NCBI GenBank assembly: GCA_024741835.1
Contig: JAENRP010000219.1
Span: 1 to 64,000, forward strand
Direction: 5' to 3'
DNA: 64,000 nucleotides
Source of the DNA: Diplocarpon mali
Lineage: Eukaryota > Ascomycota > Leotiomycetes > Helotiales > Drepanopezizaceae
Shown here: one piece after another, positions 1 through 64,000 of the stretch
Layout: each line of letters begins with the position of its first letter
Position numbering within the stretch: position 1 is the first letter of the stretch
Notes under the pieces: model-generated
What the model was told of the DNA's origin: nothing
The model's input: the letters and a program-made list of their open reading frames with translations, nothing else
Databases searched by the model: none
Position numbers and translations under genes: made by a program

Positions 1-617
1 TAAATTATATAAATTGATTATTAAAAACTCTTATATAATTCAACTTTATATAGATCTTATAATTAGATAAAAGATTAATACTTAAGCTAAGTATAAGGAG
101 AATATTTTACAAAAGAAAAGAAACGCTAGCGATATTCATTTCTATTATACCTATTAAGTCTATATATAACCTTCTACTACTAACCTTAATAGAGCGCCTT
201 TTTATTTTAATAAATAGGCCTTTAAATAGGTAGGATTTATTAATCATATATACTATATAACTAGTATTACTATACTAATTAGATTTAAGGATCTTATAAA
301 GATCGGCTTTTAAAATATAGGCATTTTTATTATAATTATTATCTAAATTATTAAAAGTGGATTTAAGTTCAAATAACCTACTATTATTATTAGAGGTATC
401 TGCTAAAGTTCTAGCTAAATAGCCTTTTCCTTTGCCTTTCCTTAGTAGTTGCGGCCTTTAGTAGGATAAGGGCAGTTTGCTTCTTAACTTCTGCTTCAAT
501 TGCTTCTTAATATTAAAGCTAGCGACTATATCGATCAATTGCCTTTTAACTTTATAATTAGTAATATTATAAGTACTATTATAGAAGTAGTATCCTTAAT
601 AAGCTTAAGGGCTTATC
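1..617 (-). pseudogene. Copia A gag end / protease region (relic)
   Basis: The minus-strand translation, ignoring stops, resembles the copia retropepsin region: a stretch like the hydrophobic LLDSGA-xH-x-ND segment, followed downstream by a strand motif ending in LSINLLS, which matches the family pattern of a 'VLYVPDLSVNLLS' type. Upstream (about 430-560) lies a basic region where the gag zinc knuckle is expected. The protease processes the Gag-Pol polyprotein inside virus-like particles. The piece continues the gag at 7806-8640 once the gypsy insertion is removed. It is non-functional. The assignment rests on motif order and continuity across the insertion, not on an intact active site. Confidence 0.55.
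613..617. repeat. Target-site duplication TTATC, left copy
   Basis: TTATC directly before the 5' LTR; the identical TTATC follows the 3' LTR at 7801-7805. This proves that 618-7800 is one insertion with intact ends. Confidence 0.9.
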
Positions 618-872
618 TGTTACGGCCGCATCACGTGCATATCACGTGAACGGTTATATCACGTGTCGAAGTTAGGTGCACGCTAAGGTAGCAAGGTGGC
701 TGGATCATATGCACGCTAGTAAAGCACCTATACTTATTCTAAAAGAGCTTTACTAAAGACTCTCTCTTCTTCTTTATCTTTTCTTTTTAATTATATAGTA
801 TACCTCTTAAGGTAATATAGTTAGCGTTACTCGATTCTCGCCCTATTATACGCTTAAGAGTCAGTTGTAATA
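618..872 (+). repeat. 5' LTR of gypsy 1
   Basis: Starts TGTTACGG and ends GTAATA (ancestrally ..CA), 255 bp. The first 50 bp keep three CACGTG hexamers that have become TATATA-like in the 3' LTR. The rest is more A/T-mutated than the 3' LTR. The mutation load is therefore mosaic between the two copies. Confidence 0.92.
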
Positions 873-2089
873 TAAGAAAAGATCAACTCAACCTTTGCTA
901 AGAAGCTTAATATCTACTACCTTTAGAATCGTTATTTCGAACTGCCTTAAGCAACTTGATCTTTCGATCTTAATACTTCTACTATAAACTGCCTTAAGCA
1001 ACTTATACGTAGCGCTTAGATCTTATTGATTTAGTTTTTAAAGAAAGCTAAATAACAACCTTTAAATATAAGATCAGCTCGTTTTTTCGACCCTTTATAT
1101 ACTCTATTTTACAAATGGAAATTCACCTTCAATTTCAATTTGAAAAAAAATTATTCACTATGCTTTCGCTTTGCTAGCGTAGGCTGCTGCCTAAAGTAGT
1201 ATAATAACTTTTCTCTTCCTAACTCTCTCCCTTCCTTATACTACTCTTTTTTATTAACCTTATACTTATCGATAACTCTCCTTATACTCGTCGATAACTC
1301 TCCTTATACTCTTCGAAGCTCCTCCCTTCTTCCTTCGAAACCCTTGAATATAACTCGACTCCTTGAAGACCCCTCCTTGCGAATAAGTCGTCGAACTTCC
1401 TAATACTCCCCGTCGACCTATACTCGTTGACTCTGCCTTATACTCTTCGAAGCTCCTTACTCCTTCCTTCTTATACTTAGGTATAAACTAAGGGACTTAT
1501 ACCTATATATATATATAAAGACTTAGTTAGCTTTAATAGGTTATACTATACTATTGGAGATTAGGTCAACTTTAGTAGAGTAATAAGCTTTAGATCCTCG
1601 GATCCTACTTCCTTAGATTTGCACTATACTTTTAAATAACCTTATTGCAACTCTTGATTAGTAAAGAGACGTAATCCTAAAGTAAAACCTTCTTTCTTAA
1701 GATCTATAAACCTACGATACCTTAATATATATTCTATTAGAAGGCTTTAAGAATATATATAGCTTTGCTTATATTAATCTTCCCCCTTTTGAATAAGTTA
1801 CTATTTAGTATTAGGTCCCTTTAGACTAAACTAGATAATATAGAAAGAGTTAGTACTTAGGACCTCTAATCTTATGCTATTTAAGAGAAGTGAAAGGTTA
1901 ACCGCACTTCTACTAGGCCTTACTGCTACTAGTTCTAGTTCTATAGGCCTTACTGCTAACCTTGGTCTTAGAGATATGCCCCCTTTGGAGCTTACTTAGG
2001 AAGCTACCTCCTTTAGTATAGACTTTACTCCTAGGCCTAGCTTATAAGTGGATTCTTAAAATACTCCTCTTCTATCGATTAAAGTTAAG
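873..2089 (+). other. Leader of gypsy 1, no gene seen
   Basis: Untranslated region between 5' LTR and gag. It holds pyrimidine-rich runs and short near-repeats around 'cttatactcgtcgataactctc' (about 1260-1450, several imperfect copies). I could not recognise a primer-binding site after 872. No open frame of any length is visible. Confidence 0.5.
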
Positions 2090-3240
2090 GAAGAACCGAC
2101 GTCTACCTTTACTATATCGGCCCCTTTCTTCTTAGCTGCTTAGTAGGCCGAAATCGTAAACCTCGTTAGCGCTACTATAGCTACTGCTTTTTAAAATAAT
2201 ACTACTGCCCCTTCTTCCTTAAGTGCTAGCCCTTAGAATACTCAGTCCCTTACTACTGACTTACTACCTTCCTTAGACTATTACCTTTTAATTATTAGAC
2301 CTTTAGTCTTAGTTATTAACCTTTATTAAATTAAGTACCTTTAAACCTATTTTAGTAACTATTAAGGTAAAATTACTTATAATGCTTGGAAGATAGCTAT
2401 AAAGGTATTTATTTAAAAGTACTTAAGTAACTTTACTTTAAGAGAGGACTAGATTATTACCTACTTTAAGTATATAATAGGTAAAGCTTAGAACTTAATC
2501 TTATAATATATAAATCTTATCTTTACTAGTAAATTTATATATGCTATTAATATCCTTAAGGTCTTAGATCAAAGGTTCTTTAATTATAATTATATTTAGT
2601 TTATTAAGCTTAAATATAGTAGGCTAATTATAGGTTTAATATTATATAATAAGTTCTAATCTAAGTTCGTTACCCTTACTATAGTTAGTAAGATTGATTA
2701 GTCTTACTAGTTTGATAATATTTATAAAAAGGTCTCCTTAGCCTTAAAGAATAACCTTTAAGTAAAGAAGTATAAAATGAATAATGATTATACTACTTTA
2801 AATGAGTTCTTAGCTATTGCGGACTGCGAGACTTATAATATTAAGTAAGAAGAAGCTTATAATACTTAATAAGTCGCCCTTGCTATTGCGTTCTCCCTTT
2901 TAAAGGATTGTATCCTTAGTATATTGAAAAGGGAGTTATAAAGACCTATAGCTATAGCTACCTCTTTAGCTTCCTATACTTATTCCTCCTTGCTAGCGGC
3001 CTATTAAGAAAGGTCTGCCAGCCTAAAGCCGTTGTCTAGTCTTTGCTATAACTACAAAGCCCTTAGTTACTATGCGACAGACTGCCTTAAGCTAAAGAAG
3101 TAGGGCGAGTTTATAGTAGCTAAAGTTAAAATAGAAAACGACTTACTATTAGGAAATTGCTAAGCTATAGCAAAGACTCCTATTATAGTATAGGTTATAA
3201 TTTATAAAGAGATTTAAATTTTAATTCCTACTTATTAATA
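2090..3240 (+). pseudogene. Gag of gypsy 1 (relic)
   Basis: Capsid-like region with many TAA/TAG in place of Gln/Trp. Near 3040-3090 a zinc knuckle is still readable in degraded form, reading C-Y-N-Y...Y...D-C where Cys and His codons have gone to Tyr (the CX2CX4HX4C family pattern). Gag forms the virus-like particle and binds the RNA genome. Its position directly upstream of protease and RT fits the family. A single 23-bp palindrome copy lies at 2027-2049, just before the assigned start. Confidence 0.7.
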
Positions 3241-3798
3241 GGCGGCCGCTAGTTCTTAATTCTTATAGAACTAGCTTGAAATAGATCATTTATTAAAATA
3301 GTTGCTTATATTAATAGTAGAGCTAATATTTTCGATATTATTAAGATGTCTTTAGTATACTAGCTCTCTTAAAGACTTAAGGTGAAGTTTATTAAACTGC
3401 TTAAACTGATTATCCTTATTAGCTATAATAGCCTTAAAAGAGAAACTATTTGATTTGCTATTTTACTTACCCTTATAATTGATAGGCGACGAATTAACTT
3501 CCCTTTCTTAATTATAAGCTTAAGAGCAATTGACGTTTTAATTAATAAGAAGTTCCTAAAGCACTATGACCTTAAATAGTCCTATAGAAAGGGGAAAAAT
3601 AGTATCTCTTAGCCTAAGGATATACCTATTATCTCTTACTTTAATTGATGCGTACTAATCGATCTTTTATAATTAATAAGACCCTTAATGGCTTAATAAG
3701 ACGTCGATTGTAAAGCAGCTATAATAGATATTAAGGATAAAGACCTAAGAATGGCCTAAGCCTAGCTCTTAATGCTAGTAAGTAATAACTTGAATTCT

Positions 3799-3956
3799 AC
3801 TCCTAGTCCTAGCCTGTGAGTGAAATCTGCGAACTCGAATCCTACTCCTAGTCCTGGCCCGCAAGTGAAATCTGCGAACTCGAATCCTACTCCTAGTCTT
3901 AGCCCGCAAGTGAAATCTGCGAACTCGAATTCTACTCCTAGTCCTAGTTTGCAAGT
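3799..3956 (+). repeat. Four tandem 45-bp units carrying the 23-bp palindrome
   Basis: Palindromes start at 3799, 3844, 3889 and 3934, exactly 45 bp apart. The unit reads as a 15-residue Pro/Ser-rich repeat (NSNPTPSPGPQVKSA type) in the open stretch 3820-4032, between protease and RT. The period is a multiple of three, so the copy number can change without shifting the polyprotein frame. Mutations between units are mostly C to T or G to A. Confidence 0.9.
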
Positions 3957-4439
3957 GGCCTCTTATAAACTTAAAGATAGTAGTTTCTTTAAAGATTTAA
4001 AAAGAGATTTGAATTATATAAAAAAGGCCTAGCTAAGAGTACCCGACCCTTTATTTCCTCTTTTAGTAAAGAGAACCGCTCTTTTAAAGACAGCTTACTA
4101 AATTAGCCTAATCTTAGCCTTAGCAATCGGCGCCTTCTATTACTACTTTATAATTAAGGTAAGATAAGCTATATAAACTTAAGAATTAGCACTTAAAGAG
4201 TTCATATTTATAAGCTTTATTTATAATTTAGATTAAGAAATCAATTGCTAAGAATCGGTTAGGCAAGTTGAAATTAGCTCCCTTGGCCTTAGTTCGGCGC
4301 TATAAGCTAAGTATAAGAGTAATAATAAGCTAATAGATTAAAAGCTCCTGCTTTAGTACGCTAAGTTTAAGAATATCTTTAATTGCTAAGCCTTTAATTA
4401 ACTGCTAGAACTTAAGCTAAGGGTAGATTATAAAATCGA

Positions 4440-5740
4440 GCTAATAGGTAAGAATAACTTAATAATTAAACCCTTTTACTACCTTATTAATAAATAGCTC
4501 TTAAAGGTCAAGAGCTATATTCTTAAGAACCTATATAAAGGATTTATCGAAGCTTTAAGTTCCCCTTAAGTAGCCCTAATCCTCTTTATTAGAAAAGCTA
4601 ATAGCTCCTTACGTCTATGCATCGATTATTAGAAACTGAACGCCTTAATAAAGAAAGACCCTTACTTAATTCTACTTATTAATAAGATAATAGTACATAT
4701 ATCGAAAGCTTATATCTTTATAAAAATCGATATATAATAAGCCTTCTACTATATTCGCATATTAGCTAACGCTAAGGACCTAACTACCTTTTATACGCGT
4801 TATAGGACTTATAAATATAAGGTCTTGCTATTTAGGCTAATAAATAGGCCTGCCACCTTTTAGAGGTTTATTAATAATATTCTCTTTAATTACCTTAACG
4901 ATTTTTACTCTACCTACTTAAATGATATTCTAATCTACTTAGAAAACTCCCTTAATTATAAGATTTATATTAAGAAGATCTTAGGAATTCTCTAATACTA
5001 TAGCTTATAAGTAGATATTAAGAAAAGCGAGTTTAGGATTATTAAGATTAGGTTCCTAGGGTTTATTATTAGAGTTTACAGAATTAAGGTAGACTTTGAT
5101 AAGGTTTTAGTTATTTAAAAGTAGAAATACGCTAAGAATATACGTAGCGTATAAGGCTTCTTAGGTTTCTATAATTTCTATTAAAGGTTTATTTAAAGCT
5201 ATAGTTATATTTGCTAACCTTTAATAGCTTTTATAGGAAATGTTCCTTTTAACTTTAATAACACTTATAAAGAAGCTTAGGAAGCTCTACGCTTAAGCCT
5301 TCAAATGACCTTAATCTTATACTACTATTACCTTTAGAAGTAGATAAGGCTTAAGACCAACGCCTTTGATAGAGTAGTCGCTAGTATACTCTCCTAATTC
5401 TAAGAAGACAAGAACTACTACCTAATCAGGTACTTCTTAAAGACTATAAATAATACTAAGCTAAATTATCCTATTTATAATAAGGAGCTCCTAGCGATTT
5501 TTAAATCGTTCTATTAGTATAAGGCAGAGCTACTTAAGGCTTAGAAAATAGTATATATATATATAGATTATAAAGCCCTTAAGTACTTTATAATAACTAA
5601 GGACTTAATAGCCTAGTAGGCTCGCTAGGCGGAGTTTTTCGCTAACTTTAACTTCTTTATTATATATTAAATAGGTACGATAAATACGCTAGCTAATATA
5701 CTCTTATATTAAGACTAAGAGCTAACCCCTTTTAAAGCTA
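4440..5740 (+). pseudogene. Reverse transcriptase and RNase H of gypsy 1 (relic)
   Basis: The translated stretch shows RT landmarks in order. About 4608-4640 gives SLRLCIDY (family S-L-R-x-C-x-D-Y-R). IKIDI at about 4720 is the first catalytic Asp. YLNDILIY at about 4914 corresponds to YxDDILIY, with the first Asp mutated to Asn. LGFII follows at about 5055. RNase H follows (about 5330-5700), with the family tail where 'NTLANILLY' stands for N-x-x-A-D-x-L-S. Together these copy the RNA genome into cDNA. Numerous in-frame TAA/TAG and the lost catalytic Asp make it dead. Confidence 0.88.
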
Positions 5741-5820
5741 GGAAATAAGCTTTACGCTACTAGCAGCTCTTACCTAATAATAAGCTCTTTATAGAAGTAC
5801 TTGCCACTAAAGGCAATTCC

Positions 5821-5888
5821 ACTCCTAGGCCTGGCCTATAAGTGACTTTAACGCAGATCAATTCCACTCCTAGGCCCAGCCTACGAGT
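5821..5888 (+). repeat. Two palindromes 45 bp apart in gypsy 1 pol
   Basis: 23-bp palindromes at 5821-5843 and 5866-5888. The 45-bp spacing is the same as in the array at 3799. They lie between RNase H and integrase, another inter-domain linker, and read NSTPRPGL..V in frame. Confidence 0.9.
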
Positions 5889-5939
5889 GACGATTATGCC
5901 TATCTCACTAATAGAGGCACCTGCTAACCCGACGTCTAG

Positions 5940-7400
5940 GGTCGAGTATAATATAGCAAACTACTACATTATTAATAAGGTCATTTAAGCTAATAAGACC
6001 TCCCTTAAGCTATAGAAGTTCTAAGATAAAGCGCAGAGCTATAGCCTTAACTATAAACTTAGCTAAGGCAAACTCTTTTTCTAAGGTAGACTTATTATAC
6101 CATCCTAACCTTTTAAACTATAGATAGCCCTAATTCATTATATATATAAGCAACCTTGCGTAGTATACGCAGGAATTGGAAAGACCAGACTTTTAGTAAG
6201 AAGAAAATACTATTAAAAAAGCCTTAGCAGCGATATCGGCACTTATATTTAAAACTATTATTATTTGAAAATGAAAGCTTATTATAATAAGACCCCCGGT
6301 TTCCTATAACCCTTGCCAATTCCCGAATAAGCTTACTAATACTTAATAATAGATTTTATAGAGCTTCTGCTTAACGAACTCAGCTACGACTTTATATTAG
6401 TAATAATAGACCGATTATTAAAGAAGGCAGTATCGATCCTATGCTATAAGACAATTGATATAAAAGGCCTTATAGAATTATTTTTAATTTATTAGATATG
6501 CTATTTCAATATGCCTAACTCAATTCTATTAGATAAAGGAGCTTAATTCATTTCTGCCTTTTAGAAAGAACTCTATTAGATATTAAGTCTAAAGGTTAAG
6601 CTAACTATAGCTTATAACCTTAATATCGACGGCTAAACTAAGATCATAAACTAGTATTTAAAACAACGCCTTAAACCGTTCTACTTATACTATTAAGATA
6701 ATTGGAATCGTCTCTTACCTTTAATAGATATTGCCTAATTGACCTTGCCTTATAAATCGCTAAGGCAAATTTCCCCTTTCTAAGTGCTAAACGGCTATAA
6801 AGCCTGCTTCTCTTGGAATTTAATTAACCTAAAGCCTTTATAAATAGCAATTAAGAGATTAAATTATAAAATAGTACTTCGCATAGCTACTAGAGCTTAA
6901 AAAGTAGTCCAATTCGCTTAATCATCTTTTTAAGTATAATAGGCTAAAATAAAACAGCTCGCAGATCTCTATTACTAGCTAGTTAATTGGACTATAGGAG
7001 ATAATATACTAATTAGTATTGAAAATTAGAAACTGGACCGGCTAAGCCGAAAGCTCTCCGATAAGTAGTACGGCCTTATAAAAGTACTAGAAAAGCTAAG
7101 AGAAAGCTAAAAGCTATAATTGCCTAATTCGCTCTATTCGATCTACCCTATTTTCCACTTGCACTTATTGCGTAAATATATTCCTAACCTCTTACTAAGA
7201 TAAGTCTAAGAACCTTTTGCCTTAATTAAAGTGCTACTAGAATAGGAGGAGTAGGAGATAGAAGAAATAATTGGATCTTATATTCAAGCTAGGAAGCTTG
7301 AATATTAGATTAAGTAGAAAGGAGCTAATAAAGACCTTAAATAGTACTTATGCTTTAATGCTATAATAGTACTATATACTATTTAAGATTTCCATTTAAA
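5940..7400 (+). pseudogene. Integrase and C-terminal tail of gypsy 1 (relic)
   Basis: Follows RNase H in frame. The integrase core can be followed from about 6300 (a DFIELL-like strand ahead of the first Asp) through a D-K-G-A-Q-F-like stretch near 6530 and an 'A-Y-N-x-x-x-D-G-x-x-x' stretch near 6610, as in gypsy integrases. The tail around 7130-7330 sits where fungal Ty3 elements often carry a chromodomain, but I cannot confirm that fold. Integrase inserts the cDNA into chromatin. Stops are throughout. Confidence 0.75.
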
Positions 7401-7530
7401 AAACCCTTAAGTTAAAGGGCCACTAAGGGCGCTATTAAGCTGGCTAAGGTCATATAATAATAGAGTTGACAATTATAAGGAACTAAAGGATAATACGCCT
7501 ATAGATACAATTGCGCAGGCGCAGTTTTTC

Positions 7531-7542
7531 AAAGGGGGGGGG
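7531..7542 (+). promoter_or_regulatory. Polypurine tract of gypsy 1
   Basis: AAA followed by nine G, three bases before the 3' LTR at 7546. This is the expected plus-strand DNA primer site. Confidence 0.85.
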
Positions 7543-7545
7543 TAG

Positions 7546-7800
7546 TATTATAGCCGTATTATATATATATTATATAAACAGTTATATTATATATCGAAGT
7601 CAGGTGTACGCTAAGGTAGCAAGGTGGCTAGATTATATGTATACTAGTGAAGCACCTGTACTTATTCTGGAGGAGCTCTATTAGAGACTCTCTCTTCTTC
7701 TTTATCTTTTCTTCTTAATTACATAGCGTACCTCTTGAGGTAATACAGTCAGCGTTACTCGATTCTCGCCCTACTGTACGCTCGAGAGTCAGTCGTAACA
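7546..7800 (+). repeat. 3' LTR of gypsy 1
   Basis: 255 bp, same length as the 5' LTR, ending GTAACA and followed by TSD TTATC (7801-7805). Its first 55 bp are heavily converted to TA; the remainder is close to unmutated. Confidence 0.92.
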
Positions 7801-7805
7801 TTATC

Positions 7806-8640
7806 CTACGCTCCTTCCTCTTCTTAGGCTTATTATTATCCTATAATATAGTATTTGCCGATTTAAAGCGTCCTTTAAGGTCTTACTTAATAGTTTAAAG
7901 GAGGTCGATCTTCTTATAGATCTTAAGGTTGGGTTAGATAAAAAGAGATTATTTTATAATAGCGAACTTAAAAGGGAGGCTATTAAATAGGAAACTAAAA
8001 AGCTGAGTTTCCTTAAAAGTTATAGCTATCCTAAGATCTATAGCTTTTACTCTCCTCTTTACTTTATATAATATAAACTAGGCAGAGTCTATATTTATAT
8101 CTATATCCTTACTATCTTTATCTTTTTTTTATTAAAATAAAGTGATCTACTATAGCAGATGCTAAGTATTAAAGGCAATTGTCTAAGAGTATTTTGCCTT
8201 TAAAGTATCCTATCTTATCTTTACATTATTATAAACTTAAATAAAATCTTAATCTTTATCGCTTAAACCTCTATTAATCTTAAGCTTGCATTTAGCTAAG
8301 GCTAGCTTATACTCCTTCTCCTTTTCCATTTTTAAAATCTACCTTTAGGATTCTCGATTATTATCTACTAAAGCTCTTAAGCTAAGCTTATTTAATATAT
8401 CTGGCAAATCCTTAGCAATTATATTAGCTATTAAAGTAGAAGTAGACGAATTAGTAAAGGGAGTATAAAAGGCTATTCTCGCGTATTTAATAAGTGTCTT
8501 TTGAATCGCTATTTTAATGCCTTTGCTCTTAAAGTAAAGCTCTAAATCGTCGAACTATTATTACCAGTTCTTTTAAAAGAGTTAGAGGTCTTTAGGCTTA
8601 GTATTTTAATTAGAATTGGAAGCTATTACCGTTTCAAATA
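7806..8640 (-). pseudogene. Copia A gag, N-terminal part (relic)
   Basis: The minus-strand translation from about 8600 gives an F-D-D-L-E-L-Y-F-K-S-K-G-I stretch. This fits the start of copia Gag, where a 'W..W...LELYLKSKGL'-like segment is usual. Helical, charged sequence follows, with few stops at first. The relic runs into the gypsy insertion at 7800 and resumes at 617. Assignment is by that motif, by the LTR-leader-gag order, and by the protease on the far side of the insertion. Confidence 0.55.
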
Positions 8641-8694
8641 GAATTGCGTTAAAATTAAATAAATTAAATAGTTAAGGGCACTCCTCTTATCGAA

Positions 8695-8940
8695 AAGTCG
8701 AAATGATTAAATAGCAGGTATTATAAAAGTATTAAATAGGGAGGAAGTCCTCTTATCGAAAAGGGTTTTTTAGCTATAACGCAAGGAATCATACCTCTTA
8801 TAAAACATAGTAAAGCAAGGAATCATACCTCTTATAGTACTAAAGGGTTATAAAGCAAAGAATCACACCTCTTGCAATACGGGTTAGCTGAATAAGGAAT
8901 CATACCTCCTATTCGCCGATTGCTTACCTCTTATATCGTG
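8695..8940. repeat. Short interspersed repeats, core AAGGAATCATACCTCTTAT
   Basis: Four to five imperfect copies of a core of about 19 bp, spaced about 35-50 bp, near 8780, 8815, 8860 and 8893, with related 'tcctcttatcgaaaag' units before them. They lie upstream of copia A gag (minus sense), in its untranslated 5' region. Confidence 0.7.
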
Positions 8941-9862
8941 CATAATACCGCTCGGCCAAAACGTGAATCCATACCTTAGGGCGCGTACTAGCATATTTAG
9001 CCTATTTTCTATATAATATACCCCTTAGGTCGCTGGAAGAATAGTTTTTCCGACGGCCTAAGTACTAGCCTAGTCTGTGGTAGCGTAGATATAGCGCATA
9101 GACCGCTAAGCTAATAGAAATAGGTGGTCAGAAGGGCCAGAATGCAATTTTCTTTAGCTATATATCAGAGGTCGTTTTACTTAAATCTGTCGAAACTTCT
9201 ATTAATATAGTCGAAACTAAGTATAATTATTGCCGAATTCTTTGAAAAGTAGTTTACTAGCAGAACTTCGAAGCGAGAAAAGTCGGCTAAACCTTGCGCA
9301 AGAGGAATGCGAAAAGAATTATCGCTGCGCTTATAGGGCTTATAACTATTATATATAATACCGCTTAGCCAAAATGTGAATCCATACCTTAGGGCGCGTA
9401 CTAGTATATTTAGCCTATTTTCTATATAATATACCCCTTAGGTCGCCGGAAGAATAGTTTTTCCAGCAGCCTAAGTACTAGCCCAGTCTATAGTAGCGTA
9501 AATGTAGCGCATAGACTACTAAGCTAGTAGAAAATAGGTGGTCGGAAGGGCCGGAAGACCGCAATTTCTCCTTTGGCCATACATTAGACGGCTATCGGAC
9601 GTCTTTTTACTCAAACCTATCGAAACTTCTATTAATATAGTCGAAACCGAGTATAATCATTGCTAAGAATTTGGGAAATCGGCGACCGGTAGAACTTCGA
9701 AGCAAAAGAAACGTCGGCTAAACCTTACGCAAGAGGAATGCGAAAAAATTATCGCTACGCTTATAGGGCTTATAACTATTATATATAATACCGCTTAGCC
9801 AAAACGTGAATCCACACCTTAGGGCGCGTACTAGCATATTTAGCCTATTTTCTGCATAATAT
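8941..9862. repeat. Direct tandem repeat, about 2.2 copies of a 413-430 bp unit
   Basis: The string 'taataccgct' followed by '(c/t)agccaaaa(c/t)gtgaatcca' recurs with CCGCT at 8948, 9361 and 9791, periods of 413 and 430 bp. The third copy is cut after about 70 bp. Inside each unit is 'cttagggcgcgtactag' and a G/C-rich patch. The array sits in the 5' untranslated region of copia A. No frame is open across it. Confidence 0.85.
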
Positions 9863-9963
9863 CTTACTATAAGTCTCGTTCAACTTCCTACTAATAGTTA
9901 TAGCGCAAGTGCTTTCTAAGGGAAGTTAATAATCTATTATTAGTCTATCTAAGGCTTATAATC

Positions 9964-10158
9964 TATTAAGCTTAAGTAAGTTAGCGCAGTAGGTAAAGGA
10001 GGCTTCTAAAGGTCGATAGTTGATATATTAGTAAGAGTTAAGGAAGGAAGGTTACCCCTTTCTTCCCTATAGCTATATATATATCAATATCCTACTGACT
10101 AAGCAGTAGGGTCATATGATAATACATCGGAGTGATAGCTGTATTACCTATCTCAACA
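9964..10158 (-). repeat. 5' LTR of copia A (195 bp)
   Basis: On the minus strand it starts TGTTGAGATAGG and ends at the TATTAAGC end (ancestral ..CAACA). It has exactly the same length as the copies at 19913-20107, 39278-39472 and 61438-61632. The next roughly 100 bp inward (9863-9963) match the leader at 20108-20210. Confidence 0.9.
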
Positions 10159-11013
10159 TCTTTAGCAATTATCGGATGCAAGACTATAAGCCGACTTAAA
10201 GAAGTATAAGTTTAATATTATAAAAACTAAGTACCTTAGCTTTATTATTACTACTAAAGGCGTTTAGGTTAACCCTAATAAGGTAGTAATAGTAAAAAAT
10301 TAGACTTACCCCTTTATTATAAAGGGTATTTAATTATTCCTTGGTTTTTGCAACTTTTATTATCGTTTTATTTAAGACTATAGTCTTATTACCGCCCTTT
10401 TAATATACCTTATTAAGAATAACGTTCCCTTCCAATTCACCTCCAAATGTAAGCAGAGCTTCCTCTAATTGTAAGAAGCTCTTACACATGCCCTAATCCT
10501 TTAGCACTATAGGCAAGACCTCTCTTATATACTGGAAACTAATGCCTTTAATAGTATAGTCGCCTTTATATTATTATAGTAATATAGGTCCAAATAGCGT
10601 CCGATTGCCTATTATAGTAAAACTATAGCACTAGCTAAGCTAAATTACACTATATATAATAAGGAGATGCTAGCTATTATTCGATTATTTAGCTATTTCA
10701 AAGCCGAGCTTATAAAAGCACCCTACCGAATTATAATATATTTAGACTATAAAGCACTTAAGTACTTTATAACTACTAAAAACCTCAGTTCTTAATAGGC
10801 CCGATAGGCCGAGCTTCTCTTCGAATACAACTTTACAATTACCTACTGACTTAGCTCTAAAAACCCTTTCGCCGACGCCCTAACTCGCTATATTAATAAG
10901 TTAGAGGATCAGAATATAATAAAATGCAATAACCGCCTTACGATATTATTACGCTAGGATCAGATTAACCCTTGAATCCTCTTCAAATAGCTTTATAAAT
11001 AAAATATAGCTAA
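10159..11013 (+). pseudogene. Gypsy B RT C-terminus and RNase H (relic)
   Basis: Translation shows the RT/connection pattern (YLSFIITTKGV, then LFLGFCNFYYRFI; family LGF.NFYRRFI), followed by RNase H with 'LDYKALKYFITTK' (family TDHKNLEYF..TK) and 'NPFADALTRY' (family N.xADALSR). Downstream of RNase H the sequence stops at the copia 2 insertion. Many Gln/Trp to stop changes. It encodes the cDNA-synthesis half of Pol and is dead. Confidence 0.85.
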
Positions 11014-11246
11014 TGTAGCAAGGAGGTTCTCTAATAGTGAACTTGATAGTAAACTAGAAGAGGGCACGAAGAAGTATAAGGTGCAAACGACGATATTGGG
11101 TGTCTTAATTCATAAGAGCTCTCTAACTACAAGCTATTTAACAAGGGCTACCACTAAGTCATATAGCAAGTCATATAATATATCATATATATGATATGTC
11201 ATATAATAGATTATATGATAAACATATAATAGGCATACCTGCAACA
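11014..11246 (-). repeat. 3' LTR of copia 2
   Basis: Starts TGTAGCAAGG and ends CTGCAACA in plus reading. It is rich in TCATATG/CATATG hexamers in its last 90 bp, mostly mutated to TATA here compared with the copy at 16359. Confidence 0.92.
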
Positions 11247-11384
11247 TACCCCTCTAGGGAGACCTTTAAAGGTACTCGCCAGCAATACATATAATATTAT
11301 AACTTTTGTTATAATCTATAGTTTCGCATGAAAAATCAACCTGCAGATATGGGAAATAGAGTAGAGTTCGTTAGCGCGAAATCC

Positions 11385-11520
11385 ACCCCTTAATAAGTCA
11401 AAAATCAACTCGCGGGCCCGGCCCGGGAGTAAAAAAAAATCACCCCTTAATAGAAGTATAAAAAAAAAAATCACCTTATAATAGAGGTATAAAAAAAATC
11501 ACCCCTTAATCGAGGTATAG
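11385..11520. repeat. A-run/ATCACCCCTTAAT tandem repeat with one palindrome copy
   Basis: Four imperfect units, each a run of A (up to 11) plus ATCACC(CC)TTAAT and GAGGTAT, about 30 bp long. Between the first two lies the least mutated palindrome of the window (11408-11430, arms ACTCGCGGGCC and GGCCCGGGAGT). Located in the 3' untranslated region of copia 2. Confidence 0.8.
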
Positions 11521-11529
11521 AACCTTTAT

Positions 11530-13060
11530 ATTTAACAATTTGATAAAGGCGGCGTAGTTAGAGCTATTTAAGCTCTTAGTAAGGCTATTAGTAGCGTTAT
11601 CTTTAGTATTCGTATACTAAAGGTCTAAATAGCCTTTCTAAAGCTCTTGCCGAATATAATAGAACTTGATATCAATATGCTTTATTCTTTAATAATATTT
11701 GGGGTTTTCTATAAGATAAAGGGCTCTTTAGTTGTTGCAGATTATCTCGACTTTAGTAGCATTATCGCTAGCGTAGCCCATTTCCTTAAGTACCTAGCGT
11801 ATTTAAAAGGCCTCTTATACGAATTTGCATATAGTGATATACTCTACCTTAATAGATAAGAGAGCGATAATAGTTTATCGCTTAAAGGAGGCAGTAATTA
11901 CGCTATTATTAAGGAAGAAGATGGCCTTAGAATAGGAGGCTCTACTTCCTTTATCACCTGCCTAGTTAGAATCGCAGTAGCTATACAATTTCTAAAGCTT
12001 TAGGTCAATTGTTTTACTTCTAAAGGTAGTATAATAGAATCGCATTCCCTATAAGTATTATAAAACTCGTTTTAAAGCTACTATATATTATAGCAAAGGG
12101 TTAGTAAGGGATTTGCTAAGAATAAAGCAGTAGTATAGTATATCCTAATGCGTATAGTACGCAAGGTACTATAGAGAACCACAGATCTCTTAGTATAGCT
12201 TTACTTCTTATAGAGTGGCTTAGCCTTCAAATTTAACTATATGAACTTTATAGCTACTGGCAAAAGGCGTTAATACGCTTTTGCAATTAGTTATATAAAA
12301 ACGTTTAAGAACCTTATTAATATAAGCGTCTTAATAAAGTAAGATCGTTTTATTTTATCGATCTTTAATTATATATACTCTTAAGAAGTAGTTAGCTAGT
12401 TTACTACTTATAATCTTAAAAAGGTTGCAAAGATCTCTCTTAAACTTATTATATATATCACCCTTCTTTGCTACTATAAGGAAGTCGTTAATATAAGTGA
12501 TAATAAGAATCTGAGAGGCGCAGTTAATATATATGCAATTATTAGTATTAAGAGGTTGAAAATCGAGCTTTTGCAGCTCGGATTATAGCTTTTCTTACTA
12601 TAGTCGTAGAGATTGCTTTAAGCTATACAAGGCTTTAAGAAGCTTAAGATAGTAGTCTTAAGGTGAAAGAACGACCTTATCTTAAGTATATTTAGGAGGT
12701 AACTTAATATAGATATTAAAGTTAGCTTTTAAATTAAGGAAAGCTGTTTTAATATCAAATTAATCTAGCTTAAAGTTATAGAAAGCTGCGAGCGCAATTG
12801 TAATCTTTTAAATAGCAGATTTACAGACGCTAGCGAAGGTTTAATTGTAATCTCAACCTTATTATTATATATAGCCTTATACGACGAATCTGACCTTCTA
12901 TCAGGAGATTTCCCTATTTTAGTCCCTTTTTATTTTAAAGATAAGCCTCGATCTAAGTACTTTATTATCTTTAAAGAGTTTTAAGCGTTTTACCACTACC
13001 TATATATTCTTATAAGCAAGGGAATTGTACTTAAAGTTGATCGTAGATCGCTATTTATTA
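11530..13060 (-). pseudogene. Copia 2 reverse transcriptase and RNase H (relic)
   Basis: On the minus strand around 12480-12510 the translation reads LITYINDFLIVAK, the copia RT active site TYVDDFLI with V to I and the first Asp to Asn. The usual upstream RT features (a D-V-x-x-A-F-like stretch near 12750) precede it, and RNase H-like sequence follows toward 11550. Gln/Trp stops are frequent. The open stretch at 11647-11859 on the plus strand is an antisense shadow of this gene. Confidence 0.8.
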
Positions 13061-13306
13061 GCATTAGCGCAAGAGAGGGCTTATTCGACTGTTTTCAGGT
13101 CATTTAAGTATAAAGAGTCAAGTAAGGCTATATAGAAGGCGCTTAAATAGGCTTCCTTATTATTAGAGTTATCAGTTTTGAATCTAAGAGCAATAAAGCA
13201 AGTAGCTCTTTTCTCAAAAGGCTAAGGGTAAGCCTTATTCTTTAAACTAAGAGGTCTTCCTCTCTTTCTTAAAGTTGGAAGCTCAGCTTTTCCTAAATCA
13301 GAATTA

Positions 13307-13437
13307 ACTCTTAGTCCTAGCCTAAGAGTGAAATTATTATTATCGTAAGAGTTAGAATTGACTTGCGGTCCTAGCCTAAGAGTGAAATCATCATTATTAT
13401 AAAAGTCAGAATTGACTTGCAGTCCCGGCCTAGGAGT
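13307..13437 (-). repeat. Three palindromes at 54-bp spacing in copia 2 pol
   Basis: 23-bp palindromes at 13307-13329, 13361-13383 and 13415-13437. The period is exactly 54 bp (18 codons) and the array lies in the integrase-RT linker. Units share 'gtcagaattgac' upstream and 'aaatcatcattattat' downstream. The first copy is in the opposite arm arrangement to the other two. Confidence 0.9.
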
Positions 13438-13479
13438 GAAATTACCTCTTAATTACAGCTTTATAATTAAGCTGTCTTT

Positions 13480-14400
13480 ATCAAATCGAACGTAAGATGA
13501 TCGAATAATCTTTTTACCTATTTGTAATAGTATATAGATTTAATAGATACTTCTGCTATTAAATCCGATAAGAGTACCTACCTCTGCTCTTAAAGTGAGT
13601 TTATTGCTTTAAGTTCGCTTTTCTTTCTCGATTAGCATATAAACGCAATAGCCTAGTACTTAAAGATGCTTAACTAAAGGAGTATAAGGCTTATTAGGCT
13701 TAATATTATCCTAAAAGACCTTATATAGAGTCTTGCCGCTTAGAATATTAAAAGTAGTAAGATTAGTAATATATATTATTAAAAGAAGGAGGTAAGGCTA
13801 AAGAAAGGAGGGGATATTTTAGTTAATTATAGCTATTTGTAACTTTTCTATTAATATATAAATTGATTATTCCAATCTATTATCTTATTCTAGCGTATAA
13901 AGAGTAGATTCCTTTAAAATTATACTAAGGTTTTCTATAAGTATTCGCATCTATATAAAAGAGTACTCCTTGCCTCTATTAGTTCTCTACCGCTTGATTA
14001 TACGATTATACTAAGTTTATAAGAGGCTGATCATTTTCTTATTTGCCTTAAAGGCATTAGATTTATTTAAGTAAGTCTATTCCTATTTAGCTATTATAAT
14101 AAGGTAAGTAAAGATAGAAGCGTATTTATAGCTATTAAGGCCAGTTGGCTTCAAATGAACTATATCGACGTATAGCTTATCAAGTGCCTTTGTAGGTCGA
14201 GGGCGAGCTAAATGTTTATTAATATATTAAAGAGGTCTGCCTTTCTTGCAAGGAGCGCAGATTCGCGTCTTTCTTAATTTTGTTTCCTTAATCTATATAT
14301 TAGTAATAGCAGATTAGGTCTTTCTAACCGTTTATAGGCTAGCGTGGCCTAATCAACGGTACTAGAGCTTAATATTAAAAGGTCTATTCTTAATAGCAGC
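13480..14400 (-). pseudogene. Copia 2 integrase (relic)
   Basis: Minus-strand translation around 14220-14380 shows the integrase zinc-binding segment: HxxxxGHAS, and then C-A-P-C-K-K-G-R about 30 residues later (family HHCC finger followed by C..C..GK). Core integrase sequence continues toward 13500. It catalyses strand transfer of the cDNA. Not intact. Confidence 0.78.
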
Positions 14401-14781
14401 TAGGAGAGCATATCTACTTATATAACTAAAGGAGTTAGTAGAAGGCTATTCCTTATTAATATATATATTATTATTAATAGTGTAAATTTCCTTCTTATTA
14501 GATAGGAATAGCTTACTATTTCGATAGAAGCCTTTGATTTTATTAAGTTTACTACTTAAGTATAGGCAGATAGGTGATTAAGGTATATAAAGAGTATTAA
14601 TTAACTTAAGAATATATACCTTTCCATTAGATTTAAGTGTATTAACTTTGCAAGTGCCAACGCTAAGAGGTTGAATAGATCTATTAACTGTACTTAAAGA
14701 GGATAGATTATCTTAAGTAGTATAGGAGGTAAACTTAAAGAGATTATTAGAAATGTACTTACTAGCACTTATATTATATAG

Positions 14782-16000
14782 CTAATGATTCTTCAATTTT
14801 GATAAGAAGTAGGAGGTAGAAGAACTAAGTCCTAGGCCCGGCCCGCGAGTGGAAATTAGCCCTAGGGAGGAGTCGGAATTGACTCCTAGGCCTGGCTCGC
14901 AAGTGAGAATTGGCCCTAGGGTTAATAATGGCATAGTATGCTTAAAGAGATCATTATCTAACTCTTCGTCTTCCTTCTGAGTCTTCTTAAAAGGCTTCTT
15001 ACCTTTTAGTAATAATGATAATAGCAAGGACTTATCGTCCTTGCCTTTAAGGTGACGGAATACGTACTTCTTCCCTGAATCCTTCTCTTAAGCCTCTCTT
15101 TTCGATTTATTAATTGCAAAGCAATCTTCTGCCTTATAGAATAGCTCTGGTTGCTTGCAATAAGGATAGGGAGAGTTAAGGGAGGTAGTAGTATTCCTAG
15201 AGGTACTCTTCTTTAAGTCTTTGAAACCTCCTTTGTTCTCTAACTTCTTATAGTCAGAGGAATGCGGCTTGCTAGCCGATTTGTTACTGTATAAGACGGT
15301 TCTATTCATTTTTAAACTTTATAAGGCTTAAGCTTTATTAGTAATATCTTTAATAAAAGCTTTAAGTATAATCTCTGATTTTCGTCCAGCTGCTATAGCT
15401 AAGCGAAGGTTAAAGCGTTATCAATCTGCCTAAATAGGCCATCTATTAGAACAGCTAGTAATAAATATAATAGGGTGCTAATAAGAGGGAGGGGCAGAGT
15501 CGAGAGCTTTCAATTTAATAATTAAAAGCCTAAAGGCAATAATATAAGCTTTAAGTAAATTGAAGTTATTATATTTAATAGTAACGTAGGTCTGTATAGC
15601 ATTATATTCAAGCACTATTCCAAATCCTTTATACTATTTTTAAAGAGCTTCCCATATATCTAAGGCAGATTTATCGCCTTTTATATAAGCTAATAGGCCT
15701 GGTTTGCAATTAAGTATAATAGTAAGCTTTATTTAAGATTCCTTAGCTTTCTATCTAATCCAATTATCCCTTTCCTTAAGAGTGATAGAACGGTCCTATA
15801 AGTCAACCTTAAGTAGAGTATATATTCTAGCTTTTATATAGAGATATATAGTCAAGGCGTTTGACTTTATAAGGTTTAAAACCTTATTCCTCTATTAGCT
15901 ATAGTCCTCTATGCCTTTAAGCTTTTAAGACTTAAGGAGGCTAAGGGCAGCCAAAGACAACGACAATATCTTATTTATATATATATATATAGAGTTATCG
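14782..16000 (-). pseudogene. Copia 2 gag with zinc-knuckle region (relic, two open fragments)
   Basis: Two open pieces remain on the minus strand, 15088-15309 and 14782-15027. The first carries PYCKQPELFYKAEDCF, a degraded CX2CX4HX4C zinc knuckle (CPYCKQPGH..EDC type), preceded by a basic Ser/Lys-rich stretch. The second carries two palindromes at 14828-14850 and 14882-14904, 54 bp apart, read as TCEPGLGV and STRGPGLGL. Further upstream (to about 16000) Gag sequence is broken by stops. Gag coats the RNA; the knuckle binds it. Confidence 0.75.
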
Positions 16001-16358
16001 AAAGGAGGAAAAGGAGGAAGAGGAGGAGATGAACTATTGAATTCGAGTTTAGAGTACTATATATTAGTCCCTTTAAAATTAGGTAATTCAAGCAGTAGAG
16101 TACTTTTAGCAATTAAGCTAGTAATCTCAGCTATTAGTCCTAATAATTCAGCTATAGTAACGAATCTTACGTAAGCTTGGATTATTGCATAGCGCTCTAG
16201 AAGGGGAGTAGCTACTGTTTTTATTATTGAAATAACGCTTATTATACATCGTTAGTTAAATAAAACTCAAAATATCGATCAGCCTTTTTATTTATAAGGG
16301 AGATTCTGATCGATGGAATTTGTCGAATGCTATTCATAGGCATACGGGGCTCATAACC

Positions 16359-16590
16359 TATAGCAAGGAGGTTCTCTAATAGTAAACTTGATAGTAAACT
16401 AGAAGAGGGTACGAAGAAGTATAAGGTGCAAACGACGATATTAGGTGTCTTGATTCATAAGAGCTCTTAACTACGAGCTATTTAACAAGGGCTGCTACTA
16501 AGTCATATGGCAAGTCATATAACATATTATATGTATGATGTGTCATGTGACAGATCATATGATAAACATATGACGGGCATACCTGCAACA
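16359..16590 (-). repeat. 5' LTR of copia 2
   Basis: 232 bp, TATAGCAAGG..CTGCAACA in plus reading, then TSD GCTAA. Less mutated than the partner: it keeps GTCATATG, GTCATGTGACAG and CATATGACGGG where the other copy has TATA. Confidence 0.92.
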
Positions 16591-18243
16591 GCTAAGAACC
16601 TAATCTCTATTAAAGAAGTTTCGGCCTTCTCCTTTGCTTTTTATATTATCGACTAAGTACTAGCTGCTAATCGATAATACAGGCCTTATTAGGTCTATCG
16701 TCAAGCAGTCCTTTAAAATAGGTCTGATATAACCCTAACTAAGACTTCCCTTTAGATAATAGAAGGAGATTTGCTTCTCTTTTAAGGTAAGCTAGTAGTA
16801 CCTAATATAGACTACCTCTATATATTACTTATATAGGAGGTTTATAATCAAATTGCTACTACGCACCCTAGCGCGCGCAAAACCTACTAGCTTCTCTCCT
16901 TATAATACTATTAGCCAAATCTATACTAATATATATCCTAGTATTATAAGAACTGCCATACCTATAGACGAAGTAAAGTCCCTTATAATAAGAAACCTAG
17001 TCTACTCCAACCTCTCTTAATATTAAGCCGACCTTAGGAGCATATAACTATAGATTATATAAGTTTTAATAAAGATAAGTATAGCTATAATAATATTCTT
17101 ATAATTATCGATCGGTTTAGTAAGCAAGCGATATCGATTCCTTATTAAAAGACTACTAATTTATATCAATTAGCTTAACTTTATATATACTATATATATT
17201 ACTACTTTAGTCCCTTATTAATAATTACCTTAGATCAGGGCCCTTAATTCATTTTTAGCTTTTAAAAAGCTTTTACCTCTATTTTAGGTACGAAACTGAC
17301 CCTTAGCTCGGCCTACTACCCTTAAACCGACGGCCAAACTGAAAACTATAATTAGTACCTTATTTAATGCCTCTATCCCTTTATTAGCTACTATTAAAAC
17401 GATTGGAGCGAATTCTTGCCTATAATAGACTTCGCTTAGCTAATACTCCTTTATAACTCCCTTAGTAGCTTATTGCTATTTGAAGTAGTATATAAGTACG
17501 CTCTATGTACTAATTAGGACTAGAAGCTTAATATACCTAATTCAAAGTCCCCTTCTTAGAAACTTAATCGATAAGACGCCCTTAAGTATTTTATAAGATA
17601 TTATAAAGCTTAAACCCTTGCTAAATCTCATATCTTTAAGGCCTAGGAACGCATGCGAAACGCCACTAATACCTTTTGCCGCCTTGCTACTTTCGAAGTT
17701 GGCAATTAAGTATACTTAAATATACGTCCCTACTCTATAGATAGGCCTTTTAAAAAGCTCAGCTACCCTAGAGCTAGCCTATTTAAGATAATAGAGAAAG
17801 TATTTAATTTATACCAATTAAAGCTACCTAACTTTATAAAGGTATATAATATCTTCTACCTAAGTCGCCTCCGAAAGGACCCTAGTACCCCTTTAAATAG
17901 TTAAGTAAATAAACCCCCTTCTACTATTAATATTATAAGAGAATAAGAATATAAAGTAAAAAGCCTGCTTACTATATAAAAGCAAGCTAGTACCCTTATA
18001 TACCGCGCCTTATAAGTTGGCCGCAATATTGATTTAAAATAGTACCTAGCCTCTAATTTCATATATACGCCTTTTAAGCTTTGCGAATTTCATTTAGAAA
18101 ATCCAGACCTCTTAGGCCCGCCCGCAAGGCTACTTAATTAGATATAGGCCTATACTAATAGTATAAATGATTATAATAAGTTAAGTAGTAATAAACCTAT
18201 AGTTAAACGCTTAAAGATAAGCTTTTTTTAAAAGGGAGAGTGA
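16591..18243 (+). pseudogene. Gypsy B integrase and C-terminus (relic)
   Basis: Continues gypsy B pol after the copia 2 insertion. Recognisable pieces are an integrase core with I-I-D-R-F-S-K near 17100 (family VVDRFSK), a 'DQGPxFxS-F' pattern near 17235, 'AYHPQTDGQTE'-like sequence near 17310-17340 and a C-terminal N-P-D-L-L-G-P-P-A-R-L tail near 18100. That tail is the usual end of this gypsy family. The tail ends just before the polypurine tract and 3' LTR. Stops replace Gln/Trp at many sites. Confidence 0.82.
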
Positions 18244-18535
18244 TATGATAGATTATTATTATATATAAGTTATACCCTAGTTTATACCCGGTTCGGCTAT
18301 AGCTTCGCGCAATCTTAGTATAGGCTATGAACTAGGTTACCCCTGGTTGGCATCCGATTCGGCTCTCCTTAAGCAGGTGACCCTCTTTTCTTTATATATA
18401 TATACTATGCCCTTCTACTCCTTTAAGGCTCTATAGTTATTAATTCTAAGTTATTACTAAGACGTTCTATTAGCATTGCTATATGATTCGTATACGTACC
18501 GGTGCCGAGCAGAGGTTATACTCCCAGTCGTCACA
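18244..18535 (+). repeat. 3' LTR of gypsy B (292 bp, E-family LTR)
   Basis: Starts TATGATAGATTATT (ancestral TGTGACGGATTGTCAC) and ends CCCAGTCGTCACA. Related copies: 46732-47014, 53090-53392, 59531-59833, 62247-62538. Its start is heavily RIPed and its end is almost clean. It abuts the RT of relic F, so B inserted in F. Confidence 0.9.
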
Positions 18536-19912
18536 ATTCGTAAAGAAGGCTAATAGCTCCCTGCGCCTCTGCATTAACTACTGTAAGCTTAATCACTTAA
18601 TAAAGAAGGACCTATACCCGATTCCCTTAATTGATAAGATAATAGTATGTTGCAGGTATGCCCGTCATATGTTTGTCACATGATCTGTCACATGACACAT
18701 CATACACATGATATGTCATATGACTTGCCACATGACTTAGCGCCTTCACTAAGAAGGCCGCTTACCTTAAATAGCTCCTAGTTAGAGAGCTCTTATGAAT
18801 TAAGACACCCAACATCGTCGTTTGCACCTCATACTTCTTCGTACCCTCTTCTAGTTTACTATCAAGTTTACTATCAGAGAACCTCCTTGCTACATAGTAT
18901 ATATCTCTAAGGCTAGGATCTTTACTAAGATCGATATCCAGTAGGCTTTTTATTGCATTAGGATATCTGCCGATTTAGAAAACCTTACTACCTTCTGCAT
19001 GTAATATAGTATATATAAGTATAAGGTACTTCCCTTTGGCCTAACCAATAGACCTGCTACCTTCTAGAGGTTTATTAATAATATCCTACTCCTGCACTTA
19101 AATAACTTCTATTTTATATACCTTAATAATATCCTAATCTACTTAGAGACTTTCGCAAAGTATAAGGCATATATTAAAAAGGTTATAAAGATCCTTTAAG
19201 TATATAGCCTTTAAGTAGATATTAAAAAGAGTAAGTTTAAAGTTACTAAAACCAAATTCCTTAGCTTTATTATTAGTATAAAGGGTATTAAAGTCGACTT
19301 AAGTAAGATCGAGGTTATTAAGGAATAGGAGTACGCTAAGAATATATAAGGCGTATAAAGCTTTTTAGGTTTTTATAATTTCTACTGGCATTTTATTAAA
19401 GACTATAGTAGGATCTATAGACCCTTTATAGCCCTTATAAGGAACATTCCTTTTATATTTGATAAGGCCTGCAGGCAGGCCTAGGAGACTCTTTAAAAGG
19501 AGCTCTAAAGAGCTCCTATATTCTAGTACTATACGCCCTACTGCTAGACTAGGCTGGAAACCGACGCCTTCGACGGAATTATTATAGGAGTGCTTTCCTA
19601 GCTTTAGGATAACAATCTCTTCTATCCTATTAGGTTCTTTTCTAAGATAATAGCTAGCGCAAAGCTCAATTACCCTATTTATAATAAGGAGCTACTAGCG
19701 ATCTACCGCTCCTTTAAGCACTTCTGTTCTAAGCTGCTTAGAGCGTAGGAAGAGGTGCTAGTTTATACTAATTACCGCGCGCTAGAGTACTTTATAAGTA
19801 TTAAAGAGCTAATGGCCTATTAGGCCCGCTAGGCGGAGTTCTTCGCAGGTTTTAACTTTAGGATTATATACTATATTAGAGTAATAAATACCCTTGCAAA
19901 TACCCTTTCCTA
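18536..19912 (+). pseudogene. Gypsy F RT/RNase H fragment (relic)
   Basis: The open stretch 18483-18683 encodes SLRLCINYCKLN and then KKDLYPIPLIDKI (family SLRLCVDYR.LN..T.K..YPLP.I). After the solo LTR it continues at 18895 with ARIFTKIDI (catalytic Asp), LPFGLTNRPATF, and YLNNILIYLE (YLDDILIY with Asp to Asn). RNase H follows with INTLANTLSY (N..ADALSR). Cut on the left by gypsy B and on the right by the copia C LTR at 19913. It is similar to, but not the same sequence as, gypsy 1. Confidence 0.85.
18648..18894 (+). repeat. Solo LTR of the copia 2 family, TSD TAGTA
   Basis: 247 bp, starts TGTTGCAGG and ends TTGCTACA, the reverse complement of the copia 2 LTR. Flanked by TAGTA at 18643-18647 and 18895-18899. 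Many CATATG/CACATG sites are unmutated, so it suffered little RIP. It interrupts the gypsy F RT. Confidence 0.93.
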
Positions 19913-20212
19913 TATTGAGATAGGTAATACAGCTATCACTCCGATGTATTATCATATGACCCTACTGCTTAGTTAATAGGATATTAATACATATATAGCT
20001 ATAGGGAAGAAAGGGGTAACCTTCCTTCCTTAACTCTTACTAATATATCGACTATCGACCTTTAAAAGCCTCCTTTACCTATTGCGCCGACTTACTTAAG
20101 CTTAATAGGTTATAAGCCTTAGCTAGACTGATAATAGATTATTAACTTCCTTTAAAAAGCACTTACGCTGCAACTATTAATAGGAAGTTGAATAAGACTT
20201 ATTATAAAACAG
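19913..20212 (+). repeat. Copia C 5' LTR (195 bp) plus about 105 bp of leader
   Basis: LTR 19913-20107 starts TATTGAGATAGG (ancestral TGTTGAG). The leader 20108-20210 matches the inward flank of the copia A LTR (9863-9963, inverted), including an AACTTCC..GGAAGTT inverted pair. Cut at 20213 by the LTR of D. No target duplication with either 39473 or any nearer partner was found. Confidence 0.85.
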
Positions 20213-20448
20213 AGGGGAGACAACACAAGAACAGGCCTAAGGGAAGACCCAAAAACAAGAGGAGGAAGCACCACAAGCGGGCTCTCTTAAACAAGATATT
20301 AGGAACAAGTCCTAAGTATGGGGTATATTCAGTACTTATAGCAATACGCGCTGTCTTTATATATAGAAGATAGCCCTTTTATCCTCCTACTATCTTGCGC
20401 CGATTATATGATATATATTATAGGACCTATCTATCTTAGGTCTCTATA
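20213..20448 (-). repeat. 3' LTR of D
   Basis: About 236 bp, TATAAAACAG..TCTCTATA in plus reading; matches 35700-35944 with C to T and G to A differences and small indels. It contains the open stretch 20188-20373, which is not a gene. Confidence 0.85.
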
Positions 20449-20783
20449 TATATTCTAAATAATAAAAGTAGTGGCCCTTACTACTATTAGTAAAGAATAT
20501 AAAATAATACAGGTTAAGGCAATAGCATATCAATTAGCAAACCCTAAGTGCGAGAAAACTAATATATTAAAAGGCCTAAACTAGGGCTATATTATTAAAA
20601 AAGAAAANNNNNNNNNNNNNNNNNNNNNNNNNNNNNNNNNNNNNNNNNNNNNNNNNNNNNNNNNNNNNNTTATATACGCTTTTCACTTATAGGCTAGGCC
20701 TAGGAGTTAGAAAACGAAACTAGCAAAATAAATAAACAAGCTATAGAATCGTAAAAACAATTAAAATAGAATTAACCTAGGTG
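20449..20783 (-). other. 3' untranslated region of D with a sequencing gap
   Basis: Holds 62 N (20608-20669) and a palindrome at 20685-20707 just beside the gap. The part near the LTR (TTTACTAATAGTAGTAAGGGCC in minus reading) matches H and H2. Confidence 0.75.
20608..20669. other. Assembly gap (62 N)
   Basis: Run of N in the 3' untranslated region of element D. Gaps occur in the matching region of H (43944-44044) and H2 (55269-55351). Confidence 1.
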
Positions 20784-23700
20784 TCAGTTTTCCTTAGTTC
20801 TTTTTAAAGGATAGGAAGAACTATTACTAGATAATACTCTCTTCGCCAAACGACTACTTCTTCTTATAGTATTGCTATTAGTGTCCGACGAGATAGGTCT
20901 TAGTATAGTAGGAGCTTCGGTAGTTTGGGCAAATGCTAGTATGCTTTAGCGGCTTCTATTAATAGGAAGAGAGACTTATATAGTAGCATTATCGTTATTA
21001 TTATTATTATTATCCTTAAGGGAATTATTAGTAATAAAGGAAGGGGAGGCGGGAGATTATATAGATACTACTTCCTTAGCCTTGCCCTTTGCTAAATCAA
21101 GTTGCGGGCCGGGCCTAGGAGTCGTATTAAGGGTTTTTATATAAGGCTTCTTAATACTATACTTTTTAAGAAGTATCGTTTTATCAATTAGGTTATTAGC
21201 TTTAATATTATTATTTATATCTTTAGTCTTTATTTAAGACTTATCGCTATATAATTATAGCTCTAGTTATTAAACTAGCTTTTAAATACTAGCAAAATCT
21301 TTAAAAAGTTCTTATTTGTACTTCTTCAGATATATTATCAGCTGAGATATATCTTTTGCAAATAAATCCTTTATAGTTATTACTACTAATAGGTTATTCT
21401 ATAATCGTCTTCTTACAAGAGCGTCTAATAGTAGATTACCTTTTGTTATACTAAGTATTATATAAAACTTAGCTAAGGATTCTCTAGTAATACTCTATCT
21501 TACTATATTTGGTTTCTTTATATAGATAGAATCGATAATGAATTCTTCTAGGTCAGCGCTATTCTTAAGTGATTTATTGCTAATAACTTTCGTATAGTTA
21601 TTACTAATAGTAAGAAAACCACCCTTTCTAGGTTTTCTATTAGAGTCTAGGTTAATAAAGGTACCTTATCTTATAAATACTAAGAATAGAGTAGTCTTAT
21701 TGGAAATATACTCCTTTAGAATTGTTCTATCCTTAGTATTCAATTCTTTCTATTAAGCTACGCTCTATGCTAGATTTAGCAAGATCTATTAAGAGTTCTT
21801 AAGATAATAGGATATAAGTATAGATAACTTATAAGACTTTTCCTATATAGTAAATTCTTTAATCAATTATTTGATAATAGGGATTATATAATAGTCAATA
21901 GTTCTGCTATTAGGAGAATTGACCTATAAGCCAGGCCTAGGAGTTAATCTTACGAATCTTAAGTTAGCGTTAATCTTAGTAGAAACAATTCGCAAATGGT
22001 AATTAATACTTATAAACTATATAGGCTTAGGATATGCTACTAGCTTATATAAAGAATTATGATAAGTTAATAGAGCACTAAGATATAGACTATAGTATAT
22101 CCTTAAGGTCTGCTATATTAAGCTGTAAGTCATATTATAAAGGAAGGCGGAAGGAAGGCTTAGCTTCTTATTTAAGGTTCGGAAATGGTATTAGTACATT
22201 TCTAGCTCCTCTTATACTAATATTAAAAATGAATTCTTTCTATAATTACTATAACTATATATATGCATAGTGCTTAAAAAGGTATAACTTAACAACTTAG
22301 GCATATTTAAGAAACCTTTAGTGCAAAGCGATATTAGGGTATCCTTAGTTAGTATAGTCTTATACTAGGCGGGAGTCTAAGCGATATTATAGAATAATTT
22401 AAAGGCCTTAGGTGCTACTTAGAACTTAAAGAAACCTAATAATATATCTTTCTTGATTTGGTTAGCTATTTTATTACTAGTAGCCACAATTGCATAGTTT
22501 CTAAGGTGCAATAAGAATAAAGTTAGATTGGGTATAGTGCAAAATTTATATATATTAGAAGAAACTTGCTTATTGGTTAGAGTTACTATTATCAGCCTAT
22601 AATATTATACATATTATCATTTATATAAAGTATAAAATTTTTCGAAACTGAAGTCCTTAAATATCCCTATTATAAATTTGCTTAATTATGTCTTTATCTT
22701 TAGTATTACTGCAATTTTGAATCTATTATTATATTAAAGTATTATCTTAATATTAAGGGAAACTTCATAGTACTCTATAGATATAATTATTATACTACTT
22801 TCTGGCTTTTCTTTAAGGATATAGTAGTCGCCCTTCGATTTCTTATACTTAATAAAGAAATGTATAATATTATCTATAGAAAATTCGTCTTATTATAGCT
22901 TTATGATTTGTTTGACGGCTCTTGCCGTTGCCTCTTATGCTAATAAAACTTCTCCTCGACCTTCCTTTTTCAAACGCTTTATTATTGACTTATAGAATTT
23001 TAGAATAAATTTTTGCAAGTCTTTAGAAAAGGTCTATACGATATCGGATATATCCTTCTTAGTATTATTAAAAATTTCCATTATATTAGTAATAGGGTTA
23101 TTCTCTTTATTAGTCAGATCATCTTTAAAGTTTATATTATTACGTATACTGACCCGTAGGCCAGGCTTATAAGTCAACTTCTTTGCTACTAGTATTCTAG
23201 GTATTTAGGGCATCTCTAAGGATAGTGAATCAAACTTATCTAAGTCTAATGATTAGTGATCGCAATAGTCCGCTGTTTGAGTTCCAGGTATTATAGGTAC
23301 TTCTTACTTAAGGGCCTTATTATCATATGCTAATTCGACTTATAGGCCAGGCCTACGAGTCAAATTTTCCTTATTAGTTAGTTCTGCTAAGGGTAGCAAC
23401 ATTTTCTAAGCGGCGGGAACTATAAACTCCTATCTCTCTATCTTATTATCGAAGTAGTTTATAGTATACTTAGTAAGATAGATCATCTTTTCTTTTATAA
23501 TAAGTAAACCGCATTAGGACTATTATAGGCCAAGGGTATTTAAAATTGTCTAATCCAAAAGGGCTAAATTGTTATACTACGCAGGATCGTCTTTTATAGT
23601 TTGAATAGTAGAGTGCATAATAGTACTTAAGAACCCTACAAATTTTCTACTTCTTATATTATTGCCTTAGAGTTTCTTTATACCTTCTTAGATAGTAAAG

Positions 23701-24203
23701 TGATTTAACACTTATATAGCCTTTGCTATAGGTTGGTATATCTTAAAAATTCCACCTAGTCTTTACAAAGTGTTATTAGCAGTAATATCGCTTATAAAGT
23801 AGGTCTGGAAGAGTGTACTACAAGTGCTACTTATAAATTGTAATAATCTCTTTATATACTTATTCTTCTTATCCCGGTTTTTTTAAAACAAATCAACTAA
23901 TATAAAGTAACTTTAATACTTTTGTAAAAACTTTTCCTAATCAATCCCTTTTACCTTAAGCTTACCCTTAAGGAAATTATCAAAGCCTAGGAATCCCTCT
24001 TCAACTATAGAGATTCTATAGTTAAGCATATTAATAGACGAATTCAGGAATACTTACTATTCTATTTTACCTAATATTCTATAGGTAGTTATAATATCTT
24101 CTAATAATTAAAGAGACTTGCTATCCTACGAGAATCCACCCTTTAATATCAGTTTATTATTAGCGGTACTTATTGACTTGCTACCTAAGGCAATAACTGA
24201 CAT
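20784..24203 (-). pseudogene. ORF-B of element D: unknown protein of about 1,139 codons (RIP-broken)
   Basis: I do not recognise this protein. Taking RIP-type TAG/TAA as former Gln/Trp, one minus-strand frame runs from an ATG at 24201-24203 (MSVIALGSKS) to a TGA at 20784-20786 (..LKRTKEN), 3,420 bp, a multiple of three. It is helix-rich, Lys/Ile/Leu-rich, ending in a Ser/Arg/Asn-rich tail with SSRLAKR. It is paralogous to ORF-A: PIAKAIQ near codon 156 (ORF-A 157), IRSRKF against IRSRRF, and RAVKQ at codon 428 (ORF-A 410). Palindromes lie at codons about 281, 343, 753 and 1027. I see no nuclease, protease or polymerase motif. It could be a structural, env-like or accessory protein, but nothing in the sequence decides this. 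The open piece 24305-24523 is in the spacer before it. Confidence 0.7.
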
Positions 24204-24720
24204 GCTCTTCTTAAGTATAGCTTTCTTATTTAAGCTCAGCAGTACTATAATAAATTAGTTAGCAAGGAGTAGCTTTAAATAAAGAGATGATTATTTAGGA
24301 AAGATTAACGATATAAAAGGCCTGTATTAGAAAAGATTAATAATAGAAAGATAATAGTAGTTGGTGCTAATATTATAGGTCTAATAGGGTTATAGAAAAA
24401 GTAAAAAAAGTAAAATCGTAGTATAGGGAGAGGCTTATTTATAGAGTTTGGAATCGCGCTAATGCATAAAGGAAAAGTGGGTATAAAGAGGCTAGAAGTA
24501 GAAACAAAAGTAGGATATAACATATATAAGGACCTATAATTGGTAAATGATAATTGTTAAAAGTAAGGACAATATTTCAAAGGTAAACGTTAGAAAGTTA
24601 TATATAAAGGGAATAATCAAAGAATAAATTATATAAAGAGTAAAGTAAATAAAGAATATATATAAAATAGAATAATAGGTTAAGAATAAAGAGGTATAGG
24701 TATATAGAAAGTAGATAATC
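24204..24720. other. Spacer between ORF-A and ORF-B, no clear gene
   Basis: 517 bp. It contains a 72-codon open minus-strand stretch (24305-24523) that is hydrophobic and very A/T-rich, with no family resemblance I can see. Confidence 0.5.
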
Positions 24721-27700
24721 CTAAAAAATTCAATATCTAATTCGCAATCTCTCCAAATGGTTTTTAAGAAAGGGGTAGACTATAATTCTCTAGATCAAGT
24801 CGACTCAATTGTTAGTTCTATTATCACTTTAAAGTCTTCTTCTCTTATATTAGTTCTTATTTTTCAGCGATTTCTTAACTTTAAGGACCTCTCTTAAAGG
24901 ATCTTCTATTAGTACCCTTAGATTTGGTGACCGAGGTTTATCCAGACCATCTTATAGGCTTAAGTCAGCCGAGTCCAACCTCACTCGCAAGCTAGGCTCG
25001 CGAGTCAGTTTTAGCGTTTTTAAGCTTAAGGGTAAAAATAGGGGATTAGTCCCCAAATCAGGGTCTAACGCTATACTAGTATCTCGGTTTGTCTCTTTTC
25101 CGAATTTTCTTATAATAATGCCTTTATCAATTAGTATATTAGGCTCTCGGATAGCATTTACTTTATTGTATTATCCTTAAGACTTAAGTCTATAAAGAAG
25201 CGACTTAGTATTTATAACATTCGTCTAAGCCTTAATAAGGGCGTTAAAGAGTTTTTAATTATATTTTACAAAGTGGATTTTCAATTTATCCTTATTAAAA
25301 AGGAATAACTCCTATACTTCGATTATAATAGAAGGATCTATCTAAGAGCGCTGACTAATAATAGCTTTAAAGAGGCTACTATAGTTCTTAAGATAAAAAG
25401 CTGCCTTAAAAGGTATAGTAGTTCTACTTATATTAATCTATTAAAGTACTAAGGGTTGCTTTAAAGCAAAGATTGAAAAGATAAGATCAGAGATTTAAGT
25501 CTCATTTTCTAAGGTATTCTTATTGCAAATGGCTGTATAGTTATTATAAAAGGCTATAAAACCACTAGTCTTATAAGAATTGTCCGAAAGTATTTTAAAA
25601 AGGTATCCCTATTTTATTATTACTATAATTAGATTGCTATTATTAGTAATAGGTTATAAGATCTCCTTTTGCTTTAATTTTGCAGTTATTTAAGCTAGTT
25701 GAGATTTTGAACTAAGTGCTTAAGAAGTCTATCGACTTATCTTCTTTATAAATGGAGTGAGTTTTATATTCGATTGAGAGCTGATCCATTTATTAAGGCT
25801 TTTTAAAGCAGGTCCTTATCCGATTAATAGGATTTGATAATCTAAGACTTGCTTTCTAATAAAATTGACTCGCAGGCTAGGACCGCGAGTAAAAATCGGA
25901 ATTTCTTTATTAGTAGTACTTGCATCTCTCTTTATCGAAACGACTTAATTATAAAGATTAAGGCCAATTAATTAGAGAAGTTTAAGATAGGCCATAAGTT
26001 GATAGGCTCCTTTACTTTTTACTATTATAGCTAAGAGGTAGAGTCTATAATATATTTAAAGGACTTATTAAGTGAGATTGAATATTATATTATAAAGAAA
26101 ATAAGAAGGTATAAAGGTTGCATTATCTATAGGGCAGAAGTGATAAAGGTATATCTTTACTTCTTATTTTATAATAAAGAGGAATATACTTATAAAAGTA
26201 CTATTATTAGTAGTAAAATTGTCGGTTAAGAAGCGGCATTCGAAGGGTTTAAGTATTACAATTGACCCTTCTTCCTCTATTTCCTCCTATTATTTATTGC
26301 TTAATAATATCGATAAGAAGGAATTGTTCTATTCAATCGGCTTTAACGCCTTTAAGGCTTCGAGATCAGCCTTGAATTTTACAGCACCTAAAGATGCCTC
26401 TATTATTAATAGGTTAGATTTGCGTATCTTTAAAGAGATAAAGAACTAATTATTAAAGTGGATTAGAAAAAGATCGATATCTTCTACTATATAGAGAAGT
26501 TTAAAGTGTTTAATAGTTTTATTAATATCAAATCCTTTATAATTGAGATTATAGTAAACCGAAAGAGAGCGAATATAAAGGTTATAAAGTCTTCTCCCTT
26601 CGATTCCTACGCTAGGAAGATACTATTAAAAGCGAGTCTTTATTATAAAAGACACTTAAATATTATATCGTTCTTTAAGCTTAAGGTTAAGAATAACCAA
26701 TTGAAACATATTGCTATAATTACAAATGTCCTAATCAATAGATTCCTCTTTGCGTTCTCTTTCTTATAAGATAAAATAGTCTCGCTTAAAATCTAAGAGA
26801 CTAGGTTCTTAACTTTTATAATTATTAAAGAATTAAATAATATCTATAAGGGCGAACTTATCTAAGATAAGCTATTAAATCTATTTAACAGCTCTCTTAG
26901 TTGTCTTTAGAGTAGTAGGAATAGGGTCTTCCCTTATATTATCGTTTTTAAAACAGTTATATATAGATATAAAGAAGTTAAGAACTAGCTCCTTTAAGTT
27001 ATTAAGAAAGGAGTTTAAGCGAGCGCGCAATCCTTTGGTTTTAAATTGCAAATTAGCTAAGGTAGTTATCGAACGATCTATCCTTTTTAAAGGTCGAGTT
27101 AAAATAGGTCGTTTAATTAAAGGCAAGTCCTTTAAAGATTCCGAAAATTCTAAAGAGGCTATATTAAGCATTTAGGCAGTTTGTTCAATAGCGGTTTCTA
27201 AAATCATTTTAATAAGAGGCAAGTTTGGTCTAGTTCTAAAATTCTTATTTTTAACTCTTAGTTTAAAACCGCAAGTCAAATTATATAGTTTAGCACTTAT
27301 TATCTCTTTAAGTTAAAAAGCGAATTTTAAGGCAAGCTTGATTATAAATAACTAATTCCCTTCTTTATTATTAAAGAAATCTCGTTTAAACCCTATTATA
27401 GGAGTCCAGTTCTCTTTTAAAATAAGCAAACTATAGGCAGAAGCGTAAAGCCTTAGCATATTAACAATAGTACTATTAGGTAAAGTAATATCTATAGCCT
27501 AATTTGATCTTTTTATAACCTTATTAGCTACTATAAGTATTATATTAAATAGGCCTATAAATCTGCGACTGCGAATTCGATTGCTTTAGAATTTTGCTAC
27601 TCCTTTTTAAATAATAAAGAAATTGAGAATCTGAATAGCTTTAGCGATAGGAGTATTTTCCTTAAGAATTTTTAATAATACTTATCTTCTATTATTAAAA

Positions 27701-28122
27701 TTAATATTTATTAAGAAGCGCAAATGAAATAGGAGTCTTCTCTTATCAATGGCTAAATTATTTAATTATCAAATAGATTCTTCTCTTTTATCTTAATCCA
27801 TTTTGAAAGTATTAGCTAAGGTTATATATTAATCTACATCGGCTAAGAATTCCTCTTTAAAGATTCCCTTTAATCTCAATTCTTCGGTTAAGAAGTTGTC
27901 AAATTAGAGAATTCCAAGGGCTACTTAAATTGAAAGGTTATTAATAGCATTTGCGTAAGTTAAAAGGAGTTTTTATTACTCTATATCTCCTAAGGTTGTA
28001 TAGGTCGATTTAAAGCTCTTTAATAATGCAATAGCTCTACTGTCTTAAGAGAAGTTTATAACTAGTATTTATTTATCTCCTATTGTAATAGATAAAACCA
28101 TTTGTAAGTTCTTTAAAGGCAT
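24721..28122 (-). pseudogene. ORF-A of element D: unknown protein of about 1,133 codons (RIP-broken)
   Basis: Unrecognised. One minus-strand frame runs from an ATG at 28120-28122 (MPLKNLQMVL) to a TAG at 24721-24723 (..CELDIEFF), 3,402 bp, a multiple of three, broken mainly by TAG/TAA at former Gln/Trp sites. The open block 26881-27171 is part of it. It is paralogous to ORF-B along its length: FDNFL near codon 78, PIAKAIQ near 157, IRSRRF near 180, RAVKQ at 410, and an NNYTAICNK block matching NNYTKVISNK. Palindromes fall at codons about 282, 744 and 1039. It sits directly after the integrase end of pol. The plus-strand open stretches at 26219-26769 are antisense shadows. Function unknown. 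Confidence 0.7.
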
Positions 28123-28539
28123 ATTACTTATGAAAGATAGGTAGTATAAATAAGAGAGTTTAATAGGATGCAAGAATTAAAAGGGCATATAAGCTGCAAT
28201 AGGTTTACTATATATATATTAAGGAAATTGGACTTTTTATTTATTATTTAAGGAAAGTAATAGGAATGCTATAATTAAAGGCCAATATTAAGAATGCAAA
28301 ATAAGTTAAAGCAGGTAAGAATTTAAAGTGATCCTAAAAGATCTATATCCTAAATAATAAAGGAGGCAACCTTACTAAAAATGTAAAAATAAGGATTATA
28401 AGAAGGCGGACTATTAATAGGCTAGGAAATCGCTTAGTATTCCCGTTTGCGTTCTTTGGATATTTTAGGAATAATAACTTAAGGTTGCGATTAGTTAGGT
28501 ATTTTAATATTCTTTATTCGCAGGACTGGCTTATAGGTC

Positions 28540-31500
28540 AAGTTGGAAAAATCTTAGTCTTTATCTAAGGGTTTAAAATTGCTTATATTACCGTTAGTTC
28601 TTATAAAAGATTCAGAAGTTATATCAATTTCTAATTCGTCTTCTAAAAGGAATAAGGTCTGGTTATATTAATAAAAGCGCTTTAGTCGGTTAGCTATAAA
28701 GGTTCCTTTAATATTAATTCCATTAAGTTCCTAAAGAGAATAGTATCCCTTTTCTTTTTACTTAGATTTAACCTTAAATAGACTAAGCTATCGATAGTTA
28801 AGTTTAGTATCTACTAATATATTAATACTTCTTATAATATTGTAAATTAGGATGAGATTATCTTTTCAAATAGGATACATTTTAAGTACTTTAAAAGTAG
28901 CTTATGCTTCTTTAGCTTTTTCCTAATATCGTTTCTTTTATAGAATGATTTCCTTTATATTTATATCTTAAAGCTTAAGTTATTAGCATTTTATTATAAG
29001 TAAATTGGAATAGTTCTAAATTTAACTATAGTTGAATAATCTTTAAATAGGCTATTAGGATTCAAAAGGGAGCTATACCTCTTTATTATAGATAAGGAAA
29101 AATAGTATAACTTTAGTCAGTTTATAGATTATCATTTGATAAGCAAAGAGTATTTTATAAAAGTATTTTATCTAATTCTTAAATCCTTTATAAGTAACTT
29201 TAAATAGCCTATTAAAAATGTTATAATATCCTCGCTTTACTATTCTATTAGCTTTTGAGTTATATACTAAGATTTAAACCTATTTAATACTATATTTTCG
29301 TAAAAAAGCTTCAATTACTCTTTTATTTTCCAGGCCTCTATTAATAGTTAGTCTATTAAAAAGTCTATAGCAATAGACTATATCTTCCTAAAGGAACTTT
29401 ATAATAGATTTAGAGTTAGCAGATTTCAAAGGTCGTCCTTTAAGCCATCCTAATAGGTCTTCTTTTATTAAAATAAAATATATAATCCTATTTTCGGTTA
29501 TTAGTACTTATATAATATCGAAACTGACTTTATAAAAAAGGCCTAATAGATAGGTTAAGAATAAGGGATTCTCTTTATAATTAGGCTTTTGTTTCTAATA
29601 AGGAACGCAACTTTTTATAAAGGCTTTATAGTCCTTAAAAGAACCCTTTTAAAAGAATTTCCTTAAGAGTCAGTAGTAGGTAGACTTAGCTCCTTAGTAG
29701 TTAGTTTCCTTATAAATATCCTAGATAGCCTTAGCCTTTAGTTTTTTATTATTTAAGTAGAGTTATATAAAGAATGAGTTATTACTCCTTTTAAACAATT
29801 GCTATCCTTGCATTAGATAAATTAGAGCTTTAGCTTTAAACTTTTGAAAATCCTTAAAAGGAACTATCTTTAGTTATTTAAGTGTAATTAAAAATTTTGC
29901 GATTTCTTTAAAGTCACTTAAGTAGTTAGGTAATAAAATTCTCTTATTTGACTTACGGGCTAGGCTTAGGAGTTAAGTCCCTTTAAGGCGATATATCAAT
30001 AGATAACCAACTTCATTTTCTACCTATTTATTAATATCTATTTCATCTTCTTTAATTAAATCAAAGGGGTAGGAATAAGTTCTTTTTAAAAGGCTATCTA
30101 TAGTAGTATTTTTCATTCTTAGAATATATTTGACTTTAAAGTCTATTAGTCTTATTTAAGCAATCCATTTTATTAGCAAGGCTTTAGGTAGGTCGCTTAT
30201 AGCTTTATTCAATTGTTCTACTAGCACTTTAGTATTAGTTCCAAAGATAAAGTAAGTGCTATAGAGGTCGCTTCTTATCTTTTTCATTGCTTTTAAGGCT
30301 CCTTTGCATTTCTATTTAATAGTATTATACTTTATCTCTACTAGATTCCAAAGACCACTTTTAAAGCGAGCTAAATATCTTTTCTATTAGCTATTAGCTT
30401 ATTAAAGGACGGTACCCTATCCGATTAAGCTTGCATTAACTATTAGTATAATTGGCCTAGCGTCGGCTCTATAGTCTATTTTGATTAGATATAGCGCTTT
30501 AAGCAACGCTTGCTTTAATTATTTTATAGCCTCTATTTAGGGTTCCTTCTATTGAAACTTAGCCCCTTTCTAAAATAAGGCGTAAATAGGTGCTGCCTTT
30601 TTAGCAAAATCCTTAATTTAAATGCAATAGTATACTATAACGCTAATAAACGCGCGAGCTTTTACTATATTATTACACCTTTTCCATTTGTCGATTTTAA
30701 GTACTTTAGCCCTTTAAGGACTTCGGCTATTAGAATTAGTAATAAAACTAACAATTTCTATCGATAGAAGATAGTATTATAACTTTGGACCAACTATTGC
30801 TTCTGCCCTTTCGAATTGTATAAGCACCTAGTTTAGGTTTTGAATATATTCTATTATAAATTATCATATGCTAAGAAGAACTTCTTTATAGTTATAGAAT
30901 GATCTTAATCCTTTTACTCTTATATTATCTATATAAGGGAGCGTAATATTAGGTATATAATCTACTAGTATCTTATAGATTACTTAGACAAATTGAGCAA
31001 TCGAATTTATAGCCCCTTAAGGTAATCTTATTATTTAAAGTAGCCTAAGAGGGGTTTGAATTGCTATTATATCTCTTGATTTAATATTAAGAATGAATTA
31101 GTTGTATTTAAAGAAGAAGTTAATAAAAGAGCTATAGGTTAATCTTGCGAATTTATTTAAGAACTTATCTATATTTAAAGGAATGTTAGTATCCTTAATA
31201 GTTACTCAGTTCATCTCTACTACTACTATTATTAGTTTATAAGTTCCCTTCTCTTTCTTAATAACTAAGAACTATTTATTCCTATAAGGGCTATTATAGA
31301 ACTTAAGAACTCCTTGCTTCAGCCTATCCTTTAACATTTCGATTACCTTTTCTTAAAGAGCTTTAAGGACCTCGAATGTTTTCTCTTACTAAGCTTTATA
31401 GGGTATTATCTTAATCTTAATATAAGGCGTGACCTCTTTTCAAATCTGGCTAAGTTCCGTCTAGTCAAAAGCTAAGGCGTCCTCTCGATTTATTAAGGTT

Positions 31501-31950
31501 TTATAAAGTAGTTCGCATTCTTATTCTATTAAGTTATCTCTAATTTTTAGTATATTAAAATGTTCTTTTATTAGCTAATATCTAATAGGTTTATTAGAAA
31601 ATCTACTTATAATAAACTTATCGAATTTGCCACCTGGCTTTAAAGGTCGAAGCTTCTTGTCTTATTTAAACCAATCGTCTAATCCTTTAGGCTTTAAGCC
31701 GTTAGAGATTCCTTAATCTACTAGTTGTACTTTATCGGCCTTGCTTTTATATATAGTTTGAATATTAGCTAGTATTATACTTCTCTACTTCTTTCCTTTT
31801 TTATCAAATCTTATAAAACGGTCCGAATTTTCCTTTTTAAAAACAAATAAAAGATTTTTTAAATCGTTAATTTAAAGTGTATAAATGGAAATATTATTAG
31901 TAATTTTATTATTTTTCACTTGCGGGTCTGGCCTATAAGTGGTTTTTAGG
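28540..31950 (-). pseudogene. Element D pol: RT, RNase H, integrase (relic)
   Basis: RT about 31330-30850: RNKxFLVIKKEKGTYKLI, then RLPQGAINSIAQFV, then LPYIDNI at about 30920-30940 (family LPFLDDI, second Asp mutated). RNase H about 30550-29950. Integrase about 29780-28900: a Cys pair in KSCVPYxKQKPNY, DIIxVLITENRIIYFILIKEDLLGW, GLENK (family DGGPENK), KANRIVKRG (family QANGMVERG). This matches the fungal gypsy clade whose integrase reads 'ARDDLSGW..' and 'DGGPEN'. Palindromes at 28516, 29951 and 31918. Stops at former Gln/Trp throughout. Confidence 0.88.
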
Positions 31951-34900
31951 TTTTTTAAAATAATTAATAAATTGTCGAAATTTATAAAACGAACTCTCTT
32001 CTCTACCTTATTTTTCTTTTTTCTTAATTATTAAGCTAATAAAACGCCGATTGCACCAATTTTCAAAATTCCAGATTTAACTCTTAGTCTAAGACCGCGA
32101 GTTAAATTGCTATTATTTAAAATTGGCAAACTCACCTTTCTTTTACTATAACTCCTTGCTAGGTGCCTTCTTTTACTAGCATTAAGCCTAGCCTTTATAC
32201 TAGCTAATCGTTTCTTAAAATCTTATTTTAGAATTCGGCTATATCTCTTATGATAATCATTTATCCTTTTAAAGATCGATCTATATTTTAAAGGCTAGCT
32301 TTTATAAGCCTATCTTTAAGATAATTAAATATTAGCTAAGATTTTAAAATAAAGGGCATTCTTAAAAGAATATTATTTAAAGAATTCTCTATTATTAGAA
32401 AGTTAGTATAATTAATAATTCCTTTAACTTTAACCTTTACGTTTTTCACCTATCTATTAAAATTGTATTTCGATCTAGAGACAGTTAAATAAATAAGGAG
32501 TTAATTGCTAACGATTATCAATTAAGCTATTTCTACCACTTTTCTAATTATTACATTAACTTTTGAACTATAATCGATTAGAGCCTTTGCTTTAACTGAT
32601 TCTTCTATAGAATAAATAATAATAGGGCTTTTTATTATAACTGCTAAATAATTTCAATTGATATTCTAAGATATTAAAGCTATTATTATAATATTATAAT
32701 ACCTTTGGGTTCCTTTATCTTTTGTAATCTAGAGACATTTGATTAAGGCTAGGTGCTTCTTAAAGTTCTTTCGCGTTACAATTTCTATTTCCTTATTATT
32801 ATTTAAATCTTTAAAGGCAACTAGGATATGCTTTCCTAGCACTTTATTAAAGCGTCTAATTAAATCAAATAGGTCTTTAAATGTAAGGTTAATTTGCTAG
32901 GCTATAATATTCTCTATAGCTTTCTCTATTGCAGTTAAACCAATGTATTTATCAACGAATTTCTCTTATTTTAATATTTATCTCTTTCGCTTAAGGTCAA
33001 GGGTCCGCGCAATAACTTCAACTTCTTAATCTTTAAGCTTAAAGCTATCTTCGTCTATTATATCTCTAATTAATTTATCTGCTATATCGGCTTTATCTTT
33101 ATCTACTGCGGTTCTAGACTATTAGGTATCTTTTAGCATTTGGACTCTATATTGAGATTCCTGAGTTGCATATACTAATTTCTAGACTTTGGCTAGTTTT
33201 ATTAGTATTAGTAGAGTAAAAGATTTAAAAGGACGCTGAGAATTCCAAGGGTTCTTAGATATAGAAGCAGTATTAATATCGGCTGAAATATTATTATTAA
33301 CCTATCCTAAGATAGAAATGCCTCTAACTTCTATAGCTATTTGATTAAAAGCTAGGTCCTTAAGAACTCCCTTAGGTAGATTGTTAGTTGGACTTATATA
33401 TATATAAGTTGGAATTTTAGCGTTTATATCTATAATACACTATTGTTCGACCAAATTCTTATCCTATTTTATACTATATATTATTATTCGAATAGTCTAT
33501 AACTATAAGCGATTCTAGTGCTTTTTAATAGGGATAGCTTCTGGCCTAGGATCCTTAATGCAAAGCATCCTATACTTATTAATATATATGACCTTAGTAT
33601 TAATAAAACGAAGGAAAAGAGGGCAATTATTGCGATACTTATATAGAGCGCAGTTGGGTTCTTTATTATTGCAAAAGTTATAGGTTAGTTGTCTTCTATT
33701 GCTATTTCTTTAGTACCTTATAGTATTGATATTAGTAAAGTGCTAGTTGGGATTAATTCCTCCTTCTTTAGCTAGCTATTGCGTTCTTATATTAGCTGGT
33801 TATTCCGAATGATAAGAAGTAAGAGTCTGAAAACGGGAACCACTAGGTTGGCTTATAGTAGCTGAGTTTTGTCTATTACTAAACTAAGGAATATGCTGTT
33901 TTTTTTATAAAAGATCATTAATCCTAGTTTCTAAGCTCTGGATTTAGAGTTCTGCAAATTAGGTCTTAAGTTCTTTAATTCTAGGGTTGGATCTTACTCC
34001 TAGGTTAGGCCTGCGAGTGAAAGGTATGACTATTAGGTTCTTCTTTGCCTCTTCTATAACTTCTAAAGCTTTCGAGTATTCTTAGATTAGGCTTTTGAGG
34101 TCTTTAGTATAGGAGGGAGTAGGGGCTTTTTCCTACTTTATAGTATTAATAGTTCTCTTATTAAGATCTGATTTTAAAGTAAAGGCTAAGAATTCCTTAA
34201 ATGAGGCGAAGGTTATAAGATCTTGCTTATTAATCTTAAAATGCTTAATAATCTTGTTTTAAAGGCTAGTAGGTAATTTAAGTAAGAAAAGGCGGCCTCT
34301 TTCAACTTCGCTAAGTATTTTCTAGCTAATTAAGGTATTTAATATATAAGTAAAAGTCTAATAGTAGTTTTTAAGTTCCTTAAGAGTATAAGTAATTAGA
34401 ATAAATTCTTTTAAAAAAGCTAGGGTATTGCGAATCTACTATCTATTAAATTCTTAGAATTCAGACTTAAGAGCCTTGATAAGGAGTTCCTATAAACTAT
34501 ACGTTTTCCATTCAGGGAGGGATTTGATAATATCTTTACTTATATAGTTATAGTAGTAAGGAAGTCGAGAAATCATATCCTCTTATATAATACTAAAATC
34601 GTAATAAGTTTCCTTATATTACTTAAGGAAATTAGTAATATTGGCGCTTATAAAGTAAGGAGCGCTAAAGGAACTAGGGAGGGGAAAGTGATTAGTAATA
34701 GCTTTAAATACAGCTATTATCGTTTTATATTAACTGTCTAGGTTAATAGAATCTATAAGGGGCAAAGGGGAAGCTTTGATATTGCGAGATTGATTGCTAA
34801 AAGGAGTACTTTGAAATTCAAAAGGGCTTAAAGAGCGTTCAAAATCCGAGTCAATCTTAAAGTGACTAAGACGAGTTTGAAAAGATTCGGACAAAGGGTT

Positions 34901-35030
34901 AGTAAAAAGTTTAAAATTATTATTATTATTAGTATTTTTAAATATTAATATTAAAAAAGTAAGTAGCAGTCCTAAGTTATTTAAAGACGTCTTTTTATCC
35001 TCCTACTTATAGGCTAGGCCTAGGAGTAGA
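31951..35030 (-). pseudogene. Element D gag and protease region (relic)
   Basis: The 33990-35000 part matches the gag of H (42380-43440) and H2 (55860-56860) in reverse orientation, including palindromes at the same places (33996 against 43357 and 55870; 35005 against 42381 and 56840). Between 32000 and 33900 lies less conserved sequence, where protease and the gag-pol junction are expected. I could not place the protease active site. A palindrome is at 32080-32102. Confidence 0.65.
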
Positions 35031-35699
35031 ATTCCGGATTCTACTAAAAGTTTAATCCAAGTTTGCTAAGAGATTCTAAGTAGGTGTTAAATAGCTAATA
35101 GGAGCGTTGCGACTAATTGTAATAAGATAAGGTTTACTTAATCTAAAACTAATTTCTAAGATAAGGTTTATATTTAAGATTCTTCTTAGCCTTTAAGCCA
35201 ATTCCTATTAGTCTTTAGAATAAAGGGGTCTTTAGAGACGATTCTAAAGCAATTTTTAGAGTTCTATTAAGCTAAGGCGGCTGAATTATTAGATTCGAAT
35301 TTCTAAAGATTCTAAGGAGGCACTTCCTATTAGAGTTTGCACTTAGTATTACTTAAGTACTTAAAACTACTGCTATTTAAGATTACTATTATAAGGTTTA
35401 TTAAACTTTTCATACCGAAAAGCCAAAAATTCCGAGAATCTCAAAGTTAAGGAAGAAAATAGGGGTTTTTAAAGCAGAGCCGAAAAGGGAAAATCTAAGG
35501 TTATTAATAATTGCTAAATGAAAATCGATAGTTCTAAGTAATTAGGCGATTAAGGATAAGGGTTTTAAAGTTGATTAAAATACTATAAGTATTTCGAAGA
35601 CATATTTTAAAGGCCGGTCTTTTATCTACGAACTAAGAGATTAATAAGATCGTATAAGGATGGAAATCTTAAGAAATCGGTCCTTGCGTAGGTTATTAA
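35031..35699 (-). other. Leader of element D, no gene
   Basis: Between the gag start and the 5' LTR; closely parallels 41688-42380 (H) and 56863-57576 (H2). The primer-site-like sequence lies at the LTR edge. Confidence 0.6.
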
Positions 35700-35944
35700 T
35701 ATAAAATAAAAGGGAGATAATATAAGAATAGGCCTAAGGGAAGACCTAAAAACAAGAGGAAGAAGTACTATAAGCGGGCTCTCTTAGATAAGATGTTAGG
35801 AATAAGTCTTAAGTATAGGGTATATTTAGTACTATGGCGATACGCGCTATCTCTATATATAAAAGGTGGCCCTTTTATCCTCCTACTGGCCTGCGCCGAT
35901 TATATGATATATGTCACGAGACCTATCCATCTCAGGTCTTTATA
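35700..35944 (-). repeat. 5' LTR of D
   Basis: 245 bp, TATAAAATAAAAGGGAG..CAGGTCTTTATA in plus reading. The part around 35860-35935 is clean (CTGGCCTGCGCC, GTCACGAGACC), the left part is RIPed. Confidence 0.87.
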
Positions 35945-38900
35945 ATAATAGGCTATTAAAGCTATTAAAAGCCAAAAGCCTATTAAAGTATTAGCTAATA
36001 TATAGAAGATTTGAATATTTAAAGTTAAAGAAATTAAAGGGCTTATATAAGGTCTTGACCTTAAAATAGAAGATCTAAGTATTAAAGGATCGCTTAATAT
36101 ACCGAATTTGCAAGCTAATAAAACTTCGAAATCAGACGCAAACTAAGCTTAATTTCTAAAAAGATTCAATACTAGCGCTAATATCTATTAATACTATTAG
36201 ACTATTTATAACCTTAATTAAAGGAAATAATTAGTTTTCTTAAATAGTAGATAACTCTACTTAGCAGATATAGACTATTTGCGCTAAGACCAAATCTAAG
36301 CTTATAAAAAAGCTAGAAACTTAAAAAGTAATAGAGGAATACCAGACCTAATTAAAGCTAATAGCTATTAGGTCTAATAATATATTAAAGATTAAGGCAA
36401 AGTTTAATAAATAGGTAAAATAAGGAGTTTGTTATAAACTAATTATAATATATGAAGGTTCCTATTAAAATAGTATTGCTAAGCGAAGTATCTAATAAGT
36501 AGAGACCGACTATTGCACTTTACTATAAGATACTAACTTACTATTAGAATTCTAAGACCTTGCGGTTAAGGCAGATATATACCTACGAAATAGAATAGGT
36601 AGTAGACTAATAGTTAATAGCACTTGAATATTACTATATAAGGCATATTTTAAATAGAAATTAAGCTTAGACTATATCTGCGTCTTTAAAAGTATCTGCT
36701 ACTCCTATATTAGCCTAAAGTCCTAGCTTATAGGTATAAAGAGTAAGAAGCTAATAAATTAAGGTAAAGAGTATATATTTATTAAGTATATTAAATAGAT
36801 AATAAAGTAATAGATAGTATATATATTAGATCTAAGGCAAGTAATTATATCTTTAGTAGTTAAGTTTGATAAATCTTAAAATAAGGAGGAGCTATCCTTA
36901 AAGCTCTATATACTTAGAGATTCGCAAGGTATACTATTCAATAGTAATACTATTAAGCCGAACTAATAACCCCTTTCTCTTAACTTAAGTATATTAAGCG
37001 TACCTGCTAATTAACGACCTATTAGTCGCCTAAAGACCGAATAGACTATTCCTATCATCTGCGAACTATTTAAAGTATAAAATAACTTTAATATTATTAT
37101 CCCTTTAATTAAAGTACCTATAGTAAAGGATATTCCTAAAATAGGTATAAGTAATAATAAGCCTCTACTATTAGAAAGCGATTCCTTAAATGATAAGCCT
37201 ATAGAACCTATAGTCAAACCTATATCTTTAAAGAGGAATAGAGACTTAAAATTAGAAGATAACTTAAATAAATGCAAGTCTAAGTGTATCTAAGCTATAA
37301 TAGTATATAAGATCTATAAGCTCGAACTTTAATAAAGCTTTAATAAAGATAATACATTCCTAGCCGCTAGAGGGATAATGAAAATCTCTCTTCTAAAGAC
37401 GTATAATAAAGCTATTAATAATCTAAAGAATAAAGCAGTATAAAATAAGGCAATTTAAGAGGAGATAAGCTCTTTTATTATAAATGGTATATAGATAGAG
37501 GAACTAATACTAAAGGATATGAACCTAGTATTAATAAAGTGGGTCTTTATAATTAAGATATATGCAAATAGGACCTTAGAATATTATAAGGTAAGGCTTA
37601 TAGCTAAGGGCTTCTCCTAATAGTATGGAAAAGACTACTTCAATACATTTATACTAATAGTTCATATAAATACCCTTTGCATATTTATAGTAATAGTAGC
37701 TGCTAAGGACCTTGAATGCAAATAGTACAATATTAAAAATACATTTACTAAAGCAACTATAAAGGAACGGATTTTTCTATTCCAACCTAATAGTATTCTT
37801 ATATACGCTGGCCACTATTTTTATATACTTCGCAGTATCTATAGGCTTAAATAATCAGCCTATAATTAGAACCTCTTATATAGCTCTACTTTAATAGAAA
37901 TAGGATTCGTTTAAAGCCTAGCTAACCCTTATTTATTTACTTATACTAAGCGTAAAATCAAGTTGCTATTATATATTAATAATATTACTATAGCTATGAA
38001 AACAACTATTTAATTAAATTGGTTCTTTATAACAATTCGGAAACGTTTTAATACTAAGGATCTAAGGGGAATTTATAAGATCCTTAGTATCTGCGTTATA
38101 AGGAACTGTTCTACTTAAGAACTTTAGTTAAACTAAGAGCAGTATATTAAGAAGATCCTAGATCGAATAGGACTTTCTACTTATACTCCTAACTTTAAGC
38201 TAAAGCGTACTCTAATCGAAGGAAAGTATAATAAGTTAGAGCCTACTAATAAAAATAAGTAAAGAGGAGATCTGAAGAAGTACTAATAGGATATTAAAGC
38301 GATTATATATACTATAGTATATATAAGACTAGATATTGCCTTTGTTATTAAGCAATTTAATCAGAACTTAAAGGATCTAATGATTTAATATAAGAATGCA
38401 GTCAAGCGATTTAAAAGGTACCTTCGATTAATAATTATATAAAAGGTAAGATATAGACTAACGAAATATATAAGCGTAAAGCTTAAGGTATATATTGATT
38501 TTAACTAGGCAAATATAAAAGGTTGGAAAAGTATATCTAGAAGCGTAGTAGTACTATATAGTAGACCTATATTATAAGGAAGTAGGAAGTAGAAATCAAT
38601 AGCTATTGCAAGCACTAAGGCCAAATATATATTAATATTATTAAATTGCAAGCAAGGATTATAGATCGCCTAAGTTCTAAAAGATATAGGTTTCATTAAG
38701 TATATTAGATAAGATAGGAATTATATTAATCTTTAAATAGATAATATAAAGGTAATTGTACTTATAAAGAATCCATACTTATATAAGCGATTAAAATATA
38801 TTAATATTATCTATTACTTTATCTGCGACCTTATTATAAAGAATAAGTTATTAATTACTTATATCCTAACTAATCGAATAATAGTAGATGGATTTATAAA

Positions 38901-38980
38901 GCTACTAAAGATAGTTGCAAAGTTCGAAACATTTGAAGATATACTAGAGTTATAGAAGATAGTAGGGGCTTAGTAAGCTT
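35945..38980 (+). pseudogene. Copia C integrase, RT and RNase H (relic)
   Basis: Integrase C-terminal part about 36560-36900: KADIYLRNRI, then KLSLDYICVFKS (family K.SL.HLRVFG), then a VIISLVVKFD strand. RT about 37500-38150: WVFIIKIYANRTLEYYKVRLIAKGFS (in pieces the family W.FK.K....G...YKARLVAKGF), NTFTKATI (family D..TAFLNG), and YINNI at about 37972 for YVDDI with both Asp lost. RNase H about 38580-38900 with KNPYLYKRLKYINIIYYF (family NP..H.R.KHID..YHF) and a final F-I-K-L-L. Dead by stops and active-site loss. Confidence 0.88.
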
Positions 38981-38987
38981 AAGGACG

Positions 38988-39139
38988 ACTCTTAGGCCCG
39001 CCTTGCGAGTTAGGTTATATAGTCTTATAGAGGAAAGTTTTTTTTAAATCAACTCCTAGGCCTAGACTGCGAATTAAGTCATATAGTCTTATAAAGGAAC
39101 GCTTTTGGGAAATTTGACTCTTAGTCCTGCCTTATAAGT
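38988..39139 (+). repeat. Three palindromes in the copia C 3' tail, spacing 64-65 bp
   Basis: Copies at 38988-39010, 39052-39074 and 39117-39139, embedded in a tandem unit with 'tatatagtcttata(g/a)agga'. The same triplet is in C2 at 61771, 61836 and 61898. The spacing is not a multiple of three, as expected outside coding sequence. Confidence 0.9.
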
Positions 39140-39277
39140 AGGGTTAGTGATTTTAATAGAGGTTGCTATTAATTAATTGTTTTTAATTTAAAGAGATACT
39201 TAAGAGTTAGATTAGCGCAAAAGGATAGTTATTATTTTCTTAACTGTAGGTTAATTAAAGTAAGGTCTGAGTAGAGG

Positions 39278-39472
39278 TATTAAGATAGGTAATATAGCTA
39301 TCACTCTGATATATTATTATATAACCCTACTGCTTAATTAGTAGGATATTAATATATATATAGCTATAGGGAAGAAAGGGATAACCTTCCTTCCTTAACT
39401 CTTACTAATATATCGACTATCGGCCTTTAGAAGCCTCCTTTACCTACTGCGCCGACTTACTTAAGCTCAATA
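39278..39472 (+). repeat. 3' LTR of copia C (195 bp)
   Basis: TATTAAGATAGG..AAGCTCAATA (ancestral TGTTGAG..CAACA). Matches 9964-10158, 19913-20107 and 61438-61632 in length and sequence. Confidence 0.9.
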
Positions 39473-41444
39473 TATTCTTATATAAAATAGCAGCTAAAGA
39501 TCTGCCGATCGCCTTATAGAACTTATCTTTAGAGACTCCTTTAAAGTCATCTACAGTTCCTTCTTTAGTAGGACCTCTATAAGGAATTATCACCCTTAAG
39601 CTCTAGTCGCTATTTGCCTTTTTAGAGACTGGCGAAGTAGCTTCTAATTCGCTTACTTCTACTCTTAAGTTTCTAAGCGGGTCTCTTAAAGAATTTGGAT
39701 TTAAGTTAAAGCCTTTTATATTATTAGTTAAAGGCTATAGAGTAGTATTAGTCTATAATACAGGCTCTTCTTATATAGTGGCTTCTTCTATAGCGATTGC
39801 ATTTAGCCTTACGATAAGCTCCGATTCCTTAAAAATGCCTTCGAACTTAGTATCCTAAGCTCTCTCTCCTTTTCTAATCAATTAGAGGGTTATCTCAAGT
39901 TCTTAGCGCGATATAGGGTTTGCGCGCTTAGCTTTTGGACTATAGAAGAGAGACTTATCGAATTCGATATTATAAGTCGTTATTACTTGCTAAAGCATAG
40001 GAACTTAGATTCTATAAATATTAAAGGTAATATATCTAATTAAGTAACCTAAGTGCCCTTATAGTTCAATTTTAAAGGTTCGGCGGTCCCTTCCCGCCTC
40101 CCTTTCCTTAATTAAAGGGTATGCGTAAGCGCTATACGTATAAACGCGACTTCAGTTAGGCTTTAAGCTCGCTATCATCTACTTAATAAGTAGTAGCTTA
40201 TAAAATCGAAAATACTACTTAAACCAATTATAAAAAGCCTTGCTTAATAAGATTATCTTCTTCTTAATAAGTAAGGAGATATTATAAAGGTATATAGCAG
40301 CCTTTACAACCTTTGGCCAAAGGCTTACTAGAAGCCTAGCGTAGATTCTCATTTTAATAGAGCGTTTAATCAACTCCCTTCCTACTCGCTCTGCGCCTCT
40401 ATTAGGTTGGTATATATAAGTAGGAGTAAGCTCTAAATCGATTCCCTCCTCTTTTACCTATCTTTAGTACTTTATAAGAGAGTCTTCCCTTAAGGAGATC
40501 ATTAAAGTATTATTATCTTACCTAATCTTATAAATAGAAAGCCTATATTAGCGTTTCACTTATACTTCAAAGGCCTAGAGGACCTTTATAACTACGTCTC
40601 TACCCTTCGATCTTAATAAAAACGTCTAAAGTATACTACTATACTTGTCCTTAATTAAAAGAACCTATAAGCAACTATTATATAAGTTGTTTAAAAAGTT
40701 AAAAAGATCCTAAGAGATCTTAAAGAAGGGCCTTAGAGATCGGTTCTTAAAGGTAGCGCGAGAAATAACTTGCTTAGCAAATGCTACTGCGCATATAGGG
40801 CACTCTAGCCTTTATATTCCCCTAATCTTTACTCCCTTAGCGCACTTAACTAGCGCTTAGAGAGCCTCTGCGCCTAGGTAGCTAGCGCAAAGGTACCAAG
40901 TATACGCGTTATTATCCTATACCTTAGTAGGTATATAGCTAGACTAAAACCTATTATAAAGCGTCGTCTTAGCTATAGGAAACGCTATTAAGGTAGAGAA
41001 GTCATATTAAAGCATATTTAAAAGATCCAAATAGTTGATAGGCTTATATTTAAAAAAAACGAGATTATAGTAACGCTCTAATTAAGCTCGCTTTACAAAA
41101 TCTTCAATACTCTTAAAGCGCAAAGTAAGGTCTACCCTAGAGTATTAAAAACCCTTATCTATAAGGAGCCTCTTTAAGATAATATTAGTAGTAAACTCCT
41201 TTATAATAGTAACGTTGCGAAGCGTTATCCCTATAGAAGAGCTATCACGCTATAAAAGAGAGTCTATTATATATCTATTACCTCTCCTAATGATTAAGAG
41301 TCTTAAGGTACCTGCTTTAATATATTACTACAAGTCGCCAAAAGGCTTAAAGGTGCCTGCAATAAGTAAATCCTTTAAATTAATGATATAAGTAGCTACG
41401 CAATTATCAAGGAGCGTACTTAAGGAGAGCGGGTGGCGTTCTAG
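39473..41444 (-). pseudogene. Copia G protease C-terminus and integrase (relic)
   Basis: Protease: LERHPLSLSTLLDNCVATYI, where LLDNC.AT stands for the LLDSGATxH active site with mutations. Then CPICAVAFAKQVISR (family C..C..AK....R) of the integrase finger near 40740-40800, DNNTLMISLREDS (DN catalytic step), EEGIDLELTPTY and QPNRGAERVGRE near 40380-40450 (family EP.GGAERAG, catalytic Glu), and AAIYLYNI. These identify a fungal copia integrase. Inactivated by stops. Confidence 0.88.
41440..41444. repeat. Target-site duplication CTAG of H (41441-41444; partner 44431-44434)
   Basis: Four bases CTAG on each side of H; the fifth bases differ. H2 of the same family also shows 4 bp (CTAT). Confidence 0.8.
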
Positions 41445-42379
41445 TATAGAGACCTGGAAGTGGAGGATCTTGTGACATAGGTCATATGGTCAGATGAGGA
41501 CTAAGAAAGGGGTATATATAGGACTACTATTGTACTTAGAGATAGCGCGCAATGCTAACCACCTATTCTACCTCTAACTAGTGAATTGTCTTAGTTCTTC
41601 TTTGGAGAGCCTGCTTATAGTGCTTCCTCCCTCTTTGTCTTTGGTCTTTACGTAGGCCTATTCTTGTATTATCTCCTCCCTCTTATATTAGTGACCTACG
41701 CAGGGACGATTCCTTTGAGATTTCGTCTTTATACGACTTCTCCTTTTGATTCTCTTAGTTCGTAGATAAGAGATCAACCCTTTGAAAACCTCTTAAAATA
41801 ATAATCATTTAGTTATTTGGAACTGTCGGTTGTCATTCTTCTATTATCGACCTTGCAATCACTTAGTTATTTAGAACTATCGATTGCCACTCTTTATTAT
41901 TAATAACCTTAGATTTTCCCTTTTTAGCTCTGCTTCGAAAACCCCTATTTTTCTTCCTTAACTCTAAGATTTTCGGAATTTTCGGCTTCTTAGTATGAAA
42001 AGTTTGGCAAACCCTATAATAGCAATCTTAAATAGTAATAGTTTTGAGTACTTAAGTAATACTAAGCGCAAACTCTAATCGGAAGTATCTCTTTAGAATC
42101 TTTAGAAATCCAAATCTGATAATCCAGCTGCCTCGGCTTGATAGAACTTTGAAAACTGCCTTAGAATCGTCTTTAGAGACCCCTTTATTCTAAGGACTAA
42201 TAGGAATTATCCTAAAAGCTAAGATGAATCTTTCTTAAAAACTTTATTTTAGAAATTAGTCTTTAACTTGATAAACCTTTACTTACTATTAGTGATTGTA
42301 GTACCCTTATTTGCTATTTTATACTTATTAAAGAAGTCTTGGTAAAGTATAAATAAACTTTTAGCAGAAGCCGGATTTT

Positions 42380-43440
42380 CACTCTTAGGCCAGGCCTGTA
42401 AGTAGGAATATAAAAATACAATTTTGCGCGACTTAAGTTCTTTACCTTCCCCTTTGACAACTGCACCTGCTTTTTTAATATTAATACTTGAAAATACTAA
42501 AAATATTAATTTTAAACCTCCTTCCGACCCTTTGCCTAAATCCTTTTAAGCCCGTCCTAGTTACTTTAAGATTGACTCGGATTCTGAAAACTCCTTAGAA
42601 TACCTTAGGCCTTGTATTCGACCTAGCTCTCCTCCTACTAAAACGAATAAAGCGATAATAGCCGCTTTTAAAGCTATTACTAATCATTTTCCCCTCCTTA
42701 GTTCCCTTAGCGCTTCTTATTTTACTAAAGCTAATATTACTGATTTCTTTAAATAATATAAGGAGACTTGCTATAATTTTGATATTAGATATAATAAGAT
42801 AATCAATTGACTTTCCTACTATTGCGACTAAACTAGTAAAGATATTATTAAATCTCTACTTAAGTAGAAGCTTCGCAAGTCTTAGGAACTACTTATTAAG
42901 GCTTTTAAAGCTAAATTCTAGGAATTCGATAGATAGTAGATTCGCAATACTTTGGCCTTTCTAAAGGAGTTTATTCTTATTACTTGCACTCTTAAGGAAC
43001 TTAAAAACTACTATTAGACCTTTATATAAGTGTCGAATACCTTAATTGATTAGAAGATTCTTAGTAAAGTTGAAAGAGGACGCCTTTTCTTATTTAGATT
43101 GCCTATTAGCCTTTAAAATAAGATTATCAAGCATTTTAGAATTAATAAGCGTAATCTAGTAATATACGCTTAATTCGAAGACTTCTTAACCTTTGCCTTA
43201 AAATCAGACTTTAGCAAAAGGACTATTAAGATAATAGAAAAAGAAAAAGAGCCTACCTCCTCTTTTACTAAAGATCTTAAAAGCCTAGTATAAGAATATT
43301 CAAAGGCTCTAAAGGTTATTAAAGAGGTAAAGAGAAATCTAATAGTAATTCCCTTCACTTACGGTCTTAGCTTAAGAGTAAAATCGGCCTTAAAAATCAA
43401 GGAACTTAAAGCTTAGTTTTTTAAATTCCGCATTTAACGT
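42380..43440 (+). pseudogene. Gag of H (relic)
   Basis: Broken frame following a palindrome at 42381-42403. Readable blocks include a VTLRLTRI stretch and, near 43060-43180, LVKLKEDAFSYL and KIRLSSIL, a helical capsid-like pattern; homologous to D (33990-35000) and H2 (55860-56860). Gln/Trp stops throughout. A palindrome at 43357-43379 marks its end. The minus-strand open stretch 43170-43358 is an antisense shadow. Confidence 0.68.
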
Positions 43441-44187
43441 TTGGAAACCTTAATTAAAGGCCTTCTTTAAGAAACTTATTGCGCCCTTTAGTTTGGTAAT
43501 TAATAGGCCTTAGAAGGCAAAAACTAGCACGCGAACTTTAAATACTTAAATCCAGCTTCCCTTAGGTTGAATAAGCGAGTTGCCACCTTAGAAAGGCTTG
43601 ATAATCATATATAGCTATATTAAAGAAATTCCTAGATTATTAGTCGAATTTTATACAAAGCTTAGATTTTCTTTAGTAAGGACGCCTTTTAAGTTAGTTA
43701 AAGTATATATGCTTAAGATTACTTGAAATTGTCTTTGAATTTTCTTTGAAATTGCGATTTAATAGCTTTAATAACTTTAAGCTTTTGACTCGCGGTCTTA
43801 GATTAGGAGTCGCATTACCAAAGGAGAAAAAGGAGTTTTTATTATTTTTATTCGTTTACTACTGCACCTCCCCCCTTTCCTCTTCCCTCTCTCCCTTTAT
43901 ATATTTCTTTAAAATCCACTCGCGGGCCTAACCTATAAGTTAANNNNNNNNNNNNNNNNNNNNNNNNNNNNNNNNNNNNNNNNNNNNNNNNNNNNNNNNN
44001 NNNNNNNNNNNNNNNNNNNNNNNNNNNNNNNNNNNNNNNNNNNNTTTTCCTACTTTTACAACTTTAAATACTAACCTTACTTGCACTTATTATTTTTATA
44101 AATAGGAATTAGTATTCTCAACTTGTAAGAGTCTTATATTCTTTACTAATAGTAGTAAGGGCCGCTACTTAAATTAGTTAAAGTATA
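43441..44187 (+). other. 3' untranslated region of H with assembly gap
   Basis: Contains palindromes at 43788-43810 and 43918-43940 and 101 N (43944-44044) immediately after the second. The open stretch 43746-43931 spans them and is not conserved as a gene. The final part matches D and H2. Confidence 0.7.
43944..44044. other. Assembly gap (101 N)
   Basis: Starts three bases after a palindrome copy in the 3' region of H. Confidence 1.
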
Positions 44188-44430
44188 TATAAAGACTTAA
44201 AAGTAGAGGATCTTATAATATAGGTTATATAGTTAGATAAGGATTAAGAAAGGGATATATATAGGACTACTATTATACTTAAAGATAGCGCGCAATGCTA
44301 ACTACCTATTTTACCCTTAACTAGTAAATTGTCCTAGTTCTTCTTTAGAGAGCCTGCTTATGGTACTTCCTCCCTCTTTGTCTTTGGTCTTTACGTAGGC
44401 CTATTCTTGTGTTGTCTCCTCCCTCTTATA

Positions 44431-46206
44431 CTAGCTTAAAGAGGTAGTAGACGTTAAACGATTCTTCAAAAGCGTTAAAGGCAGAGGGATCTATTATTAT
44501 AAAGACTAGTAAGTTCTCCCTTTTACTTAAACTATCCTTCTTAAAGGCTAAAGCCTTTCCTTTAAATTTATCAATTGCTATTACTATAATATCATTCTCC
44601 TTAAGCCATACTTAAAGACCCTTGAACTAGTCTCCTGCGTTTAACGCCTTTTATATTCGTAGGACCTCCTCTCGCAAGGGGAGAACTTTTATATTTTCCT
44701 TGCGCCTATCTATAGTATATAATAGTTTCCGATAGTCCTAAGGCTTCTAATAGTGATTTTTAAAGCCTTTACAAGAGCACTTAGGCCTGATCTCCCTTTT
44801 AAAGCTTATAGAGCGACTTTAGGAGCTGCTTTCTAAAGCCTGCGAAGGGGTTTCAGCATCTAGGAGAGACTCTAAAGTAGTAAAAACTGCTAGCCCTTTA
44901 TTATTAATTACTCTATTGGATTTAATGCCTGCTAAGGCGCGGCTTAGCTGCATTAGGTTATATTTATATAGGGTTCCTATCTACTTATTAGTGATTATTT
45001 CCTCCTTTAAGCGGATCGCCTAACTCGGATTAATCTTTACTATAACTAAGTCTAAAAAGTCAATTACTCCTAGTCTCCCTTTGATCTTAGGAAGACTATA
45101 TTACTCTATTAAGCGGTACGCCTCTTACTACTCCTGGATCTACTACTAAGTATTAGTTCTCTTAATCTTGCCTTAGCGTAGTATATCGCGGTACTAGAGC
45201 CTTGTCTAAGACTGAATAGCCTTATTAAAAGGCGCAATATCACACTTTAAAATAGATACTAGGCCTTAAAGTAAGAGTTACTAGTTTACTAAATTAGTAT
45301 ATAGGTTATTAGCAATAGTTCCACTTATAGGAGTATCTCTATTAGGTATTAAGGAGGAGAGCTTCTTAGCTTGAATTTGTACTTAAGCCATCGCGGAAGC
45401 TAAAAGCGTTCTATCGACGGTCTTAAAGACCTATTCTAGAAGTAGCTTATTGTGACGGCTCGAGCATAATACAGCACAGCGCAATACAAGGGGCCCGATT
45501 CATCCTTAGAATATTCAATTAAGGAGGGAAGCTCTAAGGTACGAGGAATCTACGGTATATATATGTGTGTGCGCTAAGCGAGGGCGCTAGTCTAAGCGCA
45601 CGCCTAATCAGGTGATCGAAGCACGTGATCCCTAATCAGGTGACAACCGTCACACTTATAGTATTTGCGTTAGGTCTTCCAAGTTTCCTTGCGCATAAGG
45701 TGCTCCTTTATCAGAATTTCATATTCGTCCTTAATATCTTTATAAGAGGCCTATAGAGGAGGAGCTTTTAACAGATCTCCTAAGGGAAAGCGGGCGTAAA
45801 TCTATTTAGATAGAATCGCTGTATACTCTTTATATAACCTTGCGTATATTATGCAGAGGTTAGCCGTTTCCAGTTCCTTAAGCTCTTATATAAAGGGAGC
45901 TTGAGGCTCAGTCTCTATAATTGACTTAAATAGGAGTCTTAGATCGGTAAAAATAGTAATATTATAGAGCTTAGCGAAGAATATATATTTACTAAACTAC
46001 TTCACCTAAGAGGCAAAGGTATTAAGGCAAGGCTTAGAGATGCTTAAAGAGTCAGATATATTAAATAGAGTCTAGTAAAAAAGGTTAGGTATATAAATAG
46101 AGTTTGCAAATAAGGTTCGATTGGAAAATAGAGATTTATTAATTGAAAATAAAGGTCCTTTAAGTTATTATAAATATTCGAAAAGTCGGTTAGGAGCTCA
46201 AAGGGC
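44431..46206 (-). pseudogene. Copia G gag and protease N-terminus (relic)
   Basis: Minus-strand sequence. Near 44790 a C-S-C-KGFKNHY region is a degraded zinc-binding stretch (family CPCG...H..W). IIDPSAFNAF near 44480-44510 precedes protease. Upstream, about 46150-45660, are helical Gag segments such as PQAPFI.ELKEL and AYTAILSK. The gene is interrupted by a clean solo LTR (45451-45654). Gag forms particles for the copia element. Stops are frequent; no start is assigned. Confidence 0.65.
45451..45654. repeat. Solo LTR I, little RIP, TSD CTTAT
   Basis: 204 bp, TGTGACGGCTCGAGC..GACAACCGTCACA, flanked by CTTAT at 45446-45450 and 45655-45659. Terminal inverted repeat TGTGACGG/CCGTCACA. G/C-rich for the window, with unmutated CACGTG and two ATCAGGTGA repeats. 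The insertion is young relative to the RIPed copia G gag around it. Confidence 0.95.
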
Positions 46207-46288
46207 CCTCTAGCCGGTTATATGCAAAGAGAAAGCATATTAAAGTGCTTATAGGGCTTATAACTATATTGCGGTCGGCTAGAGGGCC
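46204..46288. repeat. 13-bp inverted repeat at the edge of LTR J1
   Basis: GGCCCTCTAGCCG at 46204-46216 is the exact reverse complement of CGGCTAGAGGGCC at 46276-46288. The second arm is the end of LTR J1, so the first is probably a fragment of another J LTR in opposite orientation. Confidence 0.7.
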
Positions 46289-46461
46289 TTTATTAGGTCG
46301 CTTAGGAGGCTTATAGAAGTAGGAGAAGATGATTGATTATATTATTCTTTAGTATATATATAGTAAGGAGACTTTAGAAAGAAAAGGGAGAGTCTATGAC
46401 TTAGCAGAGTCACGTGGAGGGTCTCCAGAATAAGTGGAGACTCCGCCCATTCTGCACGACA
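46265..46461 (-). repeat. LTR J1 (197 bp, probably solo)
   Basis: TATATTGCGGTCGG..TGCACGACA in plus reading; reverse complement of J2 (60916-61112), same length of 197 bp. No clear target duplication. Its right two thirds are clean (CTCCGCCCATTCTG), its start is RIPed. It separates copia G from gypsy K. Confidence 0.85.
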
Positions 46462-46731
46462 TTTTATTAATTAGGGGTAAGGGGTATCGATCTTTATAAG
46501 TAAGGTTATTAAGCATATAGTAGTTTATATAGAATTATAAGGAGCTATCGGCCTTTTTTACAAATAGTACTAGCATAGCATAGGAGGCGGAGGAGGCTTT
46601 GATAAATCCTTTATTAAGGTTATTAATAAGGTACGCCTTTACTATTTCTAGCTTAGGTATAGATATCTTATATAAAGGGGAGTATCAAAGGGCCTTTTAA
46701 GTACCTTCGGCTGTGACGACTGGGAGTATAA

Positions 46732-47014
46732 CCTCTGCTCGGCACCGATACGCGTACAAGTCATATAGCAATGCTAATAGAACGTCTTAGTAATAACTTA
46801 GAATCAATAACTATAGAGCCTTAAAGGAGTAGAAGGATATAGTATATATATATAAAGAAAAGAGGGTCACTTGCTTAAGGGGAGCTGAACCAGATGCCGA
46901 CTAAGGGTAACCCAGTTTATAGCCTATACTAAGATTGCGCTAAGCTATAGCCGAACTAGGTACAAACTAGGTATAAACTAGGGTATAACCTATATATAGT
47001 GATAATCTATTATA
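46732..47014 (-). repeat. 3' LTR of E (283 bp)
   Basis: Plus reading TGTGACGACTGGGAG..AATCTATTATA (ancestral ..CCGTCACA). Left half clean, right half RIPed, the same gradient as in gypsy B. Confidence 0.9.
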
Positions 47015-48760
47015 TTACCCTTCCTTTTAAAAAAAGCTTATCCTTAAGCGCTTAACTATAGGTTTATTACTACCTAACTTATTATAATCATCTATACTAT
47101 TAATATAGGCCTAGATCTAATCAGAAAGCCTTTCGAGCGGGCCTAAGAGGTCTGGATTTTCCAAATGAAATTTGCAAAGCTTAAGAGGCGTATATATAAA
47201 ATTAGAAGCTAAGTACTATTTTAAATCAATATCGCGGCCAACCTATAAGGCGTAGTATATAAGTATACCAGCTTACTTTTATATAGCAAGCAGGCTTTCT
47301 ACTTCGTATTCTTATTCTCTTATAATATTAATAGCAGGAGGGGGTTCATTTACTTAACCATCTAAAGGGGTACTAAGGTCCCTTTAAAGGCGACTTAAGT
47401 AGAAGATATTATATACCTTTATAAAGTTAAGTAGCTTTAATTAGTACAAATTAAATACTTTTTCTACTATCTTAAATAGGCTAGCTCTAAGGTAGCTAAG
47501 CTTTTTAAAAGGCCTATCTATAGGATAGGGACGCATATTTAAGTATACTTGATTGCCGACTTCAAAAGTAGTAGGGTAGCGAGAGGTATTAATGGCATTT
47601 CATATACGTTCTTAGTCCTTAAGGATATGAGATTTAGCAAGGGTCTAAGCTTTATAATATCTTATAAAGTACTTAAGGGCGTCTTATCGATTAAGCTTCT
47701 AAGAAGGGGACTCTGAATTAGGTATATTAAACTTCTAGTCCTAATTAGTATATAAAGCGTACCTATATACTACTTTGAATAGTAATAAGCTATTAAAGGA
47801 GTTATAAGGGAGAGTTAGCTAGGCGAAATCTATTATAAGTAAGAATTCGCTCCAATTATCTTAATAATAGCTAATAAAGGGGCAGAGGCGTTGCGTAAGG
47901 TATTAATTATAGTTTTCGGTTTAGCCGTCGGTTTAAGGGTAGTAGGCCGAGCTAAAGGTTAGTTTTGTACTTAAAATAGAGGTAAAAGCTTTCTAAAAGC
48001 TAGAAATGAATTAAGGGCCTTAGTCTAAGGTAATTATTAAAGGGGGACTAAAGTAGCGATATATATAGTATATATAGAGTTGGGCTAACTAGCGTAAATT
48101 AGTAGTCTTTTGGTAGGGAATCGATATCGCCTGCTTACTAAATCGATCGATAATTATAAGAATATTATTATAGCTATACTTATCTTTATTAAAACTTATA
48201 TAATTTATAGTTATATACTCCTAAGGTCGGCTTAGTACTAGGAGAGGTTAGAGTAAACTAAGTTTCTTATTATAAGGGACTTTGCTTTATCTATAGGTAT
48301 AGCAGTTCTTATAGTACTAGGATACGTATTAGCGTAGATTCGGCTAATAGTATTATAAGGAGAGAAGCTAGTAGGTTTTACGCGCACTTAAATGCGCAAT
48401 AGCAATTTGATTATAAACCTCTTATATAAGTAGCGTATAGAGGTAGTCTATATCAGGTACTATTAGCTTACCTTAAAAGAGAAGCAAATCTCCTTCTATT
48501 ATCTAAGGGTTAGTCTTAATCGGGGCTATATTGGACCCGTTTTAAAAGGCTACTTGGCGATAGACCTAGTAAGGCCTATATTATCAATTAGCGGCTAGTA
48601 CTTAATTAATAATATAGAAAGCAAAGGAGAAGGCCGAAACTTCTTTAATAGAGACTAAGTTCTTAGCTATAGTCTATTTACAAAGCTATTCAAAGAGGAT
48701 TCAAGGGTTAATCTAATCCTAGTATAATAATATTATAAGGCAGTTATTGTATTTTATTAT
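47015..48760 (-). pseudogene. Gypsy E integrase and C-terminus (relic)
   Basis: Homologous in reverse to gypsy B 16591-18243. The C-terminal N-P-D-L-L-G-P-R/A-K-L tail is near 47120-47160, and integrase core pieces include IDRFSK near 48140 and the AYYPQTD-like stretch near 47930. Encodes strand transfer. Numerous stops from Gln/Trp. Confidence 0.82.
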
Positions 48761-50150
48761 ATTCTAATCCTCTAACTTATTAATGTAGTAAGTTAGGGCG
48801 TCGGTAAGAGGGTTTTTAAAGCTAGGTCGGTAGGTAATCGTAAAGTCATATTTGGAGAGAAGCTCGGCCTAGCAAGCCTATTAAGAACTAAGGTTTTTTA
48901 TAGTTATAAAGTACTTAAGTGCTTTATAGTCTATATATACTACGATTTAGTAGGGTGCTCCTGCGAGCTTGGCTTTAAAATGGCCAAATGATCGAATAAT
49001 AGCTAGTATCTCCTTATTATATATAGCGTAGTTCAGCTTAGCTAGTACTATAGTCTTATTATAATAGGCAATTAGGCGCTATTCGGACCTATATTGCTGC
49101 GATAATATAAAGGCGATTATACTATTAAAGGCATTGGTTTCTAATATATAAAGGAGGTCTTACCTATAGTGCTAGAGGATTAAGGCATATATTAAAGCTT
49201 CTCGCAGCTATAGGAAGCTCTACTCGCATTCAGGAGTAAATTAGAAGGGAATATTATTCTTAATAAAATATACTAAGGGGGCGGTAATAAGACTATAGTC
49301 TTAAATAAAATGATAATAAAAGTTGCAAAAACTAAGGAATAACTGAATACCCTTTATAGTAGAAGGGTAGGTCTAATTCTTTACTACTGCTACCTTATAA
49401 GGGTTAATCCGAACGCCTTTAGTAATAATTATAAAGCTAAGGTACTTAGTTTCTATAATATTAAACTTATACTTCTTTAGGTTGGCCTACAATTCTATAT
49501 CCGACAATCGCTAAAGAACCTGTTTTATATGCGATTTATAATCGAGTCGGTTAGTAAAGTAAATAAGGATATTATCTAAGTAGGCTATATAAAAATCATT
49601 AAGGTAATCGAAAAGAACATTATTTATATACCTTTAATAGGTTGCAAAGCCATTAGTAAGGCCAAAAGGGAGCACTTTGCACTTATACGCGCCGTACTAA
49701 GTTCTAAAGGTAGTAAGCTCCTTAGAGTCAGGGTCCATTCGGATCTGGTAAAAAGCCTACTGTATATTAAGCTTTATAAAAATCTAAGCGCCAGCTAATC
49801 GAGCTAGGGTCTTGTCGATTAATAGTAGAGGGTAGCGGTCTTTATAAGTAAGGTTATTAAGCATATAATAGTTAATATAAAATCGTAGGGAGCCATCGGC
49901 CTTTTTTATAAATAGTACCAGCATAGCATAAGAGGCAAAAGAGGACTCGATAAATCCTTTATTAAGGTTATTAATAAGGTACGCCTTTACTATTTCTAGC
50001 TTAGGTATAGATATCTTATATAAGGGGGAGTATCAAAGGGCCTTTTAAGCACCTTTGGCTATAAGCTCGATTTTGTAATTATAGGGTCGATAGGGCGGTA
50101 GCATATTAAAAGCGGCTTTCGAAAATATATATCAATACTCCTTATAAGCA
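48761..50150 (-). pseudogene. Gypsy E RT and RNase H (relic)
   Basis: YLNDFYIAYLDNILI near 49560-49610 is the RT active-site region (YLDDILI, one Asp to Asn). SLLLIDKTLARLAGA-like sequence around 49790 precedes it. RNase H near 48780-49000 ends with a N-P-L-T-D-A-L-T-like motif and shares 'LDYKALKYFI' with gypsy B. The 46462-46731 and 49830-50090 stretches align with each other (K against E). Confidence 0.85.
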
Positions 50151-50739
50151 GCTGGAATCGATTTCTCAATTGGTTCAAGGGAGGTAGTTAGAACAGCTAT
50201 TAAAACCTTTCTATTATAGTATCAGTTCAAGAGGGTATCGGTTTTACGTTATTAGGTCTAATATTCTTAATTATCTTAAATCAATCAATCAATTTTATAA
50301 AACAAGGTACTAAAGAGCTTTGCGCCTTACTAATTACTAGCTATTATACGAAAAGCATAGGCTGAAATTGCGCATATATTTAAAGAAGAAAGGGGGATTT
50401 TACACTTTGCTATCTACTTACAGGTACGTTTTAGGGTTAAAACGGAAGGGGGAGCCAAGTTAGGCTTAATTACGTTAAGCTCTTGCTTTATAATCAATAT
50501 ATTACAAAAGTGGTCCTTAGAAAAGGTATTACCCTTAACTTAAGGTAGAGTTGGGGTAGAATTATTAAAGGAGTATTTAATTAGAATAGGAGGTGATTTA
50601 AGAAGGAGTTGGGAAAGGGCTTCCTAGCGTCGAGCTTTATACTTAGAAAGGGACCGTTCTAGTACTATATTATATTAAGTTGCATTTTGCTAATAGTATT
50701 AATCTAAGTTTTATTATTTAATATTAGTGACTTTGATAT

Positions 50740-51038
50740 TGTAGGTTCTATACCGGTAATCGATATTCACGTGAATATAGTTAAGTACTTATTATCAAAA
50801 AGAATCTATTATAATATCTGTCTATCTCTATATAACCGAGATAGTACCTTTATACCTATAAATGTCCTCCCTCCTATAGTCCCTCTTAGCCGCATATGGA
50901 TATCCTTCCGAGGTCCTCCGGCTGAACAGCCGTCCGAAATACATACGAAACCCCTTATATCGCATATGGTATAGCTATGTAGGATGACCCCAGGAACGAG
51001 GGCAGATTGCCTCCTGCATAGGAATCTGCGTACCAACA
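50740..51038. repeat. Solo LTR L, no RIP seen, TSD GATAT
   Basis: 299 bp, TGTAGGTTCTATACCGG..GTACCAACA, absent from the aligned K sequence (near 54087). Flanked by GATAT at 50735-50739 and 51039-51043. G/C-richer than its surroundings (for example CGAGGTCCTCCGGCTGAAC). Reverse reading starts TGTTGGTACG, a common copia LTR start. The open stretches at 50771-50974 and 50809-51036 lie inside it and are not genes. Confidence 0.95.
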
Positions 51039-51249
51039 GATATTCCTTGCGAAAGAGATAGTAGGAGGATAGGAATCAGGCTAGGTTAGCTTGCAAAAGG
51101 CATAATTAATAGAAACTTTATACTCCTTAAGCCATGCTCTTCTTAAAATCACTTTATAATTGCTAAGGTTAGTAATAAGAAAGGGAGTAAAAGATTGAAT
51201 TCGCTAGTCGATATATAGATTAAGTAGTATATAATAAGTGATAGTATTA

Positions 51250-52960
51250 CCCTAAGAGCTATTATATCCCTTAATTAGGAAGGGTATAGGGAGTATGCAA
51301 ATTAAAGGTTTAAGGAAAGAAGATAAAGATTTAAGTAACGCTAAATCAATTAAAGTATACTTATTAGCGCTTATATTAATTAATGCTAATACCTTATAAG
51401 AAATACTATTTTTTAAAAGTAGGATCCGTTTTATTATTAAATTGCCACTAAGGAGGTTTCTCAAATCAAGGTATTGTATATTATAAAGTACGCTTAAGAA
51501 GGAGGCTTTAATTAAGTAGAGGCGTTTCCCTTAGGAGTCAAAGGGAGAAGGGAAGCGCTACTATTATCTTATTTAGCCTTAGGGTCCTCCTCTTTATCGC
51601 TACTCTATCCTTGGCCATTATTATACTCTAGCTTATTAATATAAGAGCTATAATACCTAAGAGTAATAAAGGGGGATTTCGGCCGTTTATTAAACTGATT
51701 TTTCTAATTAGCTAAAGGGAAAGCGCTAAGGGTATCGGTCTAGCGTAGAGGAAACGAGAGAGATCTAGACTTAGCGAAACCGGGAGTAGAGGTACTATAC
51801 TAAGGTCGATTCAGATACGATTCGGAAAAGTTTCTTAATAAGGGGTTTAATTTATTATTATCTCCTTATTAGGCAGGCTTACTAAGATTAGGCTTAGCCT
51901 TAGCGCCCGATTTGTCTTTATATTATATCTAACTATATAGCGTCCTCTTAGCGCGCTATCTAGTATCTTCTTATTAGATAGCAGTAACCTATTTGTCTAA
52001 TATCCTAGTCTTATACCACTTTTATATAAAGGGGGTTTTAATACGTTTTAGGATTTTCTTCCTAAAGGCACTGCAAAGTCGACTATTATTATCGATCTCT
52101 ACTATAGCAGCCAGTTAGGAGAACTTAAGGTAGAATTCCTAAAAAGACTTATTAGCCTTTATATAAAGGGTAGTAAACTCAATCTTAGCTTCTTCGCATT
52201 CCGCTAGGTTAGCTAAGAACTTAGCAAGTTGACTTACTAGGGTTTTGGCAGTAATATAGGCGTCTCTATTAAGTACCTAAGGGGTCAGCCAGTCTTTAGC
52301 TATACCCTTAGTCTAATTTAAAATATAGTTAAGCTAGGCCTATTTCCTATAAAAGTAAAGGTAATATAGCTTTAAATTGTTAAGTATATAAGCCTCTTAA
52401 TATTTAGCGCAGTAATTATAGCTATTAGACAGTTTCTAAGTAAGGTTCGGTATATTATAAATATAAAGGAGGTTTAGCTATTAAGTTAAAGGCGAACTAG
52501 TAGTATATTAATCAAGGGAAGTAAAAGAAGGATCATCTTAATTATTGTATCGCTTACTACGCGCAGTAGAGGAAATAGAAAGAGGTAGGTCGAAGTCTAT
52601 AGAGCGCTAAGGGCGTATAAATGAACTAGAGGGGTTTCGTTCTAGTGCTAGGGTTTTCTTAATTAATCTTAAGATACCTTTAAAAGCGTTGCGAAAGTTA
52701 TCTAAATCTCTTTCTCAATCGATCAATTATTAGTATATAGAATTTAGCTTATAGCTATACTTATTATATTCTTTTAATACAAATGCAAGTCGGACCTATA
52801 AGGAGTCTAATTTGGCTTATAATATAGTGACTTTAGGGCTATTATTATCAGCTAGTAAGGAGTTAGTAGGAAAGGTACTAGGGGTAATACTAGCACCTCT
52901 TTAAGGGAGAGAGCGAGAGGTCTTTAAAGATCTAGTGATAAGGGGAACCATTCTTTAAAC
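51250..52960 (-). pseudogene. Gypsy E gag and protease (relic)
   Basis: Open fragment 51252-51464 carries the retropepsin: ALINISANKYTLIDLALLKSL stands for the A-L-I-D-S-G-A pattern with the catalytic Asp and Gly hit. Upstream near 51600-51690 a zinc knuckle survives with Cys to Tyr changes (RYYSSYINKLE). Gag extends to about 52960 and aligns with K (57940-59400) and N (62640-64000). Stops throughout. Confidence 0.83.
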
Positions 52961-53089
52961 TTATAGCAGGAGCTTAGTATAGGTCTTCTAGTATATTATC
53001 GTACTTATTAGGGTTTCGGTCGACTATCGGGAATGATATAAATAGATATTATAACGCCGTCTTTAGCAAAGCGAAAGAGTTATTAATAA

Positions 53090-53392
53090 TATAACAGCTA
53101 GGAGTATAACCTCTGCTTAGCACTAATACGCGTATAAGTCATATAGTAATACTAATAGAACGTCTTAATAATAACTTAGAATTAATAACTATAGAGCCTT
53201 AAAGGAGTAGAAAGGCATAGTATATATATATAAAGAAAAGAGGGTCACCTGCTTAAAGGGAGCCGAACCGGATGCTAACTAAAGGTAACCCGGTTTATAG
53301 CCTATACTAAGATTGCGCTAAGCCGTAGCCGAACCGGGTACAAACCGGGTACGAACCAGGGTACAACCCATATATAGTAACAATCCGTCACA
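53090..53392 (-). repeat. 5' LTR of E (303 bp)
   Basis: Plus reading TATAACAGCTAGG..CAATCCGTCACA. Same length as the K LTR (59531-59833). Its right end is clean (CAAACCGGGTACGAACC). Confidence 0.9.
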
Positions 53393-54518
53393 TCGGCTAT
53401 AAGCTCAATTTTATAATTATAGGATTAATAGGGCGGCAGCGTATCAAAAGCGGCTTTTGAGAATATATATTAGTACTTCTTATAAGCGGCTGGAATCGGT
53501 TTCTTAATTAGTTTAAGGGAAGTAGTTAGAATAGCTATTAAAACCTCTTTATTATAGAATCGGTTTAGGAGGGAATCGGTTTTACGTTATTAAGTCTAAC
53601 TTTCTTAATTATCTTAAATCAATCGATCAATTTTATAAAATAAGGTACTAAAGAGCTCTGCGCCTTACTAATTCTTAGCTATTATATAAAAAGTATAGGC
53701 TGAAATTGCATATATATTTAAAGAGGAAAGGGGAATTTTGCACTTTGCTATTTACTTGCAAGTGCGTTTCAGGGCCGAAATAGGAGAGGGAGCTAAGTTA
53801 GGCTTAGTCGCATCAAGCTCTTGCTTTATAGTTAATATATTATAAGAGTAGTCCTTGGAAAAGGTATAACCCTCGACTTAAGGGAGAGTCGGGGTAGAAT
53901 CGGAGGTAAAGGAGTATTTAATCGGAATAGGGAGGAATTTAAGAGGAGGGAGCTAAAAGAGGTTTTCTTAGCATTGAGCTTTATACTTAGAAAGGGACTG
54001 TTCTAGTACTATATCGTATTAAGTTGCATTTTACTAATAGTATTAATCTAAGTTTTATCATTTAGTATTAGTGATTTCGATATTCCTTATAAAAGAGATA
54101 ATAGGCAAGTAAGAATTAGGCTAGGTCAGCTTGCAAAAGGTATAATTAATAGAAACTTTATACTTCTTAAGCTAAGCTTATCTTAAAATCATTCTATAGT
54201 TGCTAAGGTTAATAATAAGAAAGGGAGTAAAAGATTGAATTCGCTAGTTAATATAAAGATTAAGTAATATATAATAAGTAATAGTATTACCCTAAGAGCT
54301 ATTATATCCCTTAACTAAAAAGGGTATAAGGAGTATTCGAATTAAGGGTTTAAGGAAAGAAGATAAAGATTTGAGTAACGCCAAATCAGTTAAAGCATAC
54401 CTATTAGCGCTTATATCGATTAATGCCGATACCTTATAAGAAATACCATTCTTTAAGAGTAGGATCCGTTTCGTTATCGAATCACTACCAAGGAGGTTTC
54501 TCAAATCGAGGTATCGTA
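53393..54518 (-). pseudogene. Gypsy K protease and RT linker (relic)
   Basis: Aligns with E 50070-51480 except that solo LTR L is lacking. Open stretch 54292-54579 encodes the retropepsin block: SALIDISANRYALTDLALLK (A-L-I-D-S-G-A with Ser-Gly altered), then FLVKGYNSS. Its first 20 codons are read from the mariner terminus and are not part of K. Confidence 0.8.
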
Positions 54519-54723
54519 CTTGGTATATGCCCGAAATAATGTACAAGTGCTGTCTGTGCGTAATTCTACCGGTTTCCATTAATAGGGCTTATATACAGGG
54601 GGTACAGCCAATGATTTATCTATAATGATTCGCCGCTTTTTATATTGAAAATCAATGCTTTTAATATGGATTCTTTATTTAGTATACCGACTCTAAAGAC
54701 ACTTATAAAACAGACCTCTTGTA

Positions 54724-54864
54724 ATGAACGAGTATCGATCCTATAAGAGACTATATAAAGCTGTAAAAGAAGCGTGGGAATCGATAACAATTGAAAGGAT
54801 TAGAGAATTAATTAGGGAAATGCCAAAGAGATATAAAGCTATGATCGCAGCAAGAGGAGGCTAT
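54724..54864 (+). pseudogene. Tc1/mariner transposase C-terminal fragment
   Basis: About 47 codons: AWESITIERIRELIREMPKR and AMIAARGGYYK. This matches the end of Tc1-type transposases (W..I....I..LI.SMP.R...VI.A.GG..KY). The frame is free of RIP stops up to the H2 insertion inside the GG-Y codons. No Asp/Glu triad precedes it, only about 200 bp to the transposon end. It is a deletion remnant that could not move itself. Confidence 0.8.
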
Positions 54865-55268
54865 TATAAGAGGGAGCAGGAACAACACCTGAGAATAGGC
54901 CTATATAAAGACCAAAGATAAAGAGGGAGGAAGCACTATAAGCGGGCTCTTTGAAAAAGAACTAGGACAATTTACTAGTTAGGGGTAGAATAGGTAGTTA
55001 GTATTGCGCGCTATCTTTAAGTATAATAGTAGTCCTGTTTATATCCCTTTCTTAATCCTTATTTAATTATATAACTTATATTATAAGATCCTTTACTTCT
55101 AGGTCTTTATATATACCTTAATTAACTTAAGTAGTAGCCCCTACTACTATTAATAAAGAATATAAGACTTTTATAGGTTAAGAATACTAATCCCTATTTA
55201 TAAAAATAATAAGTATAAGTAAGGTTAGTATCTAAAGTTATAAAGGTAAGGAGAGGAAAGAGGGTTTT

Positions 55269-55351
55269 NNNNNNNNNNNNNNNNNNNNNNNNNNNNNNNN
55301 NNNNNNNNNNNNNNNNNNNNNNNNNNNNNNNNNNNNNNNNNNNNNNNNNNN
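55269..55351. other. Assembly gap (83 N)
   Basis: In the 3' region of H2, in the position matching the gap in H. Confidence 1.
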
Positions 55352-55859
55352 TTAAAGAAATATATAGAAGGAGAGGGGGAAGGGGGGAGGTGCGGTGGTA
55401 AATGAATAAAAATGATAAAAACTCCTTTTCCTCCTTTGGTAATGCGACTCCTAGTCTAGGACCGCGAGTCAAAAGCTTGAAGTTGTTAAAGCTATTAAAT
55501 TGTAATTTTAAAGAAAATTCAATAATAATTTTAAGTAATCCTATACTCTAACCAACTTAAGAGGCGTCCTTATTAAAGAAAATCTAAGCTTTATATAAAA
55601 TTAGACTAATATTTTAGGAATTTCTTTAATATAGCTATATATGATTATTAAGCCTTTCTAAGGTAGCAACTCACTTATTTAACCTAAGGGAAGCTGGATT
55701 TAAGTATTTAAAGTTCGCATATTAGTTTTTACCTTTTAAAGCCTATTGATTACTAAACTAAGAGGCGTAATAAGTTTCTTAAAGAAGGCCTTTGATTAAG
55801 GTTTTTAAATATTAAATATAGAGTTTAGAAAACTAGGCTTTAAGTTCCTTGATTTTTAA

Positions 55860-56863
55860 GGCAGATTTCACTCTTAAGCTAGGATTATAAGTAAAGGGAA
55901 TTACTATTAGATTTCTCTTTACCTTTTTAATAATCTTTAAAGCCTTTAAATATTCTTATATTAGACTTTTAAGATCTTTAATAAAGGAGGAGGTAGGCTC
56001 TTTCTCCTTTTCTATTACTTTAATAGTCCTTTTGCTAAGGTTTGCTTTTAAGGCGAAGGTTAAGAAGTCTTTAAATTAAGCGTATATTATAAGATTATAC
56101 TTATTAATTTTAAAATGCTTAATAATCTTATTTTAAAAGCTAGTAGGCAATCTAAGTAAGAATAGGCGTCCTCTTTTGACTTTATTAAGAATCTTTTAAT
56201 TAATTAAGGTATTCGATACTTAAGTAAAGGTCTAATAGTAGTTTTTAAGTTCCTTAAGAGTATAAGTAATAAGAATAAACTCCTTTAGAAAGGCTAGAGT
56301 ATCGCGAATCTGCTATTTATTAAATTCTTAAAATTCAACTTTAAGAGCCTTAATAAGTAGTTTCTAAGACTTGCAAAGCTTCTACTTAAGTAGAGATTTA
56401 ATAATATCTTTACTAGTTTAGTTGCAGTAGTAGGAAAGTCGATTAATTATCTTATTATATCTAATGCTAAAATTATAATAAGTCTCCTTATATTATTTAA
56501 GGAAATTAGTAATATTAGCTCTAGTAAAATAAGGAGCATTAAGAGAACTAAGGAAGGGAAAATGATTAATAATAGCTTTAAAGGCAGCTATTATTGCTTT
56601 ATTCGTTTTAATAGAAAGGAGGGAGCTAGGTCGAATATAGGGCTTAAGGTATTTTAAAGAGTTTTTAGAATTCAAGTCAATCTTAAAGTGATTAAGGCGA
56701 GCTTGAAAAGATTCGGGCAAAGGGTTAGCAAGAGGTTTAAAATTGATATTTTTAAGTATTAATATTAAAAAAGCAGGTGCAGTTATTAAAGGGGAAGATA
56801 AAGAACTTAAGTTATATAAAATCGTATTTTTATATTCCTACTTGCAGGCCTAGCCTAAGAGTG
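55860..56863 (-). pseudogene. Gag of H2 (relic)
   Basis: Homologous to the H gag in opposite orientation; palindromes at 56840-56862 and 55870-55892 bracket it. The open block 56493-56720 shows PESFQARLNHFKIDLNS and NKAIIAAFKAII, helical capsid-like sequence matching H near 42540-42700. It is broken elsewhere by Gln/Trp stops. Confidence 0.7.
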
Positions 56864-57910
56864 AAAATCCGGCTTCTATAGAAAGTTTATTTATACTTTG
56901 CCAAGACTTCTTTAATAGGTATAAAGTAATAAATAAAGGTATTGCAATTACTAGTAGTAAGAAAAGGTTTATTAAGTCAAAGATTAATTTCTATAATAAA
57001 GTTTCTAAAAAAGATTCTTCTTAGCTTTTAAGACAATTCCTATTAGTCCTTAGAATAAAAGGGTCTCTAGAGATGATTCTAGGGCAGTTTTCAAAGTCCT
57101 ATCAAATGGGGGCGGCTAAAGTATCCATTTTAGCTTTTTAAGAAAACTGAGGAAATACTCCCGATTAGAGCTTTCGTTTAATATTATATAAATACTTGAA
57201 ACTGCTATTATTTAAAGTAGCTATTATAGCTAATCAAACTTCTTTATATTAAAAAGGCTGGAAATCCGATAATCGTATTAATAAGCTAACAATTCAAGCT
57301 TATTAGATTAGAGGTAGGGGAGGCGAAATAGGGGCCGAAATAGGAAAATCTGAGGTTATTAATAGTAGAGAGTAGCAATCGACAGTTCCAAATAACTAAG
57401 TGATTGCAAGGTCGATAATAGAGGAATGACAACTAATAGTTACAAATAACTAAATGATTATTATCTTAAGAGGAGTTTTCAAAGGGTTGATCTCTTATTT
57501 GCAAACTAAGAGAATCAAGAGGAGAAGTCGTATAAAGACGAAATCTTAAAGGAATCGTCCCTACGTAGGTTACTAATATAAAAGGGAGCAGGAATAATAC
57601 CTAAGAATAGGCCTATATAAAGACTAAAGACAAAGAGGGAGGAAGCACTATAAGCGGGCTCTTTGAAGAAGAACTAGGATAATTCACTAATTAGGGGTAG
57701 AATAGGTAATTAGCATTGCGCGCTATCTCTAAGTATAATAGTAGTCCTATTTATACCCCTTTCTTAGTCCTTATCTGACCATATGACCTATGTCACAAGA
57801 TCCTCCACTTCTAGGTCTCTATACTATATAAAATATTAAGGAAATTGTAAAAGCAGCATTGCCAAGTATCTAGTGTGCACGGCCTAGAATTGTACATTAT
57901 TTACCCATAG

Positions 57911-59530
57911 TACGAAGTATATCACGAAGTGCGCCTAAGAAGGAGGCTTTACTTAGGCGGGGGCGTTTCCCTCAGGAGTCGGAGGGGGAAGGGGAGCGCT
58001 ACTATTGTCTTATTCGGCCTTAAGGTCCTCCTCTTTATCGCTACTCTATTCTTAGCTATTATACTCTAGCTTATTAATATAAGAGCTATAATACTTAGGA
58101 GTAATAGAAGGGGATTTCGGCTATTTATTAAACTGATTTTTTCGATTAGCTAAAGGAGGAGCGCTAAGGGTATCGGTCTAGCGTAGAGGAAATAAGGAAG
58201 ATCTAGGCTTAGCAAGTCCAGGGGTAGAAGTGCCGAACTAGGGTTAATTCGAATACAATTTAAAAAAGTTTCTTAATAAGGGATTTGATTTATTATTATC
58301 TTCTTATTAGGCAGGCTTGCTAAGATTAGGCTTAGCCTTAGCACCCGATTTGTCTTTATATTATATTTGATTATATAGCATCCTCTTAGTATACTATCTG
58401 GCGTCTTCTTATTAGATAGTAGTAACCCACTTATCTAATGTCCTAGTCTTATACCACTTTTATATAAGGGGGGTTTAAAGGCGTTTTAGAATCTTTTCTT
58501 AAAGGGCTTTATAGAATCGGTTATTATTATCAATTTCTACTATAGTAGCTAGTCTTAAGAACTTGAGGTAGAATTCCTAAAAAGATTCGTTAGCCTTTAT
58601 ATAAAAGGTAGTAAACTCGATCTCAGCTTTTTCGCATTCTGCCAGATTAGTTAAAAACTTAGTAAGTTGACTTATTAAGGTTTCGGCGGTAATATAAGCA
58701 TCTCTATTAAGTACCTAAGGGATTAGCTAATCTTTAGCTATACTCTTAATCTGATTTAAAATATAATTAAGCTAAGCCTATTCCTTATAAAAGTAGGAGT
58801 AGTAAAGCTTTAAATTATTAAATACGCAGGCCTTTTAGTATTTAGCGCAGTAATTATAGCCATTAGATAGTTTCTAAGTAAGGTTTAATATATTATAGAT
58901 ATAGGGGAGGTTTAGCTATTAAGCTAAAGGTAAACTAGTAGTATATCAGTTAAGGGAAGCAAAAGAAGGATCGTCTTAATTATCGCATCGCTTACTACGC
59001 GCGGTAGAGGAAGCAGAAGGAGGTAAGTCGAAGTCTATAAAGCATTAAGGGCGCGAAGGTAAATTAGAAGGGTTTTAAAGTTTAAGTACTAGGGTTTTCT
59101 CAATTAATCTAAGGATACCTTTAAAGGCGTTTCGAAGGTTATTTAGATCTCTTTCTTAATCGATTAAATATTAGTATATAGAACTTAGCTTATAGTTATG
59201 CCTATTACGCTCTTTTGATATAGATGCAAGTCGGACCTATAAGAAATCTAATTCGGCTTATGATATAGTGACTTTAAGGCTATTATCATCGGCCGGTAGG
59301 GAGTTAGTAGGAAAGGTACTAAGGGTAATACTAGCACCTCCTTAAGGGAGAGAGCGAGGGGTCTTTAAAGACTGAGTAATAGGAGGAACTATCCTTTAAG
59401 CTTATAGTAGGAGCTTAGTATAGGTCTTCTAGTATATTATTATACTTATTAGGGTTTCGGTCGACTACTAGGAATAATATAAATAGATATTATAACGCTA
59501 TCTTTAATAAAGCGAAAGAGTTATTAATAA
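57911..59530 (-). pseudogene. Gypsy K gag and leader (relic)
   Basis: Aligns with E 51485-53089. The zinc knuckle region near 58060-58150 and capsid region up to about 59390 correspond to E gag; 59400-59530 is leader. The start of K gag in the 57911-58010 part is less RIPed (GGAGTCGGAGGGGGAAGGGG). Gag relic with many stops. Confidence 0.78.
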
Positions 59531-59833
59531 TATAATAACTAGGAGTATAACCTCTACTTAGCACTAGTATATATATAAGTTATATAATAATACTAATAGA
59601 ACGTCTTAGTAATAACTTAGAATCAATAACTATAAAGCCCTAAAGGAGTGGAAGGGTATAGTATATATATATAAAGAAAAGAGGGTTACCTACTTAGGGG
59701 GAGCCGAACTGGATGCTAACCGAGGCCGATTAAGGGGTAACCCGGTTTATGGCCTATACTAAGATTGCGCCAAGCTGTAGCCGAACCGGGTACGAACCGG
59801 GGTACAACCTACATATAGTGACAATCCGTCACA
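59531..59833 (-). repeat. 5' LTR of K (303 bp)
   Basis: Plus reading TATAATAACTAGG..CAATCCGTCACA; family partners listed at 18244. The right edge cuts the Cys-rich gene relic at 59834. Confidence 0.9.
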
Positions 59834-60700
59834 CCGACCTCCTCTTGCTGCTACTAGCGCTATCCTACTAGCCGCCGCGCCTAATGCTACCTTTATTACT
59901 ATAAGCCCCCCTCTCCTTATAAGAGACTCTGCTACTATAGCAGTCCGCTCTACCAATGCGGCGATAGACCCTAGGAGGCCTAGCATAGTTCGGCTAGATT
60001 ACTCTAACCTTACTAGCTAGGACTTAATAAGGTCGCTGCGCTCCTATTAGAAAGTTAGCGATCGATTTAATACTAATTTAGGTTTAACTTATAATAATTA
60101 TCGCCTAAACCCCCTTTAGCTAGCTTACTATAGCCTTAGCTATAGAGCAGAGCTTTGCAAAGCTAGTATACTTAAGTTAAGAGCGGCTAGTCAGAGCCTT
60201 TGCGCTAGCTATTAGCAGGAGGTTGATAAGGATCTAGGCGCGCCAAACCGCCTTTTAATAGAGCATCTTGCGGTTCCTTGCTAAAACCGTATATACGTCC
60301 TTATCATTATTATCATTATCTCCCTCTTACTACTAAGGAGCCTCCTCCTGCTACTCCTTAAGGGCCGCGGATAGTGCTGCGAACTCCTTACTAATATAGG
60401 AGGGAAGCTATAGATAAGTATTAGCTTAAATAGAACTCTAGAGTCGATTCGGGATACTTATAAGGATGCACTCCGCCTTCTGCTCCTAGTACTAGTAGCA
60501 CTTCTTACTACGCTCCGATTTAAACTCGCATTTATACGCGATATTGCGTATAAGGCGCCGCATGCACTAACAGCAGTATACGCGGTAGGCCACCGCGAGG
60601 GCGCCTGATAGCAAAGGGATCGGCACTACGCATATTAGACGCAATTCGACCCCGGACTAGGGCAAACTTACTTATAGTAGTAGTAGTAGTAGTAATTGTT
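59834..60700 (-). pseudogene. Cys-rich protein gene relic, C-terminal part, cut by K
   Basis: Minus-strand frame, readable if TAG/TAA are taken as former Gln/Trp. Near 60480-60580 lies a Cys-rich motif of the form C-x2-C-(x)9-C-EFKSERSKKC-x2-(C)-EQKAEC, similar in spacing to zinc-cluster/zinc-finger segments. A Gln/Glu-rich stretch follows (LKEQQEEAPQQQE near 60330), then a Ser/Arg/Gly-rich C-terminus up to the K LTR. I do not recognise the family. It may be a RIPed host gene or a transposon gene. It is G/C-richer than the retroelements, suggesting fewer RIP cycles. The open stretch 59759-59986 is in another frame. Confidence 0.45.
60678..60697. repeat. TAG trinucleotide run
   Basis: About six to seven TAG units, followed by a short TACTAC run near 60710. 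Confidence 0.8.
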
Positions 60701-60915
60701 TCTACTACTATGCATTAGTCCTGCGCTATAGTAGTAAGAGTAAGGGACCTATGCGATTATATATAATTATTATATTAAGGAAGGAAGATCCTATAGGAGG
60801 AAAAACAAATTTGATTGTATAACGCGACTTATCACGGCACGGTTGTACCATAGTCGCGACAAAAGCACGAGAACTGTCTGAGCAGAAACAAAGGCGAAAC
60901 AAACTGATGTAATAG
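60701..60915. other. No gene seen
   Basis: Unremarkable sequence upstream of the Cys-rich relic. 60825-60900 is less A/T-rich (GCACGGTTGTACCATAGTCGCGAC), so it may be unmutated ancestral sequence. Confidence 0.4.
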
Positions 60916-61112
60916 TGTCGTGCAGAATGGGCGGAGTCTCCACTTATTCTGGAGACCCTCCACGTGACTCTGCTTAGTCATAGACTCTCCCTTTTCTTTC
61001 CGAAGTCTCCTTACCATATATACACTAGATAACAATACAATCAATCATCTTCCCCTACTTCTGCGAGCCTCCTGAGCGACCCAATGAAGGCCCTCCAGCC
61101 GACCGCACCACA
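60916..61112. repeat. Solo LTR J2 (197 bp), no RIP seen, TSD AATAG
   Basis: TGTCGTGCAGAATGGGCGG..CGACCGCACCACA, flanked by AATAG at 60911-60915 and 61113-61117. Partner of J1 (46265-46461). The open stretch 60832-61044 crosses its edge and is not a gene. Confidence 0.95.
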
Positions 61113-61437
61113 AATAGATATGCCGCACCTTTACTATACCTTTCCTTTAATAGATAGAATATGACTTATTAGTAGAAATCGACTTCTAAGAGTTGTAGGC
61201 TAAGGAGAGTATATTAAGAGGAAGGCTTTCTACTTTATAAATACTCCTTAGCTTTGAATTCTATATGATTTGGCAGCCTTAATCTCAGTGACTTTATCGA
61301 CTTATGCTTTACTTCTGCCGTTATATAATTCAAAGCTCCCACTCCCTCTGGCCTTATAAGGCGATATAATATACTTAGCAGAGGACTAGTACCCCTTTAG
61401 AGACCCTTCTTCCGATCGACTCCTATAATACGCAGAA
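61113..61437. other. No gene seen
   Basis: 325 bp between solo LTR J2 and the copia C2 LTR; no open frame, no repeat recognised. Confidence 0.4.
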
Positions 61438-62246
61438 TATTGAGCTTAAGTAAGTCGGCGCAGTAGGTAAAGGAGGCTTTTAAAGGTCGATGGTCGATAT
61501 ATTAGTAAGAGTTAAGGAAGGAAGGTTACCCCTTTCTTCCTTATAGCTATATACGTATTAATATCCTATTAACTAAGCAGTAGGGTCATATGATAATATA
61601 TTAGAATGATAGCTGTATTACTTATCTTAATACCTCTACTTAGACCTTACTCTAATTAACCTATAGTTAGGAAAATAATAACTATCCTTTTGCGCTAATC
61701 CAACTCTTAAGTATCTTTTTAAATTAAAAATAATTAATTAATAGCAACCTTTATTAAAATCGTTAACCCTATTTGCAAGGTAGGACTAGGAGTCAAATTT
61801 CCTAAAAGCATTCCTTTATAAGACTATATAACTTGACTTGCGGTTTAGGCCTAAGAGTCGATTTAAAAAACTTTCCTTTATAAGACTATATAACCTAACT
61901 TATAAAGCGGGCCTAGGAGTCGTCCTTAAGCCTACTAAGCCCTTACTATCTTTTGCAATCTTAGTATATCTTTAAACGCTTTGAACTTTATAACTATCTT
62001 TAATAGCTTTATAAATCCATCTACTATTATTCAATCGGTTAAGATATAAGTGATTAATAACTTATTTTTTATAATAAGGTTATAAATAAAGTAGTAAGTA
62101 ATATTAATATATTTCGATCGCTTATATAAGTATAGATTCTTTATAAGTACAATCGCCTTTATATTATCTACTTAAAGATTAATATAATTCCTATCTTATC
62201 TAATATACTTAGCGAAACCTATATCTTTTAGAACTTAGGCGATCTA
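61438..62246 (-). mobile_element. Copia C2: 3' LTR, tail and RNase H end (relic)
   Basis: LTR 61438-61632 (195 bp), tail with three palindromes (61771-61793, 61836-61858, 61898-61920; spacing 65 and 62 bp), then RNase H C-terminus about 61930-62246 in reverse. Matches 38640-39472 base for base apart from RIP-type changes. Cut at 62247 by the gypsy N LTR. Confidence 0.88.
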
Positions 62247-62538
62247 TATAACGGATTGTCACTATGTATAGGTTGTACCCCGGTTCGTACCCGGTTCGGC
62301 TACGGCTTAGCGTAATCTCGGTATAGGCTATAAACCGGGTTACCCTTGGTTAGCATCTAGTTCGGCTCCTCTTAAGCGGGTGACCCTCTTTTCTTCATAT
62401 ATATATACTATATCCTTCCACTCCTTTAGGGCTTTATAGTTATTAATTCTAAGTTATTACTAAGACGTTCTATTAGTATTACTATATAACTTATATGCGT
62501 ATTAGTGCTAAGCAGAGGTTATACTCCTAGTTATTATA
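62247..62538 (+). repeat. 5' LTR of N (292 bp)
   Basis: E-family LTR. Clean in the first 100 bp (ACCCCGGTTCGTACCCGGTTCG region) and RIPed in the last third, the reverse of the gypsy B pattern. Confidence 0.9.
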
Positions 62539-62639
62539 TTATTAATAACTCTTTCGCTTCGCTAGAGATAGTATTATAATATCTATTTATATTATTCCTA
62601 GTAGTCGACCGAAACCCTAATAAGTATAATAATATATTA

Positions 62640-64000
62640 AAAGACCTATACTAAGCTCTTACTATAAGCTTAAAGAATAGTTCCCCTTATTACTAGGTCT
62701 TTAAAGATCCCTTGCTCTCCCTCTTAAGGAGGTACTAGTATTACCCTTAGTACCTTTCTTACTAACTCCCTATTAATTAATAACAATAGCCTTAAAGTTA
62801 TTATATTATAAGTCGAATTAGATTCCCTATAGGTCCAACTTGCATTTATATTAGAAGAGTATAATAGGTATAACTATAAGTTGAATTCTATATATTAATA
62901 ATTAATCGATTAAGAAAGAGATTTGGATAACCTTTAAAGTGCTTTTAAAGGTATCCTTAGATCAATTGAGAAAACCCTAGCACTAGAACGAAACCCCTTT
63001 AGTTTACCTATGCGCCTTTAGCGCTTTATAGACTTCGACCTACTTCCTTCTATTTCCTCTACTGCGCGCAGTAAGCGATGCGATAATTAAGATAATCCTT
63101 CTTTTGCTTCTCTTAATTAATATACTACTAGTTTACCTTTAGTTTAATAGCCAAACCTCTCTTATATTTATAATATATTAAACCTTATTTAAAAACTATC
63201 TAATGGCTATAATTACTATATTAAATACTAAGAGGCCTATATATTTAACAATTTAGAGCTTTACTATCCCTACTTCTATAGGGAATAGGCCTAGCTTAAC
63301 TATGTTTTAAATCAGACTAAGGGTATAGCTAAAGACTAGCTAACCCCTTAAGTACTTAATAGGGACGCTTGAATTACTGCTAAAACCCTAGTAAATCAAC
63401 TTGCTAAGTTCTTAGCTGACTTAGTAGAATGCGAAGAAGCCAAGATCGAGTTTACTGCCCTTTATATAAAGGCTAATAAGTCTTTTTAGGAATTCTACCT
63501 CAAGTTCTTAAGACTAGCTACTATAGTAGAAATTAATAATAATAACCAACTTTATAAAGCCCTTTAAGAAAAGATACTAAAACAACTCCAAACCCCTTTT
63601 ATATAAAAGTAGTATAAGACTAGGACGTTAGATAAGTAGGTTACTACTATCTAATAAGAAGACGCCAGATAGCGCGCTAAGAGGATACTATATAGTTAGA
63701 TATAATATAGAGATAAATCAAGTACTAAGGCTAAGCTTAATCTTAGCAAGCCTACCTAATAAGGAGATAATAATAAATCAAATCCCTTGCTAAGAAACTT
63801 TCTTAAATTATATTTAAATCGACCTTAGTATAGCACTCCTACCCTTAGACTCGCTAAGCCTAGATCTTCCTTATTTCCTTTACGCTAGACTAATACCCTT
63901 AGCGCTCCCCCTTTAGCTAATCGAAAAAATCAGTTTGATAAGCGGCCGAAATCCCCCTCTATTACTCTTAAGTATTATAGCTCTTGCGTTAATAAGCTAG
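62640..64000 (+). pseudogene. Gag of gypsy N (relic, truncated by window end)
   Basis: Plus-strand gag homologous to E and K. Near 63960-64000 the zinc knuckle appears with Cys to Tyr changes (KYYSSCVNKL). Central capsid region about 63300-63700 with EFYLKFLRLA-like helix (family F..W...F..LA). Stops at former Gln/Trp. Protease and RT expected beyond 64000. Confidence 0.75.

What the first reader, a model, noticed from the sequence alone, without database searches (positions are those of the whole stretch)
20784..28122. Two tandem paralogous long ORFs downstream of integrase in a giant Ty3/gypsy element
Element D encodes gag-pol and then ORF-A (24721-28122, 3,402 bp) and ORF-B (20784-24203, 3,420 bp) on the same strand. 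Both spans are multiples of three once RIP stops are ignored. They share motifs at matching codons: PIAKAIQ (157/156), IRSRRF/IRSRKF, RAVKQ (410/428) and an NNYT block. The extra coding part is about half the element. Gypsy elements may carry an env-like ORF here, but two large paralogs, with no motif I recognise, are unusual. Could be structural, env-like or accessory proteins.
Basis: partly seen in the sequence, partly recalled or inferred. Interest (0 to 1): 0.88.

Follow-up and report, generated by a model that had tools for sequence, protein, structure and literature searches.

The report
Jumping element with a swappable gene
A very long retrotransposon in a fungus-like genome carries two related extra genes of unknown kind, and one of them exists in several old, recombining versions although the rest of the element is nearly uniform between copies, as if that gene were being kept diverse by selection.

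Summary
On the minus strand, between ~250-bp LTRs (35696-35944 and 20199-20448), lies a 15.7-kb Ty3/gypsy-type element: gag, protease, RT, RNase H, integrase zinc finger, then A (24721-28122) and B (20784-24203). A and B are true paralogs (28% identity, E 7e-92). A pol piece and a B piece each match at least 150 places in the genome. A and B are in tandem in 20 of 20 copies picked for having both; five of seven copies with both LTRs show a 5-bp target duplication, one of them inexact. No copy examined lacks A+B with a duplication around the gap. Neither protein has a Pfam, PDB or viral-contig relative above chance. The unexpected result: counting only transversions, which RIP does not cause, LTR, gag, pol and A differ by 0-1.4% between six copies (two local exceptions), but B by up to 9%. 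Seven B classes occur among 37 copies, uncorrelated with pol, mosaic inside, with a strong excess of silent changes. B is an old, functional, recombining multi-allelic module in a homogenised element. Most likely A and B are intracellular accessory proteins, B setting a specificity under selection for diversity; that function is inferred.

The parts
35696..35944 (-). 5' LTR of element D
   Evidence: 84% identical over 250 bp to 20199-20448 in direct orientation; homologous 5' LTRs in 9 of 10 copies where the place was fetched
33900..35401 (-). gag region (exact start codon not set)
   Evidence: about 55% identical to gag of two short gag-only LTR elements in the window (55-60% for copy C12)
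32000..33900 (-). rest of the gag frame, with aspartic protease near its 3' end
   Evidence: Asp_protease_2 E 6e-5, 24.1 bits against a cut-off of 24.3, in the matching frame of copy C12
28131..32102 (-). pol frame: RT, RNase H, integrase zinc finger, then integrase core (inferred, not hit by Pfam)
   Evidence: window: RT_RNaseH E 3.6e-6, Integrase_H2C2 E 5e-4 (below its cut-off); copy C12: H2C2 E 3.9e-13, RNase H E 2.5e-12, Ty3 RT chain 4ol8 E 3.7e-25
24721..28122 (-). ORF A, 1133 aa plus stop, broken by RIP-type stops
24204..24720 (-). A-B spacer
   Evidence: mean transversion diversity 1.0-2.0% in the two 150-bp windows 24650-24351
20784..24203 (-). ORF B, 1139 aa plus stop, paralog of A; the multi-allelic gene
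20608..20669 (.). run of N between B and the 3' LTR
20199..20448 (-). 3' LTR of element D
   Evidence: a homologous LTR follows B in 12 of 20 copies; of the other 8, three end at a contig end and five hold 842-865 N

Best explanation
Shown: element D is a 15.7-kb Ty3/gypsy-type LTR retrotransposon family whose internal region carries, after integrase, two paralogous genes A and B from an old duplication. A is nearly uniform among copies; B exists in several deeply diverged, mutually recombining, purifying-selected classes that have been exchanged between otherwise near-identical elements. Inferred: the exchange happens by template switching between co-packaged RNAs during reverse transcription. 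A and B are soluble accessory proteins acting in the replication cycle, probably as partners. B sets a type-specific interaction (with its own particle or RNA, or with a host factor) in which rare types have an advantage, so that old B classes persist while the rest of the element is repeatedly swept to uniformity. The closest working analogy is the type-specific gag of yeast Ty1, where a self-encoded restriction factor limits elements of its own type and gag modules are swapped.
For: Paralogy. Integral to the element: tandem order in 20 of 20 fetched copies picked for having both, LTR after B in 12 of the 20, 5-bp duplication exact in C48, C330, C301, C390 and with one transition in C238, absent in C334 and the window copy. 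Selection on B: among 7 class representatives the non-silent/silent transversion ratio is 0.22 of that expected from the codons (1798/1357 against 41009/6865 possible); 65% of transversions at third positions in the 3-6% bin (127 non-independent pairs). Locality: 500-bp windows over six copies give 0-1.4% transversions for LTR-gag-pol-A with two local exceptions, and up to 9.2% in B; in 150-bp windows over eight copies the mean in B is 1.4-7.3%. Fairer test, copies taken from the pol list: pol mean 0.55% (max 1.1%), B mean 5.5% (max 9.5%) over 66 pairs of 12 copies; distances uncorrelated (Spearman -0.18, p 0.15); the four pairs with no pol transversion carry B 3.9-9.0% apart; 7 B classes among 37 copies at 1%, one pol class among 21. 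Recombination inside B: four-gamete incompatibility rises from 0.15 (<50 bp) to 0.53 (>2 kb) over 180 sites of 7 copies. Analogue: Ty1 gag swapping and type-specific control (PMC7055915: abstract and one results section read).
Against: No function is shown: no domain, no PDB relative above chance, structure models useless (pLDDT 26.5 and 27.5), no relative outside this genome could be sought except in viral contigs (none). Solubility is weakly supported: one window of A in copy C12 looks membrane-like (1.87). The mean pattern on B is purifying, not positive selection, so a diversity advantage is read from deep, unlinked lineages rather than from fast amino-acid change. Introgression from a diverged sister family with a preferred crossover near B could also give it. 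The change is not clean at the gene edge: the last 150-300 bp of A reach 1.3-3.3% and the spacer drops again to 1.0-2.0%, the 3' end of A in C188 is 2.6-3.3% and one gag window (33444, copy C142) 2.8-3.6% off. Every A and B match listed is broken; expression is unknown.
Confidence: 0.5

Rival explanations
1. Introgression without selection: diverged sister families met in one nucleus (hybridisation or horizontal transfer) and copies with different B were made by template switching near the 3' end; B diversity is simply what survived, with no function in specificity. (The rivals are not all exclusive of each other.)
For: Mosaic B with changes at both flanks; recombination and horizontal transfer are described for yeast Ty1 (PMC7055915).
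Against: Random introgression should leave diverged tracts elsewhere; over six copies only one window outside the A end, spacer and B exceeds 2% (gag, C142). Seven classes are kept and pol and B are uncorrelated.
Confidence: 0.3
2. Env-like proteins: A and B, or B alone, are surface proteins for transfer between cells, B being diverse like a viral envelope.
For: Position after integrase; modular and diverse gene; one membrane-like window in A of copy C12 (residues 217-235, 1.87).
Against: Column-average hydropathy stays at or below 1.43 in A and 1.56 in B, although RIP favours hydrophobic codons; both end in a lysine/arginine-rich tail, which suggests a nuclear or nucleic-acid role; two 1130-residue paralogs are not an env pattern known to me (recall).
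Confidence: 0.1
3. A and B are extra structural proteins (a second capsid-like layer or RNA-binding scaffold), B diversity being a by-product of co-assembly specificity.
For: Helix-rich N-terminal part in both models, which are too poor to rely on; size; kept in all 20 copies fetched for it.
Against: No similarity to the element's gag (E 0.17 and 0.028, probability under 2%).
Confidence: 0.2
4. A+B is a separate nested element or host genes captured once and carried passively.
For: No known relatives; nested insertions occur in this family.
Against: Same place and order in 20 of 20 copies picked for having both and B in place in 11 of 14 copies taken from the pol list; LTRs and target duplications enclose everything; long-term purifying selection on B.
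Confidence: 0.02

Closest known systems
Ty3/gypsy LTR retrotransposons (Metaviridae)
   Same: LTRs, protease-RT-RNase H-integrase order, Ty3 RT as best PDB relative, 5-bp target duplication
   Different: 15.7 kb; two paralogous 1130-residue genes after integrase; one of them multi-allelic
Yeast Ty1 / Ty1' gag subfamilies with copy number control (PMC7055915, abstract and one section read)
   Same: A single gene of an LTR element occurs in diverged types swapped between elements by recombination
   Different: There the gene is gag and the mechanism is known; here it is an extra gene at the 3' end with no known function, and seven types at 1% among 37 copies of one genome
Bdelloid LTR retrotransposons with ORF3 genes (PMC5408684, abstract and discussion read)
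   Same: Additional genes after pol, some without membrane segments
   Different: Those are esterases, exonucleases or env; single genes as far as read; no homology to such families seen here
Ogre and Burro giant gypsy elements (PMC6431247, passages read)
   Same: Giant gypsy elements with extra coding parts
   Different: Ogre has 1-2 extra genes and its size is largely long LTRs; the extra domains of Burro in the passages lie before RT; hosts are plants and planarians

Membership tests
Ty3/gypsy LTR retrotransposon | Direct LTRs flanking the element | tested here: met
   7 copies with both LTRs, 0-2 transversions per pair
Ty3/gypsy LTR retrotransposon | Order protease, RT, RNase H, integrase | tested here: met
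   for protease (just under its cut-off), RNase H and integrase zinc finger, for RT, all in copy C12; the integrase core domain itself was not hit by Pfam
Ty3/gypsy LTR retrotransposon | RT closest to Ty3 | tested here: met
   Ty3 RT 4ol8 E 3.7e-25 and Ty3 Gag-Pol 7q5b E 1.4e-23 rank first of 7 PDB sequences matched; no RT tree was built
Ty3/gypsy LTR retrotransposon | Short target-site duplication | tested here: met
   5 of 7 copies, one of them with a transition; 2 of 7 without
Env-carrying gypsy element (errantivirus-like) | Membrane-spanning envelope protein after pol | tested here: inconclusive
   hydropathy only: column averages below 1.6, but 1.87 at A 217-235 in copy C12; RIP damage limits the test
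Env-carrying gypsy element (errantivirus-like) | Homology to known envelope or fusion proteins | tested here: not met
   no Pfam match in 16 A copies; in 16 B copies only three chance-level DUF matches; no PDB sequence match above chance
Ty1-like type-specific self-restriction | Diverged, swapped types of one gene | tested here: met
Ty1-like type-specific self-restriction | Restriction of same-type elements | not testable with these tools
   needs bench work

The most novel reading that the evidence does not exclude
B is a multi-allelic identity gene of a retrotransposon: each type interferes with, or is recognised against, its own type (self-restriction, exclusion or host recognition), which keeps rare types at an advantage and preserves a set of old types (seven seen here at 1%) in one genome, while the invariant paralog A is the common partner.
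Probability: 0.3. Interest if true: 0.87.

Novelty: new variant of a known kind. Interest (0 to 1): 0.68.

Why it matters
If right, an LTR retrotransposon carries a gene under selection for diversity of the kind known from envelopes and recognition loci, outside any recognisable envelope. It gives a natural system in which one genome holds a series of recombined types, and it makes testable whether retrotransposons compete through a type-specific product. It also adds two large protein families without known relatives in the libraries searched here.

Tried and rejected
Structure: two AlphaFold2 jobs gave pLDDT 26.5 and 27.5, so no fold search was run. The myoglobin matches of B in PDB (E 0.2 and weaker) are chance, as is probably an Asp match (E 4.5e-4) near the 5' end of copy C12. 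A link of A or B to gag was tested and not seen. Copies that at first looked like B without A (C578) or with A displaced (C149, C259): for C149 and C578 the stretch in question matches other window repeats; for C259 only the displaced start of A was seen. The idea that B varies merely because RIP is heavier there was rejected: only transversions were counted, and they are silent-biased. Six copies (C578, C549, C490, C525, C142, C188) had been picked from the B-block list for spread, so a second set was taken from the pol list: 20 of 150 listed hits, picked by hand from its upper part, skipping some whose expected B place ran off the contig or into another copy. C549, and A of C578 and C490, were left out of the codon tests. 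Paper searches for fungal gypsy elements with extra genes: searches returned no paper, and no title or abstract start listed by the others describes this pair. This covers open-licence PubMed Central only.

Full report
What is there. Low-stop frames on the minus strand run from about 35.4 kb down to 20.8 kb. Pfam finds RNase H and, below its cut-off, the integrase zinc finger in the window copy. In copy C12, which has fewer stops, it finds aspartic protease (just under its cut-off), RNase H and the zinc finger, and the PDB sequence search ranks Ty3 RT first. Direct LTRs of about 250 bp lie at 35696-35944 and 20199-20448. The element is thus a 15.7-kb Ty3/gypsy-type retrotransposon with A and B between integrase and the 3' LTR.

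Paralogy. A and B align over nearly their whole length at 28% identity (E 7e-92); profiles built from 16 copies of each give E 1.5e-77. Stops share columns 18 times against 2.8 expected, so the stops are best read as RIP damage to conserved codons.

Integral parts, not a nested element. The genome search scored 41 A matches of 612 candidates and 40 B matches of 618; all 81 contain stops. A 241-residue B block gives 150 of 485 scored and a 240-residue pol block 150 of 262 scored; the lists are cut by the scoring cap, so at least 150 places match each piece. If those were full-length copies they would be about 2.4 Mb or 5% of the genome (inference). Twenty copies with both genes were fetched: the LTR follows B in 12; of the other 8, three end at a contig end and five hold 842-865 N. 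Of 10 copies with the 5' end fetched, 9 show the 5' LTR and 6 show both; with the window copy that is 7. Four have an exact 5-bp duplication, one has it with a single transition, two (C334, window) have none. LTR pairs of these seven differ by 0-2 transversions in 243-249 sites, so insertions are young compared with the B classes.

The unexpected result. RIP makes transitions only, so I counted transversions. Over six copies (window, C12, C188, C142, C48, C525), 500-bp windows from the 5' LTR through gag, pol and A show 0-1.4%, with two exceptions: one gag window in C142 (2.8-3.6%) and the 3' end of A in C188 (2.6-3.3%). Windows in B reach 9.2%, in a patchwork: the window copy and C142 differ by 0.8% in one B window and 5.6-6.4% in the two beside it, while C188 and C525 share one B (0-0.4%). 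At 150 bp over eight copies the mean is 0-0.7% up to 24951, 1.3% and 3.3% over the end of A, 1.0-2.0% in the spacer, 5.0% from 24350, then 1.4-7.3% through B, 2.3% at 20750-20601, and 0, 0 and 1.6% beyond, where only three pairs remain. Several of these copies had been picked from a B list, so I repeated the test on copies taken from the pol list: among 12 copies with both pieces (66 pairs), pol differs by 0.55% on average (max 1.1%) and B by 5.5% (max 9.5%), with no correlation (Spearman -0.18, p 0.15). The four pairs with no pol transversion carry B 3.9-9.0% apart. Over 37 copies there are seven B classes at 1%, six at 2-3%; 21 pol pieces form one class. The largest class (22 of 37) is inflated by the way the first 20 copies were chosen.

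B was under selection as a protein. Among seven class representatives the non-silent/silent transversion ratio is 0.22 of the expected. For A it is 0.46 on far fewer changes (eight copies, 140 silent and 373 non-silent pairwise counts, non-independent), so selection on A is weaker evidence. Within B, residues 241-540 and 601-660 have more non-silent change (N/S 2.0-4.0 per 60-codon window) than the rest (0.5-1.4), still below the neutral ratio of 6.0. Incompatible site pairs rise with distance from 0.15 to 0.53, the mark of recombination inside B.

What the proteins may do. No Pfam family in 16 copies of A; in 16 of B only chance-level DUFs; no usable PDB relative; no relation to gag; fold models unusable. 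Column-average hydropathy stays below 1.6 in both, but A of copy C12 has one window of 1.87 at residues 217-235, so a membrane segment is not excluded. Both end in a lysine/arginine-rich tail. An intracellular accessory pair is therefore more likely than an envelope, not proven. That one partner is uniform and the other multi-allelic points to B as the part that meets something type-specific.

How it compares. In yeast Ty1, gag occurs in diverged types swapped between elements, and type decides copy number control (PMC7055915, abstract and one section). Rotifer LTR elements carry ORF3 genes of several origins (PMC5408684, abstract and discussion). Giant gypsy elements of plants and planarians carry other extra parts (PMC6431247, passages). 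None of these, as far as read, has a paralogous pair with one multi-allelic member. Membership in Ty3/gypsy is met on the features tested; the rest is a new variant. The functional reading remains inference.

Noticed in passing
window 5821-5844, 5866-5889, 20684-20707; 183 places in the genome: A 24-base near-palindromic motif (3 window hits at up to 3 mismatches; genome-wide 183 at up to 2, reversed control 0). Read in frame it gives T-P-R-P-G-L-R-V, and similar peptides are seen by eye inside gag, pol, A and B, some at matching places of A and B: perhaps an in-frame short repeat like the Rickettsia palindromic elements (recalled).
   Followed up: partly
41445-44434 and 54861-57823: Two short (about 3 kb) LTR elements that hold a gag about 55% identical to D gag and no pol that was seen; the LTRs of the first are 67-72% like those of D: gag-only non-autonomous relatives.
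   Followed up: partly
L039, aligned to window 32944-33444: Copy C142 has a gag stretch 2.8-3.6% diverged in transversions from the five other copies compared: a second, minor swapped patch.
   Followed up: no
35948-39484: Another repeat abuts the 5' LTR of D in the window; the same repeat lies between pol and A in copy C149. This may explain why the window copy shows no target duplication.
   Followed up: partly
L020 (copy C12): The C12 copy is far less hit by RIP (34 and 31 stops in A and B, GC 0.40 against 0.29), still broken.
   Followed up: no
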